Source of the DNA: Sphingomonas nostoxanthinifaciens
GTDB taxonomy: Bacteria > Pseudomonadota > Alphaproteobacteria > Sphingomonadales > Sphingomonadaceae
Reading direction: 5' to 3'
Length of the DNA: 64,000 bases
NCBI RefSeq assembly: GCF_019930585.1
Contig: NZ_CP082839.1
Span: 2,910,001 to 2,974,000 of the forward strand
Position 1 is the stretch's first letter, and each line of letters opens with the position of its first letter. The notes beneath the pieces were generated by a model. That model saw nothing but the letters and a program-made list of their open reading frames with translations. It was not told the origin of the DNA and ran no database searches. The translations under genes and the position numbers were made by a program. Shown piece after piece: positions 1 through 64,000 of this stretch.

Positions 1-633
1 GACGCGGCAGATGCCGCGCTCGGTCGCCGCGACCAGCAGCGCGCCGAGATCGGTCGGCGCGACCGTCCAGCGGATCGTCGCGCCGCGCCCGCCGTCGCGC
101 CACACGGACGGCGTCATGCCCAGCCGGTCGGGCGCGTCGGCATAGAAACGCGATGGCGCGGCATAGCCGGCCTCGTAGAGCGCATCGGTCACGTTGGGAG
201 CCTCCTTCAGATGGTGCCGCAGCCGCCCGGCGCGGCGCGCGCGCACGTAGGCGGCGGGTGTCACGCCGGTCGCCCGCTTGAACAGGCGGTGGAAATGATG
301 CGGGCTGTAGCCGGCCGCCGCCGCCAGCGCGCCAAGATCGGGCGCCGCCTCCTCCGCCTCGATCAGGGCGATCGCACGCGCCACGGCCGCCTCGTCGCGC
401 GCGACCTCATCGGGCCGGCAACGCAGGCAGGGGCGCAGGCCCGCCATCCGCGCCGCCATGCCATCGGCGAAGAAGCGCACATTCTCGCGCCGGGGGTGGC
501 GCGCCGCGCACGAGGGCCGGCAATAGATGCCGGTCGACAGCACGCCTGTCACGAACCGCCCGTCCTGCGTGCGGTCGCGCGCCAGCACCGCCGCCCATGC
601 CGCCTCGGAATCTGGAGCATCCACATTTGCCAT
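1..633 (-). CDS. ada: Ada-type methyltransferase/AraC regulator, 3'-truncated by window edge
   Basis: Adaptive-response protein that takes methyl groups from alkylated DNA phosphotriesters and O6-methylguanine and then activates repair genes. The visible 211 residues start at ATG (631-633) and run off the left edge with no stop. The N-terminal Ada zinc domain has Cys38, Cys42, Cys69 and Cys72 in motifs IYCRPSC and RPCLRC, at the same spacing as E. coli Ada; Cys38 is the expected phosphotriester acceptor. An AraC-type helix-turn-helix follows (AAAAGYSPHHFHRLFKRATG, about 101-120). The start of the O6-alkylguanine transferase domain is just visible, but its PCHR active site lies outside. It is divergent from the next gene, with 96 bp between them. 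The family call is firm; whether the C-terminal domain is intact cannot be seen. Confidence 0.93.
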   Translation of the reverse strand, partial: MANVDAPDSEAAWAAVLARDRTQDGRFVTGVLSTGIYCRPSCAARHPRRENVRFFADGMAARMAGLRPCLRCRPDEVARDEAAVARAIALIEAEEAAPDLGALAAAAGYSPHHFHRLFKRATGVTPAAYVRARRAGRLRHHLKEAPNVTDALYEAGYAAPSRFYADAPDRLGMTPSVWRDGGRGATIRWTVAPTDLGALLVAATERGICRV

Positions 634-729
634 CGGCACCTTCTGGACCCGTCCGATCGGCTTCGCATCCCGAGTCTTGCGATCAAACCGCATGCCTGGA
701 TAGAGTATCGCCGGGATAGAGGGGGGACG

Positions 730-2265
730 ATGCGGTCGAAGCTATTTGCGATGGCGCTCGCCATCGGATTGGCAGTTCCGGCAAGCGCGCGCTGGCGCGT
801 TGCCGAAAGCGAGCATTTCCAACTTTATGGGCAGACCGAGCCGGACCGTCTGCGCGAACTGGCAACCAAGCTGGAGCGTTACGACTCGGCAATGCGCTTC
901 CTGTTCAGCGTGCCGGACGAATCGCCGACCAAGGCGACCCGCGTGACGGTCTACCTGGCCCACGACGTGAACACCCTGCAGCGAGTCTATTCGCAGAACC
1001 AGACGGTTCGGAACGTCTGGGTCTATGGATTCTACCATAGCAGCGCCGGCGGCTCGGTCGCGTTTGCGCCGATCACGCAGCCGACCTTTGATCCGGACCG
1101 ACTCGACGGCTGGACCGCCCTGCTACACGAATATACCCATCATGTGATGCTGAGCAATTTCAGCGCGGCTTATCCGGCGTGGTTCCGGGAGGGCTTCGCC
1201 GAATTCTGCTCGAACACGCGTTTCGAGCCCGATGGCAGCGTTACCGTCGGCCATACGGCGACATATCGCGCCGATTGGCTGAAGCATGGCGACCGTTTGA
1301 CCGCGGCCCAGCTGTTCGAGAACGATAGCAAGCAGATGCAGTGGGACGGCGGCAATTACATGTACGCGCGCGGGTGGCTGCTGACGCACTATGCCATTTT
1401 GGGTAGCCGCGAGCGCGGCCGCCAGCTTCTCCGCTATATCGCGGCAGTCAACGCGGGTACGCCGAGCCTGAAGGCAGCGCAGGACGCCTTCGGCGATCTC
1501 TCGCAGCTCGACAAGGAGCTGGAGCATTACATGGACGTGCCGCTCGACAGTGTCCGCATCCCTGCCGCAAAATTGAAGGTCGGCGCGATCGCCGTGCGCG
1601 AGCTGTCCGATGGCGAGGATGCGATGATGTCGGTGCGCCTGCGCTCGGACGGCGGCATGTCGCACGCCGTCGCGGCGGCCATCGTCCGCGACGCCCGCCG
1701 GATCGCCGCATCCTATCCTGCCGATCCGGCCGCTCAGCTCACGCTCGCCCGCGCCGAGTATGATGCCGGCGACGACGGCGCAGCCGACGCAGCCGCCGCA
1801 CGGTCGTTCGCGGCATCACCGTCGGCGCGAGCGCTGATCTATCGTGGGCTGCCGGCACTGCGTCGGGCGCGCAAGGATAAGGACCATCCCGATCCGGCGC
1901 TGATGGCCCAAGCCCGCCGCTACGTCCTCGACGCCAACCGGCTCGATCCGGGCGATCCGCTGCCCCTCTTCACTTTCTACGACATCAATCGCACCTCGGA
2001 CACTGTCACGCGCAACGCGAGGGACGCGCTGGAACGGGCCTTCGAGCTGGTGCCGCAGGCAGAAGAAGTGCGCTTCGCGGTCGCCCGGCAACGTGCTGAC
2101 GACGGCGACCTGCGCGCGGCGCGGCTGCTGCTGACCCCGCTCGCGATGGACCCTCACGCCGGCGGCGGCTATCCGACCGCCGTTCTAAGATTGATCGACG
2201 ACGGCAAGTCGGACGCAGCGCGCGATCTGCTCGATCACCCCGACCACTTCAAGCCGGACGGCTAA
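730..2265 (+). CDS. secreted HExxH zinc-peptidase-like protein with TPR-like C-terminus
   Basis: A 511-residue exported protein that resembles DUF1570/peptidase-MA-type gluzincins. ATG 730 is chosen because a short signal peptide (LFAMALAIGLAVPASA) follows directly; the frame is open further upstream, but that part lies opposite ada. A metalloprotease signature HEYTH sits at residues 133-137, and WFREGFAEF at 151-159 supplies the expected third ligand glutamate (E154, then E158). The C-terminal half (about 300-511) is Ala-rich and helical with TPR-like character (AAQLTLARAEYDAGDDGAAD). The likely role is periplasmic proteolysis, but the substrate is unknown. It stands alone before a hairpin and the ATP synthase operon. 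Confidence 0.75.
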   Translation: MRSKLFAMALAIGLAVPASARWRVAESEHFQLYGQTEPDRLRELATKLERYDSAMRFLFSVPDESPTKATRVTVYLAHDVNTLQRVYSQNQTVRNVWVYGFYHSSAGGSVAFAPITQPTFDPDRLDGWTALLHEYTHHVMLSNFSAAYPAWFREGFAEFCSNTRFEPDGSVTVGHTATYRADWLKHGDRLTAAQLFENDSKQMQWDGGNYMYARGWLLTHYAILGSRERGRQLLRYIAAVNAGTPSLKAAQDAFGDLSQLDKELEHYMDVPLDSVRIPAAKLKVGAIAVRELSDGEDAMMSVRLRSDGGMSHAVAAAIVRDARRIAASYPADPAAQLTLARAEYDAGDDGAADAAAARSFAASPSARALIYRGLPALRRARKDKDHPDPALMAQARRYVLDANRLDPGDPLPLFTFYDINRTSDTVTRNARDALERAFELVPQAEEVRFAVARQRADDGDLRAARLLLTPLAMDPHAGGGYPTAVLRLIDDGKSDAARDLLDHPDHFKPDG

Positions 2266-2322
2266 GGCGCCGCACCGCCAACTTGCGCGAGCCGGGCCCG
2301 CCTGCTAACCGGCCGGCGATCG

Positions 2323-2357
2323 AAAGCGGGCGGCCTTGCGGCTTGGCCCGCTTTTGC
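2323..2357 (+). terminator. rho-independent-like terminator before the atp operon
   Basis: Perfect 9-bp arms AAAGCGGGC (2323-2331) and GCCCGCTTT (2346-2354) enclose a 14-nt loop and are followed by a short T-rich run. It lies about 60 bp after the peptidase-like gene and before atpH. It would separate the two transcripts, leaving roughly 2358-2403 for an atp leader; the promoter itself was not identified. Confidence 0.6.
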
Positions 2358-2403
2358 TTCTGCGATAGGCGGAAGCGTCACGTCATCAGGGGAACATCGC
2401 CAG

Positions 2404-4522
<2,119 letters not shown>

Positions 4523-4533
4523 ATACATTATCT

Positions 4534-4616
4534 CGTCATCCCAGCGAATGCTGGGATCTCCCGAGGCTTGCACGTCGCGCCAGCCTCACGAGATCCCGAC
4601 CTTCGTCGGGATGACG
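4534..4616. repeat. REP-like palindrome, family A copy 1, between atpA and atpG
   Basis: An 83-bp inverted element opens with CGTCATCCC...GGGATCT and closes with AGATCCC...GGGATGACG. Each half is itself a small palindrome (CCCAGCGAATGCTGGG on the left). It belongs to the same family as elements at 30401, 32690, 40757 and 41858. Inside the atp transcript it would fold into a strong stem and could change atpA:atpG expression or mRNA stability. Confidence 0.85.
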
Positions 4617-4631
4617 AACTGAGGGTTCGCC

Positions 4632-5516
4632 ATGCCGTCACTCAAGAGCCTCAAGGTCCGCATCACATCGGTGAAGTCGACCCAGAAGATCACCCGCGCG
4701 CTGAAGACGGTGGCGGCGGCGAAGCTGCGCCGTGCGACCGAGCAGGCGGTCGCCGCGCGTCCCTATGCCGAGCGGCTGGAAGCGGTGATCTCGAGCCTCG
4801 CCTCGCGCGTCACGATCGGTCCCAACTCGCCGCGCCTGCTGGCGGGCACCGGCAAGGATCAGGTGCAGCTGCTGGTGGTCGCCACCAGCGAGCGCGGGCT
4901 GGCGGGCGGCTTCAACAGCAACATCGCGCGCGCCGCCCGGCAGAAGGCCGACGAGCTGATCGCGCAGGGCAAGACGGTGAAGTTCTACATCGTCGGCCGC
5001 AAGGGCCGCGCGGTGATCCGGCGCCTCTACCCGACGTCGATCCTCGCCGATCACGACATGAGCCACGCGCGCAACGCCGCCTTCGCCGACGCGCTCGACA
5101 TCGGCCGCGACCTGATCGCGCGCTTCGAGGCGGGCGAGTATGACGTGGCGACGCTGGTCTATTCCAAGTTCCAGTCGGCGCTGGTGCAGGTGCCGACGGT
5201 GGCGCAGCTCGTGCCCGCCGCGGTGCGCGAGGCGGCGAACGACCAGTCCGGCACCGCCGCCGCCGCGGTCGAATATGAGCCCGACGAGGAATCGATCCTC
5301 GCCGAACTGCTGCCACGCAACGTCGCGATCCAGATCTATCGCGCGCTGCTGGAGAACCAGGCCGGTTTCTACGGCGCGCAGATGAACGCGATGGACAATG
5401 CCACGCGCAATGCCGGCGACACGATCAATCGCCTCACCATCCAGTATAACCGAACCCGCCAGGCCGCGATCACGACGGAACTGGTGGAAATCATCTCAGG
5501 CGCGGAGGCTCTCTGA
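4632..5516 (+). CDS. atpG: F1F0 ATP synthase subunit gamma
   Basis: Central rotor shaft of F1, 294 residues. The N-terminus SLKSLKVRITSVKSTQKITR and the C-terminal ALLENQAGFYGAQMNAMDNA stretch are the conserved coiled-coil segments that turn inside the alpha-beta hexamer. The internal GLAGGFNSN motif is also diagnostic. It follows the palindromic repeat by 15 nt and ends only 2 nt before an Ohr/OsmC gene, so the two are almost certainly co-transcribed. Confidence 0.97.
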   Translation: MPSLKSLKVRITSVKSTQKITRALKTVAAAKLRRATEQAVAARPYAERLEAVISSLASRVTIGPNSPRLLAGTGKDQVQLLVVATSERGLAGGFNSNIARAARQKADELIAQGKTVKFYIVGRKGRAVIRRLYPTSILADHDMSHARNAAFADALDIGRDLIARFEAGEYDVATLVYSKFQSALVQVPTVAQLVPAAVREAANDQSGTAAAAVEYEPDEESILAELLPRNVAIQIYRALLENQAGFYGAQMNAMDNATRNAGDTINRLTIQYNRTRQAAITTELVEIISGAEAL

Positions 5517-5518
5517 CC

Positions 5519-7410
<1,892 letters not shown>

Positions 7411-7445
7411 TCGACTCGCAAAGGGCGATCGGATAGGGTGGCGGA

Positions 7446-7694
7446 ATGATCGTCGACACCCTGACCATCGCCCGCGAACTGAAGGCGGCCGATCTGCCCG
7501 CCGGTCAGGCCGAGGCGATTGCAGCTGCGATCGGACGATCGGTCAGCGAAACGGCGGCGACGAAAGTGGACCTCGATCTCCTCCGGCACGAGCTGAAGGC
7601 CGATATTGAGAAGGTTCGCAATCAACTGCTGCTCTGGTTCGTAAGCACGCAGATTGCGCTCGGCGGCCTGATGATCGCGCTCATCAAATTGTAG
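7446..7694 (+). CDS. small DUF1640-like coiled-coil membrane protein
   Basis: An 82-residue protein fitting the bacterial DUF1640 pattern, related to the mitochondrial CCDC90/MCUR1 group. It has an N-terminal DTLTIARELKAADLPAGQAE, then a predicted coiled coil (ATKVDLDLLRHELKADIEKV, about 38-57), and one C-terminal membrane helix ending in ALIKL. It lies 35 nt after atpD and 6 nt before atpC in the same direction, so it is probably co-transcribed. Function in bacteria is not established. Placement inside the F1 operon is the notable point. Confidence 0.8.
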   Translation: MIVDTLTIARELKAADLPAGQAEAIAAAIGRSVSETAATKVDLDLLRHELKADIEKVRNQLLLWFVSTQIALGGLMIALIKL

Positions 7695-7700
7695 GAACCC

Positions 7701-7964
7701 ATGGCTCTTCACTTCGAACTCGTCACGCCCGAGAAGCTGGTCCGCTCGGAGGATGTCCACATGGTGGTCGTGCCCGGCACCGAGGGTGACTTCGGCGTGC
7801 TGGAGGGCCATGCGCCGCTGATGTCGGTGGTGCGTGCGGGCGAACTGACCGTCTATTCCAGCGCCAGCACGATCATTGCGCGCATCGCCGTCGACGGTGG
7901 CTTTGCCGAAGTGAACGAGAAGGGCCTGACCGTCCTCGCCGAGGCGGTCACCGAAGCCGCCTGA
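7701..7964 (+). CDS. atpC: F1F0 ATP synthase subunit epsilon (short form)
   Basis: An 87-residue epsilon subunit with [20 protein letters not shown] and the [15 protein letters not shown] motif of the N-terminal beta-sandwich. It lacks the C-terminal helical hairpin (about 45 residues) present in E. coli epsilon. The missing part is the inhibitory arm. Short epsilon subunits are common in alphaproteobacteria, where other inhibitors may take over. It is the last gene of the operon and converges on gtrA with 13 bp between the stops. Confidence 0.95.
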
Positions 7965-7977
7965 TACTCCCTTCCGC

Positions 7978-8367
7978 TCAGCGCGTGCGCGGGCGGAACA
8001 CGATTAGCGCGTTGAGCAGGAAGTTCGCGCCGAACGCCACGCCGACGCCGATCAGCTTGGCGACGACGGGCGGGATCGGCAGCAACGCGGCGGCGAGCGT
8101 CGTCACGCTCACGTTGATCGCCAGCCCGATCAATGCTGCCGCGAGGAACTGCGCGAAGCCGGCGACGCTGCGCCGATGGCCGAACACGAAGCGGCTGGTC
8201 AGCCAGTAATTCACCACCGCCGCCATCGCGAAGCTGAGGCAGGCGGCCAGCGGTACGATCAGCCCGGCCCGCACGAGACAGGCGAATAGCCCGATATCGA
8301 CCACCGCCGCCGTGCCGCCGGTGCCGACATAGCGCAGCAGGCGACCGGAGAGCAGCGGCCCGCTCAT
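7978..8367 (-). CDS. GtrA-family membrane protein
   Basis: A 129-residue protein with four predicted membrane helices, typical of the GtrA family. These proteins are proposed to move or present polyprenyl-linked sugars; in mycobacteria one member acts with decaprenyl-phosphoryl-arabinose enzymes. It ends a four-gene minus-strand operon, and its ATG overlaps the HAD stop (ATGA). A role in handling a lipid-linked sugar made by the UbiA-like neighbour is inferred from this context. Confidence 0.85.
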   Translation of the reverse strand: MSGPLLSGRLLRYVGTGGTAAVVDIGLFACLVRAGLIVPLAACLSFAMAAVVNYWLTSRFVFGHRRSVAGFAQFLAAALIGLAINVSVTTLAAALLPIPPVVAKLIGVGVAFGANFLLNALIVFRPRTR

Positions 8368-9062
8368 GCCCCCGCCAGCAACGGCGCGAACACCGGATCG
8401 TCATAGCGCGCGAAGCAGGTCCAACCGGCGACCGGCTTGCTCTTCCGGATCAGGCTGTGCGCTCCCGCGCGGCGCGCGGCGAGGCCGTCGCGCTCGGGCC
8501 GGTCGCCGACCAGCACCGTCTGGTGCGGCGCCACGCCCGCCGCGGCGATCAACGCCAGCAGCCCGTGCGGGCTCGGCTTGAGGCGGGTGAAATCGGGCGT
8601 GTCGGGCCCATGCATGTGATCGGCGGCCAGCCCCATCGCAGCGAGCTTCGCGGCGGCGGGATAATCCGACAGGATGCCGATCGTCCGACCCGAGGCACGG
8701 ATCGCGGCAAACAGGCCCGGCAACCCGGCATACATGCTGGCGCGAAGGTGCGGCAGCGGCCGGCGGTGAATCCACTCGGCGACGGTGCGCGTGACCTCGT
8801 CCGCGCTCACGCCCGCAGCCGCGGCGGTGGCGGCGACGAGTGTCGCCTCGACATCGTCGCGCTCGGCCTCGCCATAGTCTTCGCGCAGGCGGCGATAGGC
8901 GCTCAGGACGCGCAGCGTGCGCCGCCCCCCTGCCCCGCCGGCCCGCAATGCGAGCGCCAGCGCCATGCGCAGCCGCAGCGGCCGCTGGCGATAGAGCGTG
9001 CCGTCGACATCGAACGCGACCAGGCGGATATCCGCCCAGTCGAAGCCGGGATCGGCCGCCAC
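8364..9062 (-). CDS. HAD-superfamily phosphatase
   Basis: A 232-residue haloacid dehalogenase-type hydrolase. Motif I is FDVDGTLY, with nucleophile Asp18 and Asp20; GILSDYPAA carries motif II Ser; the Lys of LKPSPHG is motif III; VLVGDRPERDG is motif IV. GTG 9062 is chosen because it is 2 nt after the stop of the UbiA-like gene and gives a normal HAD N-terminus; the open frame continues upstream only as a shadow of that gene. Beside a phosphoribosyltransferase-like enzyme it could remove the 5-phosphate from a polyprenyl-phosphoryl pentose phosphate. That is inference. Confidence 0.85.
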   Translation of the reverse strand: MAADPGFDWADIRLVAFDVDGTLYRQRPLRLRMALALALRAGGAGGRRTLRVLSAYRRLREDYGEAERDDVEATLVAATAAAAGVSADEVTRTVAEWIHRRPLPHLRASMYAGLPGLFAAIRASGRTIGILSDYPAAAKLAAMGLAADHMHGPDTPDFTRLKPSPHGLLALIAAAGVAPHQTVLVGDRPERDGLAARRAGAHSLIRKSKPVAGWTCFARYDDPVFAPLLAGA

Positions 9063-9064
9063 GC

Positions 9065-10039
9065 TCAGTCGACCGCGATGAAGTGCTGGCTGGTGAGCGT
9101 GTCGAGCGGCTTCATGTCGACCAGCGTCGCCAGCACGAACAGTCCGCTCAGGATCGCGACGGTCAGCATCAGCCCGCGCTCGCGAAACAGTTTCTCGGGC
9201 TTCTGTGCAGTGGATTCCACCTGCATCGACAGCGCAAGATATTGCGCGAACAAGGCCGTGATCGCCGGGAGCGTGATGATATATTCGACGCGATATTTGA
9301 TGAGGAACACCGCGAGGAAGAAGCCGCTCAGCATCGCATAGACGAAACAGGAGAGCGTCAGCGACAGCTCGGTATAGCCGGCGAAGCTGGCGCGGTAGCG
9401 CATCAGCAGCTCCTTGCCGTGCGACGCGACGATCTCGTGATATTCGGACAGGCGCTTGGCCGCCATCAGGAACGCACCGCCGAGCCAGTAAGCGAGGATC
9501 ACCGACGAGGGCGGCAGCGTCATCGGATCGATGATCGTCCAGCCGATCACCAGCCGCAGCGGATTGTTGATCGATTCCGAAATGACGTCGAGATAGGCCT
9601 TGTTCTTCGACCGCAGCGGCGGGACGTTGTAGACGATGCCCTGCGCCGCGAAGATGATCGCGGCACCCAGCATGGTCGTACCGCCGATCGACGCCGCGCC
9701 CAGTCCGATCGCCACGAACAGCGCCCATTCGGCCCAGACGATCGCACCCGACATTTCGGTCTGCACCGCCATGCGCTGCGACTTGGTCGGATGGTGGCGG
9801 TCGAAATCGCGGTCGAGATATTCGTTGATGACGTAATTGGCCGAGGCGATCGTCACCGCCGCCAGCAACCCGCACACGGCCGACAGCAGCAAAGACGGCG
9901 TGTGGACGCCGCGCAAAATGTAGGCGAGCACGCAGCCGGGAATGATGAAGACATGCTTCGTCATGTGATCGAACCGCGCGATGCGGATATATTCGCCCAG
10001 GCCGGCCTTCACCGGCGGACGGGCAAGCGTGTCATGCAT
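9065..10039 (-). CDS. UbiA-superfamily transferase, DPPR synthase-like
   Basis: A 324-residue integral membrane protein with 8-9 predicted helices. The first acidic motif is N72-E-Y-L-D76-R-D-F-D80 followed by RHHPTKSQR. The NxxxDxxxD...HPxK form is characteristic of decaprenyl-phosphate phosphoribosyltransferase (DPPR synthase) rather than of ubiquinone or heme prenyltransferases. The likely reaction is transfer of ribose-5-phosphate from PRPP to a polyprenyl phosphate at the inner membrane. Its start overlaps the upstream membrane-protein gene by 8 nt, and HAD and GtrA genes follow directly. Family confidence is high, exact substrate moderate. Confidence 0.82.
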   Translation of the reverse strand: MHDTLARPPVKAGLGEYIRIARFDHMTKHVFIIPGCVLAYILRGVHTPSLLLSAVCGLLAAVTIASANYVINEYLDRDFDRHHPTKSQRMAVQTEMSGAIVWAEWALFVAIGLGAASIGGTTMLGAAIIFAAQGIVYNVPPLRSKNKAYLDVISESINNPLRLVIGWTIIDPMTLPPSSVILAYWLGGAFLMAAKRLSEYHEIVASHGKELLMRYRASFAGYTELSLTLSCFVYAMLSGFFLAVFLIKYRVEYIITLPAITALFAQYLALSMQVESTAQKPEKLFRERGLMLTVAILSGLFVLATLVDMKPLDTLTSQHFIAVD

Positions 10040-11534
10040 CGAACGGGCCTCCGGGGGGCGTGATAGTGGCGGATGATTGACGTTTGATGAGCGCGGCGCC
10101 GCTGAGGGCGAGGAACGGCAGCAGCCAGATCACGCGCGCCTGAAAGCGATCATAAGGGAAAGCGAGCAGGCCGCAGGCGAGCCCGTTCAGCACCACGCCC
10201 GCGCAGACGATGCCCGCGAGCAGCAGCCAGCCGCGCGCGTGCGTATCGCCGCGCAGCCGCCACGCGATCAATGCCAGCGCCGGGAGCGAAAGCCAGACGA
10301 CGACCCGCTGGAGCAGATCCTGCGCGTCGAGCCAGCCGGGATGGCGGACGACCGCGCTCGCCTCGATGCGCGCGACCTGCGGCGCGGGCATCGCCGCGAA
10401 AAAGGGCAGCTTGCGCGCCTGATCGAGGTCGAGATAGCTGAACAGCACCACCTGCCGCAGCGCGTCGCCCGCCAGGAAGGTCGCGACCGCGACCGGCCGA
10501 TCCTTCGCCATCGCGATCAGCAGCGGCACCTGCTGATCCGACAGGCGGCGCTGACCGGCATAGTCCATGCCGCCATAGAAATGCTGGCCGAACAGGAAAT
10601 CGGTCCACACCACCGGCAGCCGGTTACGATAGTCGCACAGCAGGAAGCCGTTGCCGGGGCAGGTGCGCGCCAGATAGCCCGAGAGGATCGGGCTCTCGGC
10701 AAAATGCGCGGTCAGGTGTGGCAGCCGCATCAGCGGCAGGCCCGTCGTCTTGCGCGCGACGAGCGCGAAGGCCTGCAGGTAGAAGATCGCCGCGAGCAAG
10801 GCGAACGCCGTCGTCCAGGGCCACGCCGCGCTTCCGCCCTGCCGGCGCACCAGCAAGGCGACGATCGCGCACAGCGCCAGCATGCCCGCCAGCACGACGA
10901 CATGGCTGTCGTGCAGCATCGCCGCATAAGCGAGCAGCGCGAACAGGACGACATGGTCGAGCGAGCGCAGCCGGGCGCCGAAGGCAAGCAGCATCGCCGG
11001 GATCAAAGCGATCAGCGCCGCCGCATAATCAGGCATCACCAGCCCGGCGAACAGCGGGAGCGAGCTGGCGACAGCGAGGACCGCCGCCCCGACGATCAGG
11101 CTCCAGCCGGAAAGCCCGAGGCAGCGCATCCAAACGAGCGCGAGCGGCACCGCGATCATCAGCGCCTGCCAGAAGGCAACGAGCGTGAAGCCGCCGGCGG
11201 CGTAGAGCAGATAGGTGGCGACGCTGTAGACCAGCGACCGGCCCGCAATCCACACGCGCGGCGCGGCCGCCGGCGCCATCGGCGCGGCCTGTGGCGCGGG
11301 TGTCGCCACCGTCGCGACGGCCGGAGCCGCCGCCGCATCGTGGTGCTTGGCCGCCGCCAGCCAGTCGTCGCCCGCCTTCAGATGCAGCCCGGCGGCGCGG
11401 ACCGGACCGACCGCCTTGCCGACATAGCCGATGCTGTCTTCATAGAAGAAGGCCGCGCCGTTCAGCAGCACCGGCAGAATCAGCACCAGCGCCGCGATCA
11501 GCGCATAGAGATATGGACGACCGACTTTCTGCAT
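10032..11534 (-). CDS. polytopic membrane protein, GT-C-like
   Basis: A 500-residue protein with about ten membrane helices. It has an N-terminal helix, a first external segment with FFYEDSIGYV, a low-complexity Ala/Pro stretch (about 65-90), and a late soluble region (ARTCPGNGFLLCDYRNRLP) with two cysteines. The layout suggests a GT-C lipid-sugar-dependent glycosyltransferase, but I do not recognise the family. ATG 11534 is preferred to a TTG 15 nt upstream. It is the first gene of the operon with UbiA-like, HAD and GtrA genes, so it is a candidate user of the lipid-linked pentose. Confidence 0.65.
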   Translation of the reverse strand: MQKVGRPYLYALIAALVLILPVLLNGAAFFYEDSIGYVGKAVGPVRAAGLHLKAGDDWLAAAKHHDAAAAPAVATVATPAPQAAPMAPAAAPRVWIAGRSLVYSVATYLLYAAGGFTLVAFWQALMIAVPLALVWMRCLGLSGWSLIVGAAVLAVASSLPLFAGLVMPDYAAALIALIPAMLLAFGARLRSLDHVVLFALLAYAAMLHDSHVVVLAGMLALCAIVALLVRRQGGSAAWPWTTAFALLAAIFYLQAFALVARKTTGLPLMRLPHLTAHFAESPILSGYLARTCPGNGFLLCDYRNRLPVVWTDFLFGQHFYGGMDYAGQRRLSDQQVPLLIAMAKDRPVAVATFLAGDALRQVVLFSYLDLDQARKLPFFAAMPAPQVARIEASAVVRHPGWLDAQDLLQRVVVWLSLPALALIAWRLRGDTHARGWLLLAGIVCAGVVLNGLACGLLAFPYDRFQARVIWLLPFLALSGAALIKRQSSATITPPGGPFDA

Positions 11535-11698
11535 CGCCCACCCCCGCAAGCATGATCGGCATACCCGTTACACAACCGTGCCGCCCGCGTCATCACCGCT
11601 TCGCATCTGCGGCAGGCTGCGCATCATGCTTAAACCCTTGGCAAGCTTTGCACTCTATCCCGTCGGCGGCGACAGAATGACAGGGCGGCGCGTAGAGT

Positions 11699-13186
11699 AT
11701 GAGCGCATTCGGTAAACGGGGGGGCACGATCGGCGCGCGCGCGACCTTCGGCGTGGCGCGCCCGATGCAGAGCAATAGCGGCCTCGAAGGCGGCGCCCAA
11801 TTCCCGACGCTGGATCCGCAGACGCTGGAGAGCGCCGTCGCCGGCGCACCGCAGGATGCGATGTCGCGGCTTGCCGATCGCATGGCCTCCGCCTCCGATC
11901 ACGCCATATCCCGCCTCGAAGGGTTCGAGGCCTCGGTCCACAAGATCAAGGAACAGGTGCTGCCGCGCCTGCTCGAACGCGTCGATCCCGAAGCCGCCTC
12001 GACCTTGTCCAAGGATGAGCTGGCCGAGGAATTCCGCCCGATCGTCGGCGAGGTGCTCGCCGAGCTGCGCATCACGCTCAACCGGCGTGAGCAGTTCGCG
12101 CTGGAGAAGATGCTGGTCGACGAGCTGCTCGGCCTCGGCCCGCTCGAGGAATTGCTGTCCGATCCGCTCATCACCGACATCATGGTCAATGGCCCCGACC
12201 AGACCTACGTCGAACGCAAGGGCAAGCTGGAGATCGCGCCGATCCAGTTCCGCGACGAGGAGCATCTGTTCCAGATCGCGCAGCGCATCGTCAGCAAGGT
12301 CGGCCGCCGCGTCGACCAGACCACTCCGCTCGCCGACGCACGCCTCGCCGACGGCAGCCGCGTCAACGTGATCGTGCCGCCGCTCTCGCTGCGCGGCACC
12401 GCCATCTCGATCCGCAAATTCTCGGCCAAGCCGATCACGATCGACATGATGGCCAATGGCGGCTCGATGTCGACCAAGATGGCGACCGTGCTCAAGATCG
12501 CCGGCGCGTGCCGCATGAACGTCATCATCTCGGGCGGCACCGGCTCGGGCAAGACGACGATGCTCAACGCGCTGTCGAAAATGATCGATCCGGGCGAGCG
12601 CGTCATCACGATCGAGGATGCGGCCGAGCTTCGGCTGCAGCAGCCGCACTGGCTGCCGCTGGAAACGCGCCCCGCCAACCTCGAGGGCCAGGGCGCGATC
12701 GCGATCCGCGACCTCGTCGTCAACGCGCTGCGCATGCGACCCGACCGCATCATCCTCGGCGAGATTCGCGGCGCCGAATGTTTCGACATGCTCGCGGCGA
12801 TGAACACCGGCCACGACGGATCGATGTGCACCCTCCACTCCAACTCCCCGCGCGAGGCGCTCGCCCGCATGGAGAACATGGTGCTGATGAGCGACATCAA
12901 GGTGCCGAAGGAAGCGATCAGCCGCCAGATCGCGGACTCGGTCGACCTGATCGTCCAGGTCAAGCGCCTGCGCGACGGCAGCCGCCGCGTCACCAACATC
13001 ACCGAGGTGATCGGGATGGAAGGCAGCGTGATCGTCACGCAGGAGCTCTTCAAGTTCGAATATCTGGACGAGAGCGCCGAGGGGAAGATCCTGGGCGACT
13101 ACAAGTCGATGGGCCTGCGCCCCTACACGCTCGACAAGGCCAAGCAGTTCGGCTTCGACCAGCCCTATCTCGAGAGCTGTTTGTGA
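11699..13186 (+). CDS. cpaF: CpaF/TadA-family type IV pilus/secretion ATPase
   Basis: A 495-residue hexameric secretion ATPase of the Tad/Flp pilus (VirB11-like) family. Walker A GGTGSGKTT lies at 279-287; the Asp box VITIEDAAELRL, the Walker B-type DRIILGEIRG and the His-box region SMCTLHSNSPREALAR follow. The first ~60 residues form a variable Gly/Ala-rich head. No other tad/cpa gene is nearby, so it is either an orphan or works with a cluster elsewhere. It is divergent from the GT-C-like gene across about 165 bp. Confidence 0.93.
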   Translation: MSAFGKRGGTIGARATFGVARPMQSNSGLEGGAQFPTLDPQTLESAVAGAPQDAMSRLADRMASASDHAISRLEGFEASVHKIKEQVLPRLLERVDPEAASTLSKDELAEEFRPIVGEVLAELRITLNRREQFALEKMLVDELLGLGPLEELLSDPLITDIMVNGPDQTYVERKGKLEIAPIQFRDEEHLFQIAQRIVSKVGRRVDQTTPLADARLADGSRVNVIVPPLSLRGTAISIRKFSAKPITIDMMANGGSMSTKMATVLKIAGACRMNVIISGGTGSGKTTMLNALSKMIDPGERVITIEDAAELRLQQPHWLPLETRPANLEGQGAIAIRDLVVNALRMRPDRIILGEIRGAECFDMLAAMNTGHDGSMCTLHSNSPREALARMENMVLMSDIKVPKEAISRQIADSVDLIVQVKRLRDGSRRVTNITEVIGMEGSVIVTQELFKFEYLDESAEGKILGDYKSMGLRPYTLDKAKQFGFDQPYLESCL

Positions 13187-13225
13187 TCGCTTCCTCGACG
13201 GCAATTTCCGCCGCGCGTTGAAGCG

Positions 13226-14713
13226 ATGGCCAGCCTCGCCCCAACCCTGAAGCCCATCGCGCGCATCCCGGCCATGTCCACGGCCGTTGCCGCGACGCTC
13301 GGCCTGATCGCGGCCGCGCTCCTGCTGCGGCTGCCGAGCTTCGGCGACCCTGCTTTCCATGTCGACGAAGAATTCTACCTGCTCGTCGGCGACCGGATGC
13401 TGCACGGCGCCATTCCCTACGTCGATATCTGGGATCGCAAGCCGATCGGGCTGTTCCTTGTCTACGCCGCCATTCGCCTGCTCGGCGGCGACGGGATCCT
13501 GCAATATCAGATCGTCGCCGCTCTGTTCGCGGGCGGGACCGCCGCCTGCATCTTCCTGCTGTCGCGCCGGACGGCGGGCACGTTCGGGGGCGTCGCCGCC
13601 GGCCTCGTCTATCTCGTCTGGATCGAAACGGTGGAAGGCGGTGGCGGCCAGTCGCCGGTCTTCTACAATCTGTTCATGGCGATGGCGGCGTGCTGCATCT
13701 TCGCCGCGGGCGAGACGCGCGATCTGCGCCGTTTCGGCACGCTCGGCTTCGCAGCCATGGCCCTGACCGGCGTCGCGATCCAGGTGAAATATACCGCCTT
13801 GTTCGAGGGCCTCTATTTCGGCCTTCTATTAGCCTGGTGGAGCATCCGCCGCTGCGGCGGGCTGCTGACCGCGATCCCGCTGACGGCGGCTTTCGCGCTG
13901 ACGGCGCTGGTGCCCACCATCGCGGCGATCGCGGTCTACGCCGCGCTCGGCCACCTCGACATCTTCTGGTATTCGAATTTCGTCTCGATCTTCCACCGCG
14001 GTCCGGCATCGTCGGCGGAGCTGCATCACCGCATCGTCCAGATGCTGCTGCACGTCGTGCCGCTCCTCGTCTGCTTCCTCGCGAGCCTCTGCTACGTCTG
14101 GCGCACCGGCTCGCGCGACGCCCGGAGCCGGTTGCTGCTGGTCGGCGGCTGGATGGTGGCGGCGTTGTGCGGCTTCTTCTCGGTGGGCGCGCTGTTCTTC
14201 CACTACATGCTGCCGCTGTTCGTGCCGTTCGCAGTCGGCGCCTCGCCCATTTTCCGCCAGCGCCCGGTCGGCCCGTTCTTCGCGTTCACCGCGATCTTTC
14301 TACCGCTCAGCCACCTCTCCTATCCCGATTTCGCGACGACGCGGCATTCGCGCGACCAGATCGCCGAACTCGTCGCGCTGATCCCGCCGCAGGTCGACAC
14401 GGGCTGCATGGAGTTGCTGGCCGGCCCGCCCATCCTCTACAAATTGACCAACGCCTGCTTCGTCACCCCCTACATCTTCCCCGATCATCTGCTCGGCGCC
14501 AAGGAAGCGGGGGCGACCGGCACCGACGCGGTGGCGGAACTGGGGCGCGTGATGAAGGCGCGCCCGCTGGCGCTCGTCACCGACGACACGCCGCGCGACA
14601 TGAACATGGCAGTCTATCGCCTGCTGCGCGCGACACGCGACGCTGCCTATCGCCGCGCCGGGCGCGTGGTGATGGACGGGATGACGCTCGACGTCTGGAT
14701 CCGCCGGTCGTGA
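13226..14713 (+). CDS. ArnT/GT39-like membrane glycosyltransferase
   Basis: A 495-residue polytopic protein with the GT-C pattern of dolichyl/undecaprenyl-phosphate sugar transferases. The first membrane helix is followed by DPAFHVDEEFYLLVGD, with the acidic catalytic pair near D47/E48, and then DIWDRKPIG. There are about ten further helices and a small C-terminal periplasmic domain with Cys residues (TGCMELL, NACFV). It follows cpaF by 39 nt, and its stop overlaps the GTG start of the next membrane gene. It probably adds a sugar to an envelope glycan or lipid; the acceptor is unknown. Confidence 0.78.
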   Translation: MASLAPTLKPIARIPAMSTAVAATLGLIAAALLLRLPSFGDPAFHVDEEFYLLVGDRMLHGAIPYVDIWDRKPIGLFLVYAAIRLLGGDGILQYQIVAALFAGGTAACIFLLSRRTAGTFGGVAAGLVYLVWIETVEGGGGQSPVFYNLFMAMAACCIFAAGETRDLRRFGTLGFAAMALTGVAIQVKYTALFEGLYFGLLLAWWSIRRCGGLLTAIPLTAAFALTALVPTIAAIAVYAALGHLDIFWYSNFVSIFHRGPASSAELHHRIVQMLLHVVPLLVCFLASLCYVWRTGSRDARSRLLLVGGWMVAALCGFFSVGALFFHYMLPLFVPFAVGASPIFRQRPVGPFFAFTAIFLPLSHLSYPDFATTRHSRDQIAELVALIPPQVDTGCMELLAGPPILYKLTNACFVTPYIFPDHLLGAKEAGATGTDAVAELGRVMKARPLALVTDDTPRDMNMAVYRLLRATRDAAYRRAGRVVMDGMTLDVWIRRS

Positions 14714-16242
14714 CCCTTGCGCCACGGCGCGCGACGAGGCTCGTGCCGGCCGCCTTGATCCTGCTGCTCACCGTCGCCCTGCTGCTGCCCGCTTTCCTCG
14801 CGCCGGCGATGACGCATGACAGCTTCTGGATCGACCGGACGTGGTCCGAACAGTTCACGATGCTGCTGCGCTCCGGCAACCCCTATCCGCGCTGGCTGCC
14901 CTGGTCCTATGGCGGCCTGGGCGCGCCGGTCTTCTATTATTATGCGCCGCTGTCTTTCCATCTGGCGGGGCTGATCGGGCTGACGGGGATCGCCACCTAC
15001 CCCGCTCTGCTGCTCGCATTCGGCTGCGCGTGGTTCGGATCGGGCCTCGCGATGCATGCGTGGCTGAAGGATCGGGCCGCGGCGCCATTGGCGGGCGCGC
15101 TGCTCTACATGGTGCTGCCGTACCACGTGATCGACTTCTACGGGCGCGGTGCGCTCGCCGAATTCTGCGCATTCGCGATCATCCCGCTCGTCGCGATCGG
15201 CATCTGCCATGCGGCGGATCGCGGGCGCAGCTGGCCGCTCGCGATTGCCTATACCGCGCTCATCATGACGCATTTGCCGACGGCAGTGATCGCCAGCGTG
15301 CTGCTGGTGGCTCCGCTCGCTTTGTGGTCCGCGCAGGGCGACATAAGACGCCTGCTGCCGGTCGCGACGGGGCTGGCGACGGGCTTGGCCGGCGCGGCGA
15401 TCTATCTCGTGCCCGCACTGACGCTGCAACATCATGTAGCGCTCGGCTCGCTGTGGGACGTGCCGTTCCTGCAGCCCGCGAATTGGAGCCTGCTGCACCC
15501 CGCGCGCTGGACGAGTACCAGCTACGTGCTGCTGTTCGACGGCCTCGCGCTCGCGACCGCCGCGACGGCGCTGCTGCTGAGTGGGCGCCGCCCCGGCTTC
15601 TGGACGATATGGACGGTGGCCATCGCCGCGATCGCTGCAGGGCTGCTGCCGGGCTTCTGGTCGCTGCCGGTGTTGAAGGCGGTCCAGTTTCCGTGGCGGG
15701 CGCTGGCGCTGGCCGAGTTCGGCCTCGCGACCGTGGCGGCCGGTCGGCGCGGATCGCCGGTGACGACAGTCGCGATCCTGCTGCCGCTGCTCGCCTTCGC
15801 GCTGACGATGCTATCGCCGGCCAACCCGCTACACGGCGATGCCATGACCCCACTACCGATTCCCGGCCGGCAGGACGTGATCGAATATCTGCCCGCCGGT
15901 GCGGTCGCCATGGGACGTGCACCCCGCACCCACCTGCTTCAAGCAGCGACCGCGACCGCGCGACGCCATCCGGGCGCGATGTTCAGCTATCCGTCGGTGC
16001 AGGCGCGCTGCGACGACGGATCGTCATCGCCGCCCCGACGCGATCGCGACAGCGCGCTGCTGGTGCGCGCGCCTGCCGATTGCCGGCTGGAGATCGGGCG
16101 GCTGCCGCAGGAATGGCTCGGCCTGTTCATCTCGCTGGCCGGCTGGGGGGCGGTCGCCGCCTCGGCCTACCGCCCTTCGCCGCGCCGTCTCAGCGCGCGA
16201 GCTTGTCCAGCTTGGTCTGCAGGCTCGCCAGCTGTTCCTTGA
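14710..16242 (+). CDS. PTPS-related-type membrane protein, possible GT-C
   Basis: A 510-residue polytopic protein beginning at GTG 14710, overlapping the previous stop as GTGA. The N-terminal region has an external HDSFWIDRTW, then NPYPRWLPWSYGGLGAPVFY, which is the pattern of the 6-pyruvoyl-tetrahydropterin-synthase-related membrane family; these resemble GT-C enzymes. The RGALAEF motif follows. A C-terminal soluble portion contains two Cys (QARCDD, PADCRLE). The last 53 bp overlap phaR on the other strand tail to tail, so the true C-terminus (RPSPRRLSARACP...) deserves a check. It is translationally coupled to the ArnT-like gene. Confidence 0.72.
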   Translation: MTLAPRRATRLVPAALILLLTVALLLPAFLAPAMTHDSFWIDRTWSEQFTMLLRSGNPYPRWLPWSYGGLGAPVFYYYAPLSFHLAGLIGLTGIATYPALLLAFGCAWFGSGLAMHAWLKDRAAAPLAGALLYMVLPYHVIDFYGRGALAEFCAFAIIPLVAIGICHAADRGRSWPLAIAYTALIMTHLPTAVIASVLLVAPLALWSAQGDIRRLLPVATGLATGLAGAAIYLVPALTLQHHVALGSLWDVPFLQPANWSLLHPARWTSTSYVLLFDGLALATAATALLLSGRRPGFWTIWTVAIAAIAAGLLPGFWSLPVLKAVQFPWRALALAEFGLATVAAGRRGSPVTTVAILLPLLAFALTMLSPANPLHGDAMTPLPIPGRQDVIEYLPAGAVAMGRAPRTHLLQAATATARRHPGAMFSYPSVQARCDDGSSSPPRRDRDSALLVRAPADCRLEIGRLPQEWLGLFISLAGWGAVAASAYRPSPRRLSARACPAWSAGSPAVP

Positions 16243-16774
16243 GCGTGGCGAGATCCTCCTTGTCCGACGATGGCGCGGCGGGGGGCGTGGGCATCGCGCC
16301 GGGCATCATCATGCCGGGCGGCGTCACGCCGGTGGCCTTGAAGGCCGCCGCCGCAGCTTCGAACATGTCGAGGTTGCGCTTGGCGATCTCGGCGAACGGG
16401 CCGCCGGCGAACGCGCCTTCCATTGCCTGACGGAATTGATCCTGGTTGCGGCGGAACGCCTCCATCGACGCTTCCAGATATTGCGGCACCATCGATTGCA
16501 TCGAATCGCCGTAGAGCGAGATCAGCTGGCGCAGGAAGCTGACCGGCAGCATCGTCTGCCCGCGATTCTCCTCCTCCACGATGATCTGGGTGAGGATATT
16601 GTGGGTGATGTCCTCTTCGCTCTTGGCGTCGATGACCTTGAAGTCCCGCCCTTCGCGCGTCATCTGCGCGAGATGGTCAAGCGTGATGTAGCTCGACGAC
16701 TCGGTGTTGTAGAGCCGGCGATTGGCGTACTTCTTGATGATGACCATGCCTGAGCCATCCGACGATTTTGCCAT
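16190..16774 (-). CDS. phaR: polyhydroxyalkanoate synthesis repressor
   Basis: A 194-residue regulator that binds both DNA and PHA granules and represses phasin and PHA genes. The N-terminal PHB accumulation DNA-binding domain carries IIKKYANRRLYNTESSSYIT (about 11-30). A central helical region SFLRQLISLYGDSMQSMVPQ is the second conserved block. A C-terminal coiled coil (DLATLKEQLASLQTKLDKL) ends the protein. ATG 16774 is chosen because of the upstream GGAAGAGGG; an earlier in-frame start at 16819 would cross the operator. It faces a PhaC-like gene. Confidence 0.93.
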   Translation of the reverse strand: MAKSSDGSGMVIIKKYANRRLYNTESSSYITLDHLAQMTREGRDFKVIDAKSEEDITHNILTQIIVEEENRGQTMLPVSFLRQLISLYGDSMQSMVPQYLEASMEAFRRNQDQFRQAMEGAFAGGPFAEIAKRNLDMFEAAAAAFKATGVTPPGMMMPGAMPTPPAAPSSDKEDLATLKEQLASLQTKLDKLAR

Positions 16775-16808
16775 GCGCCCACCCTCTTCCGTAGTATCGG
16801 TTAACCTA

Positions 16809-16825
16809 GCACCAACCATTGGTGC
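16809..16825. promoter_or_regulatory. candidate PhaR operator
   Basis: A perfect inverted repeat, GCACCAA-CCA-TTGGTGC, in the 91-bp divergent region between phaR and the PhaC-like gene. It is directly followed by a second TGCGGCGCA palindrome-like stretch. The position suits an autoregulatory operator controlling both genes. PhaR proteins of other alphaproteobacteria bind TGC/GCA-rich palindromes, so the assignment is plausible but untested. Confidence 0.5.
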
Positions 16826-16865
16826 GGCGCAACACAGACCGCGGCCTTTGCCGTTGTTCCTGAGG

Positions 16866-17858
16866 ATGTTGCGCAGCGAAACGGCCGACGCGCCCGAACG
16901 GCTGGCGGCGGCCTTGCGCGGCTTGCGGGTTTACCAGCAGGCACCGCGCGGCGAGGCCGCCGCACCGCCGCCCGAAATCGCCCGCGTCGGTCGCGCCTGC
17001 CTGCGCGATTATGGCGGATCGGGCCGGCCGATCCTGTTCGTGCCGTCGCTCATCAACCCGCCCGACGTGCTCGATCTGGATGCCGAGCGCTCGCTGCTGC
17101 GCTGGCTGGCGACGCGCGGGGTGCGGCCGCTGCTGCTCGACTGGGGCGCGCCTGCCGCCGACGAGACCGACCTCGACATATCGGGCCATGTCGAGCGCCT
17201 GCTGCTGCCGCTGATCGCGGCGATCGGCGAGCCGCCGGTGCTGGCGGGCTATTGCCTCGGCGGGACGATGGCGGTGGCGGCCGCTCAGCTCGCCCCCGTC
17301 CGCGCGCTCGCGCTGATCGCGACGCCGTGGCATTTCGGGCATTATCCGGCGGAGGATCGCATCGCCCTGGCGGAGCTGTGGCGTGAGGCCGGCCCGGTGA
17401 CCGATGCGCTGGGCCTGTTGCCGATGGACCTGCTGCAGGCGGCCTTCTGGCGGCTCGATCCCGGCCGCACCGTCGCCAAGTTCGAGCGGCTCGGGATGGA
17501 CCCGCCCACCGAGGAGGCGTTGCGCGCCTTCGTCCGGCTGGAGGATTGGGCCAATGACGGGCCGCCGCTGACGCGCGGCGCGGCGCGCGACCTGTTCGAG
17601 GGCTTCTATGCCACAGACCTTCCCGGCAGCGGGCAATGGCGCGTCGGCGGCGCGACGATCGAGGCGGACCGGCTCGACATGCCCGTGCTGGAGATCGCCT
17701 CGACCACCGATCGGATCGTGCCGCATGCCAGCGCGGTCGGCATCGGCACCCGCCTCGATCTCGCGCTCGGCCATGTCGGCATGATTGTCGGTGGGCGCGC
17801 GCGTTCCCATCTGTGGGAACCGTTGGCCGCGTGGCTTTCCGACCTTCCGGGAAGCTGA
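16866..17858 (+). CDS. PhaC-like alpha/beta hydrolase (possible short PHA synthase)
   Basis: A 330-residue alpha/beta-hydrolase. The nucleophile elbow is GYCLGGT with Cys130, not Ser, the PHA-synthase lipase-box form G-x-C-x-G-G. Asp282 (STTDRIVP) and His303 (LGHVGM) complete a C-D-H triad. The length is near that of class III PhaC (about 355) rather than class I (about 590), but no PhaE partner is visible. It sits between phaR and phaA, supporting a role in poly-3-hydroxybutyrate synthesis. The start is uncertain: ATG 16866 is used, but the frame is open upstream and a TTG is possible. Confidence 0.75.
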
Positions 17859-17898
17859 TAGGCGGCGCCCGAACCGTTCCACGCCAGGAGAATATCCC

Positions 17899-19074
<1,176 letters not shown>

Positions 19075-19160
19075 ACCTTGCGCGTGGAACGCGTCGGGCG
19101 CTCGCGCGTCATTCCGGGCTCATGCGGGGTTAAGGCGCGCGGCGTCAGGGGCTTTAAGGG

Positions 19161-20669
19161 ATGATGAACGAAAGTGTCACCCGGCGCGCGGCGCTGGTTC
19201 GTGCCGGCGCCGCCGCGATGCTGGTGCCGGGCGTCGCCCGCGCCGCCGCACCGGCCGGCACGGCTTTCTCCTGGAACTGGCTGGTGGCGCGCGCCGGTGC
19301 GCTCGCCGCGCGCGCCTATGTCGCGCCGCCGCCGCCGGCCAAGGGCTCGAGCGCGGTCACCTACGACACGCTCAACCACATCGCCTATCGCGACGATCGC
19401 ACGGTGTGGGGCACCAACGGCATCCCCGGCGTGCGCTTCTTCCCACTCAACAAATATGCGCATACGCCCGTCGAGATCGCTCTGGTCGAGAATGGGCGCG
19501 CCCGCCCCTTCCCATTCCGCCGCGACCTGTTCACCGGCGCCGACCAGATCCCGGCCGGGGTCGAGGGGTTTTCGGGCTTCCGCCTGATGAACCCGAACAA
19601 TGTCGGCGACTGGTTCGCGATGCAGGGCGCTTCCTATTTCCGCTCGGCCGGCGCGCTCGACCAATATGGCCTGTCGGCACGCGCGCTGGCGATCGACACC
19701 GGCCTGTCGTCGCCTGAAGAGTTTCCGCGCTTCACCCATCTGTGGCTGGAGCCCGCCGGCACGAACGCGCTGACCATCTACGCTCTGCTCGATTCGCCGA
19801 GCGTGGCCGGCGCGTGGCGAATCGTCGTGCGCCGCACCGACGAGGGCGTGACGCAGGATATCAGCTGCGCGATGCAGTTCCGCCGCGCCGTCGCGCGGCT
19901 GGGCGTGGCGCCGTGCACCAGCATGTTCTGGTATGGCGAGGCCGATCGCCCGCAGGCGGTCGACTGGCGGCCGGAGATCCACGACAGCGACGGGCTCGCC
20001 ATGCTGAGCGGTACCGGCGAGCGCATCTGGCGCCCGCTGCAGAATCCGCGGCAGAGCGTTACCAACAGCTTCGCCGACACCGATCCGAAGGGGTTCGGGC
20101 TGTTCCAGCGCGACCGCAATTTCGATCATTACCAGGACGACGGCATCTTCTACGAGAAAAGGCCGAACCTGTGGGTCGAGCCCAAGGGCGCGTGGGGCAA
20201 GGGCGCGGTGACCCTGTTCGAGATGGCGACCGGCGGCGAGACCGACGACAATATCGTCGCCTTCTGGACGCCCGCCACCAAGACCGCGCCGGGCATGCGC
20301 CTCGCGCTCGATTATCGCCTGCGCTGGACCGCGACCGAGCCGCTGCCCGGCGCGCGCGTGACCGACCTGTGGCGCGGCACCGCCGGCATTCCCGGCCAGC
20401 CGCCGATTCCGCACGCCACGCGGATCGTGATCGACTTCGCCGGACCGGCGCTCAAGGGGCTTGGGCGGACGAGCGGCGTGACGGCCGACGTCACGTTCGA
20501 CCGGGGCAAGCCGCTCAGCGTTTCCGTTTATCCGGTCGTGGGGCGCAACGAAACCTGGCGAATGATCGTTGAGGCGAGTGAAACCGACGGCAAGCCGACA
20601 AATATGCGGGCATGCCTTCGGTCGGGGGGCACGGCGTTGACCGAAACGCTGCTGTACCAGATCATATGA
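19161..20669 (+). CDS. opgD: periplasmic glucan biosynthesis protein OpgD/OpgG
   Basis: A 502-residue MdoG/MdoD-family protein needed to make osmoregulated periplasmic glucans. The N-terminus has a twin-arginine signal (TRRAALVRAGAAAMLVPG then ARA), which favours OpgD over OpgG because E. coli OpgD is Tat-exported. Family motifs include GIPGVRFFPLN, FRLMNPNN and FGLFQRDRNFDHYQD. The gene overlaps opgH by ATGA. The OpgG/OpgD split is not certain in alphaproteobacteria, where one protein usually serves. Confidence 0.9.
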   Translation: MMNESVTRRAALVRAGAAAMLVPGVARAAAPAGTAFSWNWLVARAGALAARAYVAPPPPAKGSSAVTYDTLNHIAYRDDRTVWGTNGIPGVRFFPLNKYAHTPVEIALVENGRARPFPFRRDLFTGADQIPAGVEGFSGFRLMNPNNVGDWFAMQGASYFRSAGALDQYGLSARALAIDTGLSSPEEFPRFTHLWLEPAGTNALTIYALLDSPSVAGAWRIVVRRTDEGVTQDISCAMQFRRAVARLGVAPCTSMFWYGEADRPQAVDWRPEIHDSDGLAMLSGTGERIWRPLQNPRQSVTNSFADTDPKGFGLFQRDRNFDHYQDDGIFYEKRPNLWVEPKGAWGKGAVTLFEMATGGETDDNIVAFWTPATKTAPGMRLALDYRLRWTATEPLPGARVTDLWRGTAGIPGQPPIPHATRIVIDFAGPALKGLGRTSGVTADVTFDRGKPLSVSVYPVVGRNETWRMIVEASETDGKPTNMRACLRSGGTALTETLLYQII

Positions 20670-22504
20670 CGAGGGCGGAACCGGCGATGAGCTATACGGC
20701 GTGGGGAACCGAGGCGGACTTGCCGGCCGAACAGCCGCTGGCAATGCCGATCCAGGATTTCGGGCAGGCCCCGGCAGCCCGCGCGGGTCGGCTGCGCCAG
20801 ACGCCCGACGGGCGGCGCGCCTTCCTGATCCTCGGCAGCGCCATCATCGGCCTGGTCGCGAGCTGCGGCATCGCCCGCCCGCTCGCGCTCGACGGGTTCG
20901 ACGTGATCGATCTCGCGGCGACCTTGCTGTGCCTCGCCCTGTTCGCATGGATCGCGTTCGGCTTTCTCAATGCGGTGGCCGGACTGGTGACGTTGCTGAC
21001 CGCGCGGCGCGCGCCCGACGGCGACCAATTGGTCCTGCCGAGGTCGCCCACCGCGGTGCTGATCCCCGTCTACAACGAGGATATGGGGCAGGTGGAGGAC
21101 CGGATCGAGCGGATGATGCGCTCGCTCGACAAGGTCGGCGCCGCCACGTTGTTCGATTTCTTCATCCTCAGCGATTCGCATCGCGACGCGGAGACGGTCG
21201 AGCGCACCGCAGCACACCGCCTGCGCGACCTCGGCCTCGGCGCGGTCTATTATCGTCGGCGCACGTTCAACGAGGCGCGCAAGCCCGGCAATATCGGCGA
21301 CTGGGTGCGACGCTTCGGCGGCGGCTATCCGGCGATGATCGTGCTCGACGCCGACAGCCTGATGACCGGCGAGACGATGGTGCGGCTGGCCGCGGGGATG
21401 GAGGCCGAGCCCAGCCTCGGCCTGATCCAGACCAATCCACTGCTGACCGGCGGCAAGACGCTGTTCGCGCGCTGGCAGCAATTCGCGACCGCATTTTACG
21501 GGCCCATCGCCAGCGCGGGGCTCGCCTGGTGGTCGGGCGACGAGGCGACCTTCTGGGGCCATAATGCGATCCTGCGCACCGCCGCATTCGCGCAGAGCTG
21601 CGGCCTGCCCAAGCTCGCCGGCCCCGAGCCGCTCGGCGGCCACATCATGAGCCACGACATGGTCGAGGCGGCGTTGATGCGGCGGCGTGGCTGGGGCGCG
21701 CGGCTGATGCTGCTGGATGCCGGCAGCTACGAGGAATGCCCGCCGACCCTGGTCGATCATGGCGTTCGCGACCGCCGCTGGGCGCAGGGCAATCTCCAGC
21801 ATCTCCGCCTGCTCGACACGCCGGGGATGCACTGGATCAACCGGCTGCAATTGCTGATGGGCGCATCGGCCTACATCACTTCGCCCTTGTGGCTGCTGGC
21901 GCTCACGCTCGGCCTGTTCCAGGCGGTGCGCACGGGCACGCCGATGGCCGATCTCGGCACGCCGGTATGGCTGATCGCGCTGACCGTGGTGCTGCTGTTC
22001 GGCACGCGGCTGCTGGCGGTGATCTGGGCGGCACACGATGCGCGGCTGGTGCGGATGATGGGCGGGTGGCGCCGGATTTTCCTCGGCATCGCCGCCGAAA
22101 TCCCGCTGTCGATCATCACCGCGCCGATCATGATGATCTCGCAGTCGATCGCGATCGCCGAGATCCTCGGTGGCCGCCCGAGCGGCTGGAAGCCGCAGCG
22201 GCGCGACGCCGACGGGCTCAGCTTGGCAGAGACGTTCGATCATTATCGCTGGCACATGCTGGCCGGCCTGATCTTCTGGACGATGGCATTGTCCGAGGTG
22301 GGCGGCGCGCTGTGGGAGCTTCCGGTAGCGCTCGGCCTGCTGGGCGCGCCGTTCATCGCCAGCTTCACCTCGCGGATCGACGTCGGTGATCGCGCCGCGC
22401 GCTGGGGGATCTTCTCGGCCGATCCGCGCAGCGCGATCGTGGATGCGCCGGTGGTGGTGGAGCTCAAGCCACGTTTCACGCCGGGATCGAAGCTGGCGGC
22501 CTGA
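20666..22504 (+). CDS. opgH: glucan glucosyltransferase OpgH (MdoH)
   Basis: An inner-membrane GT2 enzyme that polymerises beta-1,2-glucan from UDP-glucose for periplasmic glucans. It has 612 residues: an N-terminal soluble segment, two helices, a cytosolic GT2 domain (PTAVLIPVYNEDMGQVEDRI, VLDADSLMTG, GGHIMSHDMVEA, VRDRRWAQGN) and several C-terminal helices. ATG 20666 overlaps the opgD stop; a second ATG at 20687 behind GAGGGCGG is an alternative start. It acts directly with the preceding OpgD-type protein. Confidence 0.93.
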   Translation: MTRAEPAMSYTAWGTEADLPAEQPLAMPIQDFGQAPAARAGRLRQTPDGRRAFLILGSAIIGLVASCGIARPLALDGFDVIDLAATLLCLALFAWIAFGFLNAVAGLVTLLTARRAPDGDQLVLPRSPTAVLIPVYNEDMGQVEDRIERMMRSLDKVGAATLFDFFILSDSHRDAETVERTAAHRLRDLGLGAVYYRRRTFNEARKPGNIGDWVRRFGGGYPAMIVLDADSLMTGETMVRLAAGMEAEPSLGLIQTNPLLTGGKTLFARWQQFATAFYGPIASAGLAWWSGDEATFWGHNAILRTAAFAQSCGLPKLAGPEPLGGHIMSHDMVEAALMRRRGWGARLMLLDAGSYEECPPTLVDHGVRDRRWAQGNLQHLRLLDTPGMHWINRLQLLMGASAYITSPLWLLALTLGLFQAVRTGTPMADLGTPVWLIALTVVLLFGTRLLAVIWAAHDARLVRMMGGWRRIFLGIAAEIPLSIITAPIMMISQSIAIAEILGGRPSGWKPQRRDADGLSLAETFDHYRWHMLAGLIFWTMALSEVGGALWELPVALGLLGAPFIASFTSRIDVGDRAARWGIFSADPRSAIVDAPVVVELKPRFTPGSKLAA

Positions 22505-22527
22505 GCCGCCAGCAAGCGACGTTCGGT

Positions 22528-22695
22528 TCAGCGCAGCGGCGGCGTCTCTTCGGGCCGCGCCTTGCCCTCATTCTTGGCATTGTCGATCGCGCCGCCGGGA
22601 TCGGGGTGCGGGGTGGTGGCCGCCTTGCCGGCGCGCGCGTCGCGATTGACGCCCTCGATATCTGAGGAGGGCTGGGAATTGGGCGGTTGGGCCAT
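22528..22695 (-). CDS. small hydrophilic protein, unknown function
   Basis: A 55-residue protein rich in Pro, Asn, Glu and Arg (MAQPPNSQPSSDIEGVN...GGAIDNAKNEGKARPEE), with no helix or signal visible and probably disordered. Support for a real gene comes from AAGGAG 7 nt before the ATG and its position as a separate minus-strand unit between opgH and sodC. Similar short, charged, disordered proteins occur in sphingomonads, but I cannot name a family. Confidence 0.6.
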   Translation of the reverse strand: MAQPPNSQPSSDIEGVNRDARAGKAATTPHPDPGGAIDNAKNEGKARPEETPPLR

Positions 22696-22821
22696 GGCGT
22701 TTCTCCTTACCAATAGCCGGTCAACGCGCGGCGCGGCGCTCGGTCCCCGTATCGGACGCACGATGCTGGCATGACGCCGCAAGTGCAGGCACAAAGAGCC
22801 GTCATGGCCGGAGATATGAGA

Positions 22822-23310
22822 ATGATTCGCAGCCTTTCCCTGACGATCGCCGCCACCGCCCTCGCCGCATCGCCGATCGCGGCGCAGACGCCCGTCACCG
22901 CCACCTTCAAGGGCGTGCAGGGCACCGCGACGCTCACCCCCGCGCCCAAGGGCATATTGATCCGGATCGAGGCGAGCGGCCTCACCCCCGGCTGGCACGG
23001 CATCCACATCCACGAGAAGGGCGATTGCAGCGACGCCGCGTTCAAGGCGGCCGGCGCGCACGTTCACATGGCGACGCCCGCGGTCCACGGGCTGCTCAAC
23101 CCGCAGGCCAGCGACCAGGGCGACCTTCCCAACCTCTATGTCGGTGCCGACGGTACGGTGAAGGCGGACCTGTTCACGTCCCTGGTGATGCTGCCCGCGC
23201 TGCAGGACGCCGATGGCGCCGCGATCGTGATCCACGCCAAGCCGGACGATTACACCACCCAGCCGATTGGCGGCGCGGGCGATCGCGTGGCGTGCGCGGT
23301 GGTGCGGTAG
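22822..23310 (+). CDS. sodC: periplasmic Cu/Zn superoxide dismutase
   Basis: Converts superoxide to peroxide in the periplasm. It has 162 residues with a signal peptide ending ASPIAAQ. Copper ligands His62 and His64 are in HGIHIHEKGDC; His80 and His89 follow, and HAKPDDYTTQPIGGAGDRVAC carries the late ligand region. Cys69 and Cys158 form the usual disulfide. The metal loop AGAHVHMATPAVHG differs from the common AGGHFNP form. ATG 22822 is chosen for its 8-nt spacing from CCGGAG; ATGs at 22804 and 22816 are alternatives. Confidence 0.92.
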   Translation: MIRSLSLTIAATALAASPIAAQTPVTATFKGVQGTATLTPAPKGILIRIEASGLTPGWHGIHIHEKGDCSDAAFKAAGAHVHMATPAVHGLLNPQASDQGDLPNLYVGADGTVKADLFTSLVMLPALQDADGAAIVIHAKPDDYTTQPIGGAGDRVACAVVR

Positions 23311-23325
23311 CGCTTACATCCAACG

Positions 23326-23438
23326 CCCGTTCATGCTGAGGAGGCATTGAGCGCAGTCGAAATGCCGTCTCGAAGCACCTTCAAGGCCCTTCGAGACGAG
23401 GCTTCGACTGCGCTCAGCCTCTCCTCAGGGCGAACGGG
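23326..23438. repeat. family B intergenic repeat, copy 1
   Basis: A 113-bp element that opens with CCCGTTCATGCTGAGGAG, has internal TCTCGAAG...CTTCGAGA arms, and closes with CTCCTCAGGGCGAACGGG. Near-identical architecture recurs at 30521 and 32963. It lies 7 bp beyond the uvrB stop codon and may serve as its terminator. Confidence 0.85.
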
Positions 23439-23445
23439 GTCATAG

Positions 23446-25644
<2,199 letters not shown>

Positions 25645-25684
25645 AAGTGGAATATGGGGCGTGACCGCCTTTTGTTCCAGTCGG

Positions 25685-26410
25685 TCAGGCGGGTTCGAAC
25701 ATCGCATAGGTTCCGTCGCGCGCGCATTCCCTCCAACCGGCCGCAAGCCATGCATCGGCCTGCAGCGGATTGACGTAGAGCACGGTGATCGGTCGCGGGT
25801 TGCGCCGCCATGATGCCAGCGCGCGCTCGGCGACGGCGGCCACGACCGGCGCGTCGAACGGGTTGAACAAGAACAGCACCAGCGGCGTGTCGGGAAATTC
25901 GTATGCGGCGGCGTCGCCGTGCACCAGCTCGAAGCGGTCGCGATCGGGCCGCCCCGCCAGATTGGCGGTCGCGACGGCGTGCATCTCTGCGGTGAACTCC
26001 ACGCCGATCAGTCGACGGAACGGATAAGCGGCGGCCATCAGCAGCGCCCGCCCCTTGCCCGAGCCCAGATCCACGAAGGTCGCGACCGACAGATCGCGGT
26101 CGAGCATGGCCAACGCCGTGGCGAACTCCCCAGGATCGGACGCGATATGGCTCGTCCCGTGGCCTGCATTTCCACCGACGACAGTAAGGTCGTAAAGATG
26201 CTGGACCCCGCCCGTATCGACGCCCGATTTGCGGTCGAATTCCGCGTCGATCGCCGCCTTGCGCGCGGCGTAGGCGCGCTGCCCCGCCGAACCGGCCCCG
26301 AGCATCAGCCGCACCTTGTTGGCCACGCGGATTGTGAAATTCCGCGCGCCCGATGTGCGCAAAACCCGCCACGCGCGCGCCAAACGTGGTCCGATTCGGA
26401 TGTTTATCAT
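25685..26410 (-). CDS. class I SAM-dependent methyltransferase
   Basis: A 241-residue protein with SAM motif [18 protein letters not shown], motif [17 protein letters not shown] and the motif IV-like [10 protein letters not shown]. The Glu ending motif II would bind the ribose hydroxyls. The acceptor is unknown. A basic N-terminal helix ([17 protein letters not shown]) precedes the fold. The start is ATG 26410, at the edge of an AT-richer divergent region shared with the VirK-like gene. Confidence 0.8.
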
Positions 26411-26672
26411 GCGAATATCTGGCCGTTTCGGTTCCACGTCGAATACATATTCCTCAAGTAGCGTGCAATTAAGCCTTTTTGAACATGCCGGCTTAACGTA
26501 TATCTCGCATCGGGAAGAAGCTATCGTCACTAATGGGGTGATCGAATTGTTAAGGCTTCCGATAACCCCGGCCGGCACGGTGCCGGCTTTCACGACATCC
26601 GTCGCAGTCGTACGCTCGGCGCACGATCGAGATCTGGAGGAGCCCGGCGAATGGTCGGACGTTGACACCGGC

Positions 26673-27710
26673 ATGAGCGGCACGCGAAGCCAAGTTCTGC
26701 GCGCCGGCGCCCTCCGCCTGGCCAAGGTTCTGCTTCTTTCGGCGATCCACCACCGCGCGCTCCGCGCCTTCAGCAAGGCGCCTGCGGGGAGCTTCCTGGC
26801 GCGCGTCCTCGCCGACCGGCCTGAGATACGCGGCATGGTCCTCACGCCTTACGTGTGCGCGACGTGGGACGCACCGACGCGGATCGCGCGCGTCGCCGAC
26901 CATTGCGGGATCGCCGAAGAGCTGGGCCCGATCTTTACCCTCACCAGCCACGATTATGCGCGGTTGATCGACCTGCCGCAGATCGGCCCCGGCTATCATC
27001 TCCGGCTCGATTCACCGCGCTGGATGACGCGCGACGGCCTGCTCAACCTCAGCCTGTGGGACGAGACGCGGCGGCTCTACAATCTGTCGTTCGACCTTGC
27101 CCACAACGAGAAGGGGGCGTTGATCGCCTATGTCGGCGGCGTGCAGGGCCAGCGCGGCGACGACATGCTCGACGTCTATCGCGGGCTAACCAAGGCGGCG
27201 CACGGCATGCGTCCGCGCGACCTGACGATCGAGCTGTTCCGGATGCTGTGCGGCGCCATCGGCGTAACCTGCATCCTCGCCGTCTCCGACGAGAATCGCT
27301 ATCAGCGTAGCGCCTATGTCGCGGCGCATGCCAGCGATCCGGTCGGCATCGAATATGATGCGATCTGGCAGGAGCGCGGCGCGGTTCGCCGCCCGGACGA
27401 TTTCTACGATCTGCCGCTGGCGCCGGCGCGGCGCGATGCTGCGGCGATCCCGCCCAAGAAGCGCGTACTGTATCGCAAGCGCTACGAGATGCTCGATGAG
27501 CTGCAGATCTGCCTCTACGTCGCGATCTACAATCGCAGCGCGCTGGCCGTGCGCCAATGGGAGCGGCGCGGCGCGTCGCAGCCGAGCGTCGCGATGACAT
27601 GGGACGACAAGACCCGGACCAAGGGCGCCGATCGCGGCGCCACGGCCGCTCCCGCATCGGTCGAGCGCGACGAACAGACCGAGCGGCGCCTCAGCGACCG
27701 CCGCGTCTAG
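26673..27710 (+). CDS. VirK/YbjX (DUF535) family protein
   Basis: A 345-residue protein with the DUF535 hallmarks HLRLDSPRWM, LWDETRRLYNLSF, YVGGVQG, LTIELFRMLC and a DFYDLPL...KKRVLYRKRYEMLDEL block. Relatives (VirK, YbjX, SrfB) affect surface-antigen display and antimicrobial-peptide resistance, but their biochemistry is unknown. ATG 26673 is chosen because upstream sequence is visibly AT-rich and non-coding. The C-terminal ~35 residues are charged. It leads the surface-polysaccharide group. Confidence 0.8.
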   Translation: MSGTRSQVLRAGALRLAKVLLLSAIHHRALRAFSKAPAGSFLARVLADRPEIRGMVLTPYVCATWDAPTRIARVADHCGIAEELGPIFTLTSHDYARLIDLPQIGPGYHLRLDSPRWMTRDGLLNLSLWDETRRLYNLSFDLAHNEKGALIAYVGGVQGQRGDDMLDVYRGLTKAAHGMRPRDLTIELFRMLCGAIGVTCILAVSDENRYQRSAYVAAHASDPVGIEYDAIWQERGAVRRPDDFYDLPLAPARRDAAAIPPKKRVLYRKRYEMLDELQICLYVAIYNRSALAVRQWERRGASQPSVAMTWDDKTRTKGADRGATAAPASVERDEQTERRLSDRRV

Positions 27711-27771
27711 TCGTCATTCGGCGACGAACGGGCTGGCCGGTGCGTGCAGTCGCGCTCTATAGCGATTGACG

Positions 27772-28818
27772 ATGACGCAACCTGACTCGCCGCCTTCATC
27801 CCTGGCCCCCGTCGGCGTGGTGGTGATCGGCCGCAACGAGGGCCAGCGGCTCAAGGATTGCCTCCAGTCGGTGCGCGACATCGAGCATGTGGCCTATGTC
27901 GATTCCGGATCGACCGACGGCAGCCAGGCCTATGCGCGTTCGCTGGGCATGACGGTGGTCGAACTCGCCGTGCCGCCCAACTTTACTGCCGCGCGCGCGC
28001 GCAATGCCGGGCTCGCCGCTTTGCTCGCGGCTGCGCCGGACCTTGCCTTCGTGCAGATGGTCGACGGCGACTGCACGGTGCAGCCCGAGTGGATCGCGAC
28101 GGCGCTGGACGCGCTCGCGCAGGTGCCCGATCTCGCTGCCGTGTTCGGCCGGAGACGCGAGCGCTTTCCCGACGCCTCACGCTACAATGCGCTGTGCGAC
28201 TGGGAGTGGGACGTGCCGGTCGGCGAGGTCGATGCGTGCGGCGGCGACGTGATGCTGCGCGTCGCGGCGCTGGTCGAGGCCGGCGGCTATCCCGACGAGA
28301 TGATCGCCGGCGAGGAGCCCGATCTGTCGGCGCGGATGCGCGCGCGCGGCTGGCGGCTGTGGCGGATCGCGCCCGAAATGACGCTGCACGATGCGGCGAT
28401 GACGCGCTTCGGCCAGTGGTGGAACCGCACCCGCCGTTCGGGCCACGCCTTCGCCGAGCTGGCGCAGCGCCACCCGAAGTTGAAGACGCCCGATTATGTC
28501 CGGATTTGCCGCCGCATAATCCTGTGGGGCGGCGTGCTGCCCGGCCTCGCAATGCTGGGCGTGGTGCTGGCGCCGCTCGCGAGCCTGCGCTGGCTGGCGC
28601 TGAGCTTCGCGATCATCGGCCTGTTCTGCCTCAACAGCGCGCGGATCGCGCGCGGCGAGCGGCGGCGCGGCATGGCGCCCGCGCTCGCCTCGGCCAGCGG
28701 CGCCTTGCTGATGATCGGCAAGTTACCGCAATTTCTCGGCCTCGTCCGCTTCCACCTCAACCGCTGGAGCGGCCGCCGCCCGCGCCTGATCGAATATAAG
28801 GGCGCCACGGCGGCATGA
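27772..28818 (+). CDS. GT2 family glycosyltransferase with C-terminal membrane helices
   Basis: A 348-residue enzyme. The GT2 domain shows VVVIGRNEGQRL, VDSGSTDGS, MVDGDCTVQ (the DxD-type site) and MIAGEEPDLSARMRARGW. Two or three membrane helices follow (about 240-300). ATG 27772 is used; the open frame also contains a TTG two codons upstream. Its last 4 nt overlap the acetyltransferase start. It probably transfers a sugar in exopolysaccharide or lipopolysaccharide assembly. Confidence 0.85.
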   Translation: MTQPDSPPSSLAPVGVVVIGRNEGQRLKDCLQSVRDIEHVAYVDSGSTDGSQAYARSLGMTVVELAVPPNFTAARARNAGLAALLAAAPDLAFVQMVDGDCTVQPEWIATALDALAQVPDLAAVFGRRRERFPDASRYNALCDWEWDVPVGEVDACGGDVMLRVAALVEAGGYPDEMIAGEEPDLSARMRARGWRLWRIAPEMTLHDAAMTRFGQWWNRTRRSGHAFAELAQRHPKLKTPDYVRICRRIILWGGVLPGLAMLGVVLAPLASLRWLALSFAIIGLFCLNSARIARGERRRGMAPALASASGALLMIGKLPQFLGLVRFHLNRWSGRRPRLIEYKGATAA

Positions 28819-29330
28819 GCCTGTGGGCGCAGATCGCCGAGGATTGGCGTGCGCATGGGCGCGACTGGACCCGGCCGGGCTTTCGCGCGGTGGCGGTGCA
28901 TCGCTTCGGCGTGTGGCGGATGGGCGTGCGGCCGAAGCTGCTGCGTGCGCCGCTCAGCCTGGTCTATCGGATGCTGTTCCGGCGCTGTCGCAACCATTAT
29001 TCAATCGAACTGCCTTATTCCGCCAGCGTGGGCCGCGGCGTGGTGATCGAACATCAAGGCGGCATCGTCATCCATGGGGCGAGCGTGATCGGGGACGGCT
29101 GCATCATCCGGCAGAATTGCACGCTCGGCCTGCGCCGGCTCGACGCGCTCGATGACGCGCCGATCCTCGGCAAGGGCGTGCAGCTCGGCGCGGGCGCGGT
29201 TTTGCTCGGCCGCATCCATATCGGCGACGGCGCGGTGATCGGCGCCAATGCGGTGGTGCTGATCGACGTTCCGCCCGGCGCGATCGCCACCGGCGTGCCC
29301 GCTGCGATCCGCGAGCGGCGAACGATATGA
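28815..29330 (+). CDS. serine-acetyltransferase-like hexapeptide acyltransferase
   Basis: A 171-residue left-handed beta-helix protein of the CysE/EpsC type (ASVGRGVVIEHQGGIVIHGA, GDGCIIRQNCTLGLR, GKGVQLGAGAVLLG). The catalytic His in VIEHQGG is present. It lacks the long N-terminal domain of housekeeping CysE and sits between two glycosyltransferases with ATGA overlaps on both sides. Acetylation of a polysaccharide precursor is therefore more likely than cysteine synthesis. Confidence 0.85.
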   Translation: MSLWAQIAEDWRAHGRDWTRPGFRAVAVHRFGVWRMGVRPKLLRAPLSLVYRMLFRRCRNHYSIELPYSASVGRGVVIEHQGGIVIHGASVIGDGCIIRQNCTLGLRRLDALDDAPILGKGVQLGAGAVLLGRIHIGDGAVIGANAVVLIDVPPGAIATGVPAAIRERRTI

Positions 29331-30367
29331 CGGCCACACCGTCGATCGCGGTGGTGATCGTCAATTATCGCTCACCGGAGCTGACGCTCGGCGCGCTCGA
29401 CGCGCTGGCAGGCGAGCGCGCGGGGCTGCCCGGCCTGCGCGCGATCGTGGTCGACGGCGGCTCGGGCGACGGATCGGCCGACAAGCTCTCCGAGGGGCTA
29501 CGCGATCCCCGTTTCCAGGGCTGGGCGAGCCTGCTGGCGCTGCCGATCAATGGCGGCTTCGGCTGGGCCAACAATCAGGCGATCCTGCGCCTGCTGCAAG
29601 GCCCCACCCCGCCTGATTATATCCACCTGCTCAACCCCGACACGCGGGTCGAGCCCGGCGCGGTGCGGGCGCTTGCCGACGAGCTTGCCGCCTATCCGCG
29701 CTGCGGGGCGGTCGGCAGCCTGCTGCTCGACCCCGACGGCACCCCCTCGGGCTCGGCCTTCGCCTTCCCCACGCTGGCGGGCGAATTTGCGCGCGGCTCG
29801 CGCATCGGTGCAATCCGGCGGGCGCTGCGCGTCAAGGAGCCGATGCTGCAGGGCGCTGGCCCGGTCGACTGGGTGACCGGCGCCAGCGTGATGATCCGCG
29901 CGGAGGCGCTGAAGGCGAGCGGCCTGTTCGACGACGGCTTCTTCCTCTATTTCGAGGAGGTCGAGCTGATGTGGCGGCTTACCCGCGCCGGCTGGGAGAT
30001 CCGCCACCAGCCCGCCAGCCGCGTGATCCACGACGGCGGTGCCGCGACCGGGGTCAACATGTCGGGACGCGAGGCCTATCGCCGGCCGCCGCTGCCGGCT
30101 TACTGGTATCGCTCGCGTCGGCGCTTCTTCACGCTGACGAACGGCGCGACCGGCGGCTCGCTCGCCAGCGCCCTGTTCCTCGCCGGGCGCATGCTCTCGC
30201 CGCTGCGTTCGGTGATCGAGGTCGGCAAGCCGCGCATGCGCATCGCCAACGAGCTGCGCGACGTCGCCCGCCACGGCACGCTGCCGGTCGCCGCCGATCA
30301 CCACCCTGCCCCCGCGCGCTGGACCGATGCGCCCGATCAGCCCCCGGCATGGATGGCGAAGGGATAG
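29327..30367 (+). CDS. GT2 rhamnosyltransferase-like glycosyltransferase
   Basis: A 346-residue WbbL-type GT2 enzyme: AVVIVNYRSPELT, NGGFGWANNQAI, LNPDTRVEPGAV, WVTGASVMIRAEAL and FDDGFFLYFEEVELMWRL, the last two being the acceptor/base region shared by rhamnosyltransferases. It is the final gene of a coupled three-gene unit. The end is followed by two repeat elements. Donor and acceptor sugars cannot be told from sequence. Confidence 0.87.
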   Translation: MTATPSIAVVIVNYRSPELTLGALDALAGERAGLPGLRAIVVDGGSGDGSADKLSEGLRDPRFQGWASLLALPINGGFGWANNQAILRLLQGPTPPDYIHLLNPDTRVEPGAVRALADELAAYPRCGAVGSLLLDPDGTPSGSAFAFPTLAGEFARGSRIGAIRRALRVKEPMLQGAGPVDWVTGASVMIRAEALKASGLFDDGFFLYFEEVELMWRLTRAGWEIRHQPASRVIHDGGAATGVNMSGREAYRRPPLPAYWYRSRRRFFTLTNGATGGSLASALFLAGRMLSPLRSVIEVGKPRMRIANELRDVARHGTLPVAADHHPAPARWTDAPDQPPAWMAKG

Positions 30368-30400
30368 CAGCAGGCGCGTCGTCACCCGTTCGCAGATGAT

Positions 30401-30495
30401 CGTCATCCCCGCGCAGGCGGGGATCCATCAGCCGCGCAGTCGCTCCAAAAACGCTGCGGTTGCGTGAATGGATTCCCGCCTGCGCGGGAATGACG
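30401..30495. repeat. REP-like palindrome, family A copy 2
   Basis: Opens with CGTCATCCCCGCGCAGGCGG and closes 95 bp later with the matching CCCGCCTGCGCGGGAATGACG. Each half folds alone and the halves pair with each other. It lies between the GT2 gene and a family B repeat, in the convergent space before ybaB. Confidence 0.85.
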
Positions 30496-30520
30496 AGGGG
30501 CGCAGGATTCTCCCGACGCC

Positions 30521-30637
30521 GCTCGCCCTGAGGAGCCGTTGAGCCCGTCGAAACGGCGTCTCGAAGGACATGCGCGGAGGCCGAGTCCTTCGAGACGGGC
30601 CTTCGACTGCGCTCAGTCCCTCCTCAGGACGAACGGG
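30521..30637. repeat. family B intergenic repeat, copy 2
   Basis: A 117-bp element: GCTCGCCCTGAGGAGCCGTT at the left, internal GTCTCGAAGGA...TCCTTCGAGAC arms, and CTCCTCAGGACGAACGGG at the right. It lies 18 bp past the ybaB stop, in the same orientation to the minus-strand gene as copies 1 and 3. Confidence 0.85.
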
Positions 30638-30655
30638 TCAAGGAGCGTCATCCCC

Positions 30656-30991
30656 TCAGAACGGCAGCTTGAACCCGGGCGGGAGCGGCAGGCCGGCGGT
30701 CATCTTGCTCATCTCGGCGCTGCCCGCCGCATCGGCCTTGGCGCGCGCGTCGTTGATCGCGGCGGCGATCAGATCCTCGAGCATATGCTTCTCCGACGGA
30801 TTGAGCAGGCTATCGTCGAGCGCGACGCCGAGGATGCGGCCCTTGGCGGTCGCGCGGATCTTGACCAGCCCGCCGCCCGAAGCGCCCTCGACCTCGATCT
30901 TGTCGAGGCCCGCCTGCGCGTCGGCCATCTGCGCCTGGATGTTCTGCGCCGCTTCCTGCGCGGCCTGCAGCAGCTCGTTCATGTCCTTCAT
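30656..30991 (-). CDS. ybaB: YbaB/EbfC nucleoid-associated protein
   Basis: A 111-residue DNA-binding dimer of the YbaB/EbfC family. The N-terminal helix is MKDMNELLQAAQEAAQNIQA and the core is VEGASGGGLVKIRATAKGRI. Its ATG overlaps the dnaX stop (ATGA). This dnaX-ybaB pairing is widespread; the usual third gene, recR, does not follow here, a repeat does. Confidence 0.93.
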   Translation of the reverse strand: MKDMNELLQAAQEAAQNIQAQMADAQAGLDKIEVEGASGGGLVKIRATAKGRILGVALDDSLLNPSEKHMLEDLIAAAINDARAKADAAGSAEMSKMTAGLPLPPGFKLPF

Positions 30992-32652
30992 TGCATCGCA
31001 CTCCGTGGCTCTTCGATCAGCTCGGCGTCGGGGAAGGCGGCGCGGACCGCCGCCACCATCGGCGCATCGAGAATGGCGTCGCGCGCCGCCTGCTCCTGCG
31101 CGCGCTCCTGCTCGCGCATGCTGGCCTTGCCAAGCCCTTGCGCGACGGAGATTTCCCAGCGCAGGCCGCTCTCGCCGAACTTGGGATTGATGCAGGCCAG
31201 CACCTCCTGCACGAAGCCGGGGCCGATCGCGCGGCTTTCCGCCAGCACGATTTCGGGCGGCGCGAAGCGGATCACGCGCGCCTCCTCGAAACAGGCGGCT
31301 AGGCGCAGCGCGCCCTTCTGCTGAAGCAGAGCGTGGAACGCCTCGGGCGTGTCGGGCAGCGCGGCGACCGGTGCGGGCGGCGGCGGCTCGGGCTGGCTGA
31401 CGCTCGGCGCGGGCGCCGTCCCGAGCGGCTCGCCCGCCTGCAGCCGTTTCGCCAGATCGCCGGGATCGGGCAGCTGGCTGGCATGCACCACGCGCAGCAG
31501 CGCCATTTCGACCGCCTCGCGCGGTCCGGGCGCACCGAGCACCTCGGCATGACCCTTGAGCAGCAGCTGCCACAGCCGGTGGAGCGCGACGAAACCCAGC
31601 CGGCTTGCCCAATCGGCATAAGCCTGCCGCTCCTCGACCGACAGCGCCGGATCCTCCGCCCCGCCCACCTTGGCGCGGGTGACGCCGTGGACCACCTCCA
31701 GCAGGCCGCGCAGCAGCGCCGCCGGCTCGACCCCCAGCGCGTCCTGCTGCGCCACCGCCGCCAGCACGCCCGGCACGTCGGCGGCGAGCAGGCAGCCGAA
31801 CAGCCGCCGGATCGCGCCGCGATCGCTCAGGCCCAGCATGTCGCGCACCTGCGCCGCCGTGACCGCGCCGCCGTCCATGCCGGCATGCGCGATCGCCTGA
31901 TCGAGGATCGACAGGCCGTCGCGCGCCGACCCTTCCGCCGCGCGCGCGACCAGCGCGAGCGCCTCGGGCTCGGCGGCGACATGCTCGGCCTCGGCGACGT
32001 GCGCGAAGTGGCGCGCGAGCAGGTCGGCCGGGATGCGCTTCAGGTCGAAGCGCTGGCAGCGCGACAGCACCGTCACCGGCACCTTGTTGACCTCGGTCGT
32101 CGCGAACAGGAACTTCACATGCGCCGGCGGCTCCTCCAGCGTCTTCAGCAGCCCGTTGAAGGCCGCCTTCGACAGCATGTGGACCTCGTCGATGATGTAG
32201 ACCTTGTAGCGCGCCGAGACCGCCGCATAGCGCACCGCCTCGATGATCTCGCGAATGTCGTCGATGCCGGTGTGGCTGGCGGCGTCCATCTCGACCACGT
32301 CGATGTGGCGGCCCTCGGCGATGGCGACGCACGGCTCGCACACCCCGCACGGATCGATCGTCGGGCCGCCCTGCCCGTCCGGCCCGATGCAGTTGAGCGC
32401 CTTTGCGATCAGCCGCGCGGTCGAGGTCTTGCCGACGCCGCGCACGCCGGTCAGCAGGAAGGCATGCGCCAGCCGGTCGCGCTTGATCGCGTTGCCGAGC
32501 GTCTGGACCATCGCGTCCTGCCCGATCAGCTCGGAGAAACGCTGCGGCCGATATTTGCGCGCGAGCACGCGATAGGGGGTCGCCGGCGCGGCCTCGCGTG
32601 GCGGGGACGGCGTCTCGGGGACGCCCAGATCGAAACCGAAGGAGTCGGACAT
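30988..32652 (-). CDS. dnaX: DNA polymerase III subunit gamma/tau
   Basis: Clamp-loader ATPase subunit, 554 residues. Walker A is GVRGVGKTS at 69-77. The zinc knuckle is formed by Cys residues in NCIGPDGQGG...DPCGVCEPC. Walker B is YIIDEVHMLS. The C-terminal region (about 400-554) contains a Pro-rich linker and the tau domain. Translation is coupled to ybaB. Upstream lie a perfect 28-bp-armed repeat and the SRP RNA gene. Confidence 0.97.
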   Translation of the reverse strand: MSDSFGFDLGVPETPSPPREAAPATPYRVLARKYRPQRFSELIGQDAMVQTLGNAIKRDRLAHAFLLTGVRGVGKTSTARLIAKALNCIGPDGQGGPTIDPCGVCEPCVAIAEGRHIDVVEMDAASHTGIDDIREIIEAVRYAAVSARYKVYIIDEVHMLSKAAFNGLLKTLEEPPAHVKFLFATTEVNKVPVTVLSRCQRFDLKRIPADLLARHFAHVAEAEHVAAEPEALALVARAAEGSARDGLSILDQAIAHAGMDGGAVTAAQVRDMLGLSDRGAIRRLFGCLLAADVPGVLAAVAQQDALGVEPAALLRGLLEVVHGVTRAKVGGAEDPALSVEERQAYADWASRLGFVALHRLWQLLLKGHAEVLGAPGPREAVEMALLRVVHASQLPDPGDLAKRLQAGEPLGTAPAPSVSQPEPPPPAPVAALPDTPEAFHALLQQKGALRLAACFEEARVIRFAPPEIVLAESRAIGPGFVQEVLACINPKFGESGLRWEISVAQGLGKASMREQERAQEQAARDAILDAPMVAAVRAAFPDAELIEEPRSAMQ

Positions 32653-32689
32653 TGCGGCTATCTAACCAGCCTGGACGGGAAAGCCCACC

Positions 32690-32786
32690 CGTCACCCCGG
32701 ACTTGTTCCGGGGTCCACGCCGCCGCAAGAGCCGAACCCGGCGGGGATCGCCGCCCGGTGGACCCCGGAACAAGTCCGGGGTGACG
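32690..32786. repeat. REP-like palindrome, family A copy 3 (perfect 28-bp arms)
   Basis: The left arm starting CGTCACCCCGGACTTGTTCC (32690-32717) and the right arm ending ...CCGGGGTGACG (32759-32786) are exact reverse complements over 28 bp, and each arm contains its own CCGGA palindrome. It lies between ffs and dnaX on the minus-strand transcript and could terminate ffs or insulate dnaX. Confidence 0.9.
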
Positions 32787-32807
32787 ATGGCGTTTTGTGA
32801 AAACAGT

Positions 32808-32895
32808 AGGAGCCGGACGACCCGACGAGAAATCGTTGTGGCTGCTTCCTTCCGGATCTGACCAGGTTGGCGACGACGCCGCCCGCCCGACTCCC
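32808..32895 (-). ncRNA. ffs: signal recognition particle 4.5S RNA
   Basis: Read on the minus strand, the apical domain contains ACCTGGTCAGATCCGGAAGG followed by AAGCAGCCA, the universal SRP RNA tetraloop/Ffh-binding signature. The flanks pair as a long rod: 5' GGGAGTCGGGCGGGC with 3' GGGTCGTCCGGCTCC. It binds Ffh and targets ribosomes to the membrane. The ends are estimated from pairing and may be off by several bases. It sits about 155 bp upstream of dnaX. Confidence 0.92.
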
Positions 32896-32962
32896 GCGCG
32901 CCCTATGCGGAATGTGCGGGCCGCTGGCAAGCGCGGCGAATATCCGCTTCTTTCTGCTCCCC

Positions 32963-33075
32963 TCCGTTCGCCCTGAGGAGGCACTGAGCGACGTCGAACT
33001 GCCATCTCGAAGGGTCCGCTCAGGTGGTTCGAGACGAGCCTTCGCCTTGGCTCAGTCTCTCCTCACCACGAACGG
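32963..33075. repeat. family B intergenic repeat, copy 3
   Basis: A 113-bp element from CCGTTCGCCCTGAGGAGGC to CTCCTCACCACGAACGG with a degenerate internal TCTCGAAGG...GGTTCGAGA pair. It lies 20 bp past the gor stop. The right end is more diverged than in copies 1 and 2. Confidence 0.83.
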
Positions 33076-33095
33076 TAAGTGGCAAGCCTCGCACC

Positions 33096-34439
33096 CTACC
33101 GCATCAGCACCAGTTCCTCGGCCATGCTCGGGTGGAGCGCGATCGTGTCGTCGAACGCCTGCTTGGTGAGGCCGGCCTTCACCGCGATCGCCGCCGCCTG
33201 CAGGATCTCGGGCGCCTCGGGGCCGATCATGTGGATGCCAAGTACCTTCTCGGTCTCGGCATGGACGATCAATTTGTAGAGCGCGCGCTCGTTGCGGTTG
33301 GCGAGCACGTTCTTCATCGGGCGGAAATCGGAGGTGTAGACCTTCACCGCACCAAATTTGCCCTTGGCCTGAGATTCGGTGAGGCCCACGCCCGCCAGCG
33401 GCGGGTTGCTGAACACCGCCGACGGCACGCAGGCATAATCGACGCGATGCGGCTTGCCTCCGAACTGGGTGTCGGCGAAGGCCTGCCCCTCGCGGATGGC
33501 GACCGGGGTGAGCTGGATGCGGTCGGTGACGTCGCCCACCGCGAAGACGCTGTCGCACACCGTCTTGCTGTCGCCGTCGACCGGGATCGCGCCGCGATCG
33601 TTCAGCACGATGCCGGCGGTCTCGAGCCCCAGCCCGGCGGTGTTCGGGCGACGGCCGGTCGCGAACATCAGCATGTCGCAATGCAAGGGGTCGCTGCCGC
33701 TGATGTGGACCAGCAGCGAGCCGTCTTCCTGCTTCTCCGCCTTCTGGAAATTGGCGTGGAACTTGAAGTCGATGCCCTTGGCGGTCGAGATCTGAAGCAG
33801 TCGGTCGCGGATCTGCTCGTCATAGCCGCGCAGGATCTGGTCGGTGCGGTTGACCAATGTCACGTGCGCGCCGAACTGGTGGAAGATGCCGGCGAATTCG
33901 TTGGCGATGTAGCCAGCACCACCGATCACGATCCGCTTCGGCACGTCGGGCAGCTCGAACGCCTCGTTCGAGGTGATGCCGAGCTCGGCGCCGGGAAAAT
34001 CGGGAATGTCGGGGGTCGCGCCGGTCGCGATCAGGATCAGCTTGGACGTCACCGTCCGCTCGCCCACCTTGAGCGTGTTGGGGCCGAGCAACGTCGCGCG
34101 CGCCTTGATGATCTCGACATCGTTGTTGGCGAGCGTGGCGGAATAGATCGTTTCCAGCCGCGCCACCTCCGACAGCACGTTGTCGCGCAGCGTGGGCCAG
34201 CTGAAATCGCATTCGGGCACCTGCCAGCCGAAACGGCGCGCATCGGCCAGATCCTCGGCGAAATGCGCGCCGTAGATCAGTAGCTTCTTCGGCACGCAGC
34301 CGCGGATGACGCAGGTGCCGCCGACGCGAAACTCTTCCGCCACCGCGACCCGCGCGCCATGCGCCGCCGAGACCCGCGCCGCGCGCGTGCCGCCCGATCC
34401 GGCGCCGATCACGAAGAGGTCGTAGTCGTAATCGGCCAT
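33096..34439 (-). CDS. gor: glutathione-disulfide reductase
   Basis: An FAD flavoenzyme that reduces oxidised glutathione with NADPH, 447 residues. The N-terminal FAD motif is FVIGAGSGGTRAA; the redox disulfide is GGTCVIRGCVPKK; the NAD(P) Rossmann motif is IVIGGAGYIANEFAG; the second FAD site is VFAVGDVTDR; the C-terminal interface carries the His-Glu pair in LHPSMAEE. ATG 34439 (MADYDYD) is used; an ATG one codon upstream is also possible. Confidence 0.93.
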   Translation of the reverse strand: MADYDYDLFVIGAGSGGTRAARVSAAHGARVAVAEEFRVGGTCVIRGCVPKKLLIYGAHFAEDLADARRFGWQVPECDFSWPTLRDNVLSEVARLETIYSATLANNDVEIIKARATLLGPNTLKVGERTVTSKLILIATGATPDIPDFPGAELGITSNEAFELPDVPKRIVIGGAGYIANEFAGIFHQFGAHVTLVNRTDQILRGYDEQIRDRLLQISTAKGIDFKFHANFQKAEKQEDGSLLVHISGSDPLHCDMLMFATGRRPNTAGLGLETAGIVLNDRGAIPVDGDSKTVCDSVFAVGDVTDRIQLTPVAIREGQAFADTQFGGKPHRVDYACVPSAVFSNPPLAGVGLTESQAKGKFGAVKVYTSDFRPMKNVLANRNERALYKLIVHAETEKVLGIHMIGPEAPEILQAAAIAVKAGLTKQAFDDTIALHPSMAEELVLMR

Positions 34440-34573
34440 CATGTCGTCCGGTACAGGAGGAAGGGGGTGGCGGCGATGTAGGGGGTGCACCCCGTGCGGG
34501 CAATTCGGAAAGGCCGATCAATGTGATCGTCCGGCCTCTTGCCAGCGGCGCGCCCCGCCCGCATCCTCGCGCC

Positions 34574-35590
34574 ATGAAGACGATCGCCGCGCTGCTGCCG
34601 CTCCTGCTCGCCACCCCGCCCGCGCTCGCCGAGCGCTTCGAGTTGCCCGCCGGTCCCTCGACCGTCGCATGGGGCCATTACGAGGCGGCGGGCCGCCCGG
34701 TGCTGACGATCCGATCGGGCGACACGGTGAAGATCCACACGCTCATCACCAACAACCCCACCGGACTGGAGAAGGCCGGGGTCAAGCCGCAGGACATCGA
34801 GCAGTCGCTGCGCGACATCTATGCGCAGGTGACGGACAAGGGGCCGGGCGGCCACATCCTGACCGGCCCGATCGCGATCGAGGGCGCGCAGCCGGGCGAC
34901 ACGCTGGAGGTGCGGATCGAGAAGATCGATCTCGCCATCCCCTATGCCTATAACGCCTTCCGCTACGGTGCGGGCTTCCTGACCGACGATTTCCCGTATT
35001 CGCGGATGAAGATCATCCCGCTCGACGCGAAGTCGATGACCGCGCATTTCGCGCCCAGCATCACGATCCCGCTCCATCCCTTCTTTGGCAGCATGGGCGT
35101 GGCGCCGCCGCCTGCCTTCGGCCGTTACGACAGCACCGCGCCGACGATCATCGGCGGCAACATGGACAATAAGGATCTGGTCGCGGGCACGACGCTCTAC
35201 CTGCCGGTCTACGCGCCCGGCGCCCTGTTCGAGGTGGGCGACGGCCATGCCGGGCAAGGCAATGGCGAGGTCGACATCACCGCGCTCGAGACCAGCCTCG
35301 TCGGCACGTTCACCTTCGTGCTGCACAAGGGCGGCCTTGCCGGGCCGGCCTATCCGCGCGCCGAGACGCCGACCCATTATATCGCGATGGGCTTCGACGA
35401 CGATCTGTCGAACGCGACGCGCAAGGCGCTTCGCAACATGATCGACTGGCTGGTGGCGTACAAGGGGATGACGCGCGACGATGCCTATATGCTGCTGAGC
35501 GTCGCCGGCGACGTGTCGGTGACCGAGCTGGTCGATCGCAACAAGGGCGTCCACGTCTCGCTCGCCAAGGCTTTGTTCACGGGCAAGTGA
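34574..35590 (+). CDS. secreted acetamidase/formamidase-family protein
   Basis: A 338-residue protein with a signal peptide (LLPLLLATPPALA) and the FmdA/AmdA fold motifs GPGGHILTGPIAIEGAQPGD, APTIIGGNMDNKDL and GDGHAGQGNGEVD. Family members hydrolyse short amides to ammonia and a carboxylate. The export signal is a departure from cytosolic FmdA. It overlaps mpg by GTGA. The substrate is unknown. Confidence 0.87.
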   Translation: MKTIAALLPLLLATPPALAERFELPAGPSTVAWGHYEAAGRPVLTIRSGDTVKIHTLITNNPTGLEKAGVKPQDIEQSLRDIYAQVTDKGPGGHILTGPIAIEGAQPGDTLEVRIEKIDLAIPYAYNAFRYGAGFLTDDFPYSRMKIIPLDAKSMTAHFAPSITIPLHPFFGSMGVAPPPAFGRYDSTAPTIIGGNMDNKDLVAGTTLYLPVYAPGALFEVGDGHAGQGNGEVDITALETSLVGTFTFVLHKGGLAGPAYPRAETPTHYIAMGFDDDLSNATRKALRNMIDWLVAYKGMTRDDAYMLLSVAGDVSVTELVDRNKGVHVSLAKALFTGK

Positions 35591-36156
35591 GCCTGCCCGA
35601 CGGCTTCTTCGCGCAGGATGTGGTCGACCTCGCCCGCGCGCTGATCGGGGTCGAATTGCTGGTCGACGGGGTCGGCGGCACGATCGTCGAGACCGAGGCC
35701 TACGACATCGACGACGCCGCCGCGCACAGCTTTCGCGGCCCCAGCCCGCGCAACGCAGCGATGTTCGGTCCGGTCGGCCACGCTTATGTCTATCGCATCT
35801 ACGGGCTGCACTGGTGCCTCAACCTCGTCGGCGGCAGCCGACCGGGCGGCGCGGTGCTGATCCGTGCGCTGGAACCGACGCTGGGGATCGAGCGGATGGT
35901 GATGCGGCGCAGCCTCGTCGACCCGCGTGCGCTGTGCAGCGGTCCGGGCAAGCTGGCGCAGGCGCTCGCCATCACCCGCGCGCTGGATGGGAATGCCCTC
36001 GATCTCCCGCCGTTCGCGTTGCACCATCCCGGCGCGGCGACGCGGGACATTCTCAGCGGTCCGCGCATCGGCATCACCCGCGCCGCCGATCTGCCCTGGC
36101 GCTTCGGGGCTGCAGGATCGCGCTTCCTGAGCCGTCCTTTCGCGCGCAGCGGCTGA
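35587..36156 (+). CDS. mpg: 3-methyladenine DNA glycosylase (AAG/Mpg type)
   Basis: Excises alkylated purines such as 3-methyladenine. It has 189 residues and starts at GTG 35587. The catalytic Glu37 and Tyr39 lie in IVETEAYD; HSFRGPSPRNAAMFGPVG, AYVYRIYGLHWCLN (intercalating Tyr) and the late SGPGKLAQAL all match the AAG family. The gene is translationally coupled to the amidase. The coupling to an unrelated secreted enzyme looks incidental. Confidence 0.93.
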   Translation: MSLPDGFFAQDVVDLARALIGVELLVDGVGGTIVETEAYDIDDAAAHSFRGPSPRNAAMFGPVGHAYVYRIYGLHWCLNLVGGSRPGGAVLIRALEPTLGIERMVMRRSLVDPRALCSGPGKLAQALAITRALDGNALDLPPFALHHPGAATRDILSGPRIGITRAADLPWRFGAAGSRFLSRPFARSG

Positions 36157-36254
36157 CGCACACGCCGTAACAAATCGCGCCCAGGCCGTTACAGACTCTC
36201 AACGAATTTTTATTCTCTTAAGAGTAGTCCGGATTGGACCAATCGGGGACTGTG

Positions 36255-37679
36255 ATGCTAAACTGGTTCAAGGCCGACGCACCAATCCGGACAAAGTTCG
36301 AAGTTTTGGTGGCGGTGCAAGCAACGATCGCGGCGATGAGCATCGCCGGTATCTATCTCGCCGCGCACGCGCCGCCCGAGAAGCTCGGCTCCCTGATGAT
36401 CGGCGGCGTCGCGATCGTATTGTTGCCGGTGCTGCTGACATGGTGGTCCGGCAAGGTGATCAGCGATCCCTATGTCGCCACCGTCCTCCGCATGGAAGGG
36501 TTGGCGGCCGGCGACGTCACGAGCGAGGTCGGCTTCGCCGATCACAAGGATTGCGTCGGCCGGATGGCGCGCGCGATGGCGGTGTTCCGCTCGAACGCCG
36601 AGGCGGTCAAGCTGGCGGGCGAGACCTCCGAAGTCGTCGTCCGCCGGCTCGGCGAAGGCCTCAGCCGCCTTGCCGCAAGCGACCTGACGCTGCGGATCGA
36701 GGAGCCGTTCGGCGGCCATTACGAAGAATTGCGCCGCGATTTCAACCGCGCGATGGATGCCGTGAGCGCCACATTGTCGAAGGTTTCGAACGCCACCGGC
36801 GCGATCAACACCGGCGCCAGTGAGATCCGCCAGGCATCGGACGATCTGTCGCAGCGGACCGAACAGCAGGCGGCCAGCCTCGAAGAAACCGCCGCGGCGA
36901 TGAACGAGATTACCGATACGGTGCGACAGGCGGCCGGCGGCGCGGCCGAGGCCAACAAGGCGGTCGAGCAGGCGCGCGTCGATGCGGCACAGGCCGGCGA
37001 GGTCGTGCGGCGTGCGGTCGAGGCGATGGGCGGGATCGAGCGCACCTCCAACGAGATTTCCGACATCGTCTCGATGATCGATGGCATCGCCTTCCAGACC
37101 AACCTGCTGGCGCTGAACGCCGGCGTCGAGGCGGCGCGTGCGGGCGACGCCGGTCGCGGCTTTGCCGTGGTCGCATCCGAGGTGCGTGCGCTCGCTCAGC
37201 GCTCGGCCGAAGCTGCCAAGGACGTCAAGCTGCGCATCCTCGCATCGGGCGAGCAGGTCGCGGCGGGCGTCGAGCTCGTCACCGAGACCGGCCAGTCGCT
37301 CCGCCGCATCATCGAGCGGGTCGGCCATATCAGCACGCTCGTCTCGGCGATCGCGACCTCGGCCGAGCAGCAGGCAACCGGCCTGCAGCAGGTCAACACG
37401 GCGGTGGGCGAGATGGACAATGTCACCCAGCAGAATGCGGCGATGGTCGAGCAGGCGACGGCTGCGGCGCGCAGCCTCGCGACTGAAGCCGACGCCCTGG
37501 CTCGCGAAGTCGCCCGCTTTCGCATCGACGACGCCCCGAGCCCGCACGCCGAAGCCAATGTGCACGAGCTGCAGCATCGCGCCGCCGCGGCTGTTCGCCA
37601 GATCGCGCGTGCGCGCCCCGCGCGCAGCGGGGGCAATGCGGCCGTCGCGGTTGCGGACGACGATTGGTCGTCCTTTTAA
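36255..37679 (+). CDS. methyl-accepting chemotaxis protein without periplasmic sensor
   Basis: A 474-residue chemoreceptor. Two N-terminal membrane helices (about 17-36 and 47-65) are separated by only about 10 residues, so no periplasmic ligand domain exists. HAMP-like segments follow, and the signalling hairpin [20 protein letters not shown] with [13 protein letters not shown] is typical. The tip has Gly for the usual Ala in LNAGVEAA. It probably senses an internal or membrane-linked cue. ATG 36255 is chosen over a TTG seven codons upstream. Confidence 0.9.
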
Positions 37680-37741
37680 GGGCCCGCCGCTGACGATCGA
37701 TCCGGAGGGAACCGGAGGGGCTGCTCGTCGGTAGCTCCTCC

Positions 37742-38476
37742 ATGCTCCGCGCGCTCTCCCTCGGCATCGCCGACCTCGCCGATCCACGCATCCTGGGGGT
37801 GCTGGTCCGCTCGCTGCTGGTGACGTTGCTCGTCTTTGCCGGGCTCGGGCTGGTCATCGCCTGGGCGCTCACCGGCGCCAATCCGTGCGGCTGGCTGTTC
37901 GACGATACGTGCGTGCTGGGTCTGTCGGCGAGCGGGCTCGGCGCGCTGATGCTGACCGTGCTGGGGATCTGGTTCCTGTTCCCCGCGGTCGCGCTGGGCG
38001 TGATCGCGGCCTACATGGACCGCATCGTCGGCATCGTCGAGGCGAAGCATTATCCCGAGGCCGCGGCGGCTGCCCGTCCGCTCGGCTGGGGGCGCGGCGC
38101 CTTGCTCGGGTTGCGCTCGAGCCTGCGCATCATCCTCTACAATCTGGTCGCTTTGCCCTTCTATATCCTGCTGCTGGTGACCGGCATCGGCACGTTGGTG
38201 CTGTTCGTGCTGGTCAACGGCGTCGCCTTCGGGCGCGACCTCGGCGAGATGGTGGCGGCGCGGCACGACGATCGCACCCATCGCCAATTGTGGCTCGCCA
38301 ATACGCGCGGCGAGCGGAGCCTGCTCGGCGGGATCGTGACCGGCCTGTTCCTGATCCCGATCGTGAACCTGATCGCGCCGATCCTCGGCGCGACGGCGGC
38401 GGCACACCTCTTCCACGGTCGGCCGCGACCGACGATCGTGTCCGCCTCGACGATCGATCCGCTCCAGCCGGATTGA
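37742..38476 (+). CDS. EI24/CysZ-like integral membrane protein
   Basis: A 244-residue protein with five or six predicted helices and EI24-domain motifs: RSSLRIILYNLVALPFYILL, then VNGVAFGRDLGEMVAARH and a late IPIVNLIAPILGATAAAHLF. E. coli CysZ of this superfamily moves sulfate, but the alphaproteobacterial group is not characterised, so transport of sulfate should not be assumed. It stands alone before the GH27 promoter. Confidence 0.85.
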   Translation: MLRALSLGIADLADPRILGVLVRSLLVTLLVFAGLGLVIAWALTGANPCGWLFDDTCVLGLSASGLGALMLTVLGIWFLFPAVALGVIAAYMDRIVGIVEAKHYPEAAAAARPLGWGRGALLGLRSSLRIILYNLVALPFYILLLVTGIGTLVLFVLVNGVAFGRDLGEMVAARHDDRTHRQLWLANTRGERSLLGGIVTGLFLIPIVNLIAPILGATAAAHLFHGRPRPTIVSASTIDPLQPD

Positions 38477-38486
38477 CGCCCCACGC

Positions 38487-38502
38487 AGATCGTATACGAT
38501 CT
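38487..38502. promoter_or_regulatory. TCGTATACGA-type operator, site 1 (before GH27)
   Basis: A perfect 16-bp palindrome, AGATCGTATACGATCT, ending 26 bp before the GH27 start. It shares the core TCGTATACGA with sites at 52601, 57469 and 63266. GTATAC-centred palindromes are typical binding sites of GntR/FCD regulators, one of which is encoded at 59437. Confidence 0.8.
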
Positions 38503-38528
38503 ACGCACAATATTCCTGGGGGAGAGCC

Positions 38529-40076
38529 GTGACGATGATCCGCCGAGCCTGCGCGACGCTGATCGGCCTGCTCGCTGCGCTCGGCGCGCAGGCGCGGCCA
38601 CCGATCGGCGCGGACATGACCGGCGACTGGGTGGTCACCGCCGCACCGTCCAATCCGGGCGTGCGGCTGCTTCACATCGCCCGCGCGGCGAACGGCGTAA
38701 CCGGCACGATCACATCGGATTGGTATGGCGAGCTGCCGATGCTCGACGTGACGACGGAGCCCGCGGCTTTGTCCTTCTCGATCTATAACGGCAATCCGCG
38801 CATCGCCCGGATGCGCTTCCGCTTCGCGCAGGTCGGCAGCCAGTGGCACCTGACCGGGGCCGGTCGGCGGGGATCGAGCGACGCGCCGGCGCATCGCGCG
38901 ACGGGCGCGGAGCTGGCGCGGCTGACCTTCCACGCCGCCCCTCTGCCGCCTTTGCGCGAGCTGCCCGACGATGGCCTCGCGCGCACGCCACCGATGGGGT
39001 GGAGCAGCTGGAACAAGTTCGAGGCCGCGATCGACGACGTGACGGTGCGCGCGACTGCCGACGCGATGGTGCGCTCCGGGCTGCGCGATGCCGGCTATCA
39101 TTACGTGAACATCGACGACGGCTGGCAGGGCGCGCGCGACGCGCAGGGCATTCTCCATCCCAATGCCCGCTTCCCCGACATGAAGGCGCTGGCGGATTAT
39201 GTGCATGCGCGCGGGCTCAAGATCGGCATCTACAGCTCGCCGGGCCCGAAGACCTGTGCCGGCTTTCCCGGCAGCTACGGCCATGCCGCGCAGGATGCGA
39301 AGACCTTCGCCGCGTGGGGCATCGACTATCTAAAATATGATCTCTGCTCGGGCGAAGGCTTCTTCAACACTGCGGAGAGCGTGCGCGCGACCTATCAGGA
39401 GATGGGCGCGGCACTGCGCGCGACCGGCCGGCCGATCGTCTACTCGCTATGCGAATATGGCCGGTTCGACGTCGGCGCGTGGGGCCGCAAGGTCGGTGGG
39501 CACCTCTGGCGCACGACGCGCGACATTACCGACGATTACGGCAACATGGCCGGCATCGGCTTCGAGAGCGACGGCATGCCGGACCATGCCGGACCGGGCG
39601 GATGGAACGACCCCGACATGCTGGAGATCGGCAATGGCGGCATGACCGCCGACGAGGAGCGCACCCACCTCGTTTTGTGGGCGATGCAGGCGGCGCCGCT
39701 GATGCTGGGCAACGACCTCACGACCGCCGCCCCGGCGACGCTCGCGCTGTTGTCGAATCGCGCGGTGATCGTGATCGATCAGGACCGGCTGGGCGTGCAG
39801 GGCCGGCGCGCATCGATCGACCGCGCGACCGAGGTCTGGACCAAGATGCTTGCCGACGGCACCACCGCCGTCGCCTTGTTCAACCGCGCCGACAAGGCGC
39901 AGGACGTGGTGGCGGTGTGGCGCCAGATCGGCCTGGCGGACGATGGCGCGGTGCACGACGTGTGGACGGGGACCGATACACCGCACCCCGGAACGAACTA
40001 TACGGCGCGAGTGCCGGCGCGCGGGGTGGTGCTGTTGATCGTGCGGCCGCCGTCCCAACGCCAAATCGTCGGATAA
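38529..40076 (+). CDS. GH27-family glycosidase, alpha-galactosidase-like, secreted
   Basis: A 515-residue exported protein. A signal peptide (LIGLLAALGAQA) and a beta-rich N-terminal domain of about 130 residues precede the GH27 barrel, which begins at TPPMGWSSWNKF. The nucleophile is Asp271 in LKYDLCS; the acid/base Asp is expected in LWRTTRDITDD; GGWNDPDMLEIG is another family block. GH27 includes alpha-galactosidases and beta-L-arabinopyranosidases. Extensin serines carry alpha-galactose, which would suit the operator-linked regulon, but specificity is inferred. GTG 38529 has the better ribosome-site spacing; ATG 38535 is an alternative. Confidence 0.88.
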   Translation: MTMIRRACATLIGLLAALGAQARPPIGADMTGDWVVTAAPSNPGVRLLHIARAANGVTGTITSDWYGELPMLDVTTEPAALSFSIYNGNPRIARMRFRFAQVGSQWHLTGAGRRGSSDAPAHRATGAELARLTFHAAPLPPLRELPDDGLARTPPMGWSSWNKFEAAIDDVTVRATADAMVRSGLRDAGYHYVNIDDGWQGARDAQGILHPNARFPDMKALADYVHARGLKIGIYSSPGPKTCAGFPGSYGHAAQDAKTFAAWGIDYLKYDLCSGEGFFNTAESVRATYQEMGAALRATGRPIVYSLCEYGRFDVGAWGRKVGGHLWRTTRDITDDYGNMAGIGFESDGMPDHAGPGGWNDPDMLEIGNGGMTADEERTHLVLWAMQAAPLMLGNDLTTAAPATLALLSNRAVIVIDQDRLGVQGRRASIDRATEVWTKMLADGTTAVALFNRADKAQDVVAVWRQIGLADDGAVHDVWTGTDTPHPGTNYTARVPARGVVLLIVRPPSQRQIVG

Positions 40077-40223
40077 TCTGCGTAAATCACGCAAGCAGCA
40101 TCGCCCGAATCCACGCAACTTCCATCGAAATCCAACTTAGATCGTTAACAGCCGATTCAGGTGTTTCTCGAATTGTAAAGCGACTGTTAATTCACCCTTG
40201 TTCTTCAAACAAAGGGGCTTGCA

Positions 40224-40712
40224 ATGCGGTATTCGATCTTGGCGGCGGTGGTTGCAGCGACAATCGGTGGGGCAGCTGTCGCCGATGCATCGGTTGTCTA
40301 CAGCTATAGCAATCCTGTGGGCGGCGCGTCGTTCAGTTATACGGCCAGCGATTTCATCACCAGCAACACCGCCATCAGCGGCGCGGCGACGAACTCCTGC
40401 TCCGTATTCGGTTTCACCTGCACCTCGGTCAACTTTTCGTTCTCCGGCGCCATCGCCACGATTTCTGCGAGCAGCCTGTTCCAGAGCCCGTTTGGCTCGC
40501 TCCCATTTTCGGACTCGTCGACGTTCAACGCGGCGGATCTGATGACGCCGGGTGCGCATGGCTCGACCAGCAACATCTTCGCATCGCTGACCGTGACGCA
40601 GATGGGCGGCGCCGTGCCGGAGCCTGCATCGTGGGCGATGATGCTGGCCGGCTTCGGCATTGCCGGCGGCGCGATGCGGCGGCGGCGTAACCTGGCGGTC
40701 AGCTTCGGCTGA
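40224..40712 (+). CDS. PEP-CTERM sorting-domain protein
   Basis: A 162-residue exported protein with a signal peptide (AAVVAATIGGAAVADA), a Ser/Thr-rich middle with one Cys pair (NSCSVFGFTC), and the sorting tail VPEPASWAMMLAGFG followed by AMRRRR. PEP-CTERM tails are processed by exosortase, usually in organisms that make exopolysaccharide. The role of the mature part is unknown. It lies after GH27 and is followed by a repeat. Confidence 0.9.
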   Translation: MRYSILAAVVAATIGGAAVADASVVYSYSNPVGGASFSYTASDFITSNTAISGAATNSCSVFGFTCTSVNFSFSGAIATISASSLFQSPFGSLPFSDSSTFNAADLMTPGAHGSTSNIFASLTVTQMGGAVPEPASWAMMLAGFGIAGGAMRRRRNLAVSFG

Positions 40713-40756
40713 TTGCGCGGAGCGTAATATTAAGACCGAAACCTGGTCTCGCTACC

Positions 40757-40841
40757 CGTCATCCCGGACTTGATCCGGGATCCCGCTTCTTCTGTCTTCG
40801 TCGGAAGACAAGCGGGGCCCCGGATCAGGTCCGGGGCGACG
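40757..40841. repeat. REP-like palindrome, family A copy 4
   Basis: The left arm CGTCATCCCGGACTTGATCC... (40757-40788) pairs with a diverged right arm ending GATCAGGTCCGGGGCGACG (40810-40841); a short TCTTCGTCGGAAGA stem forms the tip. The right arm overlaps the 3' end of the epimerase gene, supplying its stop codon. Confidence 0.87.
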
Positions 40842-41820
40842 GCAAGCCTGCCGTTTGACCCCAGAACCCCGGCTCGGGCGGCATCAGCATGCCGCCCGCA
40901 TCGAGGCGCACCCCGCCCGGCCGATCCTCGCGCAGCCACAGCGGGCCGTCGAGATCGGCGCAGTCGGCCGCCTGCGCCACGCGCCAGGCCGCCGCGATCG
41001 ACAGCGAGGTCGAGATCATGCAGCCGACCATCACGCCCAGCCCGCGCGCCCGCGCGCCCGCCAGCAGGTAAAGCGCCTCGGTGAGGCCGCCACTCTTGTC
41101 GAGCTTGATGTTGACCATGTCGTAGCGCGTCGCCAGCCGATCGAGATCGGCGGCGACGTGCGCGGATTCGTCGGCGCAGATCGGTACGCTGCGGACGAAG
41201 CCCCCCAGCGCCGCGTCCTCGGCCGCCGGCAGCGGCTGCTCGAGGAATTCGACGCCGCATTCGGCCAGCACCGGCTGCATGACGGCGAGGAGATCGAGCG
41301 ACCAGCTTTCGTTCGCATCCACCACCAGCCGTGCTGCGGGCACCTCCGCGCGCACCGCGCGCAACGCGGCGGCAGGGTCGTCGGCATCGACCTTGACCTT
41401 GACGACGCGCGCGTCTGCCAGCGCGCGCGCCGCCTCGGCCATGCGCGCGGGCGTGTCGATCCCGACCGTCAGCGCGGTGGCGATCGGCGAAAGCGGTGGG
41501 CCGCCCGCAGCCGCCAGTCGCGCCTCCAGATCCCACAGGGCGCAGTCGACGGCGTTGCGCGCCGCACCCGGCGGCAGCAAGGCCCGCAATTCCTCGCGCC
41601 CCGCCCCGCCCGCCAGCGCATCGACGACCGACACGATCTGATCGCGCGCGCGCTCGGCGGTCTCGCCATAACGCGCGAGCGGCACGCCCTCGCCGCGCCC
41701 GAATAGTCCGTCAGCGGTGACGGTCGCGACCACGACGTCGGCCATCGTCCGCGTGCCGCGCGCGATGCGGAACGGCTTGGCGAGCGGCCAATGCTCGACA
41801 GCGGCGGTCAGGATGCGCAT
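40825..41820 (-). CDS. enolase-superfamily dipeptide epimerase
   Basis: A 331-residue member of the muconate-lactonizing/L-Ala-D/L-Glu epimerase group. Catalytic lysines are in KVKVD (K141/K143) and NIKLDKSGG (K239); metal ligands are Asp168 (DANESW), Glu194 (EQPLP) and Asp217 (ADES). Such enzymes epimerise the second residue of dipeptides, and substrate range varies widely. It lies 80 nt downstream of the POT transporter on the same strand and probably ends that operon. Its stop codon lies inside a palindromic repeat, so the last few residues (GLPSPRT) are repeat-derived. Confidence 0.88.
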   Translation of the reverse strand: MRILTAAVEHWPLAKPFRIARGTRTMADVVVATVTADGLFGRGEGVPLARYGETAERARDQIVSVVDALAGGAGREELRALLPPGAARNAVDCALWDLEARLAAAGGPPLSPIATALTVGIDTPARMAEAARALADARVVKVKVDADDPAAALRAVRAEVPAARLVVDANESWSLDLLAVMQPVLAECGVEFLEQPLPAAEDAALGGFVRSVPICADESAHVAADLDRLATRYDMVNIKLDKSGGLTEALYLLAGARARGLGVMVGCMISTSLSIAAAWRVAQAADCADLDGPLWLREDRPGGVRLDAGGMLMPPEPGFWGQTAGLPSPRT

Positions 41821-41857
41821 GCGGCCGCGCCTAAGCGCCCACGCTTCGAAATGTAAG

Positions 41858-41885
41858 CGTCACCCCAATGCATGTCGGGATGACG
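41858..41885. repeat. degenerate REP-like hairpin, family A copy 5
   Basis: A 28-bp remnant, CGTCACCCCAATGCATG then TCGGGATGACG, keeps the outer CGTCA/TGACG arms of family A but has lost the inner palindrome. It lies between the POT gene and the epimerase and could reduce transcription into the latter. Confidence 0.6.
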
Positions 41886-41900
41886 TCCGGGATGCTTCGC

Positions 41901-43262
41901 TCACCCCAGCTCCAACCCCCGCTCGATCGGCCGCCTCAGCAGCATGAGCAGCAAGGCGCCGGCCACGCCGATCGCTACGTTCATCGCCCAGAATTCGGTC
42001 GGGGTCATGCGGCCGTAGAAGCCGCCGAGCCAGCCGATGATGTTGTACGAGACGAACAGCGACAGGAACACCACGCCCATCATCGTCGAATTGACCTTGG
42101 GCGGCGCCACGCGGCTGACCAATGCGAGCAGGGTCGGCCAGTAATAGAGGAAGCCGATCCCCAGCAGCACGTCGTACATGATCGGCGCAATCACCGGCGC
42201 ACGCCCGCCGCCCAGCGCCGCGATCAGCAGCACGATGTTGGCGGCGACCGCGATCCACACGCCGGTGGCGATCTTGGCGAGCTCGCTCGGCTCGCGCCCG
42301 CGCTCGTTCTGACGCTTCCACCAGGCGAGCAGGGGCGGCACCAGCACGATGCTGGTGAACGGATCGATCGAGTTGAACCACGCCACCGGCACGTGGAAGC
42401 CGAAGAAATCGAGATCGACATGCCCGTCGATCCACACCAGCGCCGCATCGGTATTCTGATAATAGATCACCGACTGGAAGCAGGTCAGCACGATCACCAG
42501 GATCAGCAAGGCGAGCTTCCGCCAGTCGGCCGCCGTCAGCGGCGCGTGGCTCTCGCGGACGCCCTTCGCCTGGGTCGGCATGAAGCGGAAGCCGGCCATG
42601 TAGGTGGCGAGGCCGATCAGCATAAGCAGCCCCGCCGCGCCGAAGCCGGCATGCCAGCCATAGACCTGCGCCAGCAGCCCGCATGCCAGCGGGCCGACCA
42701 CCGCGCCGACATTGATGCCGACCGAGAAGATCGCGAAGCCGCGCGTCCGCCCGTCGGCATCCTCGACCGGATAGAATTGCCCGACCTGCGCCGAGATATT
42801 GCCCTTGAGCAGCCCGCAGCCGACGACCAGCAAGGCAAGCGCGAGCAGGAAGCTCTGGTCGAACGCCATCGCGACATGGCCCGCGCTCATCAGCAGCGCG
42901 CCGGTCATCACCGCCGCGCGCCGCCCGATCAGCCGATCGGCGATCATCCCGCCGAACATCGGCGTGAAGTACATGAAGCCCGCGTAGAGGCCGTAAATCT
43001 GCGACGCGAGCGCCATCGTCGACATCGGCCCGAACACGCCTTCCAGCGTGGCGCGGAAGCCCCCGAACCCGGCGATATGCCCCACGTGCCCCGGCAGCAG
43101 CAGCGACTGCTGCATGTAGAGCACGAGGATGCCCGTCATGCCGTAATAGGAAAAGCGCTCCCACGCCTCGGTGAAGGCGAGGAACCACAGGCCGACGGGC
43201 TCGCCGAGCAGGCGCCCCTGGGCCGGAACCCGGGTCGCCTGCTCGTTCGGGAGGATGCCCAT
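41901..43262 (-). CDS. POT-family proton-dependent oligopeptide transporter
   Basis: A 453-residue major-facilitator protein with about 12-14 helices. The POT signature E32-x-x-E35-R36-F37-SYYG drives proton coupling, and GCGLLKGNISAQVGQFYP is the conserved helix 4-5 block. It imports di- and tripeptides. The gene starts 2 nt after the S10 peptidase stop, so uptake is coupled to extracytoplasmic proteolysis. No partner is needed, as POT carriers act alone. Confidence 0.93.
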   Translation of the reverse strand: MGILPNEQATRVPAQGRLLGEPVGLWFLAFTEAWERFSYYGMTGILVLYMQQSLLLPGHVGHIAGFGGFRATLEGVFGPMSTMALASQIYGLYAGFMYFTPMFGGMIADRLIGRRAAVMTGALLMSAGHVAMAFDQSFLLALALLVVGCGLLKGNISAQVGQFYPVEDADGRTRGFAIFSVGINVGAVVGPLACGLLAQVYGWHAGFGAAGLLMLIGLATYMAGFRFMPTQAKGVRESHAPLTAADWRKLALLILVIVLTCFQSVIYYQNTDAALVWIDGHVDLDFFGFHVPVAWFNSIDPFTSIVLVPPLLAWWKRQNERGREPSELAKIATGVWIAVAANIVLLIAALGGGRAPVIAPIMYDVLLGIGFLYYWPTLLALVSRVAPPKVNSTMMGVVFLSLFVSYNIIGWLGGFYGRMTPTEFWAMNVAIGVAGALLLMLLRRPIERGLELG

Positions 43263-43264
43263 GC

Positions 43265-44911
43265 TCAGCCGCCCGGCCGGCTCGCCATGTCGATGAAGTC
43301 GTCGATGTCCTGCTTGAACTGCGGGCGGACGGCGTTGTTGACGTAGACCATGTGGCCGGACTCGTAATATTTGAACGACAGGTTCTTCCGCAGGTCGGCC
43401 GGGATCTGCATGTGCTTCAGGTCGAATTCGGCGCCAAAGAAGGGCGTCGCCATGTCATAATAGCCGTTGAGCGACATCACCTTCAGGCTCGGATTCTGGC
43501 GCATCGCCTGGGCGAGATCCAGCGCGGTATCTGCCAGCGCCATCTTGCCGAAACCGCCGCGGCCCGGCGCCTTGTGGCTCGAATCCCAGTGGTTGCCGCC
43601 GATCGCGACATAATAGTTCGGCCGGTAGCTGAGCTTGGTCTTGTAGCCCAACGTGCCGAACAGATATTTGTTGAGCGCACCGATATAGGGGCCGCTCAGG
43701 CTGGTGTCGGCGGGATCATATTCCGGGCCCTCGCCGGCATCGTCGGCGTCGTAGCCGGTGAAGCGGGCGTCGAGGCGACCGATCGTCTTGCCCTCGCCGC
43801 GCAGCAGCTCCTTGCGGAAGCGCGACAGGTCGACGCGCAGGTCGGACTTCAGGATATAGTCGACCGGCAGGCCGGTATAGGCGCTCATCTGCTGCGCGAT
43901 CGCCTGCTTCTCCTGCGGGCTGATGTCGGAGCCCTTCTGCAGCGCGGAGGCGTAGGGGCCGGCGGCCCAGGCGCGCACCTGCGTCAGGAACGGCTCCAGC
44001 GTCGCCGGGCGGTTCTGCAGCCGGTTATGATACCAGGCGTCGGCGGCGTAGCTCGGCAAATAGGTGACGTGGATCTGGTCGTAGCCCGGCTGGCGCACGC
44101 CATAGTTCAGGATCGACGACAGCAGCACGACGCCGTTCATCTGCACGCCCTTGTCCTGCAGCGCATAGACGAGACCGGCCGACCGCAGCGTGCCATAGCT
44201 TTCGCCGAAGAGGAATTTCGGGCTGTTCCAGCGATCGTTGATCGTCATGTAGCGCATGATCGCGCGGGTGTAGGCGTCGATATCCTGGTCCACGCCCCAG
44301 AATTCCGGCCCCTTCGACTTGCCGATCGGCCGGCTGAGGCCGGTGCCGATCGCGTCCATGAAGACGATGTCGGTATGGTCGAGGATGGTGTTGTGGTTCT
44401 CGCCGATCGGGAACGGCCCGTTGGGCTGCGCGCCCGGCTGCGGTGTGTCGACCCGCACCGGCCCCATCGAGCCCATGTGCAGCCACATCGACGACGAGCC
44501 CGGCCCGCCATTGTAGGCGAAGGTGATCGGCCGTTCCGGCGCGCCCTTGGCGCGATCCGCCACATAGGCGACGTAGAACATGCTGGCGATTGGCTCGCCA
44601 TCGTCGTTGCGGATCGTCAGCGTGCCCGGCGTGACGGTGTAGGTGATCAGCTTGCCGTTGACCGTGACGCTGCCGCGCTTCGGCTGCGCCTGCTCGACCG
44701 CGGTCGCGACCGCCATGTCGGGATCGCCCATCTTGTCGCCATGGCCGCGCGGCTCGGCGTCGGTCGCGCCGGGCTCGTCGGGGGCGTGCTGCGCCTCGGC
44801 ATTGGGCTTGGCCTTGCCTTTGCCCTCGGGCGCGGAACGATTCTGCGCGGCCAGCGGCGCGATGACGAGCGCGGCGACGGCACCGGCGAGCAGGAACGGC
44901 TTCAAGGTCAT
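43265..44911 (-). CDS. S10-family serine carboxypeptidase-like protein
   Basis: A 548-residue exported peptidase with a signal peptide and a Lys/Glu/Pro-rich linker (about 25-65). The S10 motifs are clear: NGGPGSS at 134-140 (oxyanion region), GESYG with Ser238, NGYYDMATPF with Asp486, and ESGHMVY with His520. S10 enzymes remove C-terminal residues at acid pH and several accept proline-containing peptides. It sits between a DUF885 gene and POT, consistent with trimming peptides before import. Confidence 0.93.
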   Translation of the reverse strand: MTLKPFLLAGAVAALVIAPLAAQNRSAPEGKGKAKPNAEAQHAPDEPGATDAEPRGHGDKMGDPDMAVATAVEQAQPKRGSVTVNGKLITYTVTPGTLTIRNDDGEPIASMFYVAYVADRAKGAPERPITFAYNGGPGSSSMWLHMGSMGPVRVDTPQPGAQPNGPFPIGENHNTILDHTDIVFMDAIGTGLSRPIGKSKGPEFWGVDQDIDAYTRAIMRYMTINDRWNSPKFLFGESYGTLRSAGLVYALQDKGVQMNGVVLLSSILNYGVRQPGYDQIHVTYLPSYAADAWYHNRLQNRPATLEPFLTQVRAWAAGPYASALQKGSDISPQEKQAIAQQMSAYTGLPVDYILKSDLRVDLSRFRKELLRGEGKTIGRLDARFTGYDADDAGEGPEYDPADTSLSGPYIGALNKYLFGTLGYKTKLSYRPNYYVAIGGNHWDSSHKAPGRGGFGKMALADTALDLAQAMRQNPSLKVMSLNGYYDMATPFFGAEFDLKHMQIPADLRKNLSFKYYESGHMVYVNNAVRPQFKQDIDDFIDMASRPGG

Positions 44912-44963
44912 GATTCCTCCGAGGAGCTTTTCGTTGGGGGTGATTAAAGCAGACTGTGCCGGA

Positions 44964-46721
44964 TCAATGCACGTCCGGATAGGGGTTCGGGCCGCCGGCG
45001 GCGATCCATGCGTCGAGCTGCTGCTCCAGCACCGGCAGCGGCACCGAGCCGAGGCTCAGGAACTTGTCGTGGAACCAGCGTTGGTCGAACTTCGGCCCCA
45101 GCGCCGCTTCGGCCTTGGCGCGCTCGCGCCGGATCGTCAGCTCGCCCAATTTGTAGGCGAGCGCCTGGCCCGGCCAGCTGATGTAGCGGTCGACCTCGGT
45201 CTCCACCTCGTGCTGCGACAGCGCGGTGTGGTCGGCGAGGTAGGCGATCGCCTTCTCGCGGCTCCAGCCATAATGATGGATGCCGGTGTCGATCACCAGC
45301 CGCACCGCGCGCCACATCTCGTAGCTCTCGCGGCCGAACTCCTCGTACGGCGTGCGATAGATGCCCTCGAGATGGCCGAGCCACTCGCAATAGAGGCCCC
45401 AGCCCTCGCCATAGCCCGAGAAATAGGTGTTCTTGCGGAAGTCGGGCTTGCCCGGCGTCTCCAGCGCCACCGCCGCCTGGAAGCTGTGGCCCGGATTGCA
45501 TTCGTGCAGCGTCAGCGCCGGGATCTGGTAGAGCGGCCGCGACGGCAGATCCTGCGTGTTCATCAAGCACGATTCCAGCCCGCCGCGCCCGGCGGTGTAG
45601 AAGGCCGCGATGGCATCGGGCACCGGCACGATCGTGAAGCGATAGCGCGGCAGGAAGCCGATCGTGCTCTTCAATTTCCCGTCCATCCGCTTGGCGACAT
45701 AGGACGATACGCCCAGCAGTTCGTCGGGCGTGCGGGCATAGAATTGCGGATCGGTGCGCAGGAAGTGGACGAACTCGGCCATGCTGCCGGTGAAGCCCGC
45801 ATCCGCCTTGGTCTTCTCCATGTCGGCGGAGATGCGCGCGACCTCGTCGAGGCCGATCTTGTGGATCTGCTCGGCGGTGAGGTCGGTGGTGGTATATTCG
45901 CGGATCTGCGCCTGGTAGAACGCCTTGCCGTCGGGCATCGCCTCGGCCGCCAGCACCGTGCGCGTCTTCGCCAGATAGACGTCGCGATAGAAGCTCAGCA
46001 GCTTGGTGTAGGCCGGGATCACGATTGTGCTCACCACCTGCTTCGCCTCGGCACGCAGCGCCTGCTGGTCGGCCGCCGGGATCGTGGCGGGCATGTCGCG
46101 GAAAGCGGCGTAGGCCGGATTCTTCTCGGGGTCGGCGCCGGTATAGGCGGCGATCGAGGCATCGCGGCCGACCAGCGTCGCCTTCGGTACGCTGAACCCG
46201 CGCGCGAGGCCGGCGCGCATGTTCGCCTCTTCTTCGTCGAAGTAGCGCGGCAGATCACGCAGGCGCGCCAGATAACGGCGATACTGGTCGGCGTTGCGCA
46301 GCGGGCCGCGCCCGCCGACGCTCGACCAGAATTGGCTGTCGGCGTTGAACGGCATCTCCCACGTCTTGAACTTGCCCTGCGCGACGAACGCCTCCAGCAC
46401 CGTGCGGAACACGGCGGCGTTGATCTTCTCGTCGGACGAAAGCTGGTCGACCGGCACCTTGTTCAGCGCGTCGAGCGTCTTTTGCCAATAAGCCAGCCGC
46501 CGTGCCTGCGTGGCGGGATCGACATGTGGGAAGTGATCGGTCGGGCCATCGTCATTGCCGCGGCCGGGGCCGAACTCGCCTTTCCGCCACTGCCACTCGC
46601 CGTCGTAGAGCGCCTTCAATTGCTGGTCGGCGGCGGTGGGGGCCGCTTGCGCCAATGCCGGCGCAGCCACCGCCGCGAGGAGCATGCCGAGCAGCGGCAG
46701 CGTTATCGATCGCATCGTCAT
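44964..46721 (-). CDS. DUF885-family secreted metallopeptidase-like protein, copy 2
   Basis: A 585-residue exported protein (signal LLGMLLAAVAAPALA) with a likely zinc site H406-E-C-N-P-G-H412, followed by YFSGYGEGWGLYCEW, which carries the conserved EGW and a likely third ligand. DUF885 proteins are predicted gluzincin-type peptidases; biochemical data are few. It is a tandem paralogue of the gene at 46718, sharing the whole layout (NAAVFRT/NAEVFRA, TLHECNPGHSF/AHECVPGHSF), and its ATG overlaps that gene's stop. Confidence 0.88.
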   Translation of the reverse strand: MTMRSITLPLLGMLLAAVAAPALAQAAPTAADQQLKALYDGEWQWRKGEFGPGRGNDDGPTDHFPHVDPATQARRLAYWQKTLDALNKVPVDQLSSDEKINAAVFRTVLEAFVAQGKFKTWEMPFNADSQFWSSVGGRGPLRNADQYRRYLARLRDLPRYFDEEEANMRAGLARGFSVPKATLVGRDASIAAYTGADPEKNPAYAAFRDMPATIPAADQQALRAEAKQVVSTIVIPAYTKLLSFYRDVYLAKTRTVLAAEAMPDGKAFYQAQIREYTTTDLTAEQIHKIGLDEVARISADMEKTKADAGFTGSMAEFVHFLRTDPQFYARTPDELLGVSSYVAKRMDGKLKSTIGFLPRYRFTIVPVPDAIAAFYTAGRGGLESCLMNTQDLPSRPLYQIPALTLHECNPGHSFQAAVALETPGKPDFRKNTYFSGYGEGWGLYCEWLGHLEGIYRTPYEEFGRESYEMWRAVRLVIDTGIHHYGWSREKAIAYLADHTALSQHEVETEVDRYISWPGQALAYKLGELTIRRERAKAEAALGPKFDQRWFHDKFLSLGSVPLPVLEQQLDAWIAAGGPNPYPDVH

Positions 46722-48463
46722 TCGCCTTTCGAAAGGGCATCCCTGGTGGCGGCGGGTTCGGGCCCGCCATCCGCAATCCATTGGTCGAGCACGCGCTCCA
46801 GCGTGTCCAGCGGCACCGCGCCGAGACCGAGAATCGTGTCGTGGAACCAGCGCTGGTCGAACTTCGCGCCCAGCGTCGCCTCCGCCTTCGCGCGCTCGCG
46901 CCGGATCAGCATCTCGCCCAGTTTGTAGGCGAGCGCCTGCCCCGGATCGTTGATGTAGCGATCGACCTCGATCGTGATCTCGTGATCGGAGAGCGCGGTG
47001 TGCGCCTTCAGGAAATCGAGCGCCTGGTCGCGCGTCCAGCCCATATGGTGCAGGCCGGTATCGACCACCAGCCGCGCGGCGCGCCACATCTCGTAGGTCT
47101 CGCGGCCGAACTCGTCATAGGGCGTCTCGTAGATGCCCATCTTGGTGCCGAGCCACTCCATGTAGAGCGCCCAGCCCTCGCCATAGCCCGAGAAATAGGT
47201 GCTCTTGCGGATCGCCGGCCGGTTCGGCCCCTCCAGCGCCAACGCCGCCTGGAAGCTGTGCCCCGGCACGCATTCGTGCGCGGTCAGCGGCGGGATGGTG
47301 TAGAGCGGCCGCGCCGGCAGGTCGTAGGTGTTCATCAGGCAGCTATCGAGCCCGCCATTCCCGCCCGTGGCGAACGGCGCGATGTTGGCCGGCGTCGGCA
47401 CGATCGTGAAGCGATAGCGCGGCAGCAGGCCGAAGGTGAATTTCAGCTGCCCGTTGATCTTGTTCGCCACATAGCTCGATTTGGCGATCAGCTCATAGGG
47501 CGTCTTGGCGGTGAATTGCGGATCGGTCTTGAGGAAATGGAGGAAGCCCTTGAAATCGCCGGTCCAGCCGGCGGCCTTCATCGTCGCCTGCATGTCGGCA
47601 TCGATCCGCGCGACCTCCTTCACGCCGATCGCGTGGATCGCCTCGGGCGTCAGCTCGGTGGTCGTATAGTCGCGCACCTTGGCGGCGTAATAGGCCTTGC
47701 CGTCGGGCAAGGCCTCGGCTGCCGTCGCGACGCGCGCATGCGGGATATAATCGTCGCGCAGATAGGCCGCGAGCTTGGCGAAGGCGGCGGCAGCATCGGC
47801 GACGGCCTTGCCCCCTTCGGCCTTCAGCGCGGGCGCGTCGGCGGCGGGGATGCTCGACGGCATCAGCGCGAACGGCGCGTAGAGCGGGTTGTTGGCGAGA
47901 TCGGTCGAGCCGAGCGGCACCACCGTCTTCCAGCGATCGCCCAGCGACACGCGCGGCTTGGTGAAGCCGCGCTTCTCGCCCGCCTTCAGGTTCGCGATCT
48001 GCTCGTCGACATAGCGCGGCATCTCGGCCACGCGGCCGAGATAGGCGCGATATTGCGCGACCGTGCCGAAGCCCTGGCGCGGCGCGATCCACGTCCAGAA
48101 ACCGAACGGATCCTCATATTCCTTATACTTCTGCTCGGTGACGAAGCCTTCGAGCGCGGCGCGGAACACCTCGGCGTTGATCCGCTCCTCGGGCGAGAGC
48201 TGGGCGAGCGGGATCGCGTCGAGCTGCTTCAGCGCGGTCTGCCAATAAGCGTAGCGTCGCGCCTGGCTGGCGGGATCGACGTGCGGCATGTGCGCGCCGC
48301 CGCCGCGCGGCCCCTCGGGATCGGAGCCCAGCTCCTGCATCCGCCACGTCCATTCGGCATCGTACAGCGCCTTCAGCCGCGCATCGGGCGAGCCCGGTGC
48401 GGGCGCGGCGGCGAGCGCGGTCGAAGCCAGCAAGGCGAGCGGGAGGATCATCAGCGCGCGCAT
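46718..48463 (-). CDS. DUF885-family secreted metallopeptidase-like protein, copy 1
   Basis: A 581-residue exported protein with signal ALLASTALAAAP and zinc motif H396-E-C-V-P-G-H402, then YFSGYGEGWALYMEWLG. The gene begins 1 nt after the ggt stop and overlaps its paralogue. Clear similarity over the full length indicates tandem duplication; differences in the loop before the HExxPGH motif may give the pair different peptide preferences. The function is inferred from the motif and from the peptidase operon. Confidence 0.88.
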   Translation of the reverse strand: MRALMILPLALLASTALAAAPAPGSPDARLKALYDAEWTWRMQELGSDPEGPRGGGAHMPHVDPASQARRYAYWQTALKQLDAIPLAQLSPEERINAEVFRAALEGFVTEQKYKEYEDPFGFWTWIAPRQGFGTVAQYRAYLGRVAEMPRYVDEQIANLKAGEKRGFTKPRVSLGDRWKTVVPLGSTDLANNPLYAPFALMPSSIPAADAPALKAEGGKAVADAAAAFAKLAAYLRDDYIPHARVATAAEALPDGKAYYAAKVRDYTTTELTPEAIHAIGVKEVARIDADMQATMKAAGWTGDFKGFLHFLKTDPQFTAKTPYELIAKSSYVANKINGQLKFTFGLLPRYRFTIVPTPANIAPFATGGNGGLDSCLMNTYDLPARPLYTIPPLTAHECVPGHSFQAALALEGPNRPAIRKSTYFSGYGEGWALYMEWLGTKMGIYETPYDEFGRETYEMWRAARLVVDTGLHHMGWTRDQALDFLKAHTALSDHEITIEVDRYINDPGQALAYKLGEMLIRRERAKAEATLGAKFDQRWFHDTILGLGAVPLDTLERVLDQWIADGGPEPAATRDALSKGE

Positions 48464-48464
48464 C

Positions 48465-50171
48465 TCAATAGCCCGCCGCGAGGCCGGCGCGGCGCGGATC
48501 GGCGACGCCGAGCAGGGTGCCGTCGGGCATGCGCTGGATCGCCTGCACCGAGCCGAAGTGCCACATATACGGCGTCGTCGGCCGCACCATCACGCCGTAG
48601 ACCGTCTTGAGCTCGTCGCGCACCTTCTCGGGCACGCGCGCCTCGACCACGAACGGCACGCCGGCCTGGCTGCCCTGGAAGCGCGGCGCATCGACCGACT
48701 GCTCCAGCGTCTTGCCGTAGCCGAGCAGGTTGATGAGCGCGATCGTCACCGCGCGGCTCGACAGACCGGGCGAGCCGATCGTCATCCACGGCTTGCCGTC
48801 CTTGGCGATCATCGTCGGCGGGAAGGGCGAGACGGCGCGGCGGCCCGGCCCGGCGGTGTTGCCGGGGAAATTGTTGCCGCTGTTCATGGCGATGCCGTCG
48901 ACGACGAGGCCGGTGGCGAAGGTGCTGCCGTAGACCGAGTGGGTGACCGAGGCCATGTTGCCGTCCTTGTCGATCGCGACGACATGGTCGGTATCGGTCG
49001 AGTGGCGGTCATGCTCGACGAACGAGCCCGCCAGCTCCATGCCGGTATGCGGGTTCGCATCGGCGGTCGCGGGCGCCTTGGGCATGCTGCCGGCGGCGAC
49101 GTCGTACATCATCTTGGCATAGGGCTTGGACAGCAGGATCGCCGTCGGCACGTTGTAGGTCAGCGGGTCGCGGACATATTCGTCGGTCGCGGTCTCGGCG
49201 ATGCCGAAGGCGCGGCGCACCATCTCGAGGCTCGCGGCCGAATCTGCGTAATAAGGATGCGCCCTGAGATCGTAATTCTCGAGCACGTTGAGCGTCAGGC
49301 CGATCAGCGTGCCCGCGGTCGACGGCGGCGGCGCGCTGATGATCTCGTAGCCGTTGAAGGTGGAGCGCACCGGCTCCTCCCAGCGCGACTTGTACTGCGC
49401 CAGATCGTCCAGCGTGATGCCGCCGCCGGTCGCGCGCACCGCATCGACGAAATGGTGCGCCCACTCGCCCGAATAGATGTAGGCCGGGCCCTCCGCCTGG
49501 ATATGCTTCATCGCCGCCGCCAGCCGCGGATGCGTGACGAGCGTGCCGACCGGCGACGGATAACCACTGGGGATATATTCCTCGCGGCCCGACGGGTAGA
49601 CCGACAGCCGCGTCTGCGCGGCATCGGCCAGCTCGGCGTAGAGGAAGGAATACATCGGGTATCCCTTGGTCGCGAGATCGATCGCCGGCTGGAAATAATC
49701 CGCCCATTTGAGCGTGCCGAACCGATCCGCCGCCGCCTTGATGCCCGCCACCGTGCCCGGCACGCCGACGCGCTTGCCCGACGTCTCGGGGATCTTGTCG
49801 CCGCCGCCGGTAAAGGCCGACCAGCCCGACGCGACGATCGCATCCTTGGTGTGATCGAGCTCGGAATCGAGGTAATAATATTTGCCGCTCTTGGCCTCGT
49901 AATAGAGGATCGAGACGCCGCCCGCGAGCGTCACCATCTGCGGCTCGATCACGCTCTGCATCGGCACCGCGGTGAGCACGGCGTCGAGCGCGGTGCCGCC
50001 CTTGCGCATCACCTCGACCATCGCCTTGGTGACGATCGGGTTGGACGAGGACGCCATTGCGTGCGCGGCCTTCACCGCCGGCTTCGGCCCCTGCTCCTGA
50101 GCGAGCAACGGCGCCGGCAACGCGAGGCCGGCGACGGCAAACGCCGCGATGATATCCCTGATCTTCGTCAT
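48465..50171 (-). CDS. ggt: gamma-glutamyltranspeptidase-family hydrolase
   Basis: A 568-residue periplasmic Ntn-hydrolase precursor with a signal peptide (FAVAGLALPAPLLAQ). Autocleavage and catalysis depend on Thr394 in STDTDHVVAID, the TDH form of the usual TTH motif; NSGNNFP, VSPFPPTMI and IGSPGLSSR are the substrate-pocket blocks of the small subunit. It could hydrolyse gamma-glutamyl peptides or another amide in the peptide-use operon. It lies 21 nt after the GH127 gene. Confidence 0.92.
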   Translation of the reverse strand: MTKIRDIIAAFAVAGLALPAPLLAQEQGPKPAVKAAHAMASSSNPIVTKAMVEVMRKGGTALDAVLTAVPMQSVIEPQMVTLAGGVSILYYEAKSGKYYYLDSELDHTKDAIVASGWSAFTGGGDKIPETSGKRVGVPGTVAGIKAAADRFGTLKWADYFQPAIDLATKGYPMYSFLYAELADAAQTRLSVYPSGREEYIPSGYPSPVGTLVTHPRLAAAMKHIQAEGPAYIYSGEWAHHFVDAVRATGGGITLDDLAQYKSRWEEPVRSTFNGYEIISAPPPSTAGTLIGLTLNVLENYDLRAHPYYADSAASLEMVRRAFGIAETATDEYVRDPLTYNVPTAILLSKPYAKMMYDVAAGSMPKAPATADANPHTGMELAGSFVEHDRHSTDTDHVVAIDKDGNMASVTHSVYGSTFATGLVVDGIAMNSGNNFPGNTAGPGRRAVSPFPPTMIAKDGKPWMTIGSPGLSSRAVTIALINLLGYGKTLEQSVDAPRFQGSQAGVPFVVEARVPEKVRDELKTVYGVMVRPTTPYMWHFGSVQAIQRMPDGTLLGVADPRRAGLAAGY

Positions 50172-50192
50172 GCCCGCCCCTTGTTGTTCGTG

Positions 50193-52568
50193 TCAGACCG
50201 AATTGGGTGATGCCGCCGGCGTGAAGATGCGCACGCCGAATACCGGGCCGCCGCGGCTCTTGTCGTCGGCGGGTTCGAACCGTACCGTCACCGCATCCTT
50301 GTGCTGGGTCAGCTCGGCGGGGATCGGATAGTCGATCTCGAAGAAGTCGCCCGGACGCTCGCCCGTTAGTTTCTGGCGCGCGATCACGGTGCCGTCGATC
50401 TTGATGACGAAATCCTTGTTGCGCTCGTCGCCCCAATAGGTCGCCTGCAGGATCAGCGGGCCGGGCCGCACCTTCGCCTTATATTCGAAGAAGCCGAAGG
50501 TGCGCGCGTCGCGCCCGTGGCGGCCGCGATAGGTGACGGCATAGCTGTTCTTGGCCGCCAGTTGGTGATCGCGCTCGGGCTGCATCTCGCCCAATTGCAT
50601 GATGTCGACCGAGCGTGCCTGCAGATCCTTGAGCCGCGCCTGCTCGCGCTGATAGGCGACCTGCTCGACCTGCCAGCCGGCCGCGTCGAAGCTCTTGAAA
50701 TAGACCGCCGTGCGCCGATCGCGCTGCTGGAAGAACGGCGCGAACTGAAGGTCGGCGGGCTTGGCGATGCCCGCGGTGCGGAACCGCCCCTGCCCCGCAT
50801 CGACCGCGGTGAAGCCCGCAATCACGTCGGCCGCCACCAAGGCCGGCGCTGGGCCCTCATAGGGCTGGTCGGCCGGGCCGAGATCGGCCGCCAGCACCAC
50901 CGGCCCGTGCAGTAATGCGATCGTGGTCGGATCGTCGACGGTCGACTCGCTGCGCAGCGCCATCGGCAGGATCAGCGCGACCTTGTCGCCCCTGCTCCAG
51001 CGGCGGCGGACGATGGCATAACCGTCCGCGGCCTCGATCGGCACGTTGACGCCGTTCACCGCCAGCGACGCGCTTTTGCACCAGGCCGGGATGCGTAGCG
51101 CCAGCGCGAAGTTCTGCGGCCGCGCGAGATCGGTCAGCGTGATCGCGACATGCTCGTCGAACGGATAGCCCGTCTCCATCCGCAGCGTCGCGCCCTTCGC
51201 CTTCCACTGCGCGACCGACGGGATGTAGAGGTTGGCGATCAGCGTATCCGCGCCCTGCCACCAGATCGAATCGCCGTGCTTGGCGTGGCTTTCCATGCCG
51301 CTGCCGACGCAGCACCAGAAATCGTCATAGGGCCTGGAGAATTTGCGCGCCGAGCCCGACATCAGCGGCACCATGTAGGCGAACATGCCGGTCGCCGGAT
51401 CCTGCTGCGCGAGGATGTGGTTGAGGTGCGCGCGCTCGTAATAATCGAACAGAGCGGCGCGCGGCTGCCACTGGTAGAGCTCGCGCGTCAGCTTGAGCAT
51501 GTTGTAGCTGTTGCAGCTCTCGCACGTCTGCTCGGTGATGTGATTGGAGACCGAGCGCGCCGAGGGAAAATATTCGCGGTCGGCATTGCCGCCGATGACA
51601 TAGCTGTAATCGCGCGTCACCGTTTGCCAGAAAAACTCCGGCGCGATGTTGGCGTCGCGGCGGCCGCCCACGTCGTAGATGCGGGCGAGGCCGATGATCT
51701 TTGGGATCTGGGTGTTGGCGTGGATCCACGGCAGATCGTCCTGCCGCGCGGTCAACGGATCGAGCACCTTCTTGTGGCGGATGCGCTCGGCCAGCCGCAG
51801 CCAGCGGGCATCGCCGGTCGCGGCATAGAGATCGGCGAAGCTCTCGTTGATGCCGCCATGCTCGCAATCGAGCATCACCTGCACCTGATCGTCGTTCAGC
51901 GCCGCGAACACGCCGTCGATATAGCCGCCGAGTGCGACTGCCACCGGCACAGCCTGCGCGTTGCCGCACAGATCCTTCGCCGCGAACAGCCCGGCATATA
52001 ATTTGTGCCAGTTGTAGAACGGCACCCAGCAGCCGTTGAGATCGAACCCCATCGAGCGGATGTCGCCGCGCTTGATCTCGGGGAAGATCGCCTTGCCATC
52101 CTCCACCACGTCGCCGCGCTTGCGGGTGAAGCCGGCGACATAGCCGTCGCCATGCGCCTGCTGACAGGTCGCCAGCTCGGCGACGATATAATCGACGCGC
52201 CGCTTGCACTCGGCGTCGCCGGTCTGCGCGTACATCAGCGCGATGGCGGTCAGATAATGGCCGAGCGTATGGCCCGCGATCGTGTCGCTCTCCCACCCGC
52301 CATAGACTGCGCCCTTCGGCTGCAGGCCCGCGCTCGTCCGGAAATTGTGGAGCAGCCGGTCGGGCTCCAGCGCGTGCAGGTAGCGCAGGTTGCCGGCGAC
52401 CGCGTCGGCCCATGGCGACGGCAACAGCCGTACCGAATCGAGCGGCAGCGGCCGGGGCGACGACGGCAGGCGATCCCCCGACGGCGCGGCGCGCAGCTCG
52501 GCCGGCATCAGCGCCATTACGCCCACGCCCGCCAGCAACGTCCGTCGCCTCAGCATCACCTCGCCCAT
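50193..52568 (-). CDS. GH127-family beta-L-arabinofuranosidase-like enzyme
   Basis: A 791-residue enzyme with a Tat-type signal (LRRRTLLAGVGVMALMP). The GH127 zinc/nucleophile site is intact: E350 and C352 in CESCNSYNM, and C419-C420 in FWCCVGSGMESH, the same pattern and spacing as Glu338, Cys340, Cys417 and Cys418 of the bifidobacterial hydroxyproline-linked arabinofuranosidase HypBA1. A C-terminal carbohydrate-binding-like beta domain (about 640-791) follows. It would remove beta-L-arabinofuranose from hydroxyproline. ATG 52568 follows AAGAGGAG at good spacing. It heads an apparent seven-gene operon. Confidence 0.92.
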   Translation of the reverse strand: MGEVMLRRRTLLAGVGVMALMPAELRAAPSGDRLPSSPRPLPLDSVRLLPSPWADAVAGNLRYLHALEPDRLLHNFRTSAGLQPKGAVYGGWESDTIAGHTLGHYLTAIALMYAQTGDAECKRRVDYIVAELATCQQAHGDGYVAGFTRKRGDVVEDGKAIFPEIKRGDIRSMGFDLNGCWVPFYNWHKLYAGLFAAKDLCGNAQAVPVAVALGGYIDGVFAALNDDQVQVMLDCEHGGINESFADLYAATGDARWLRLAERIRHKKVLDPLTARQDDLPWIHANTQIPKIIGLARIYDVGGRRDANIAPEFFWQTVTRDYSYVIGGNADREYFPSARSVSNHITEQTCESCNSYNMLKLTRELYQWQPRAALFDYYERAHLNHILAQQDPATGMFAYMVPLMSGSARKFSRPYDDFWCCVGSGMESHAKHGDSIWWQGADTLIANLYIPSVAQWKAKGATLRMETGYPFDEHVAITLTDLARPQNFALALRIPAWCKSASLAVNGVNVPIEAADGYAIVRRRWSRGDKVALILPMALRSESTVDDPTTIALLHGPVVLAADLGPADQPYEGPAPALVAADVIAGFTAVDAGQGRFRTAGIAKPADLQFAPFFQQRDRRTAVYFKSFDAAGWQVEQVAYQREQARLKDLQARSVDIMQLGEMQPERDHQLAAKNSYAVTYRGRHGRDARTFGFFEYKAKVRPGPLILQATYWGDERNKDFVIKIDGTVIARQKLTGERPGDFFEIDYPIPAELTQHKDAVTVRFEPADDKSRGGPVFGVRIFTPAASPNSV

Positions 52569-52600
52569 CGAACCGGCTCCTCTTGGCAGCGGTCTATTGT

Positions 52601-52612
52601 ATCGTATACGAT
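52601..52612. promoter_or_regulatory. TCGTATACGA-type operator, site 2 (GH127 / reductase)
   Basis: The palindrome ATCGTATACGAT lies 33 bp before the GH127 start and 72 bp before the divergent reductase gene, in a 115-bp intergenic region. It could control both transcripts and thereby the whole peptidase operon. Confidence 0.8.
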
Positions 52613-52683
52613 CCCGCAAGTTTGCCGGAGTCCAAAATGTGCGCCGCGTCGCGTCGCATTTCTCCCGCCCGATAAGGAATGAC

Positions 52684-53703
52684 ATGACCGAAGACGATCG
52701 CGTCGCGATGACGCTGGACGAGGTCGCCGCATTGTCGCGCGCGATCCTGACGAAACACGGCCTCGCGCCCGACCATGTCGAAGCGGTCACGCGCACGATC
52801 GTCGCGGGCGAACGCGACGAATGCGCGAGCCACGGCGTCTATCGCCTGATCGTGTGCGTCAACACGCTGAAGAAGGGCGTCGTCGTCACCGACGCGGTGC
52901 CGCAGGTGCAAGATTGCGCGCCCGCTCTGCTGCGCGTCGACGCGCGCGGCGGCTTCGCGCAACTGGCGTTCGAGGCGGGGCTGCCGCAGCTCGTCGCCAA
53001 GGCGAAGCGCAACGGCATCGCCGCGATGGGGATCAACCATTGCGTCCACTTCGCGGCACTCTGGCCCGAGGTCGAGGCGGTGACGGCGCACGGCCTCGTC
53101 GCGCTCGCCTGCACGCCCAGCCATGCCTGGGTCGCGCCCGCCGGCGGGATCAGGCCGGTGTTCGGCACCAATCCAATCGCGTTCGGCTGGCCGCGTCCGG
53201 GTGCGCATCCGTTCGTGTTCGACTTCGCCACCAGCGCGGTCGCGCGCGGCGAGATCGAGCTGCACCGCCGCGCCGGCAAGCCGATCCCCGAGGGCTGGGG
53301 CATCGACGCCGAAGGCCAGCCGACCACCGATGCGGCGGCGGCGCTGGCGGGTGCGATGCTCACCTTCGGCGGCCACAAGGGCTCGGCGCTGTCGACGATG
53401 GTCGAGCTGATCGCCGGGCCGCTGATCGGCGACCTGACCAGCGCCGAATCGCTCGCGGTGGATGCCGGCACTGGCTCCTCGCCGGTCGGCGGCGAGCTGG
53501 TGCTCGCGATCGACCCCGCCGGCTTCCTGGGCGATGCGGCGGGCGAGCATATCGCGCGGGCCGAGGCGTTGTTCGCCAACATCACCGGTCAGGGCGCGCG
53601 CCTGCCCTCACAGCGCCGGTTCGAGGCGCGCCTGCGCAGCGAGGCGAACGGCGTTCGCATTCCCCGCGCGCTCCATGACGACCTGCAGGCGCTGCTGGAT
53701 TGA
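52684..53703 (+). CDS. lhpD: Ldh_2-family dehydrogenase, Delta1-pyrroline-2-carboxylate reductase-like
   Basis: A 339-residue NAD(P)H-dependent enzyme of the malate/L-lactate dehydrogenase (type 2) superfamily. The motif INHCVHFAALWPEVE (H119, H122) resembles the LhpD/DpkA subgroup that reduces Delta1-pyrroline-2-carboxylate to L-proline, rather than malate dehydrogenases. FGTNPIAFGWPRP and FDFATSAVARGEIE are the cofactor region. In this locus it would rescue pyrroline-2-carboxylate from 3-hydroxyproline or D-proline as proline. The start ATG has AAGGA 6 nt upstream. Specificity is inferred. Confidence 0.82.
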   Translation: MTEDDRVAMTLDEVAALSRAILTKHGLAPDHVEAVTRTIVAGERDECASHGVYRLIVCVNTLKKGVVVTDAVPQVQDCAPALLRVDARGGFAQLAFEAGLPQLVAKAKRNGIAAMGINHCVHFAALWPEVEAVTAHGLVALACTPSHAWVAPAGGIRPVFGTNPIAFGWPRPGAHPFVFDFATSAVARGEIELHRRAGKPIPEGWGIDAEGQPTTDAAAALAGAMLTFGGHKGSALSTMVELIAGPLIGDLTSAESLAVDAGTGSSPVGGELVLAIDPAGFLGDAAGEHIARAEALFANITGQGARLPSQRRFEARLRSEANGVRIPRALHDDLQALLD

Positions 53704-53728
53704 CGACGATCGGACGCGGACACGAAGA

Positions 53729-53753
53729 CGCCGCCGGTCGCAGACCGGCGGCG
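53729..53753. terminator. hairpin terminator between convergent genes
   Basis: Perfect 11-bp arms CGCCGCCGGTC and GACCGGCGGCG enclose GCA. It lies in the 69-bp convergent space between the reductase and a PEP-CTERM gene. No long T-run follows on either strand, so termination may be factor-assisted. Confidence 0.65.
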
Positions 53754-53772
53754 CGCTAAGCCGATCGAAGGG

Positions 53773-54762
53773 TCAGCAGCTGCGAAGCGTCGGCGTCCCA
53801 CGCCGCCGGCGCATTGCTCCACCGGTAAGGCCGAAGCCGCCGATCATCATCATCCAGGTCGCTGCCTCGGGCACGGCGCCGGGCACGCCCGCCGCCTGGA
53901 GGAAGACCCCCGAATCCGACGTGTAGGACACGCCCGCCACGCTGCCGATGCTCACCTTGCCGGTGTTGGTGTAATCGAGCGCAACATTGGTCGCGCGCAG
54001 CTCGAGACCGAAGTCGAACGAGATGTCGGCCGTAGCACCCGTGATCGCGTAGAGCCCGGTGAACTGGGTGTTGAGCGGATCGTAGGAGGTGAAGCTGTAC
54101 GATTCCCACCCGTTCACGCGGGGATCGCTCACATAGGTGAATGTCGGATAGGTGCCGTTATAGCCGTAATAGCCGGCGCCATAGTCGCCGAACTCATACG
54201 CCTGGGCGTTGCCGAAATAGAAGCCGTAGTTGAGCTCGCCCGATGCGGTCGAGGGATTGCTCGTCCCGTCCAGCTTGCCGTCGAAGGAGAAGCTCACCGG
54301 GATCAAGGTCACCGTATCAGCACTCGCTCCCGCGATCGTGAAGTGGAGCGTGTCAGCCAGATGCGCGGAGGCGTCGGCGCTGCTGAAACTCGCCGCGCTC
54401 GCCAGAAGATGAACCTCCCCGGTCGAGAGATCGGCGGCAGCGGTGGCATAGGCCGCGTCCGGCAAGGCGACAACGCTCGACTCGTCATGCGCCGCCGTGG
54501 CCGTGCCGGTCGTGTCGGTCGTCCCGCTCACCGTGACGACGGCACCCTGCGACGACAGGAACCCGGCCGGATTGCACGGGCCAGTGCTGCCGTCGTTGAC
54601 CTGGAATTTCGCGCCGGTGAAGCCGCCCGCATTGTAGCCCGCCTGGCAGCCGCGAAGATATCCGCGCCCGGTGTTGGCGATAGTGGACACGGAATAGCCG
54701 GCCTGCGCCGCCGTCGCGCTCGTAAACATGGCAGCGACACCGACAAACGATACGATACGCAT
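53773..54762 (-). CDS. PEP-CTERM-like exported protein
   Basis: A 329-residue protein with a signal peptide (AAMFTSATAAQA), a Gly/Ser/Thr/Tyr-rich beta-type body (YGYNGTYPTFTY) with three cysteines in the mature part besides the terminal one, and the tail VPEAATWMMMIGGFG then AMRRRR. The tail has PEA instead of PEP, so recognition by exosortase is not assured. It lies inside the hydroxyproline region on its own. ATG 54762 is used; a GTG one codon upstream is also open. Confidence 0.85.
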   Translation of the reverse strand: MRIVSFVGVAAMFTSATAAQAGYSVSTIANTGRGYLRGCQAGYNAGGFTGAKFQVNDGSTGPCNPAGFLSSQGAVVTVSGTTDTTGTATAAHDESSVVALPDAAYATAAADLSTGEVHLLASAASFSSADASAHLADTLHFTIAGASADTVTLIPVSFSFDGKLDGTSNPSTASGELNYGFYFGNAQAYEFGDYGAGYYGYNGTYPTFTYVSDPRVNGWESYSFTSYDPLNTQFTGLYAITGATADISFDFGLELRATNVALDYTNTGKVSIGSVAGVSYTSDSGVFLQAAGVPGAVPEAATWMMMIGGFGLTGGAMRRRRGTPTLRSC

Positions 54763-54975
54763 CACGCTCTCCCCCGAACGGTCACGACCGGCCCCGCGCC
54801 ACGCGCGCGACGAAGCTTCCTTCGGCGCGCACGCACCTCAGGTCCGATCGGTTCCGATATGCTGATGACCCCGACCGTTCCCCTGAACGAGGATCGGCTG
54901 GACGGGTTATTCAGCACCGTCGAGAGGCGTGAAACCCTCCGAACAGAGGGGTGCCCAAAAAATGATTAAGATGGA

Positions 54976-56178
54976 TTAACCGAATGGGCGATCGATCGAC
55001 GGCGACGGCTGGGTGAACCAGCGCGGGCCGGCCTCGGTCATGTAGAAATGGTCTTCCAGCCGCACGCCGAACTGATCGGGCATCACGATCATCGGCTCGT
55101 TCGAGAAACACATGCCGACGCCCAGCGGCGTGCGATCGCCACGCACCAGATAGGCCGGCTCGTGGATCGACAGGCCGATGCCGTGGCCGGTGCGGTGCGG
55201 CAGGCCGGGCAGGCGATAATCCGGTCCCAGCCCGGCTTTCTCCAGCACCGCGCGCGCGGCATGATCGACATCCTCGCACGGGCGCCCGATCTCGGCGGCG
55301 GCGAAGGCGGCGGCCTGGGCCGCATGCTCCAGATCCCAGATGCGGCGCTGTTCGTCGCCGGGTTCGCCGAACACGTAGGTGCGCGTGATGTCGGACCAAT
55401 AGCCGCCGATGATGCAGCCGGTGTCGATCAGCACCACCTCGCCCTCCGCCAGCGCGGCGTCGCCGGGCAGGCCGTGCGGGTAAGCGGTCGCCCGGCCGAA
55501 CTGGACGATGACGAAGCCGTTGCCGCCGGGCGCGCCGATCTTGCGATGCGCCTCGTCGAGGAAGCGCACGACTTCGCTCGCGCGGATGCCGGGGCGCAGG
55601 ATGCGCGCGGCGCGGGCATGCACCTCGATCGTCATCGACTTGGCCTGCTGCATCAAGGCGAGTTCGGCCGGCGACTTGTACATGCGGCAGCCGTCGACGA
55701 TCGGCCCCGCCTCGACGAGATCGAGCGTCGGCCCGGCGCGGCGAATGCGCTCGACGAACAGGAAGGCCATCGCCGGATCGATCGCGAGGCGGGTCGCGCC
55801 GATCTCGCGCAGCGCCTGGGCCACCAGTTCGGCCGGATTCTCATCCTCCTCCCACAGGCGCAATTCGATCGGGAAGGCGAGGTCGGCCTCCAGCGTGCCC
55901 CGCTCGAAGCGCGGCGCGATCAGGATCGGCGCGCCGTCGCGCGGCAGCAGCAACGCCACCAACCGCTCGCTCTGCCCCCACGGCACGCCCGCGAAATAAC
56001 GCAGCGATGCACCCGCGCCGATCAGCAGCGCGTCGGCACCATTCTCGCCCATCAGCCGCCGCGCGCGCTCGATCCGCGCCAGCCGTTCCTCCGCGGAGAT
56101 TGCGGGCGCCGGATCGGCCCATGGCACGATCGCGTCCAGCTCCGCCTGTGCGGTCGAGCCGCCGATACCGTGCGTCAT
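54976..56178 (-). CDS. M24-family Xaa-Pro peptidase-like enzyme
   Basis: A 400-residue pita-bread metallopeptidase. The five metal ligands are present: Asp252 (LIDTGC), Asp263 (SDITRT), His332 (TGHGIG), Glu361 (SNEPMI) and Glu375 (RLEDHF). There is no signal peptide, so it acts in the cytosol, where prolidase or aminopeptidase P-type activity would free proline or hydroxyproline from imported peptides. It overlaps the FAD dehydrogenase stop by ATGA and shares its promoter. Exact cleavage position is unknown. Confidence 0.9.
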   Translation of the reverse strand: MTHGIGGSTAQAELDAIVPWADPAPAISAEERLARIERARRLMGENGADALLIGAGASLRYFAGVPWGQSERLVALLLPRDGAPILIAPRFERGTLEADLAFPIELRLWEEDENPAELVAQALREIGATRLAIDPAMAFLFVERIRRAGPTLDLVEAGPIVDGCRMYKSPAELALMQQAKSMTIEVHARAARILRPGIRASEVVRFLDEAHRKIGAPGGNGFVIVQFGRATAYPHGLPGDAALAEGEVVLIDTGCIIGGYWSDITRTYVFGEPGDEQRRIWDLEHAAQAAAFAAAEIGRPCEDVDHAARAVLEKAGLGPDYRLPGLPHRTGHGIGLSIHEPAYLVRGDRTPLGVGMCFSNEPMIVMPDQFGVRLEDHFYMTEAGPRWFTQPSPSIDRPFG

Positions 56179-57455
56179 GCCTGTCCTCCGAAACGGTCGA
56201 GATCATAAGGGGTGAGATCGTAGGGCGGCGGCGTGCCATCGACGAGCGCCGCGACCGCCTCCGCCGTGGTCGCCGCCAGCGTCAGCCCGAGATGCTGGTG
56301 ACCGAAGGCGTAGATCAGGTTGCCGGCGCGGCGGCTGGTGCCGATCGCCGGCAGATAATCGGGCAAGGTCGGCCGCGCCCCCATCCACTCGTTGCCGGGC
56401 AGGCCAAACGGCAGGCCGAGGCTCGCGACATGCGCGCGCAGCCGCGCCCATTTGCGGCGATCGGGCGGGCTGTCGACGCGCCCGAACTCGACAAAGCTCG
56501 CCGCGCGCAACCCCGAGCGGAAGCGCGTGACGATCATCGAGCGATCCTCGAACACCACCGGCGGCATGTCCTCCGGCCAGTCGGTCATGGGCGACTGGAT
56601 ATGATAGCCGCGCTCCGCCACGATCGGCACGCGCGCGCCGATCGTGGCGAGCAAAGCGCCCGAGCGCACGCCGGCCGCCACAACGATGCGATCGGCATCG
56701 AGCCGCGTGCCGTCCTCCAGCATCGCTGCCGCGCGGCCGCCCTCGATCGCCAGCCGCGCGACCCGCGCCACCCGCATCGTGCCGCCGCGTGCACGGAACC
56801 GCGCCTCCAGCGCGAGCGCGAGCGCCGGCAGGTCGGCGATCTGGCCGCTGCCGTCGAAGCGGATCGCGCCCGCGATCGGCGTCGTCGTGATCGCCGCGAG
56901 TTGCGCGCGTTCCGCCGCGGTCACCTCGCGAATGGTCGCCCCGCCAATATCCGTGGCGCGCCATCTCGCCAGCCCGGCGGCGGCGCTCGCGGGGGTTTCC
57001 CACAGCACGAAATGGCCGTCCTCGCGCAGCAGGTCGCGCGCTTCCGCTTTGTCGAGAAGCCGCCGCCACGCCGCCATCGATCCATCGAGCATCGCGCCGA
57101 GCGCGCGCTTGCCGGCGGCGAAGCGCGCGGGTGCGGCGGCAGCGATCAGGCGGCGGGCAAAGGGCAGCCACGTCGCCACCTCGGCCAGCGGCAAGCCGAC
57201 CGCGCCGCCGCGCCAGAACAATCGCTTCAGCATCGACCGCACGTTCGCGCGCGACGCCAGCGGCTCGACTTGCTCGACCGCGATATGCCCGGCATTGCCA
57301 AGCGACGCGCCGGTCGGCTGCGGATCAGGGTCGACCAGCACGACGCGGTGCCCGGCATCCTGGAGGGTCAGCGCGATGGCGCGCCCGACGACGCCTGCCC
57401 CGACGACGAGCACCGATTGCGAAGCTGTTGGAAAGCGTGAGATTGGCTCTGGCAT
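56175..57455 (-). CDS. FAD-dependent D-amino-acid (D-hydroxyproline) dehydrogenase-like
   Basis: A 426-residue DadA-like oxidoreductase. The FAD Rossmann motif GAGVVG is at 19-24, SLGNAGHI follows, and the C-terminal RPTLPDYLPAIG and FGHQHLGLTL blocks are typical. It would oxidise cis-4-hydroxy-D-proline to Delta1-pyrroline-4-hydroxy-2-carboxylate, the step between the epimerase and the deaminase encoded divergently 52 bp away. Ordinary D-amino-acid dehydrogenase is the alternative; the neighbours favour D-hydroxyproline. Confidence 0.85.
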   Translation of the reverse strand: MPEPISRFPTASQSVLVVGAGVVGRAIALTLQDAGHRVVLVDPDPQPTGASLGNAGHIAVEQVEPLASRANVRSMLKRLFWRGGAVGLPLAEVATWLPFARRLIAAAAPARFAAGKRALGAMLDGSMAAWRRLLDKAEARDLLREDGHFVLWETPASAAAGLARWRATDIGGATIREVTAAERAQLAAITTTPIAGAIRFDGSGQIADLPALALALEARFRARGGTMRVARVARLAIEGGRAAAMLEDGTRLDADRIVVAAGVRSGALLATIGARVPIVAERGYHIQSPMTDWPEDMPPVVFEDRSMIVTRFRSGLRAASFVEFGRVDSPPDRRKWARLRAHVASLGLPFGLPGNEWMGARPTLPDYLPAIGTSRRAGNLIYAFGHQHLGLTLAATTAEAVAALVDGTPPPYDLTPYDLDRFGGQA

Positions 57456-57468
57456 AAGCCCGCCTTAT

Positions 57469-57480
57469 ATCGTATACGAT
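57469..57480. promoter_or_regulatory. TCGTATACGA-type operator, site 3 (divergent hydroxyproline genes)
   Basis: The palindrome ATCGTATACGAT lies in the 52-bp space between the FAD dehydrogenase and deaminase genes, 14 bp from one start and 28 bp from the other. With so little room, both promoters must overlap it, which fits a repressor site. Confidence 0.82.
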
Positions 57481-57507
57481 TTCCAAACAACGAAGGAAAT
57501 CGCAGGA

Positions 57508-58431
57508 ATGACTAGCACGAAGACGCTGTGGACCGGAGTGTACCCAGCCGCCACCACCCAGTTCGCCGAGGATCTCTCGATCGACTATGCCGCCACGCAG
57601 AACGTGCAGAGCGCGCTGATCGACGACGGCGTGGATGGCCTTATCATTCTCGGCACCTGCGGCGAGAACAATTCGCTCGAGCCCGACGAAAAGCGCAAGG
57701 TGCTGGCCGGCGCGGTCGAGGCATCTTCGGGCCGCGTGCCGATCGTCGCAGGCGTGTCGGAGTTCACCACCGGCCGCGCGATCCAATATGCCAAGGATGC
57801 CGAGGCGGCGGGCGCCGACGCGCTGATGCTGCTGCCGGCGATGGTCTACGTGCCCACCACCGACGAGCTGGTCGCGCATTTCACGATGGTGGCCGAGGCG
57901 ACCAGCCTGCCGATCATGCTCTACAACAATCCGCCGGCCTATCGCGTCAGCGTCGATTTCGCGACGCTGGAGAAGCTGGAGAGCGTCAAGAACATCGTCT
58001 GCGTCAAGGAAAGCGCGCCCGATCCGCGCCGCTTCACCGACGTCATCAATCGCTTTGGCGATCGCTACACGGTGATGGCCGGTCTCGACGACATCGCGCT
58101 CGAAGGGCTGATGCTGGGCGCGAGCGGTTGGGTTTCGGGCCTCACCAGCGCCTTCCCAAGCGAATCCGTCCGGCTGGTCGCGGCGCTCGCCGAGGGCAAG
58201 TTCGAGGAAGCGCTGGCGATCTATCGCTGGTTCATGCCGCTGCTCCACCTCGATGCCGAGCATGACCTCGTCCAGTCGATCAAGCTCGCCGAGCAGATCA
58301 TGGGCCGCGGGTCCGAGCGCGTGCGCATGCCGCGCCTGCCGCTCGCCGGCCAGCGTCGCGCCGACGTGATCGCGTGGGTCGAGAAGTGCGCGGCGACGAT
58401 GCCGAGCAAGCAGGCGAAGCTGGCGGCCTGA
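57508..58431 (+). CDS. lhpC: DHDPS-family Delta1-pyrroline-4-hydroxy-2-carboxylate deaminase-like
   Basis: A 307-residue class I aldolase-fold enzyme. The Schiff-base Lys167 is in VCVKES and Tyr139 in MLYNNPPAY; the usual GTTGE loop is GTCGENNSL. In hydroxyproline pathways this family deaminates and dehydrates the pyrroline to 2-oxoglutarate semialdehyde. The assignment over dihydrodipicolinate synthase rests on the neighbouring epimerase and dehydrogenase. Its stop shares one base with the epimerase start (TGATG). Confidence 0.87.
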   Translation: MTSTKTLWTGVYPAATTQFAEDLSIDYAATQNVQSALIDDGVDGLIILGTCGENNSLEPDEKRKVLAGAVEASSGRVPIVAGVSEFTTGRAIQYAKDAEAAGADALMLLPAMVYVPTTDELVAHFTMVAEATSLPIMLYNNPPAYRVSVDFATLEKLESVKNIVCVKESAPDPRRFTDVINRFGDRYTVMAGLDDIALEGLMLGASGWVSGLTSAFPSESVRLVAALAEGKFEEALAIYRWFMPLLHLDAEHDLVQSIKLAEQIMGRGSERVRMPRLPLAGQRRADVIAWVEKCAATMPSKQAKLAA

Positions 58432-59429
58432 TGCGCCACACCTTCTTCTGCATCGACGGTCATACGCAGGGAAACCCCGTCCGCCTCGTGGCGGGCGGGG
58501 CGCCCCTGCTGCGCGGCGCATCGATGATCGAGCGGCGCCAGGATTTCCTGGAGCGGTTCGACTGGATCCGCACCGGCCTGTGCTTCGAGCCGCGCGGCCA
58601 CGACATGATGTCGGGCGGCTTCCTCTATCCGCCGACGCGCGAGGATACCGACGTCGGCATCCTCTTCATCGAAACGTCGGGCTGCCTGCCGATGTGCGGT
58701 CATGGCACGATCGGCATGATCACGTTCGGGCTGGAGCATGGCCTCATCACCCCGCGCACCCCGGGCCAGCTGAAGGTGGAGGTGCCCGCGGGCATCATCG
58801 ACATCGTCTACACGACCGAGGGCGACACGGTGACGTCGGTGAAGATCACCAACGTCCCCTCCTTCCTCGCGACCGAGGGGCTGCAGCTCGACGTGCCCGG
58901 CTTCGGCCCGCTGACGATCGACGTGTCCTACGGCGGCAACTTCTACGCGATCATCGAGCCCCAGGGCCCCTATAAGGGTCTCGACGATCTCGGCGCATCG
59001 CGCATCGTGGAGCTGTCGCGCACCATCCGCGCGATGCTGCAGGAGGTCTACACCCCGGTCCACCCGCTCGACGACCGCATCTGCGGCATCGGCCACGTGA
59101 TGTGGACCGACGCCCCCAAGGGCGACGGCGCCGATGGGCGCAACGCCGTCTTCTACGGCGAGCGCGCGATCGATCGCAGCCCGTGCGGCACCGGAACCTC
59201 GGCGCGGCTGGCGCACCTCCACGCCAAGGGCCGGCTGAAGGTGGGCGAGCGCTTCGTCCACCAGAGCTACATCTGCTCGAGCTTCATCGGCAAAGTCGAG
59301 GCGGAAACGATGGTGGGCGACCGTCCGGGCATCATTCCGTCGATCGAGGGATCGGCAATATCCACTGGTTTCAACACCATCTGGATCGATCGGAAAGACC
59401 GCTTCTGGAATGGGTTTTCGGTGGTATGA
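58431..59429 (+). CDS. hypE: 4-hydroxyproline 2-epimerase
   Basis: A 332-residue proline-racemase-family enzyme that converts trans-4-hydroxy-L-proline to cis-4-hydroxy-D-proline. Both catalytic cysteines are kept: Cys89 in PMCGHGT and Cys252 in SPCGTGTSA. This separates it from trans-3-hydroxyproline dehydratases, which have Thr at the second site. DGHTQGNPVRLV is the N-terminal substrate loop. It is the first committed step of the pathway and is coupled to the deaminase gene. Confidence 0.93.
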   Translation: MRHTFFCIDGHTQGNPVRLVAGGAPLLRGASMIERRQDFLERFDWIRTGLCFEPRGHDMMSGGFLYPPTREDTDVGILFIETSGCLPMCGHGTIGMITFGLEHGLITPRTPGQLKVEVPAGIIDIVYTTEGDTVTSVKITNVPSFLATEGLQLDVPGFGPLTIDVSYGGNFYAIIEPQGPYKGLDDLGASRIVELSRTIRAMLQEVYTPVHPLDDRICGIGHVMWTDAPKGDGADGRNAVFYGERAIDRSPCGTGTSARLAHLHAKGRLKVGERFVHQSYICSSFIGKVEAETMVGDRPGIIPSIEGSAISTGFNTIWIDRKDRFWNGFSVV

Positions 59430-59436
59430 CGAACGA

Positions 59437-60084
59437 ATGACCATCATCGTCCGCACCTTGTCCGACCAGCTTGTCGATCTCGTTCGCGATCGCATCCTGT
59501 CGGGCCAGGTGCTGGCCGATCAACCGATCCGTCAGGACGCGCTCGCCGGCGAACTGGGCGTCAGCAAGATCCCGCTGCGCGAGGCGCTCGCCCGGCTGGA
59601 GCAGGAGGGGCTGGTCCACAGCCTCGCCAATCGCGGCTTCTTCGTGCGCCCGCTCAGCGCCGGCGAGGCGACCGAGGTCTACGAGCTGCGCGTCAAGCTG
59701 GAGCCCGAGACGATGGCGCTCGCCGCCGAGCGCGCCAACGAGGCCGACCGCGTCCACGCCCGCGCGATGCTCGACACGATGTACGAAGCGCAGGGCGAGG
59801 CCGGCGACGGCGTCGGCGCCTATAACCGCGCCTTCCATCGCGCGCTGTACGCCCCGTCCCGGCAGCCGGTGACGATCAACATCCTCGACCGGCTGCAGGT
59901 GCTGTCCGAGCGCTACGTGCGCAAGCATCTTGAGCCGCTCGGCCGCGACGAACGCGCCAACCAAGAGCATCGCGACCTGATCGCGGCCTGGCTGCTGCGC
60001 GACGGGCCGACCGTTACCGCGCTGGCGCGCGCGCACAACCAGAAGACACTCGACGATCTGCGCCAGCAGCTCGTACAGCGATAA
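59437..60084 (+). CDS. GntR/FCD-family transcriptional regulator
   Basis: A 215-residue regulator. The winged helix-turn-helix is at about 10-70 (ELGVSKIPLREALARLEQEG) and the C-terminal FCD ligand domain contains YELRVKLEPETMALA and FHRALYAPS. It is encoded 7 nt after the epimerase in the same operon. GntR/FCD proteins typically bind GTATAC-centred palindromes like the four sites in this window, so it is the best candidate regulator. The inducer is probably hydroxyproline or a pathway intermediate, which is inference. Confidence 0.92.
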   Translation: MTIIVRTLSDQLVDLVRDRILSGQVLADQPIRQDALAGELGVSKIPLREALARLEQEGLVHSLANRGFFVRPLSAGEATEVYELRVKLEPETMALAAERANEADRVHARAMLDTMYEAQGEAGDGVGAYNRAFHRALYAPSRQPVTINILDRLQVLSERYVRKHLEPLGRDERANQEHRDLIAAWLLRDGPTVTALARAHNQKTLDDLRQQLVQR

Positions 60085-60094
60085 GGGGACGGCG

Positions 60095-61531
60095 TTGGCC
60101 AGCAGTTTCTTCGGACCGATCAAACGTATCGACCTGGCCCGCGACGAGGCCAGCCATAGTCTCCGGCCCTCGCTCTCCTGGCCCCACCTGATCGCACTCG
60201 GCGTCGGCGCGATCGTCGGCACCGGCATCTACACGCTCACCGGCGTCGGCGCCGAGCGCGCCGGCCCGGCAGTGATCCTCGCCTTCGCGGTGGCCGGCGC
60301 GGTCTGCGCCTGCGCGGCGCTCGCTTATGCCGAACTCGCGACGCTCATCCCCACCGCGGGCAGCGCCTACACCTACACCTATTCGGTGATCGGCGAGCGG
60401 CTGGCGTGGATCGTCGGCTGGAGCCTGATCCTCGAATATTCGCTTGCCTGCTCCACCGTCGCGGTCGGCTGGGGCGGTTATCTGGTCGGCTGGGTCCAGT
60501 CGGCCGGCATCACGCTGCCGCACGAATTGCTCGCGGGGCCGCACGGCGGCGGCATCGTCAACCTGCCGGCGGTGATCGTAAGCCTGCTGGTCGCCGGCAT
60601 GCTGATGGCGGGCACGCGCGAGAGCGCGACGCTCAACATCGTCCTCGTCGTCATCAAGCTGGTGGCGCTGTCGGTGTTCGTGCTGTTCGCTGCGCCGGCC
60701 TTCCAGTCGGCCAACCTCCACCCCTTCATGCCATACGGCTTCGGCAGCCATGTCGAGGGCGGCGGCACCAAGGGTGTGATGGCCGCCGCCGCGATCGTGT
60801 TCTTCGCCTTCTACGGCTTCGACGCGGTCGCGACCTCAGCCGAGGAAGCGAAGAATCCGGGACGCGATCTCACCATCGGCATCGTCGGATCGATGGCGGT
60901 GTGCACGCTCATCTACATGGCCGTCTGCTTCGCCGCGATCGGCTCGATGCACTATACGCAGCTCGCCAATTCGCCCGAGCCGCTGGCTTTGGTGCTGCGC
61001 ACGCTGAACCACCCGCTGGCCTCGCACCTCGTCGCGCTCGCAGCGTTGATCGCCCTGCCCTCGGTCATCCTCGTGATGATGTACGGGCAGAGCCGCGTCT
61101 TCTTCGTGATGAGCCGCGACGGCCTGCTGCCGCCGCTGCTGGCGCGCGTGTCGAAGCGCACCGGCACTCCGGTCATCACCACCGGCCTCACCGGCGTGTT
61201 CGTGGCGGCGGTGGCGGGCTTCTTCCGGCTGGACGAGATTGCCGAGCTGGCCAATGCCGGCACACTGATGGCGTTCATCGCGGTCGGCCTGTGCGTGATG
61301 ATCCTGCGCAAGAAGCGACCGGATCTGGTGCGCATCTTCAAATGCCCGTTCCCGTATGTCGTGGGAACGCTGACGGTGCTGGGCTGCCTCTATCTGATGA
61401 TCAGCCTGCCGGTGATGACGCTGGTGCGTTTCGTCCTGTGGAACGCGATCGGGCTGGCCTTCTACTTGGTATACGGGCGCAGCCGCAGCATCGCCGGCAA
61501 CTCCGCCTCGTCGAACGGCAGCATCAATTGA
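60095..61531 (+). CDS. APC-family amino-acid permease
   Basis: A 478-residue 12-14-helix transporter of the cationic amino-acid transporter type: LIALGVGAIVGTGIYTLTG is the unwound first-helix motif, and FFAFYGFDAVATSAEEAKNP is the helix 6 block. It starts at TTG 60095 with AAGGGG about 6 nt upstream. As the last gene of the epimerase operon it is likely to import proline or hydroxyproline, though the family mostly carries cationic amino acids. Confidence 0.88.
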   Translation: MASSFFGPIKRIDLARDEASHSLRPSLSWPHLIALGVGAIVGTGIYTLTGVGAERAGPAVILAFAVAGAVCACAALAYAELATLIPTAGSAYTYTYSVIGERLAWIVGWSLILEYSLACSTVAVGWGGYLVGWVQSAGITLPHELLAGPHGGGIVNLPAVIVSLLVAGMLMAGTRESATLNIVLVVIKLVALSVFVLFAAPAFQSANLHPFMPYGFGSHVEGGGTKGVMAAAAIVFFAFYGFDAVATSAEEAKNPGRDLTIGIVGSMAVCTLIYMAVCFAAIGSMHYTQLANSPEPLALVLRTLNHPLASHLVALAALIALPSVILVMMYGQSRVFFVMSRDGLLPPLLARVSKRTGTPVITTGLTGVFVAAVAGFFRLDEIAELANAGTLMAFIAVGLCVMILRKKRPDLVRIFKCPFPYVVGTLTVLGCLYLMISLPVMTLVRFVLWNAIGLAFYLVYGRSRSIAGNSASSNGSIN

Positions 61532-61533
61532 CG

Positions 61534-61606
61534 CGATGCGCTCGTTCCGGCCAACACCGGAACGAGCGCATCGAGAACGCGACCGGGGGTGAAACGCCCC
61601 CGGTCG
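61534..61606. terminator. double hairpin between convergent operons
   Basis: The first hairpin has perfect 17-bp arms (CGATGCGCTCGTTCCGG at 61534-61550 and its complement at 61557-61573) with a 6-nt loop. The second has 10-bp arms (CGACCGGGGG at 61580-61589 and 61597-61606). It lies between the permease and amidohydrolase stops and would end transcription from both sides. No T-run is visible. Confidence 0.75.
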
Positions 61607-61619
61607 ACATCACGCTTGG

Positions 61620-63242
61620 TCATCGTGTGAAGTCCACGCTTTCGATCTTCATCGGTCCCTGCGGCAGGCCGCGATCGGTCTTGGCCTTCGCCACCATGTC
61701 GCGCACTTCCTTCCGCAGCACGGCGTCGTCGTAGATGATGCCGTCCTTGATCGTGTAGGCGATGCCGCCGACGCGCTCGGTCTTGCCGGTCGCATCGTTC
61801 AGGTGGAGCGTGCCGGTCGGGAACAGCAGCTTCAAGTTGGCGAGCGGATTGCCCTTCACCACCACCAGATCCGCCTTGCGGCCGACGCGGATGGTGCCGA
61901 GCTGGTCCTCGTGGCCGAGCAGCTTCGCGCCCTGCTGGGTCGCGGCATGGATCACCTCGAGCGGCGAGAAACCGGCCTCGCGCAGCAGCTCCAGCTCCTG
62001 CACATAGCCGAAGCCATAGAGGTTGTAGATGTAGCCGGCATCGTCACCCGCGGTGACCGTGCCGCCCTTATTCTTGTATTCGTTCACGAACTGCATCCAC
62101 AGCCCGTAATTCTTGCGCCACGCCACCTCGTCCTCGGTGGTCCAGTCGAACCAGTAGGAGCCGTGGTTCGAGCGGCTGGGGCGGTAATAGTCCCACAGAG
62201 CCGGCATTGTGTAGTCGTCGTGCCACCAGGCGCGCATGTTGCGCATCACGTCGCGGCTGGTCATGTAGGCGACGAAGGTCGGGTCGAGCACGAAGTGTCG
62301 ATCGAGCAGGGTCTGCATCACCTCTTCCCACTTCGGGCTGCCCGGCGGCGCGGTCTGCGCCCACAGCCGGCCGGATTCACCGAACCGCATTTCCTCGTCA
62401 TTGGCGATGAAGTCGTTCGGCCAGGCCTGAACCGTCTTGTCGGTGAACATCGCCTCGGGCAGCCCGTACCAATGCTCCATCGAGGTGAGGCCATGCGCGC
62501 TGGTGGTCAGCACGTTGGCATATGCAACGCTCGGCTGGGCGTGATGCATCGCGGTCGGCAGGCCGATCTTCTTGGCCTCCTCGATCGCGGCGAACAGCAC
62601 GTCCTCGGGCGCGCCGATGAACTTGATGCCGTCGGCGCCGCGCTTCTTCGCCTCGTCCACCGCAAGCCGTGCCTGCACGACGTCGTTCACCGGGGTCGTG
62701 CGGATGCTCTGGAAGAAGGGATAGACGTCGATCCGCGGCGCGACGATCTCGTTGCGTGCGCTGCGCTGCTTGATGTCGACGAGCCACTCGATCGGCCGCG
62801 CGCTGCCCACTTCGCGGACCGAGGTGATGCCGTTGATCATCCACAGCTTGAGGATGTAGTCGGACGGCACGCCCTGCGAATCGTCCAGCGTGTGCAGGTG
62901 GACGTGGCTGTCGATGAAGCCCGGCAGGACGTAATAGCCGGTCAGATCCAGCTCGTAATCGCCCTTCGCGGCGCGCGCTTTGTCGTTGATCGCGTGCGGC
63001 GCGCCGATCGTGCGGATTTCGGCGATGCGGTCGCCCGACAACACGATATCGACCGGGCCTTGCGCAGGTGCGCCGGTGCCGTCGACATAAGTGACGTTGC
63101 GCAGGATGACGCGATTATAAGGACCGACGCCTTCGGTGCGGCGCGGAATGGGATCGGGCGTGGCCGCGGGCAACGCCCCCGGCACGATCGTGGCAAGTGT
63201 CAGCGCAAGCGCCGCCGTGGAGCGCAACAGCTTTCCGACCAT
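61620..63242 (-). CDS. exported amidohydrolase, prolidase/imidazolonepropionase-like (COG1228)
   Basis: A 540-residue protein with a signal peptide (LALTLATIVPGALPAA). The metal site is canonical: H113-x-H115 in FIDSHVHLH, a probable carboxylated Lys207 in DGIKFIGAP, later His residues in AMHHAQ and SMEHWYG, and Asp in TAGDDAGY. Some COG1228 amidohydrolases are prolidases, which would suit proline- and hydroxyproline-rich peptides. ATG 63242 follows AAGGGGG; upstream codons in the open frame cross the operator. Specificity is inferred. Confidence 0.87.
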   Translation of the reverse strand: MVGKLLRSTAALALTLATIVPGALPAATPDPIPRRTEGVGPYNRVILRNVTYVDGTGAPAQGPVDIVLSGDRIAEIRTIGAPHAINDKARAAKGDYELDLTGYYVLPGFIDSHVHLHTLDDSQGVPSDYILKLWMINGITSVREVGSARPIEWLVDIKQRSARNEIVAPRIDVYPFFQSIRTTPVNDVVQARLAVDEAKKRGADGIKFIGAPEDVLFAAIEEAKKIGLPTAMHHAQPSVAYANVLTTSAHGLTSMEHWYGLPEAMFTDKTVQAWPNDFIANDEEMRFGESGRLWAQTAPPGSPKWEEVMQTLLDRHFVLDPTFVAYMTSRDVMRNMRAWWHDDYTMPALWDYYRPSRSNHGSYWFDWTTEDEVAWRKNYGLWMQFVNEYKNKGGTVTAGDDAGYIYNLYGFGYVQELELLREAGFSPLEVIHAATQQGAKLLGHEDQLGTIRVGRKADLVVVKGNPLANLKLLFPTGTLHLNDATGKTERVGGIAYTIKDGIIYDDAVLRKEVRDMVAKAKTDRGLPQGPMKIESVDFTR

Positions 63243-63265
63243 ATATTCCCCCTTATTCTTGCAGG

Positions 63266-63275
63266 TCGTATACGA
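63266..63275. promoter_or_regulatory. TCGTATACGA-type operator, site 4 (divergent amidohydrolases)
   Basis: A 10-bp palindrome TCGTATACGA in the 63-bp space between two divergent amidohydrolase genes, 23 and 30 bp from their starts. A second half-like ATACGA follows at 63277. Flanks are less symmetrical than at sites 1-3. Confidence 0.75.
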
Positions 63276-63305
63276 AATACGAATCGGGGGAGGCAAGCGT
63301 TAACC

Positions 63306-64000
63306 ATGCGTGTCAAGCAAGTCGGGACGTTGTTTTCGTGCGCTCTGTTGAGCGTGTGCGGCACCGCCCGCGCCGCTGCCCCCGCCCCACGCCTCACCAT
63401 TGCCAACGTCACCGTGATCGACGGCACCGGCGCCGCGCCGCAGCCCAACATGAGCGTGACGGTCGAGAATGGCCGCATCGTCTCGATCGGGCGCACCGCC
63501 GGCCGCCCGGCCAAAAGCGCGCGCGTGATCGACGGCACCGGGCGCTTTCTGCTGCCCGGCTTCATCGACAGCAATGCGCACCTGACCGTCTACGGCCAGC
63601 CATCGCGCCGCGACACCTCCGCCAAATATGGCGACCGTAACGAGGAACTGGCGCTGGAAGTGGCGCAACGCTCGCTGAAGGCGGGCGTCACCACCCTGAT
63701 CGACAGCTACGGCGTGCTGCCGCCGTCGATCGTCGTGCGCGACAAGATCAATCGCGGCGAACTGACCGGATCGCGCCTGCTGCTCGCGGGCAACATCCTC
63801 GGCTGGGGCGGCACATTCTCGCTCACCTTCTCGCTCACCAAGCCCAGCGACCTGTCGGTCTTCCAGGAGAAATGGAACGACCTGATGACGCAGGGCATGG
63901 GCGAGGAGATCATGGACATGACGCCCGACGAGCTGCGCGTCGCGATGGACCATTATCTCGACAAGGGTGTCGACGTCGTCAAATATGGCGGCACCAGCCA
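63306..64000 (+). CDS. exported amidohydrolase, truncated by window edge, altered metal motif
   Basis: The first 231 codons of an exported amidohydrolase (signal LFSCALLSVCGTARAAA). It shares TIANVTVIDGTGAAP and the LLPGFID segment with its neighbour, but the expected HxH metal pair is N90-A91-H92 (FIDSNAHLTV); the Asn codon is 63573-63575. A candidate carboxylated Lys is in DVVKYGG near the edge. The rest lies outside. It may be a single-metal or modified enzyme, so activity cannot be assumed. Confidence 0.82.
   Translation, partial: MRVKQVGTLFSCALLSVCGTARAAAPAPRLTIANVTVIDGTGAAPQPNMSVTVENGRIVSIGRTAGRPAKSARVIDGTGRFLLPGFIDSNAHLTVYGQPSRRDTSAKYGDRNEELALEVAQRSLKAGVTTLIDSYGVLPPSIVVRDKINRGELTGSRLLLAGNILGWGGTFSLTFSLTKPSDLSVFQEKWNDLMTQGMGEEIMDMTPDELRVAMDHYLDKGVDVVKYGGTS

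Follow-up and report, generated by a model that had tools for sequence, protein, structure and literature searches.

A predicted mobile cassette for extracytoplasmic pentofuranosylation between atpC and cpaF in Sphingomonas nostoxanthinifaciens

In a window of 64,000 nt (the whole stretch of DNA analysed) of the Sphingomonas nostoxanthinifaciens genome, contig NZ_CP082839.1, four genes lie closely packed between atpC and the gene for a cpaF/tadA-type ATPase (Table 1). The UbiA and GT-C-like genes overlap by 8 nt, the HAD gene starts 2 nt past the UbiA stop codon, and the GtrA and HAD genes overlap by 4 nt. The packed four-gene operon proposed in the first-pass annotation is borne out by the open reading frame coordinates, by Pfam matches for UbiA, HAD and GtrA, and by the GT-C fold in an AlphaFold model of the fourth product. 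We consider it probable that the four genes constitute a mobile cassette for extracytoplasmic pentofuranosylation. The computed findings are the order and close packing of the genes, the protein folds, the conservation of binding residues, the absence of DprE1, the recurrence of the UbiA–HAD pair, the insertion site and a donor module unlike that of GT2-based gtr cassettes; every chemical step and the identities of lipid, sugar and acceptor are what we infer.

Table 1. Cassette genes and flanking genes, with positions in the window.
Gene	Position	Strand	Length (aa)	Remarks
atpC	7701..7964	plus		left flank, outside the cassette; Met at 7701 is the closest one ahead of the HFELVTP motif; last base of the stop codon at 7964
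GtrA	8367-7978	minus	129	PF04138 (3.9e-21)
HAD	9062-8364	minus	232	GTG start at 9062; PF00702 (5.5e-15)
UbiA	10039-9065	minus	324	PF01040 (1.4e-14)
GT-C-like	11534-10032	minus	500	ATG start
cpaF/tadA-type ATPase	11699..13186	plus		right flank, outside the cassette; PF00437 (8.4e-61); TIGR03819 (6.1e-101, below its cut-off)

In congeners, cpaF is found beside atpC, and the gap between the two measures 82–179 nt in four of them versus 3,734 nt here (this count leaves out L167, where the gap was not computable; G110 yielded no match to cpaF at the limit used). The tightness of the site in congeners marks the cassette as a discrete insertion. A functional link to the cpaF/Tad or ATP-synthase genes was rejected, since congeners carry the atpC–cpaF pair without the cassette and relatives carry the cassette elsewhere: in locus L139, it adjoins a gatB-like gene and in L140, it lies between nrdA- and nrdB-like genes (names from sequence reading). 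Rhizobium plasmids carry UbiA–HAD–GtrA, and a 9.1 kb Paracoccus plasmid carries GT-C–UbiA. On a plasmid of Rhodobacter sp. CZR27, a single protein combines HAD, a degenerate UbiA and a GT-C that is 33% identical to the GT-C of the window, and its gene is followed by an intact UbiA of the clade described below and by GtrA. Five pattern matches in viral contigs included no relative, and phage records gave no match.

The DPPR-synthase-like motif pointed out in the first-pass annotation, N72-x3-D76-x3-D80-x2-H83-P84-x-K86, is present in the alignment of the UbiA protein. Residue numbering and the roles in PRPP, Mg2+ and lipid-phosphate binding are those of Rv3806c, as given in PMC10994848. Ten such residues (R22, K28, Y70, N73, D77, K87, R90, Y138, K143 and K191) are all kept in the window protein and in 82–84 of the 84 aligned clade members, the remainder being gaps or single substitutions. 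R192 and E195 are kept in the window protein as well, the exceptions being D74E, Q135G, Y157N and K208A. Its best sequence match in the PDB is the DPPR synthase 8j8j (3.9e-7, or 2.1e-17 with a clade profile), and the donor-bound 8j8j also gives the best superposition on the UbiA model (Z 27.0, rmsd 2.6 Å over 284 residues), against Z 23.2 for the next UbiA family.

The protein nevertheless falls below the NCBIfam cut-offs for DPPR synthase, with 54.9 versus 234 bits (NF008977) and, for other decaprenyl-phosphate phosphoribosyltransferase models (PRK12324 equivalogs), 28.2 versus 207 and 25.8 versus 474 bits. In a quick tree, its clade is not nested in the DPPR-synthase group, and long branches connect it to an archaeal UbiA. 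Judged from its sequence, the UbiA of the window belongs to a clade separate from the classical DPPR synthases; the nearest named UbiA relatives include Sphingomonadaceae. The clade appears to be unnamed on the basis of the NCBIfam comparison and a literature search only, the latter returning nothing relevant to clade or cassette except PMC11127046. We predict that the UbiA protein is a PRPP:polyprenyl-phosphate 5-phosphoribosyltransferase of this N-E-type clade.

The HAD protein, with the motifs FDVDGTLY, SDY, KPSP and GDRPERDG, is predicted to be the phosphatase that takes the 5′-phosphate off polyprenyl-P-ribose-5-P. In 59 of the 84 clade loci, from several phyla, a gene of the same HAD family lies on the same strand at a distance of at most 1.5 kb (25 have none); among the 73 loci that extend 2.5 kb or more on each side, 55 have it. 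Searched with the profile of the window HAD, the classical DPPR-synthase loci yielded no relative, and a PDB sequence search gave two weak HAD matches only. GtrA, a small membrane protein, is the predicted flippase for polyprenyl-P-ribofuranose; only 14 of the 84 clade loci have a GtrA gene within 3 kb. A neighbour with multiple membrane helices is seen in 71 of 84 loci, a count made without a chance control and not used as evidence.

The GT-C-like protein has no match in Pfam or NCBIfam, and a PDB sequence search with its profile returned only chance antibody matches. Its AlphaFold model (pLDDT 85.9) shows a GT-C fold: the first 32 entries of the structure comparison (Z 14.2 to 6.9) are GT-C fold enzymes or complexes holding them, among them OST, PMT, PglB, ArnT, AftA, AftB, EmbA and AftD. 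Asp33, which follows the first membrane helix and is conserved in all 12 aligned homologues, is a candidate catalytic residue. The protein is predicted to move pentofuranose from polyprenyl phosphate to a periplasmic acceptor. At seven of the eight other loci of GT-C homologues, there is a GT2 gene (PF00535), and GtrA was confirmed in three. With GT2 and GtrA genes near the GT-C relatives, the cassette resembles a gtr cassette in which the hexose-donor enzyme has been exchanged for UbiA plus HAD.

Together, the four proteins would load a pentose on a membrane lipid, flip it and attach it to a surface molecule. After the transfer by UbiA, the HAD phosphatase would strip the 5′-phosphate, and GtrA would flip the resulting polyprenyl-P-ribofuranose over the inner membrane. 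The GT-C enzyme would then hand this sugar over to an acceptor in the periplasm or at the surface (LPS, capsule, exopolysaccharide or protein), in an alpha linkage made by inversion if it follows the Citrobacter precedent discussed below.

Absence of DprE1, which the first-pass annotation claimed for the window, now holds for the whole genome: there is no PF04030 match at E 0.01 (the Corynebacterium glutamicum genome, searched as a control, gives matches) and no DprE1 match at 1e-10, a limit at which the four FAD_binding_4 proteins of the genome were also rejected as DprE1. By tblastn, DprE1 matches occur in 17 of the 20 classical DPPR-synthase loci that were fetched, one of them being the source of the query, and in none of 83 clade loci, some of them only 4 kb long; of 51 clade genomes, 12 bear DprE1 at 1e-10 and five at 1e-80 or better. 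We therefore rejected arabinose formation via DprE1, not found in the genome or the clade loci. Without DprE1 in cassette or genome, the sugar should stay ribo-configured, and the likely product is ribofuranose, not arabinofuranose. An epimerase or oxidoreductase encoded elsewhere could convert it to arabinofuranose, xylofuranose or another form, as epimerases diversify the Citrobacter system (PMC11127046). In 21 of the 84 clade loci, a GMC oxidoreductase, which may oxidise or epimerise the sugar in other clade members, is encoded no more than 3.5 kb away; locus L141 adds an NAD-dependent epimerase. No such gene lies inside the cassette, bounded as it is by atpC and cpaF, and with DprE1 missing from the genome we regard a final sugar other than ribofuranose as unlikely.

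In the clade, Q135 and Y157, contacts of the ribose and 5′-phosphate, are replaced by G (84/84) and N (83/84), N-E stands for N-D in 83 of 84, and N158 and N159 are invariant (28/28). The equivalent of D74 is E in the clade; its counterpart change in Citrobacter ORF15, D248A, abolished activity (PMC11127046). A donor other than PRPP, such as a different pentose or deoxypentose diphosphate, would explain the altered contacts. Such a donor is, however, very improbable, given that the pyrophosphate and Mg contacts and Y70 are retained and that position 135 also varies in classical enzymes (N in 21 of 30). To our knowledge, PRPP is the only such donor.

That UbiA is an ordinary prenyltransferase for quinone, heme, chlorophyll or ether lipid with coincidental neighbours, a reading to which its fold, the slightly higher Foldseek E-value rank of the archaeal UbiA 4tq4 over 8j8j and the G that archaeal 4tq3 shares at position 135 lend something, is hardly credible against its motifs, the dedicated paralogues and the recurrent HAD partner. 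In all 84 clade members, K195-R196-x2-E199 (KR-x2-E) replaces the second Asp motif of quinone and heme UbiA enzymes, and K28 and K191, the lipid-phosphate contacts of DPPR synthase, are conserved. A heme O synthase and a 4-hydroxybenzoate octaprenyltransferase, both above their NCBIfam cut-offs, are encoded elsewhere in the genome, which makes the quinone or heme role named in the first-pass annotation unlikely for UbiA. These two lack K28, Y70, K87, K191 and R192, and an archaeal UbiA lacks Y70, K87, K191 and R192, the compared stretch stopping short of K28.

The reading of the genes as an operon for a lipid-linked pentose, probably ribofuranose, is thus supported by the PRPP and lipid-phosphate residues, the DPPR-synthase fold match, the HAD partner across phyla and the lack of DprE1 in the genome. 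What changes against the earlier reading is that the mycobacterial pathway is not the closest precedent, that the HAD phosphatase is of another kind than the mycobacterial one, that the UbiA lies outside the classical DPPR-synthase group and that the operon is a mobile insertion.

More tentatively, we propose that an unnamed membrane phosphoribosyltransferase clade (N-E, G135, N157), present in Pseudomonadota, Bacteroidota, Bacillota and several other phyla at the least, may drive DprE1-free mobile ribofuranosylation cassettes, which could have arisen from gtr-type seroconversion cassettes by exchange of GT2 for UbiA plus HAD. Side branches in Pedobacter and Novosphingobium might modify the lipid-linked pentose by GMC oxidoreductases instead of DprE1, and the surface glycans concerned, including any set by the Rhizobium plasmids, would have gone unrecognised. 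If so, the transfer of lipid-linked pentofuranose, known in detail until now for mycobacterial arabinan, some pili and Nod factors, and a small number of O antigens, would gain a second enzyme clade. This clade occurs in many environmental bacteria and on rhizobial plasmids, and ribofuranose could be looked for in the surface glycans concerned. A testable modular rule would also be suggested, by which a GT-C–GtrA pair is recharged with a new sugar by exchange of the donor enzyme. Because the clade differs consistently at known donor contacts, its substrate can be tested directly with the farnesyl-phosphate assay already published.

Among known systems, the mycobacterial decaprenyl-phosphoryl-arabinose pathway (Rv3806c, Rv3807c, DprE1/DprE2, Rv3789) likewise has a small flippase and GT-C acceptor enzymes. 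Its flippase, Rv3789, is kin to GtrA. The likeness to mycobacteria noted at first stands for the active site and fold of UbiA, which resemble Rv3806c, while the UbiA here scores far below the DPPR-synthase cut-off, DprE1 is absent here, and HAD takes the place of Rv3807c. In PMC11127046, Rv3789 is classed as SMR-type and the mycobacterial phosphatase is described as unrelated to HAD enzymes. Nearer precedents are the Citrobacter pathway of that paper and the gtr-type cassettes. The gtr O-antigen glucosylation cassettes (GtrA, GtrB, Gtr) have GtrA and a GT-C in common with ours but a GtrB-type GT2 donor synthase in the place of UbiA and HAD. DPPR-synthase-like enzymes also occur in proteobacterial glycan-decoration operons, namely noeCHOP of Azorhizobium caulinodans for Nod factor arabinosylation (PMC2443382) and the pilin-arabinose genes of Pseudomonas PA7 (PMC11127046); both lead to arabinose, whereas the present cassette is without their epimerase genes.

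The closest published system is the three-component pentofuranose pathway of Citrobacter youngae O1/O2 (Kelly et al. 2024, PMC11127046). It too consists of a UbiA-family polyprenyl-phosphoribose synthase, a HAD phosphatase, a membrane flippase and a GT-C, and its ribose version likewise works without DprE1/E2. In Citrobacter, the UbiA is of the N-D type and the flippase a MATE protein; here, the UbiA is of the N-E type and of another clade, and HAD is, unlike there, a separate gene. The Citrobacter GT-C is a member of GT136, and the GT-C fold protein of the window has no match among the Pfam and NCBIfam families. The cassette holds no MATE flippase, and no further gene lies between atpC and cpaF. 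The general idea is known, and the Sphingomonas cassette differs, going by its sequence, in its enzyme clade and its flippase, GtrA.

The first-pass annotation described the GT-C-like, UbiA, HAD and GtrA genes as overlapping or nearly touching, and their coordinates bear this out: neighbouring genes overlap or are separated by 2 nt (see table). By sequence, the closest solved structure to the window UbiA is 8j8j, the DPPR synthase of M. tuberculosis (3.9e-7 with the single protein, 2.1e-17 with a 28-member clade profile). The AlphaFold model (pLDDT 90.8) has its best structural match in donor-bound 8j8j (Z 27.0, rmsd 2.6 Å, 284 residues), against Z 23.2 for the next-best family. Foldseek places the archaeal 4tq4 first by E-value (2.1e-7 versus 4.2e-7 for 8j8j); the TM-score on the query is 0.66 for 4tq4 versus 0.76 for 8j8j. 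PMC10994848 identifies the DPPR-synthase residues that bind PRPP, Mg2+ and the lipid phosphate; of those mapped from it, the window UbiA keeps all bar Q135, Y157 and K208 (Rv3806c numbering). K28, Y70, K87, K191 and R192 are missing from this genome's own 4-HB octaprenyltransferase and heme O synthase, and an archaeal UbiA lacks Y70, K87, K191 and R192, the stretch compared not covering K28.

Features of the window and of related loci
Feature	Location	Strand	Remark
GT-C-like gene	11534-10032	minus	no Pfam or NCBIfam match
UbiA gene	10039-9065	minus	Pfam match
HAD gene	9062-8364	minus	Pfam match
GtrA gene	8367-7978	minus	Pfam match
Large membrane protein downstream of cpaF	13226-14713	plus	sub-threshold PMT_2 match
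Second such protein	about 14713-16242	plus	
GMC oxidoreductase by UbiA/HAD	L060:8990-10429		
Locus with GMC oxidoreductase by UbiA/HAD	L070:10474-10905		
UbiA relative	L086:8001-8960		interrupted by in-frame stop
UbiA relative	L025:8001-8938		spread across two frames
HAD, degenerate UbiA and window-type GT-C fusion	L176:3302-5959		885 aa; Rhodobacter sp. CZR27 plasmid
IS481-like transposase	L139:6329-7876		same-family genome

A scan of species genomes for UbiA relatives yielded 80 loci (Alpha- and Gammaproteobacteria, Bacteroidota, Bacillota, Nitrospirota, Verrucomicrobiota, Planctomycetota and others), which together with the window and three same-family genomes give 84 clade rows. The motif N-E-x2-D occurs in 83 of these, versus N-D in 30/30 classical references; position 135 is G throughout (84/84) and position 157 is N in 83/84. 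A quick tree supports the clade (SH-aLRT 98) and leaves its place relative to the classical DPPR synthases unsettled. Two relatives have disrupted reading frames (L086 and L025), through either decay or sequence errors.

A HAD gene of one family lies on the same strand within 1.5 kb of UbiA at 59/84 clade loci (55/73 where 2.5 kb is available on both sides), and GtrA within 3 kb at 14/84. GMC oxidoreductase genes occur within 3.5 kb of UbiA at 21/84, as in the tabulated loci and similar ones of Pedobacter and Novosphingobium, and could possibly stand in for DprE1; in Pedobacter they are accompanied by a protein of ~143 aa lacking a Pfam match. A DprE1 query drawn from a classical locus matched 17 of 20 fetched classical loci, including its own source, versus 0/83 clade loci. 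Across whole genomes, DprE1 matches at 1e-10 turned up in 12/51 clade genomes, and were strong in five. The absence of dprE1 noted earlier within the window extends to the whole genome, which has no match to DprE1 (1e-10) or PF04030.

In the structure comparison with the GT-C model (pLDDT 85.9), the first 32 rows are all enzymes with the GT-C fold or complexes containing them, including AglB, PMT, PglB, ArnT (Z 13.7), AftA (Z 12.9), AftB, EmbA and AftD; plain Foldseek gave no match at E <=0.001 (top, ArnT at 0.036). Within the order, 9/296 genomes have homologues, counting that of the window. Of the eight other loci, seven have a GT2 gene within ~2.5 kb and three a confirmed GtrA gene. The cassette's UbiA was found in only 4/149 genomes of the family search, which covered two of the eight other GT-C genomes (G028 and G079) without finding them among the carriers. 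The simplest reading is that the cassette originated by exchange of the donor module.

From the atpC stop to the cpaF start, four congeners have 82, 82, 151 and 179 nt, versus 3,734 nt in the window, and none of the cassette genes was detected in the 6.6-14 kb fetched around those sites. The two membrane proteins downstream of cpaF are perhaps a second insertion, since they were not found in the stretches fetched around cpaF of congeners. UbiA matches were also obtained in 21 plasmid records, of which Rhizobium accounts for 16. Both Rhizobium plasmid loci opened (L173, R. johnstonii 3841 pRL10; L174, R. etli IE4803) have the order UbiA-HAD-GtrA, and window-type GT-C was not found on these plasmids. 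A 9.1-kb Paracoccus plasmid carries UbiA and a GT-C 29% identical to that of the window. At L139, the transposase separates UbiA from HAD in what is otherwise the same four-gene arrangement.

In the CZR27 fusion, the HAD and UbiA stretch is of the PRK08238 type (residues 35-389 score 275.8 bits against NF006088, whose cut-off is 351), its UbiA part having lost N73, D77, K28, Y70, K87 and K191, and the C-terminal domain is 33% identical to the window GT-C. The fusion HAD has no detectable relationship to the window HAD; an intact window-clade UbiA and then GtrA follow downstream. The plasmid provides a second linkage of the same four predicted functions, with a different phosphatase.

The closest system in print, described in PMC11127046, comprises a polyprenyl-phosphoribose synthase with a HAD domain, a MATE flippase and a GT136 GT-C, and is reported there as widespread. 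The window cassette is predicted to work in a like manner, but its genes are arranged differently, its flippase is of another kind and its UbiA belongs to another clade; we therefore regard it as a variant of that system.

Follow-up and report, generated by a model that had tools for sequence, protein, structure and literature searches.

The run of genes at 40825-52568 in a 64,000-nt window (the whole stretch of Sphingomonas nostoxanthinifaciens DNA that was analysed) includes a six-gene unit, GH146-GGT-DUF885a-DUF885b-S10-POT, that is probably one arm of a HypR-type regulon for hydroxyproline-rich plant glycoproteins of the extensin type. Its membership in the regulon is strongly supported at the sequence level, where gene content, operator copies and their clustering at promoters, conservation and co-occurrence can be read directly.

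Seven minus-strand open reading frames make up the run, with the ends and exactly the gaps (21, 1, -4, 52, 2 and 80 nt) reported in a preliminary description of the window; their family assignments were checked by Pfam/NCBIfam. The first gene encodes a GH146-like putative beta-L-arabinofuranosidase (50193-52568; Pfam match) and is followed by a gamma-glutamyltranspeptidase gene (GGT, 48465-50171; PF01019, 1.7e-87; catalytic Thr aligned). Next come DUF885a (46718-48463) and DUF885b (44964-46721), both with apparent signal peptides, the former with a HECVPGH motif and the latter with the zinc-type motif HECNPGH. The S10-like serine carboxypeptidase (43265-44911) also has an apparent signal peptide; its PF00450 match is partial (E 1.8e-7), its GESYG / D / GHM triad motifs were seen by eye only, and a PDB sequence search with it gave no match. 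The sixth gene encodes a POT/PTR2 di/tripeptide:H+ symporter (41901-43262; TIGR00924, 195.6 bits, above the cut-off). The last is an enolase superfamily gene of the dipeptide epimerase/DgcA family (40825-41820; Pfam/NCBIfam), which scores 411 bits against the NCBIfam DgcA equivalog cut-off of 400; a search of the genome for DUF1611, the family of the DgcN partner, found none. A weak terminator-like hairpin (41858-41885, minus strand), which is a consensus match only and comes from a scan whose count shows no excess over shuffles, lies in the 80 nt between the POT and epimerase genes. Because of this hairpin, and because the epimerase gene is present in 0 of 59 related loci, the conserved unit comprises at most six genes and the dipeptide epimerase gene is probably a peripheral and doubtful member. 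The operon originally proposed is not self-contained; the unit is one arm of a wider regulon including a GH27 gene and hydroxyproline genes.

The head enzyme had been called a GH127 protein, a name that we drop here since its sequence matches favour GH146. Its best match is the GH146 enzyme BT0349 (5opj; 473 bits) and it matches Bll3HypBA1 at 165 bits, whereas it scores 92 bits against the GH127 structure 4qjy and has no match at E ≤ 0.001 to the GH127 HypBA1 (3wkw/3wkx). Pfam PF07944 spans both families. The zinc ligands E, C, C and C are retained in motifs aligned to characterised GH146 enzymes, and the N-terminus is of Tat type (RRRTLL). The protein is GH146-like by sequence and a candidate beta-L-arabinofuranosidase. 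Among GH146 enzymes, XeHypBA1 cleaves Araf-beta1-Hyp (PMC10850190), BT0349 acts on arabinan-derived oligosaccharides, and the substrate of Bll3HypBA1 is AGP/arabinan, and the substrate here could be another beta-L-arabinofuranoside. A second PF07944 protein (3013917) was considered as a HypBA1 partner and rejected; it is a distant member weakly matched by GH146/GH127 structures, and its gene has no operator and lies among unrelated genes (photolyase, squalene-hopene cyclase).

As first described, a single operator precedes the run: the palindrome ATCGTATACGAT lies at 52601-52612, about 32 nt upstream of the GH146 gene and between it and a divergent Ldh_2 gene, and no copy with two or fewer mismatches occurs inside the run. 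There are four perfect copies in the 4.3-Mb genome and none of a reversed control, so the palindrome is not a chance occurrence. The other perfect copies lie before the GH27 gene (38489-38500, overlapping a -10-like hexamer), between the DAO and DHDPS genes (57469-57480), and at genome position 3007038, 18 nt upstream of another DUF885 gene; one-mismatch sites at genome positions 469315 and 920290 are upstream of further DUF885 genes. The probability that at least 3 of the 11 exact decamers would by chance lie no further than 150 nt from the start of a DUF885 gene is 1.5e-8. Core and peripheral promoters thus share a palindromic operator with central GT/AC boxes, as compared with the FadR-subfamily consensus. 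Operator-like sites also adjoin DPP4-like and M28 genes. The one-mismatch sites at 37653, 1271157, 2032024 and 2809545 appear to be background; three are intragenic or remote from convincing starts, and that at 37653 lies about 98 nt upstream of a small secreted-protein ORF with no pathway link. The TTCGTATACGAA sites (2669078, 3126606 and 4033949) may belong to another regulator. No TonB-dependent receptor gene with a convincing operator site was found.

The remaining window genes that concern us flank the run. To one side, on the plus strand, is an alpha-galactosidase-like GH27 gene (38529-40076; Melibiase_2, 7.9e-69) whose product has an apparent signal peptide and, as its nearest solved structure, rice alpha-galactosidase 1uas. 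To the other side lie genes for an Ldh_2-family oxidoreductase (52684-53703, plus strand; PF02615, 9.6e-95), an M24 prolidase-type peptidase in which no signal peptide was seen (54976-56178, minus), and an FAD-dependent oxidoreductase (DAO; 56175-57455, minus) that is a candidate D-hydroxyproline dehydrogenase. These are followed on the plus strand by a DHDPS family gene (57508-58431) for a candidate pyrroline-4-hydroxy-2-carboxylate deaminase, a proline-racemase family gene (58431-59429) for a candidate 4-hydroxyproline 2-epimerase with both active-site cysteines kept (MCGHG, DRSPCGT), a gene for a GntR/FCD regulator and candidate HypR (59437-60084), and an amino-acid permease gene (60095-61531). 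The regulator is thus encoded with the epimerase, D-Hyp oxidase and Pyr4H2C deaminase candidates, an arrangement kept in relatives. A secreted amidohydrolase gene (61620-63242, minus) has upstream of it, between two divergent amidohydrolase genes, the variant operator TTCGTATACGAC (63265-63276, two mismatches), and its regulon membership is uncertain; prolidase was considered as an identity for both amidohydrolases and neither adopted nor dismissed, one being nearest to phenylurea/molinate hydrolases and the other showing nothing beyond weak similarities. The alpha-ketoglutarate semialdehyde dehydrogenase gene (KGSADH, hypH; 1791381-1792961) has no site with three or fewer mismatches in its 1.5-kb flanks; in relatives the operator stands ahead of this gene.

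Conservation was surveyed in 299 genomes of the family, with GH146 counted at 57% identity or more. All 25 GH146-positive genomes have the hydroxyproline epimerase, which only 40 of the 299 carry (p 2e-26); by genus the co-occurrence is 16/16 (p 2e-16), and the two genes are no more than 12 kb apart in 21 of the 25 pairs. The operator is present in 60 of 98 regions upstream of GH146, DHDPS or DAO genes (59 related loci), where 179 permuted palindromes averaged 0.6 hits with a maximum of 13. An unbiased scan of the 299 genomes found the exact operator in 17 of 40 epimerase-positive but 6 of 259 epimerase-negative genomes (p 2.6e-12), and family-wide the exact sites face DHDPS|DAO, GH146, Ldh_2 and KGSADH genes. 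Control window genes are essentially missing from the related loci. Among 47 long loci, linkage to GH146 was seen in only two for GH27, in six for S10 and in three for POT.

The DUF885a/b pair matches PF05960 at 457 and 474 bits, above the Pfam cut-off. The genome has 14 DUF885 copies, an HExxPGH motif is present in 50/50 DUF885 sequences, and the DUF885 proteins of the regulon loci form one clade. The DUF885b model (pLDDT 89.8) aligns with solved DUF885 structures, and with no others, at Z 30-40, and over most of its length with M32/M3/M2 peptidases at Z 9-14. In fold and zinc-type motif it resembles these metallopeptidases (carboxypeptidase Taq type, Pz-peptidase, Dcp, ACE), but they have HExxH spacing where DUF885b has HExxPGH. 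The clade is predicted by modelling to have a zinc-peptidase fold, a statement about fold only. We found no report of DUF885/PF05960 function in the open-access literature. The suggestion that DUF885 proteins take part in glycopeptide digestion gains from the remote DUF885 genes that carry the same operator and is weakened by DUF885b-like proteins in 69 of the 259 family genomes that have no hydroxyproline epimerase; proteins of this type are not exclusive to the hydroxyproline pathway. Tentatively, and at somewhat less than even confidence, we suggest that the clade represents a previously undescribed set of metallopeptidases specialised for peptides rich in Hyp/Pro, which may still bear part of their sugar. 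It would belong to a scattered, widespread regulon of Sphingomonadales, Caulobacterales and certain other groups that serves the use of arabinosylated, hydroxyproline-rich glycoproteins of plants and nothing else.

In glycoproteins of the extensin type, Ser is alpha-galactosylated and hydroxyproline is beta-L-arabinosylated. We infer the substrate, enzyme specificities, step order, operator-binding protein and inducer as follows. In the periplasm, GH27 would take off the Ser-linked alpha-galactose and GH146 the arabinofuranose on hydroxyproline, and the exposed peptides would be cut by the DUF885 metallopeptidases, the S10-like carboxypeptidase and GGT. Di- and tripeptides would enter through POT, and the cytoplasmic M24 peptidase would free Hyp and Pro. 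Hydroxyproline would then be epimerised, oxidised and deaminated to alpha-ketoglutarate semialdehyde and on to 2-oxoglutarate. The adjacent GntR/FCD protein would repress all arms via ATCGTATACGAT and be released by hydroxyproline or a derivative. The earlier view that glycopeptides, not polysaccharides, are used, and that DUF885 proteins act in their digestion, is well supported, because the operator is that of the hydroxyproline-catabolism regulon, GH146 and the epimerase co-occur in 25/25 genomes, and remote DUF885 genes share the operator; the gene order from which it was argued is a weaker reason, and the direct substrate claim is put forward here as a proposal.

General scavenging of proline/hydroxyproline peptides from collagen or bulk protein, with GH146 and GH27 as accessories not aimed at peptides, would fit the collagenases and prolyl peptidases of the Alteromonadales and Streptomyces HypR regulons, the DUF885b-like genes found without hydroxyproline genes, and the DPP4-like and M28 genes beside operator-like sites. 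We consider it unlikely: GH146 accompanies the epimerase in every one of its genomes, usually within 12 kb and with a common operator, and no collagenase-type gene was found among the operator-linked genes examined. Animal collagen is not known to carry arabinofuranose or Ser-alpha-Gal, which also counts against scavenging.

Use of pectic arabinan or arabinogalactan-proteins, with the peptidases co-opted, is suggested by the action of characterised GH146 enzymes on arabinan/AGP side chains and by BT0349 being the solved structure nearest to the head enzyme. It is nonetheless very improbable, as the core of the regulon is hydroxyproline catabolism and no pectinase, GH43 or GH51 genes were seen at operator sites; no GH43 gene is near the regulon, the genome's seven GH43 loci being far off. 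Recycling of muropeptides (cell wall) or gamma-glutamyl peptides by GGT and an L-Ala-D/L-Glu epimerase would account for the presence of GGT and a dipeptide-epimerase/DgcA-family gene in one run, but that epimerase gene was found in none of the related loci and lies beyond the hairpin, and the operator joins the remaining genes to the hydroxyproline genes; we regard this as the least credible of the three. An arm of a hydroxyproline regulon for extensin-type glycoproteins is thus the reading that we prefer.

In other bacteria, collagenases, prolyl peptidases and a di/tripeptide permease are members of HypR regulons (Leyn et al. 2016, PMC5343134). The Proteobacterial HypR systems described there (S. 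meliloti HypR) share with the present one a GntR/FCD regulator, an operator that is palindromic and has GT/AC boxes, an epimerase, a D-Hyp oxidase, a deaminase and a member of the malate-dehydrogenase family, together with the prolyl peptidases and di/tripeptide permease upstream. They have collagenases where this regulon, which is one of Sphingomonadales and relatives, has GH146, GH27, DUF885, GGT and S10, and a search of that paper's text did not turn up the motif ATCGTATACGAT. S. coelicolor HypR (PMC6608401) likewise is a GntR/FCD regulator over hydroxyproline catabolism and a secreted protease, but the protease is a collagenase (M9) in place of a glycosidase plus DUF885, and its motif, CTNTGC(A/C)ATGTCAC, is different and less symmetric. 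The Xanthomonas XeHypBA1/HypBA2/HypAA cluster, in the parts of PMC6085000 consulted, shares a GH146 for Hyp-linked arabinose and an adjacent prolyl oligopeptidase gene, there a pseudogene; it has GH121 and GH43 in addition, and those parts do not mention hydroxyproline catabolism. Bifidobacterium longum HypBA1/HypBA2/HypAA also take beta-L-arabino-oligosaccharides off hydroxyproline-rich glycoproteins, but that organism uses the sugar (GH127, GH121, GH43 and an ABC importer), whereas here the peptide and hydroxyproline would be used. We found no description of the present regulon, as a hydroxyproline plus arabinofuranosidase locus, in the open-access literature; the HypR regulon was already known in a form with collagenases and prolyl peptidases, and the glycosidase/DUF885/plant form is a new one.

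Few components of plant walls resist proteases as well as extensins and their related glycoproteins do, and bacterial use of the protein part of these molecules is poorly known. The host, apparently a bacterium of soil or one associated with plants, seems to strip wall glycoproteins of their sugars, cut up the hydroxyproline-rich chains that are left and burn the hydroxyproline itself. One short operator would tie the removal of sugars to peptide cleavage, uptake and the breakdown of hydroxyproline, and the whole route is therefore testable by induction and knockout. DUF885 gains a concrete, testable substrate hypothesis and, if it is true, a specialised clade would explain the role of part of this uncharacterised family.

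The window is a piece (positions 2910001–2974000) of a complete 4,298,284-bp genome whose relatives are Sphingomonadales. The seven minus-strand genes at 40825–52568 match the preliminary description exactly in ORFs, strand, ends and gaps, and its single operator ahead of the first gene was also recovered, with none within the unit. Pfam and NCBIfam identify a GGT, two DUF885 proteins, a POT transporter and an enolase-superfamily (dipeptide) epimerase; the S10 identity is a partial match only, and the first protein carries a GH127/146-type catalytic domain and a C-terminal DUF6805. Its earlier naming as GH127 has to be revised, as by sequence the enzyme is GH146-like (473 bits to BT0349 vs 92 bits to a GH127). 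Among solved structures BT0349 is the best match and Bll3HypBA1 the next (165 bits), with HypBA1 below significance at E 0.001, and the zinc-cysteine centre motifs ESCN and WCC align. The main hydrolysis target of the GH146 enzyme XeHypBA1 is Araf-β1-Hyp (PMC10850190). The dipeptide epimerase gene probably lies outside the unit, since the gap ahead of it holds a hairpin, it is not conserved in related loci, and the genome has no DgcN partner for it.

An Ldh_2-family gene is divergent from the GH146 gene. Past a PEP-CTERM gene lie, on the minus strand, M24 peptidase and DAO (candidate D-hydroxyproline dehydrogenase) genes and, on the plus strand, genes for DHDPS (candidate pyrroline-4-hydroxy-2-carboxylate deaminase), a proline-racemase-family protein (candidate 4-hydroxyproline 2-epimerase, hereafter "the epimerase"), a GntR/FCD regulator and an amino-acid permease. 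With HypE/O/D/R as the standard for comparison (PMC5343134), this neighbourhood is a 4-hydroxyproline catabolism gene set. The PEP-CTERM sorting-signal protein gene inside it (53773–54765) turned up in none of the related loci. Downstream of the unit is a convergent GH27 gene, closest to a rice α-galactosidase. Two divergent secreted amidohydrolase genes (61620–63242, minus; 63306–64790, plus) have the variant operator TTCGTATACGAC in common; phenylurea/molinate hydrolases are nearest to one of them.

The genome holds four exact copies of the operator, the palindrome ATCGTATACGAT: ahead of GH27 (38489), between GH146 and Ldh_2 (52601), between DAO and DHDPS (57469) and 18 nt ahead of a secreted DUF885 gene 40 kb off. 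The reversed control has zero copies. One-mismatch sites precede two more DUF885 genes (at ∼10–40 nt and ∼100 nt) and a DPP4-like gene; by chance, three or more of the 11 exact decamers would fall ≤150 nt from DUF885 starts with a probability of 1.5e-8. The DPP4-like S9 peptidase gene (genome 3123934–3126228), where the site is just 5′ of the ORF's first start codon, is a possible further regulon member. The operators at 38489 and 52601 each share bases with a hexamer that resembles a −10 element (consensus match only), as expected under repression. Three TTCGTATACGAA palindromes (genome 3126606, 2669078 and 4033949) possibly represent a sister FCD regulon; one lies between sortilin/BNR protein and TonB-dependent receptor genes, one ahead of an M20 peptidase gene adjoining gyrB, and another near a small ORF.

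Of 59 fetched loci with GH146 relatives, 47 are long. Among the latter, 29 have DUF885, 25 have M24 and as many have DAO, 24 have the epimerase and as many GntR, 23 have DHDPS and 18 have Ldh_2; nine other window genes, as a control, gave just one match, in one of the 47. Sphingopyxis has GH146-GGT-DUF885a-DUF885b-S10 in unchanged order, adjoining hydroxyproline genes and then an α-ketoglutarate semialdehyde dehydrogenase (KGSADH) operon with a perfect operator of its own. The operator (≤2 mismatches) lies 5′ of GH146, DHDPS or DAO in 60 of 98 upstream regions, vs a highest count of 13 for 179 permuted palindromes. In three Acetobacter loci paired operator-like sites ∼130 nt apart occur around 6.7–7.1 kb, none adjoining any tested family.

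Because these loci were chosen by GH146, an unbiased scan was made of 299 genomes of the same family. Of these, 25 have GH146 (≥57% identity) and 40 have the epimerase, among them all 25 with GH146 (p 2e-26; by genus 16/16, p 2e-16; both values are inflated by relatedness of the genomes); 21 of the 25 pairs are ≤12 kb apart. The five farther GH146 relatives (46–51% identity) are all in genomes without the epimerase. Exact operators number 32 in 23 genomes, with 25 sites in epimerase-positive genomes; they occur in 17/40 epimerase-positive vs 6/259 epimerase-negative genomes (p 2.6e-12), and the reversed pattern has three sites across all 299. All but a few of the sites in epimerase-positive genomes face DHDPS|DAO, GH146|M24, Ldh_2, GntR|DAO and KGSADH. 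The epimerase is absent from all six same-genus genomes, and GH146 is found there only as a partial paralogue, in one; the cluster is thus scattered, by gain or loss.

DUF885 proteins from GH146 loci form a single clade (support 97/99), to which the two copies in the operon belong and also the copy at 920290, which is remote but has an operator; this grouping is in part a result of the sampling, because relatives were chosen by similarity to these copies (12 copies from the genome itself were not so chosen). The copy at 3005332, with a perfect remote operator, is its sister (91/95), and the operator-bearing copy at 469315 falls outside both. DUF885b-like genes occur in 39/40 epimerase-positive vs 69/259 epimerase-negative genomes, so the clade is associated with the hydroxyproline pathway and not exclusive to it. 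The predicted DUF885b model (pLDDT 89.8) matches solved DUF885 structures at Z 30–40 vs 9–14 for M32, M3 and M2 peptidases, and HExxPGH is invariant among the DUF885 sequences compared. The 14 DUF885 matches in one 4.3-Mb genome are an unusually big expansion.

Collagenases, prolyl peptidases and a di/tripeptide permease are already described as members of HypR regulons (PMC5343134; PMC6608401), and so is GH146 action on Hyp-arabinose (PMC10850190). A search of the main texts of open-access papers found no description of a HypR regulon with GH146 and DUF885 under one operator; the new part appears to be this joining of the hydroxyproline regulon and a Hyp-arabinose GH146 under one operator with DUF885. 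The sequence-level evidence comprises the common operator, co-conserved genes and catalytic motifs. In the proposed route, GH27 and GH146 would deglycosylate the substrate in the periplasm (signal peptides were judged by eye), DUF885, S10 and GGT would cut the peptide, and POT would import the products for release by M24. The epimerase, DAO, DHDPS and KGSADH would then act in turn, ending in 2-oxoglutarate; no operator was found at the KGSADH gene of this genome. α-Ketoglutarate semialdehyde is also the endpoint of L-arabinose oxidation in many bacteria, so KGSADH could be the meeting point for both halves of Ara-Hyp.
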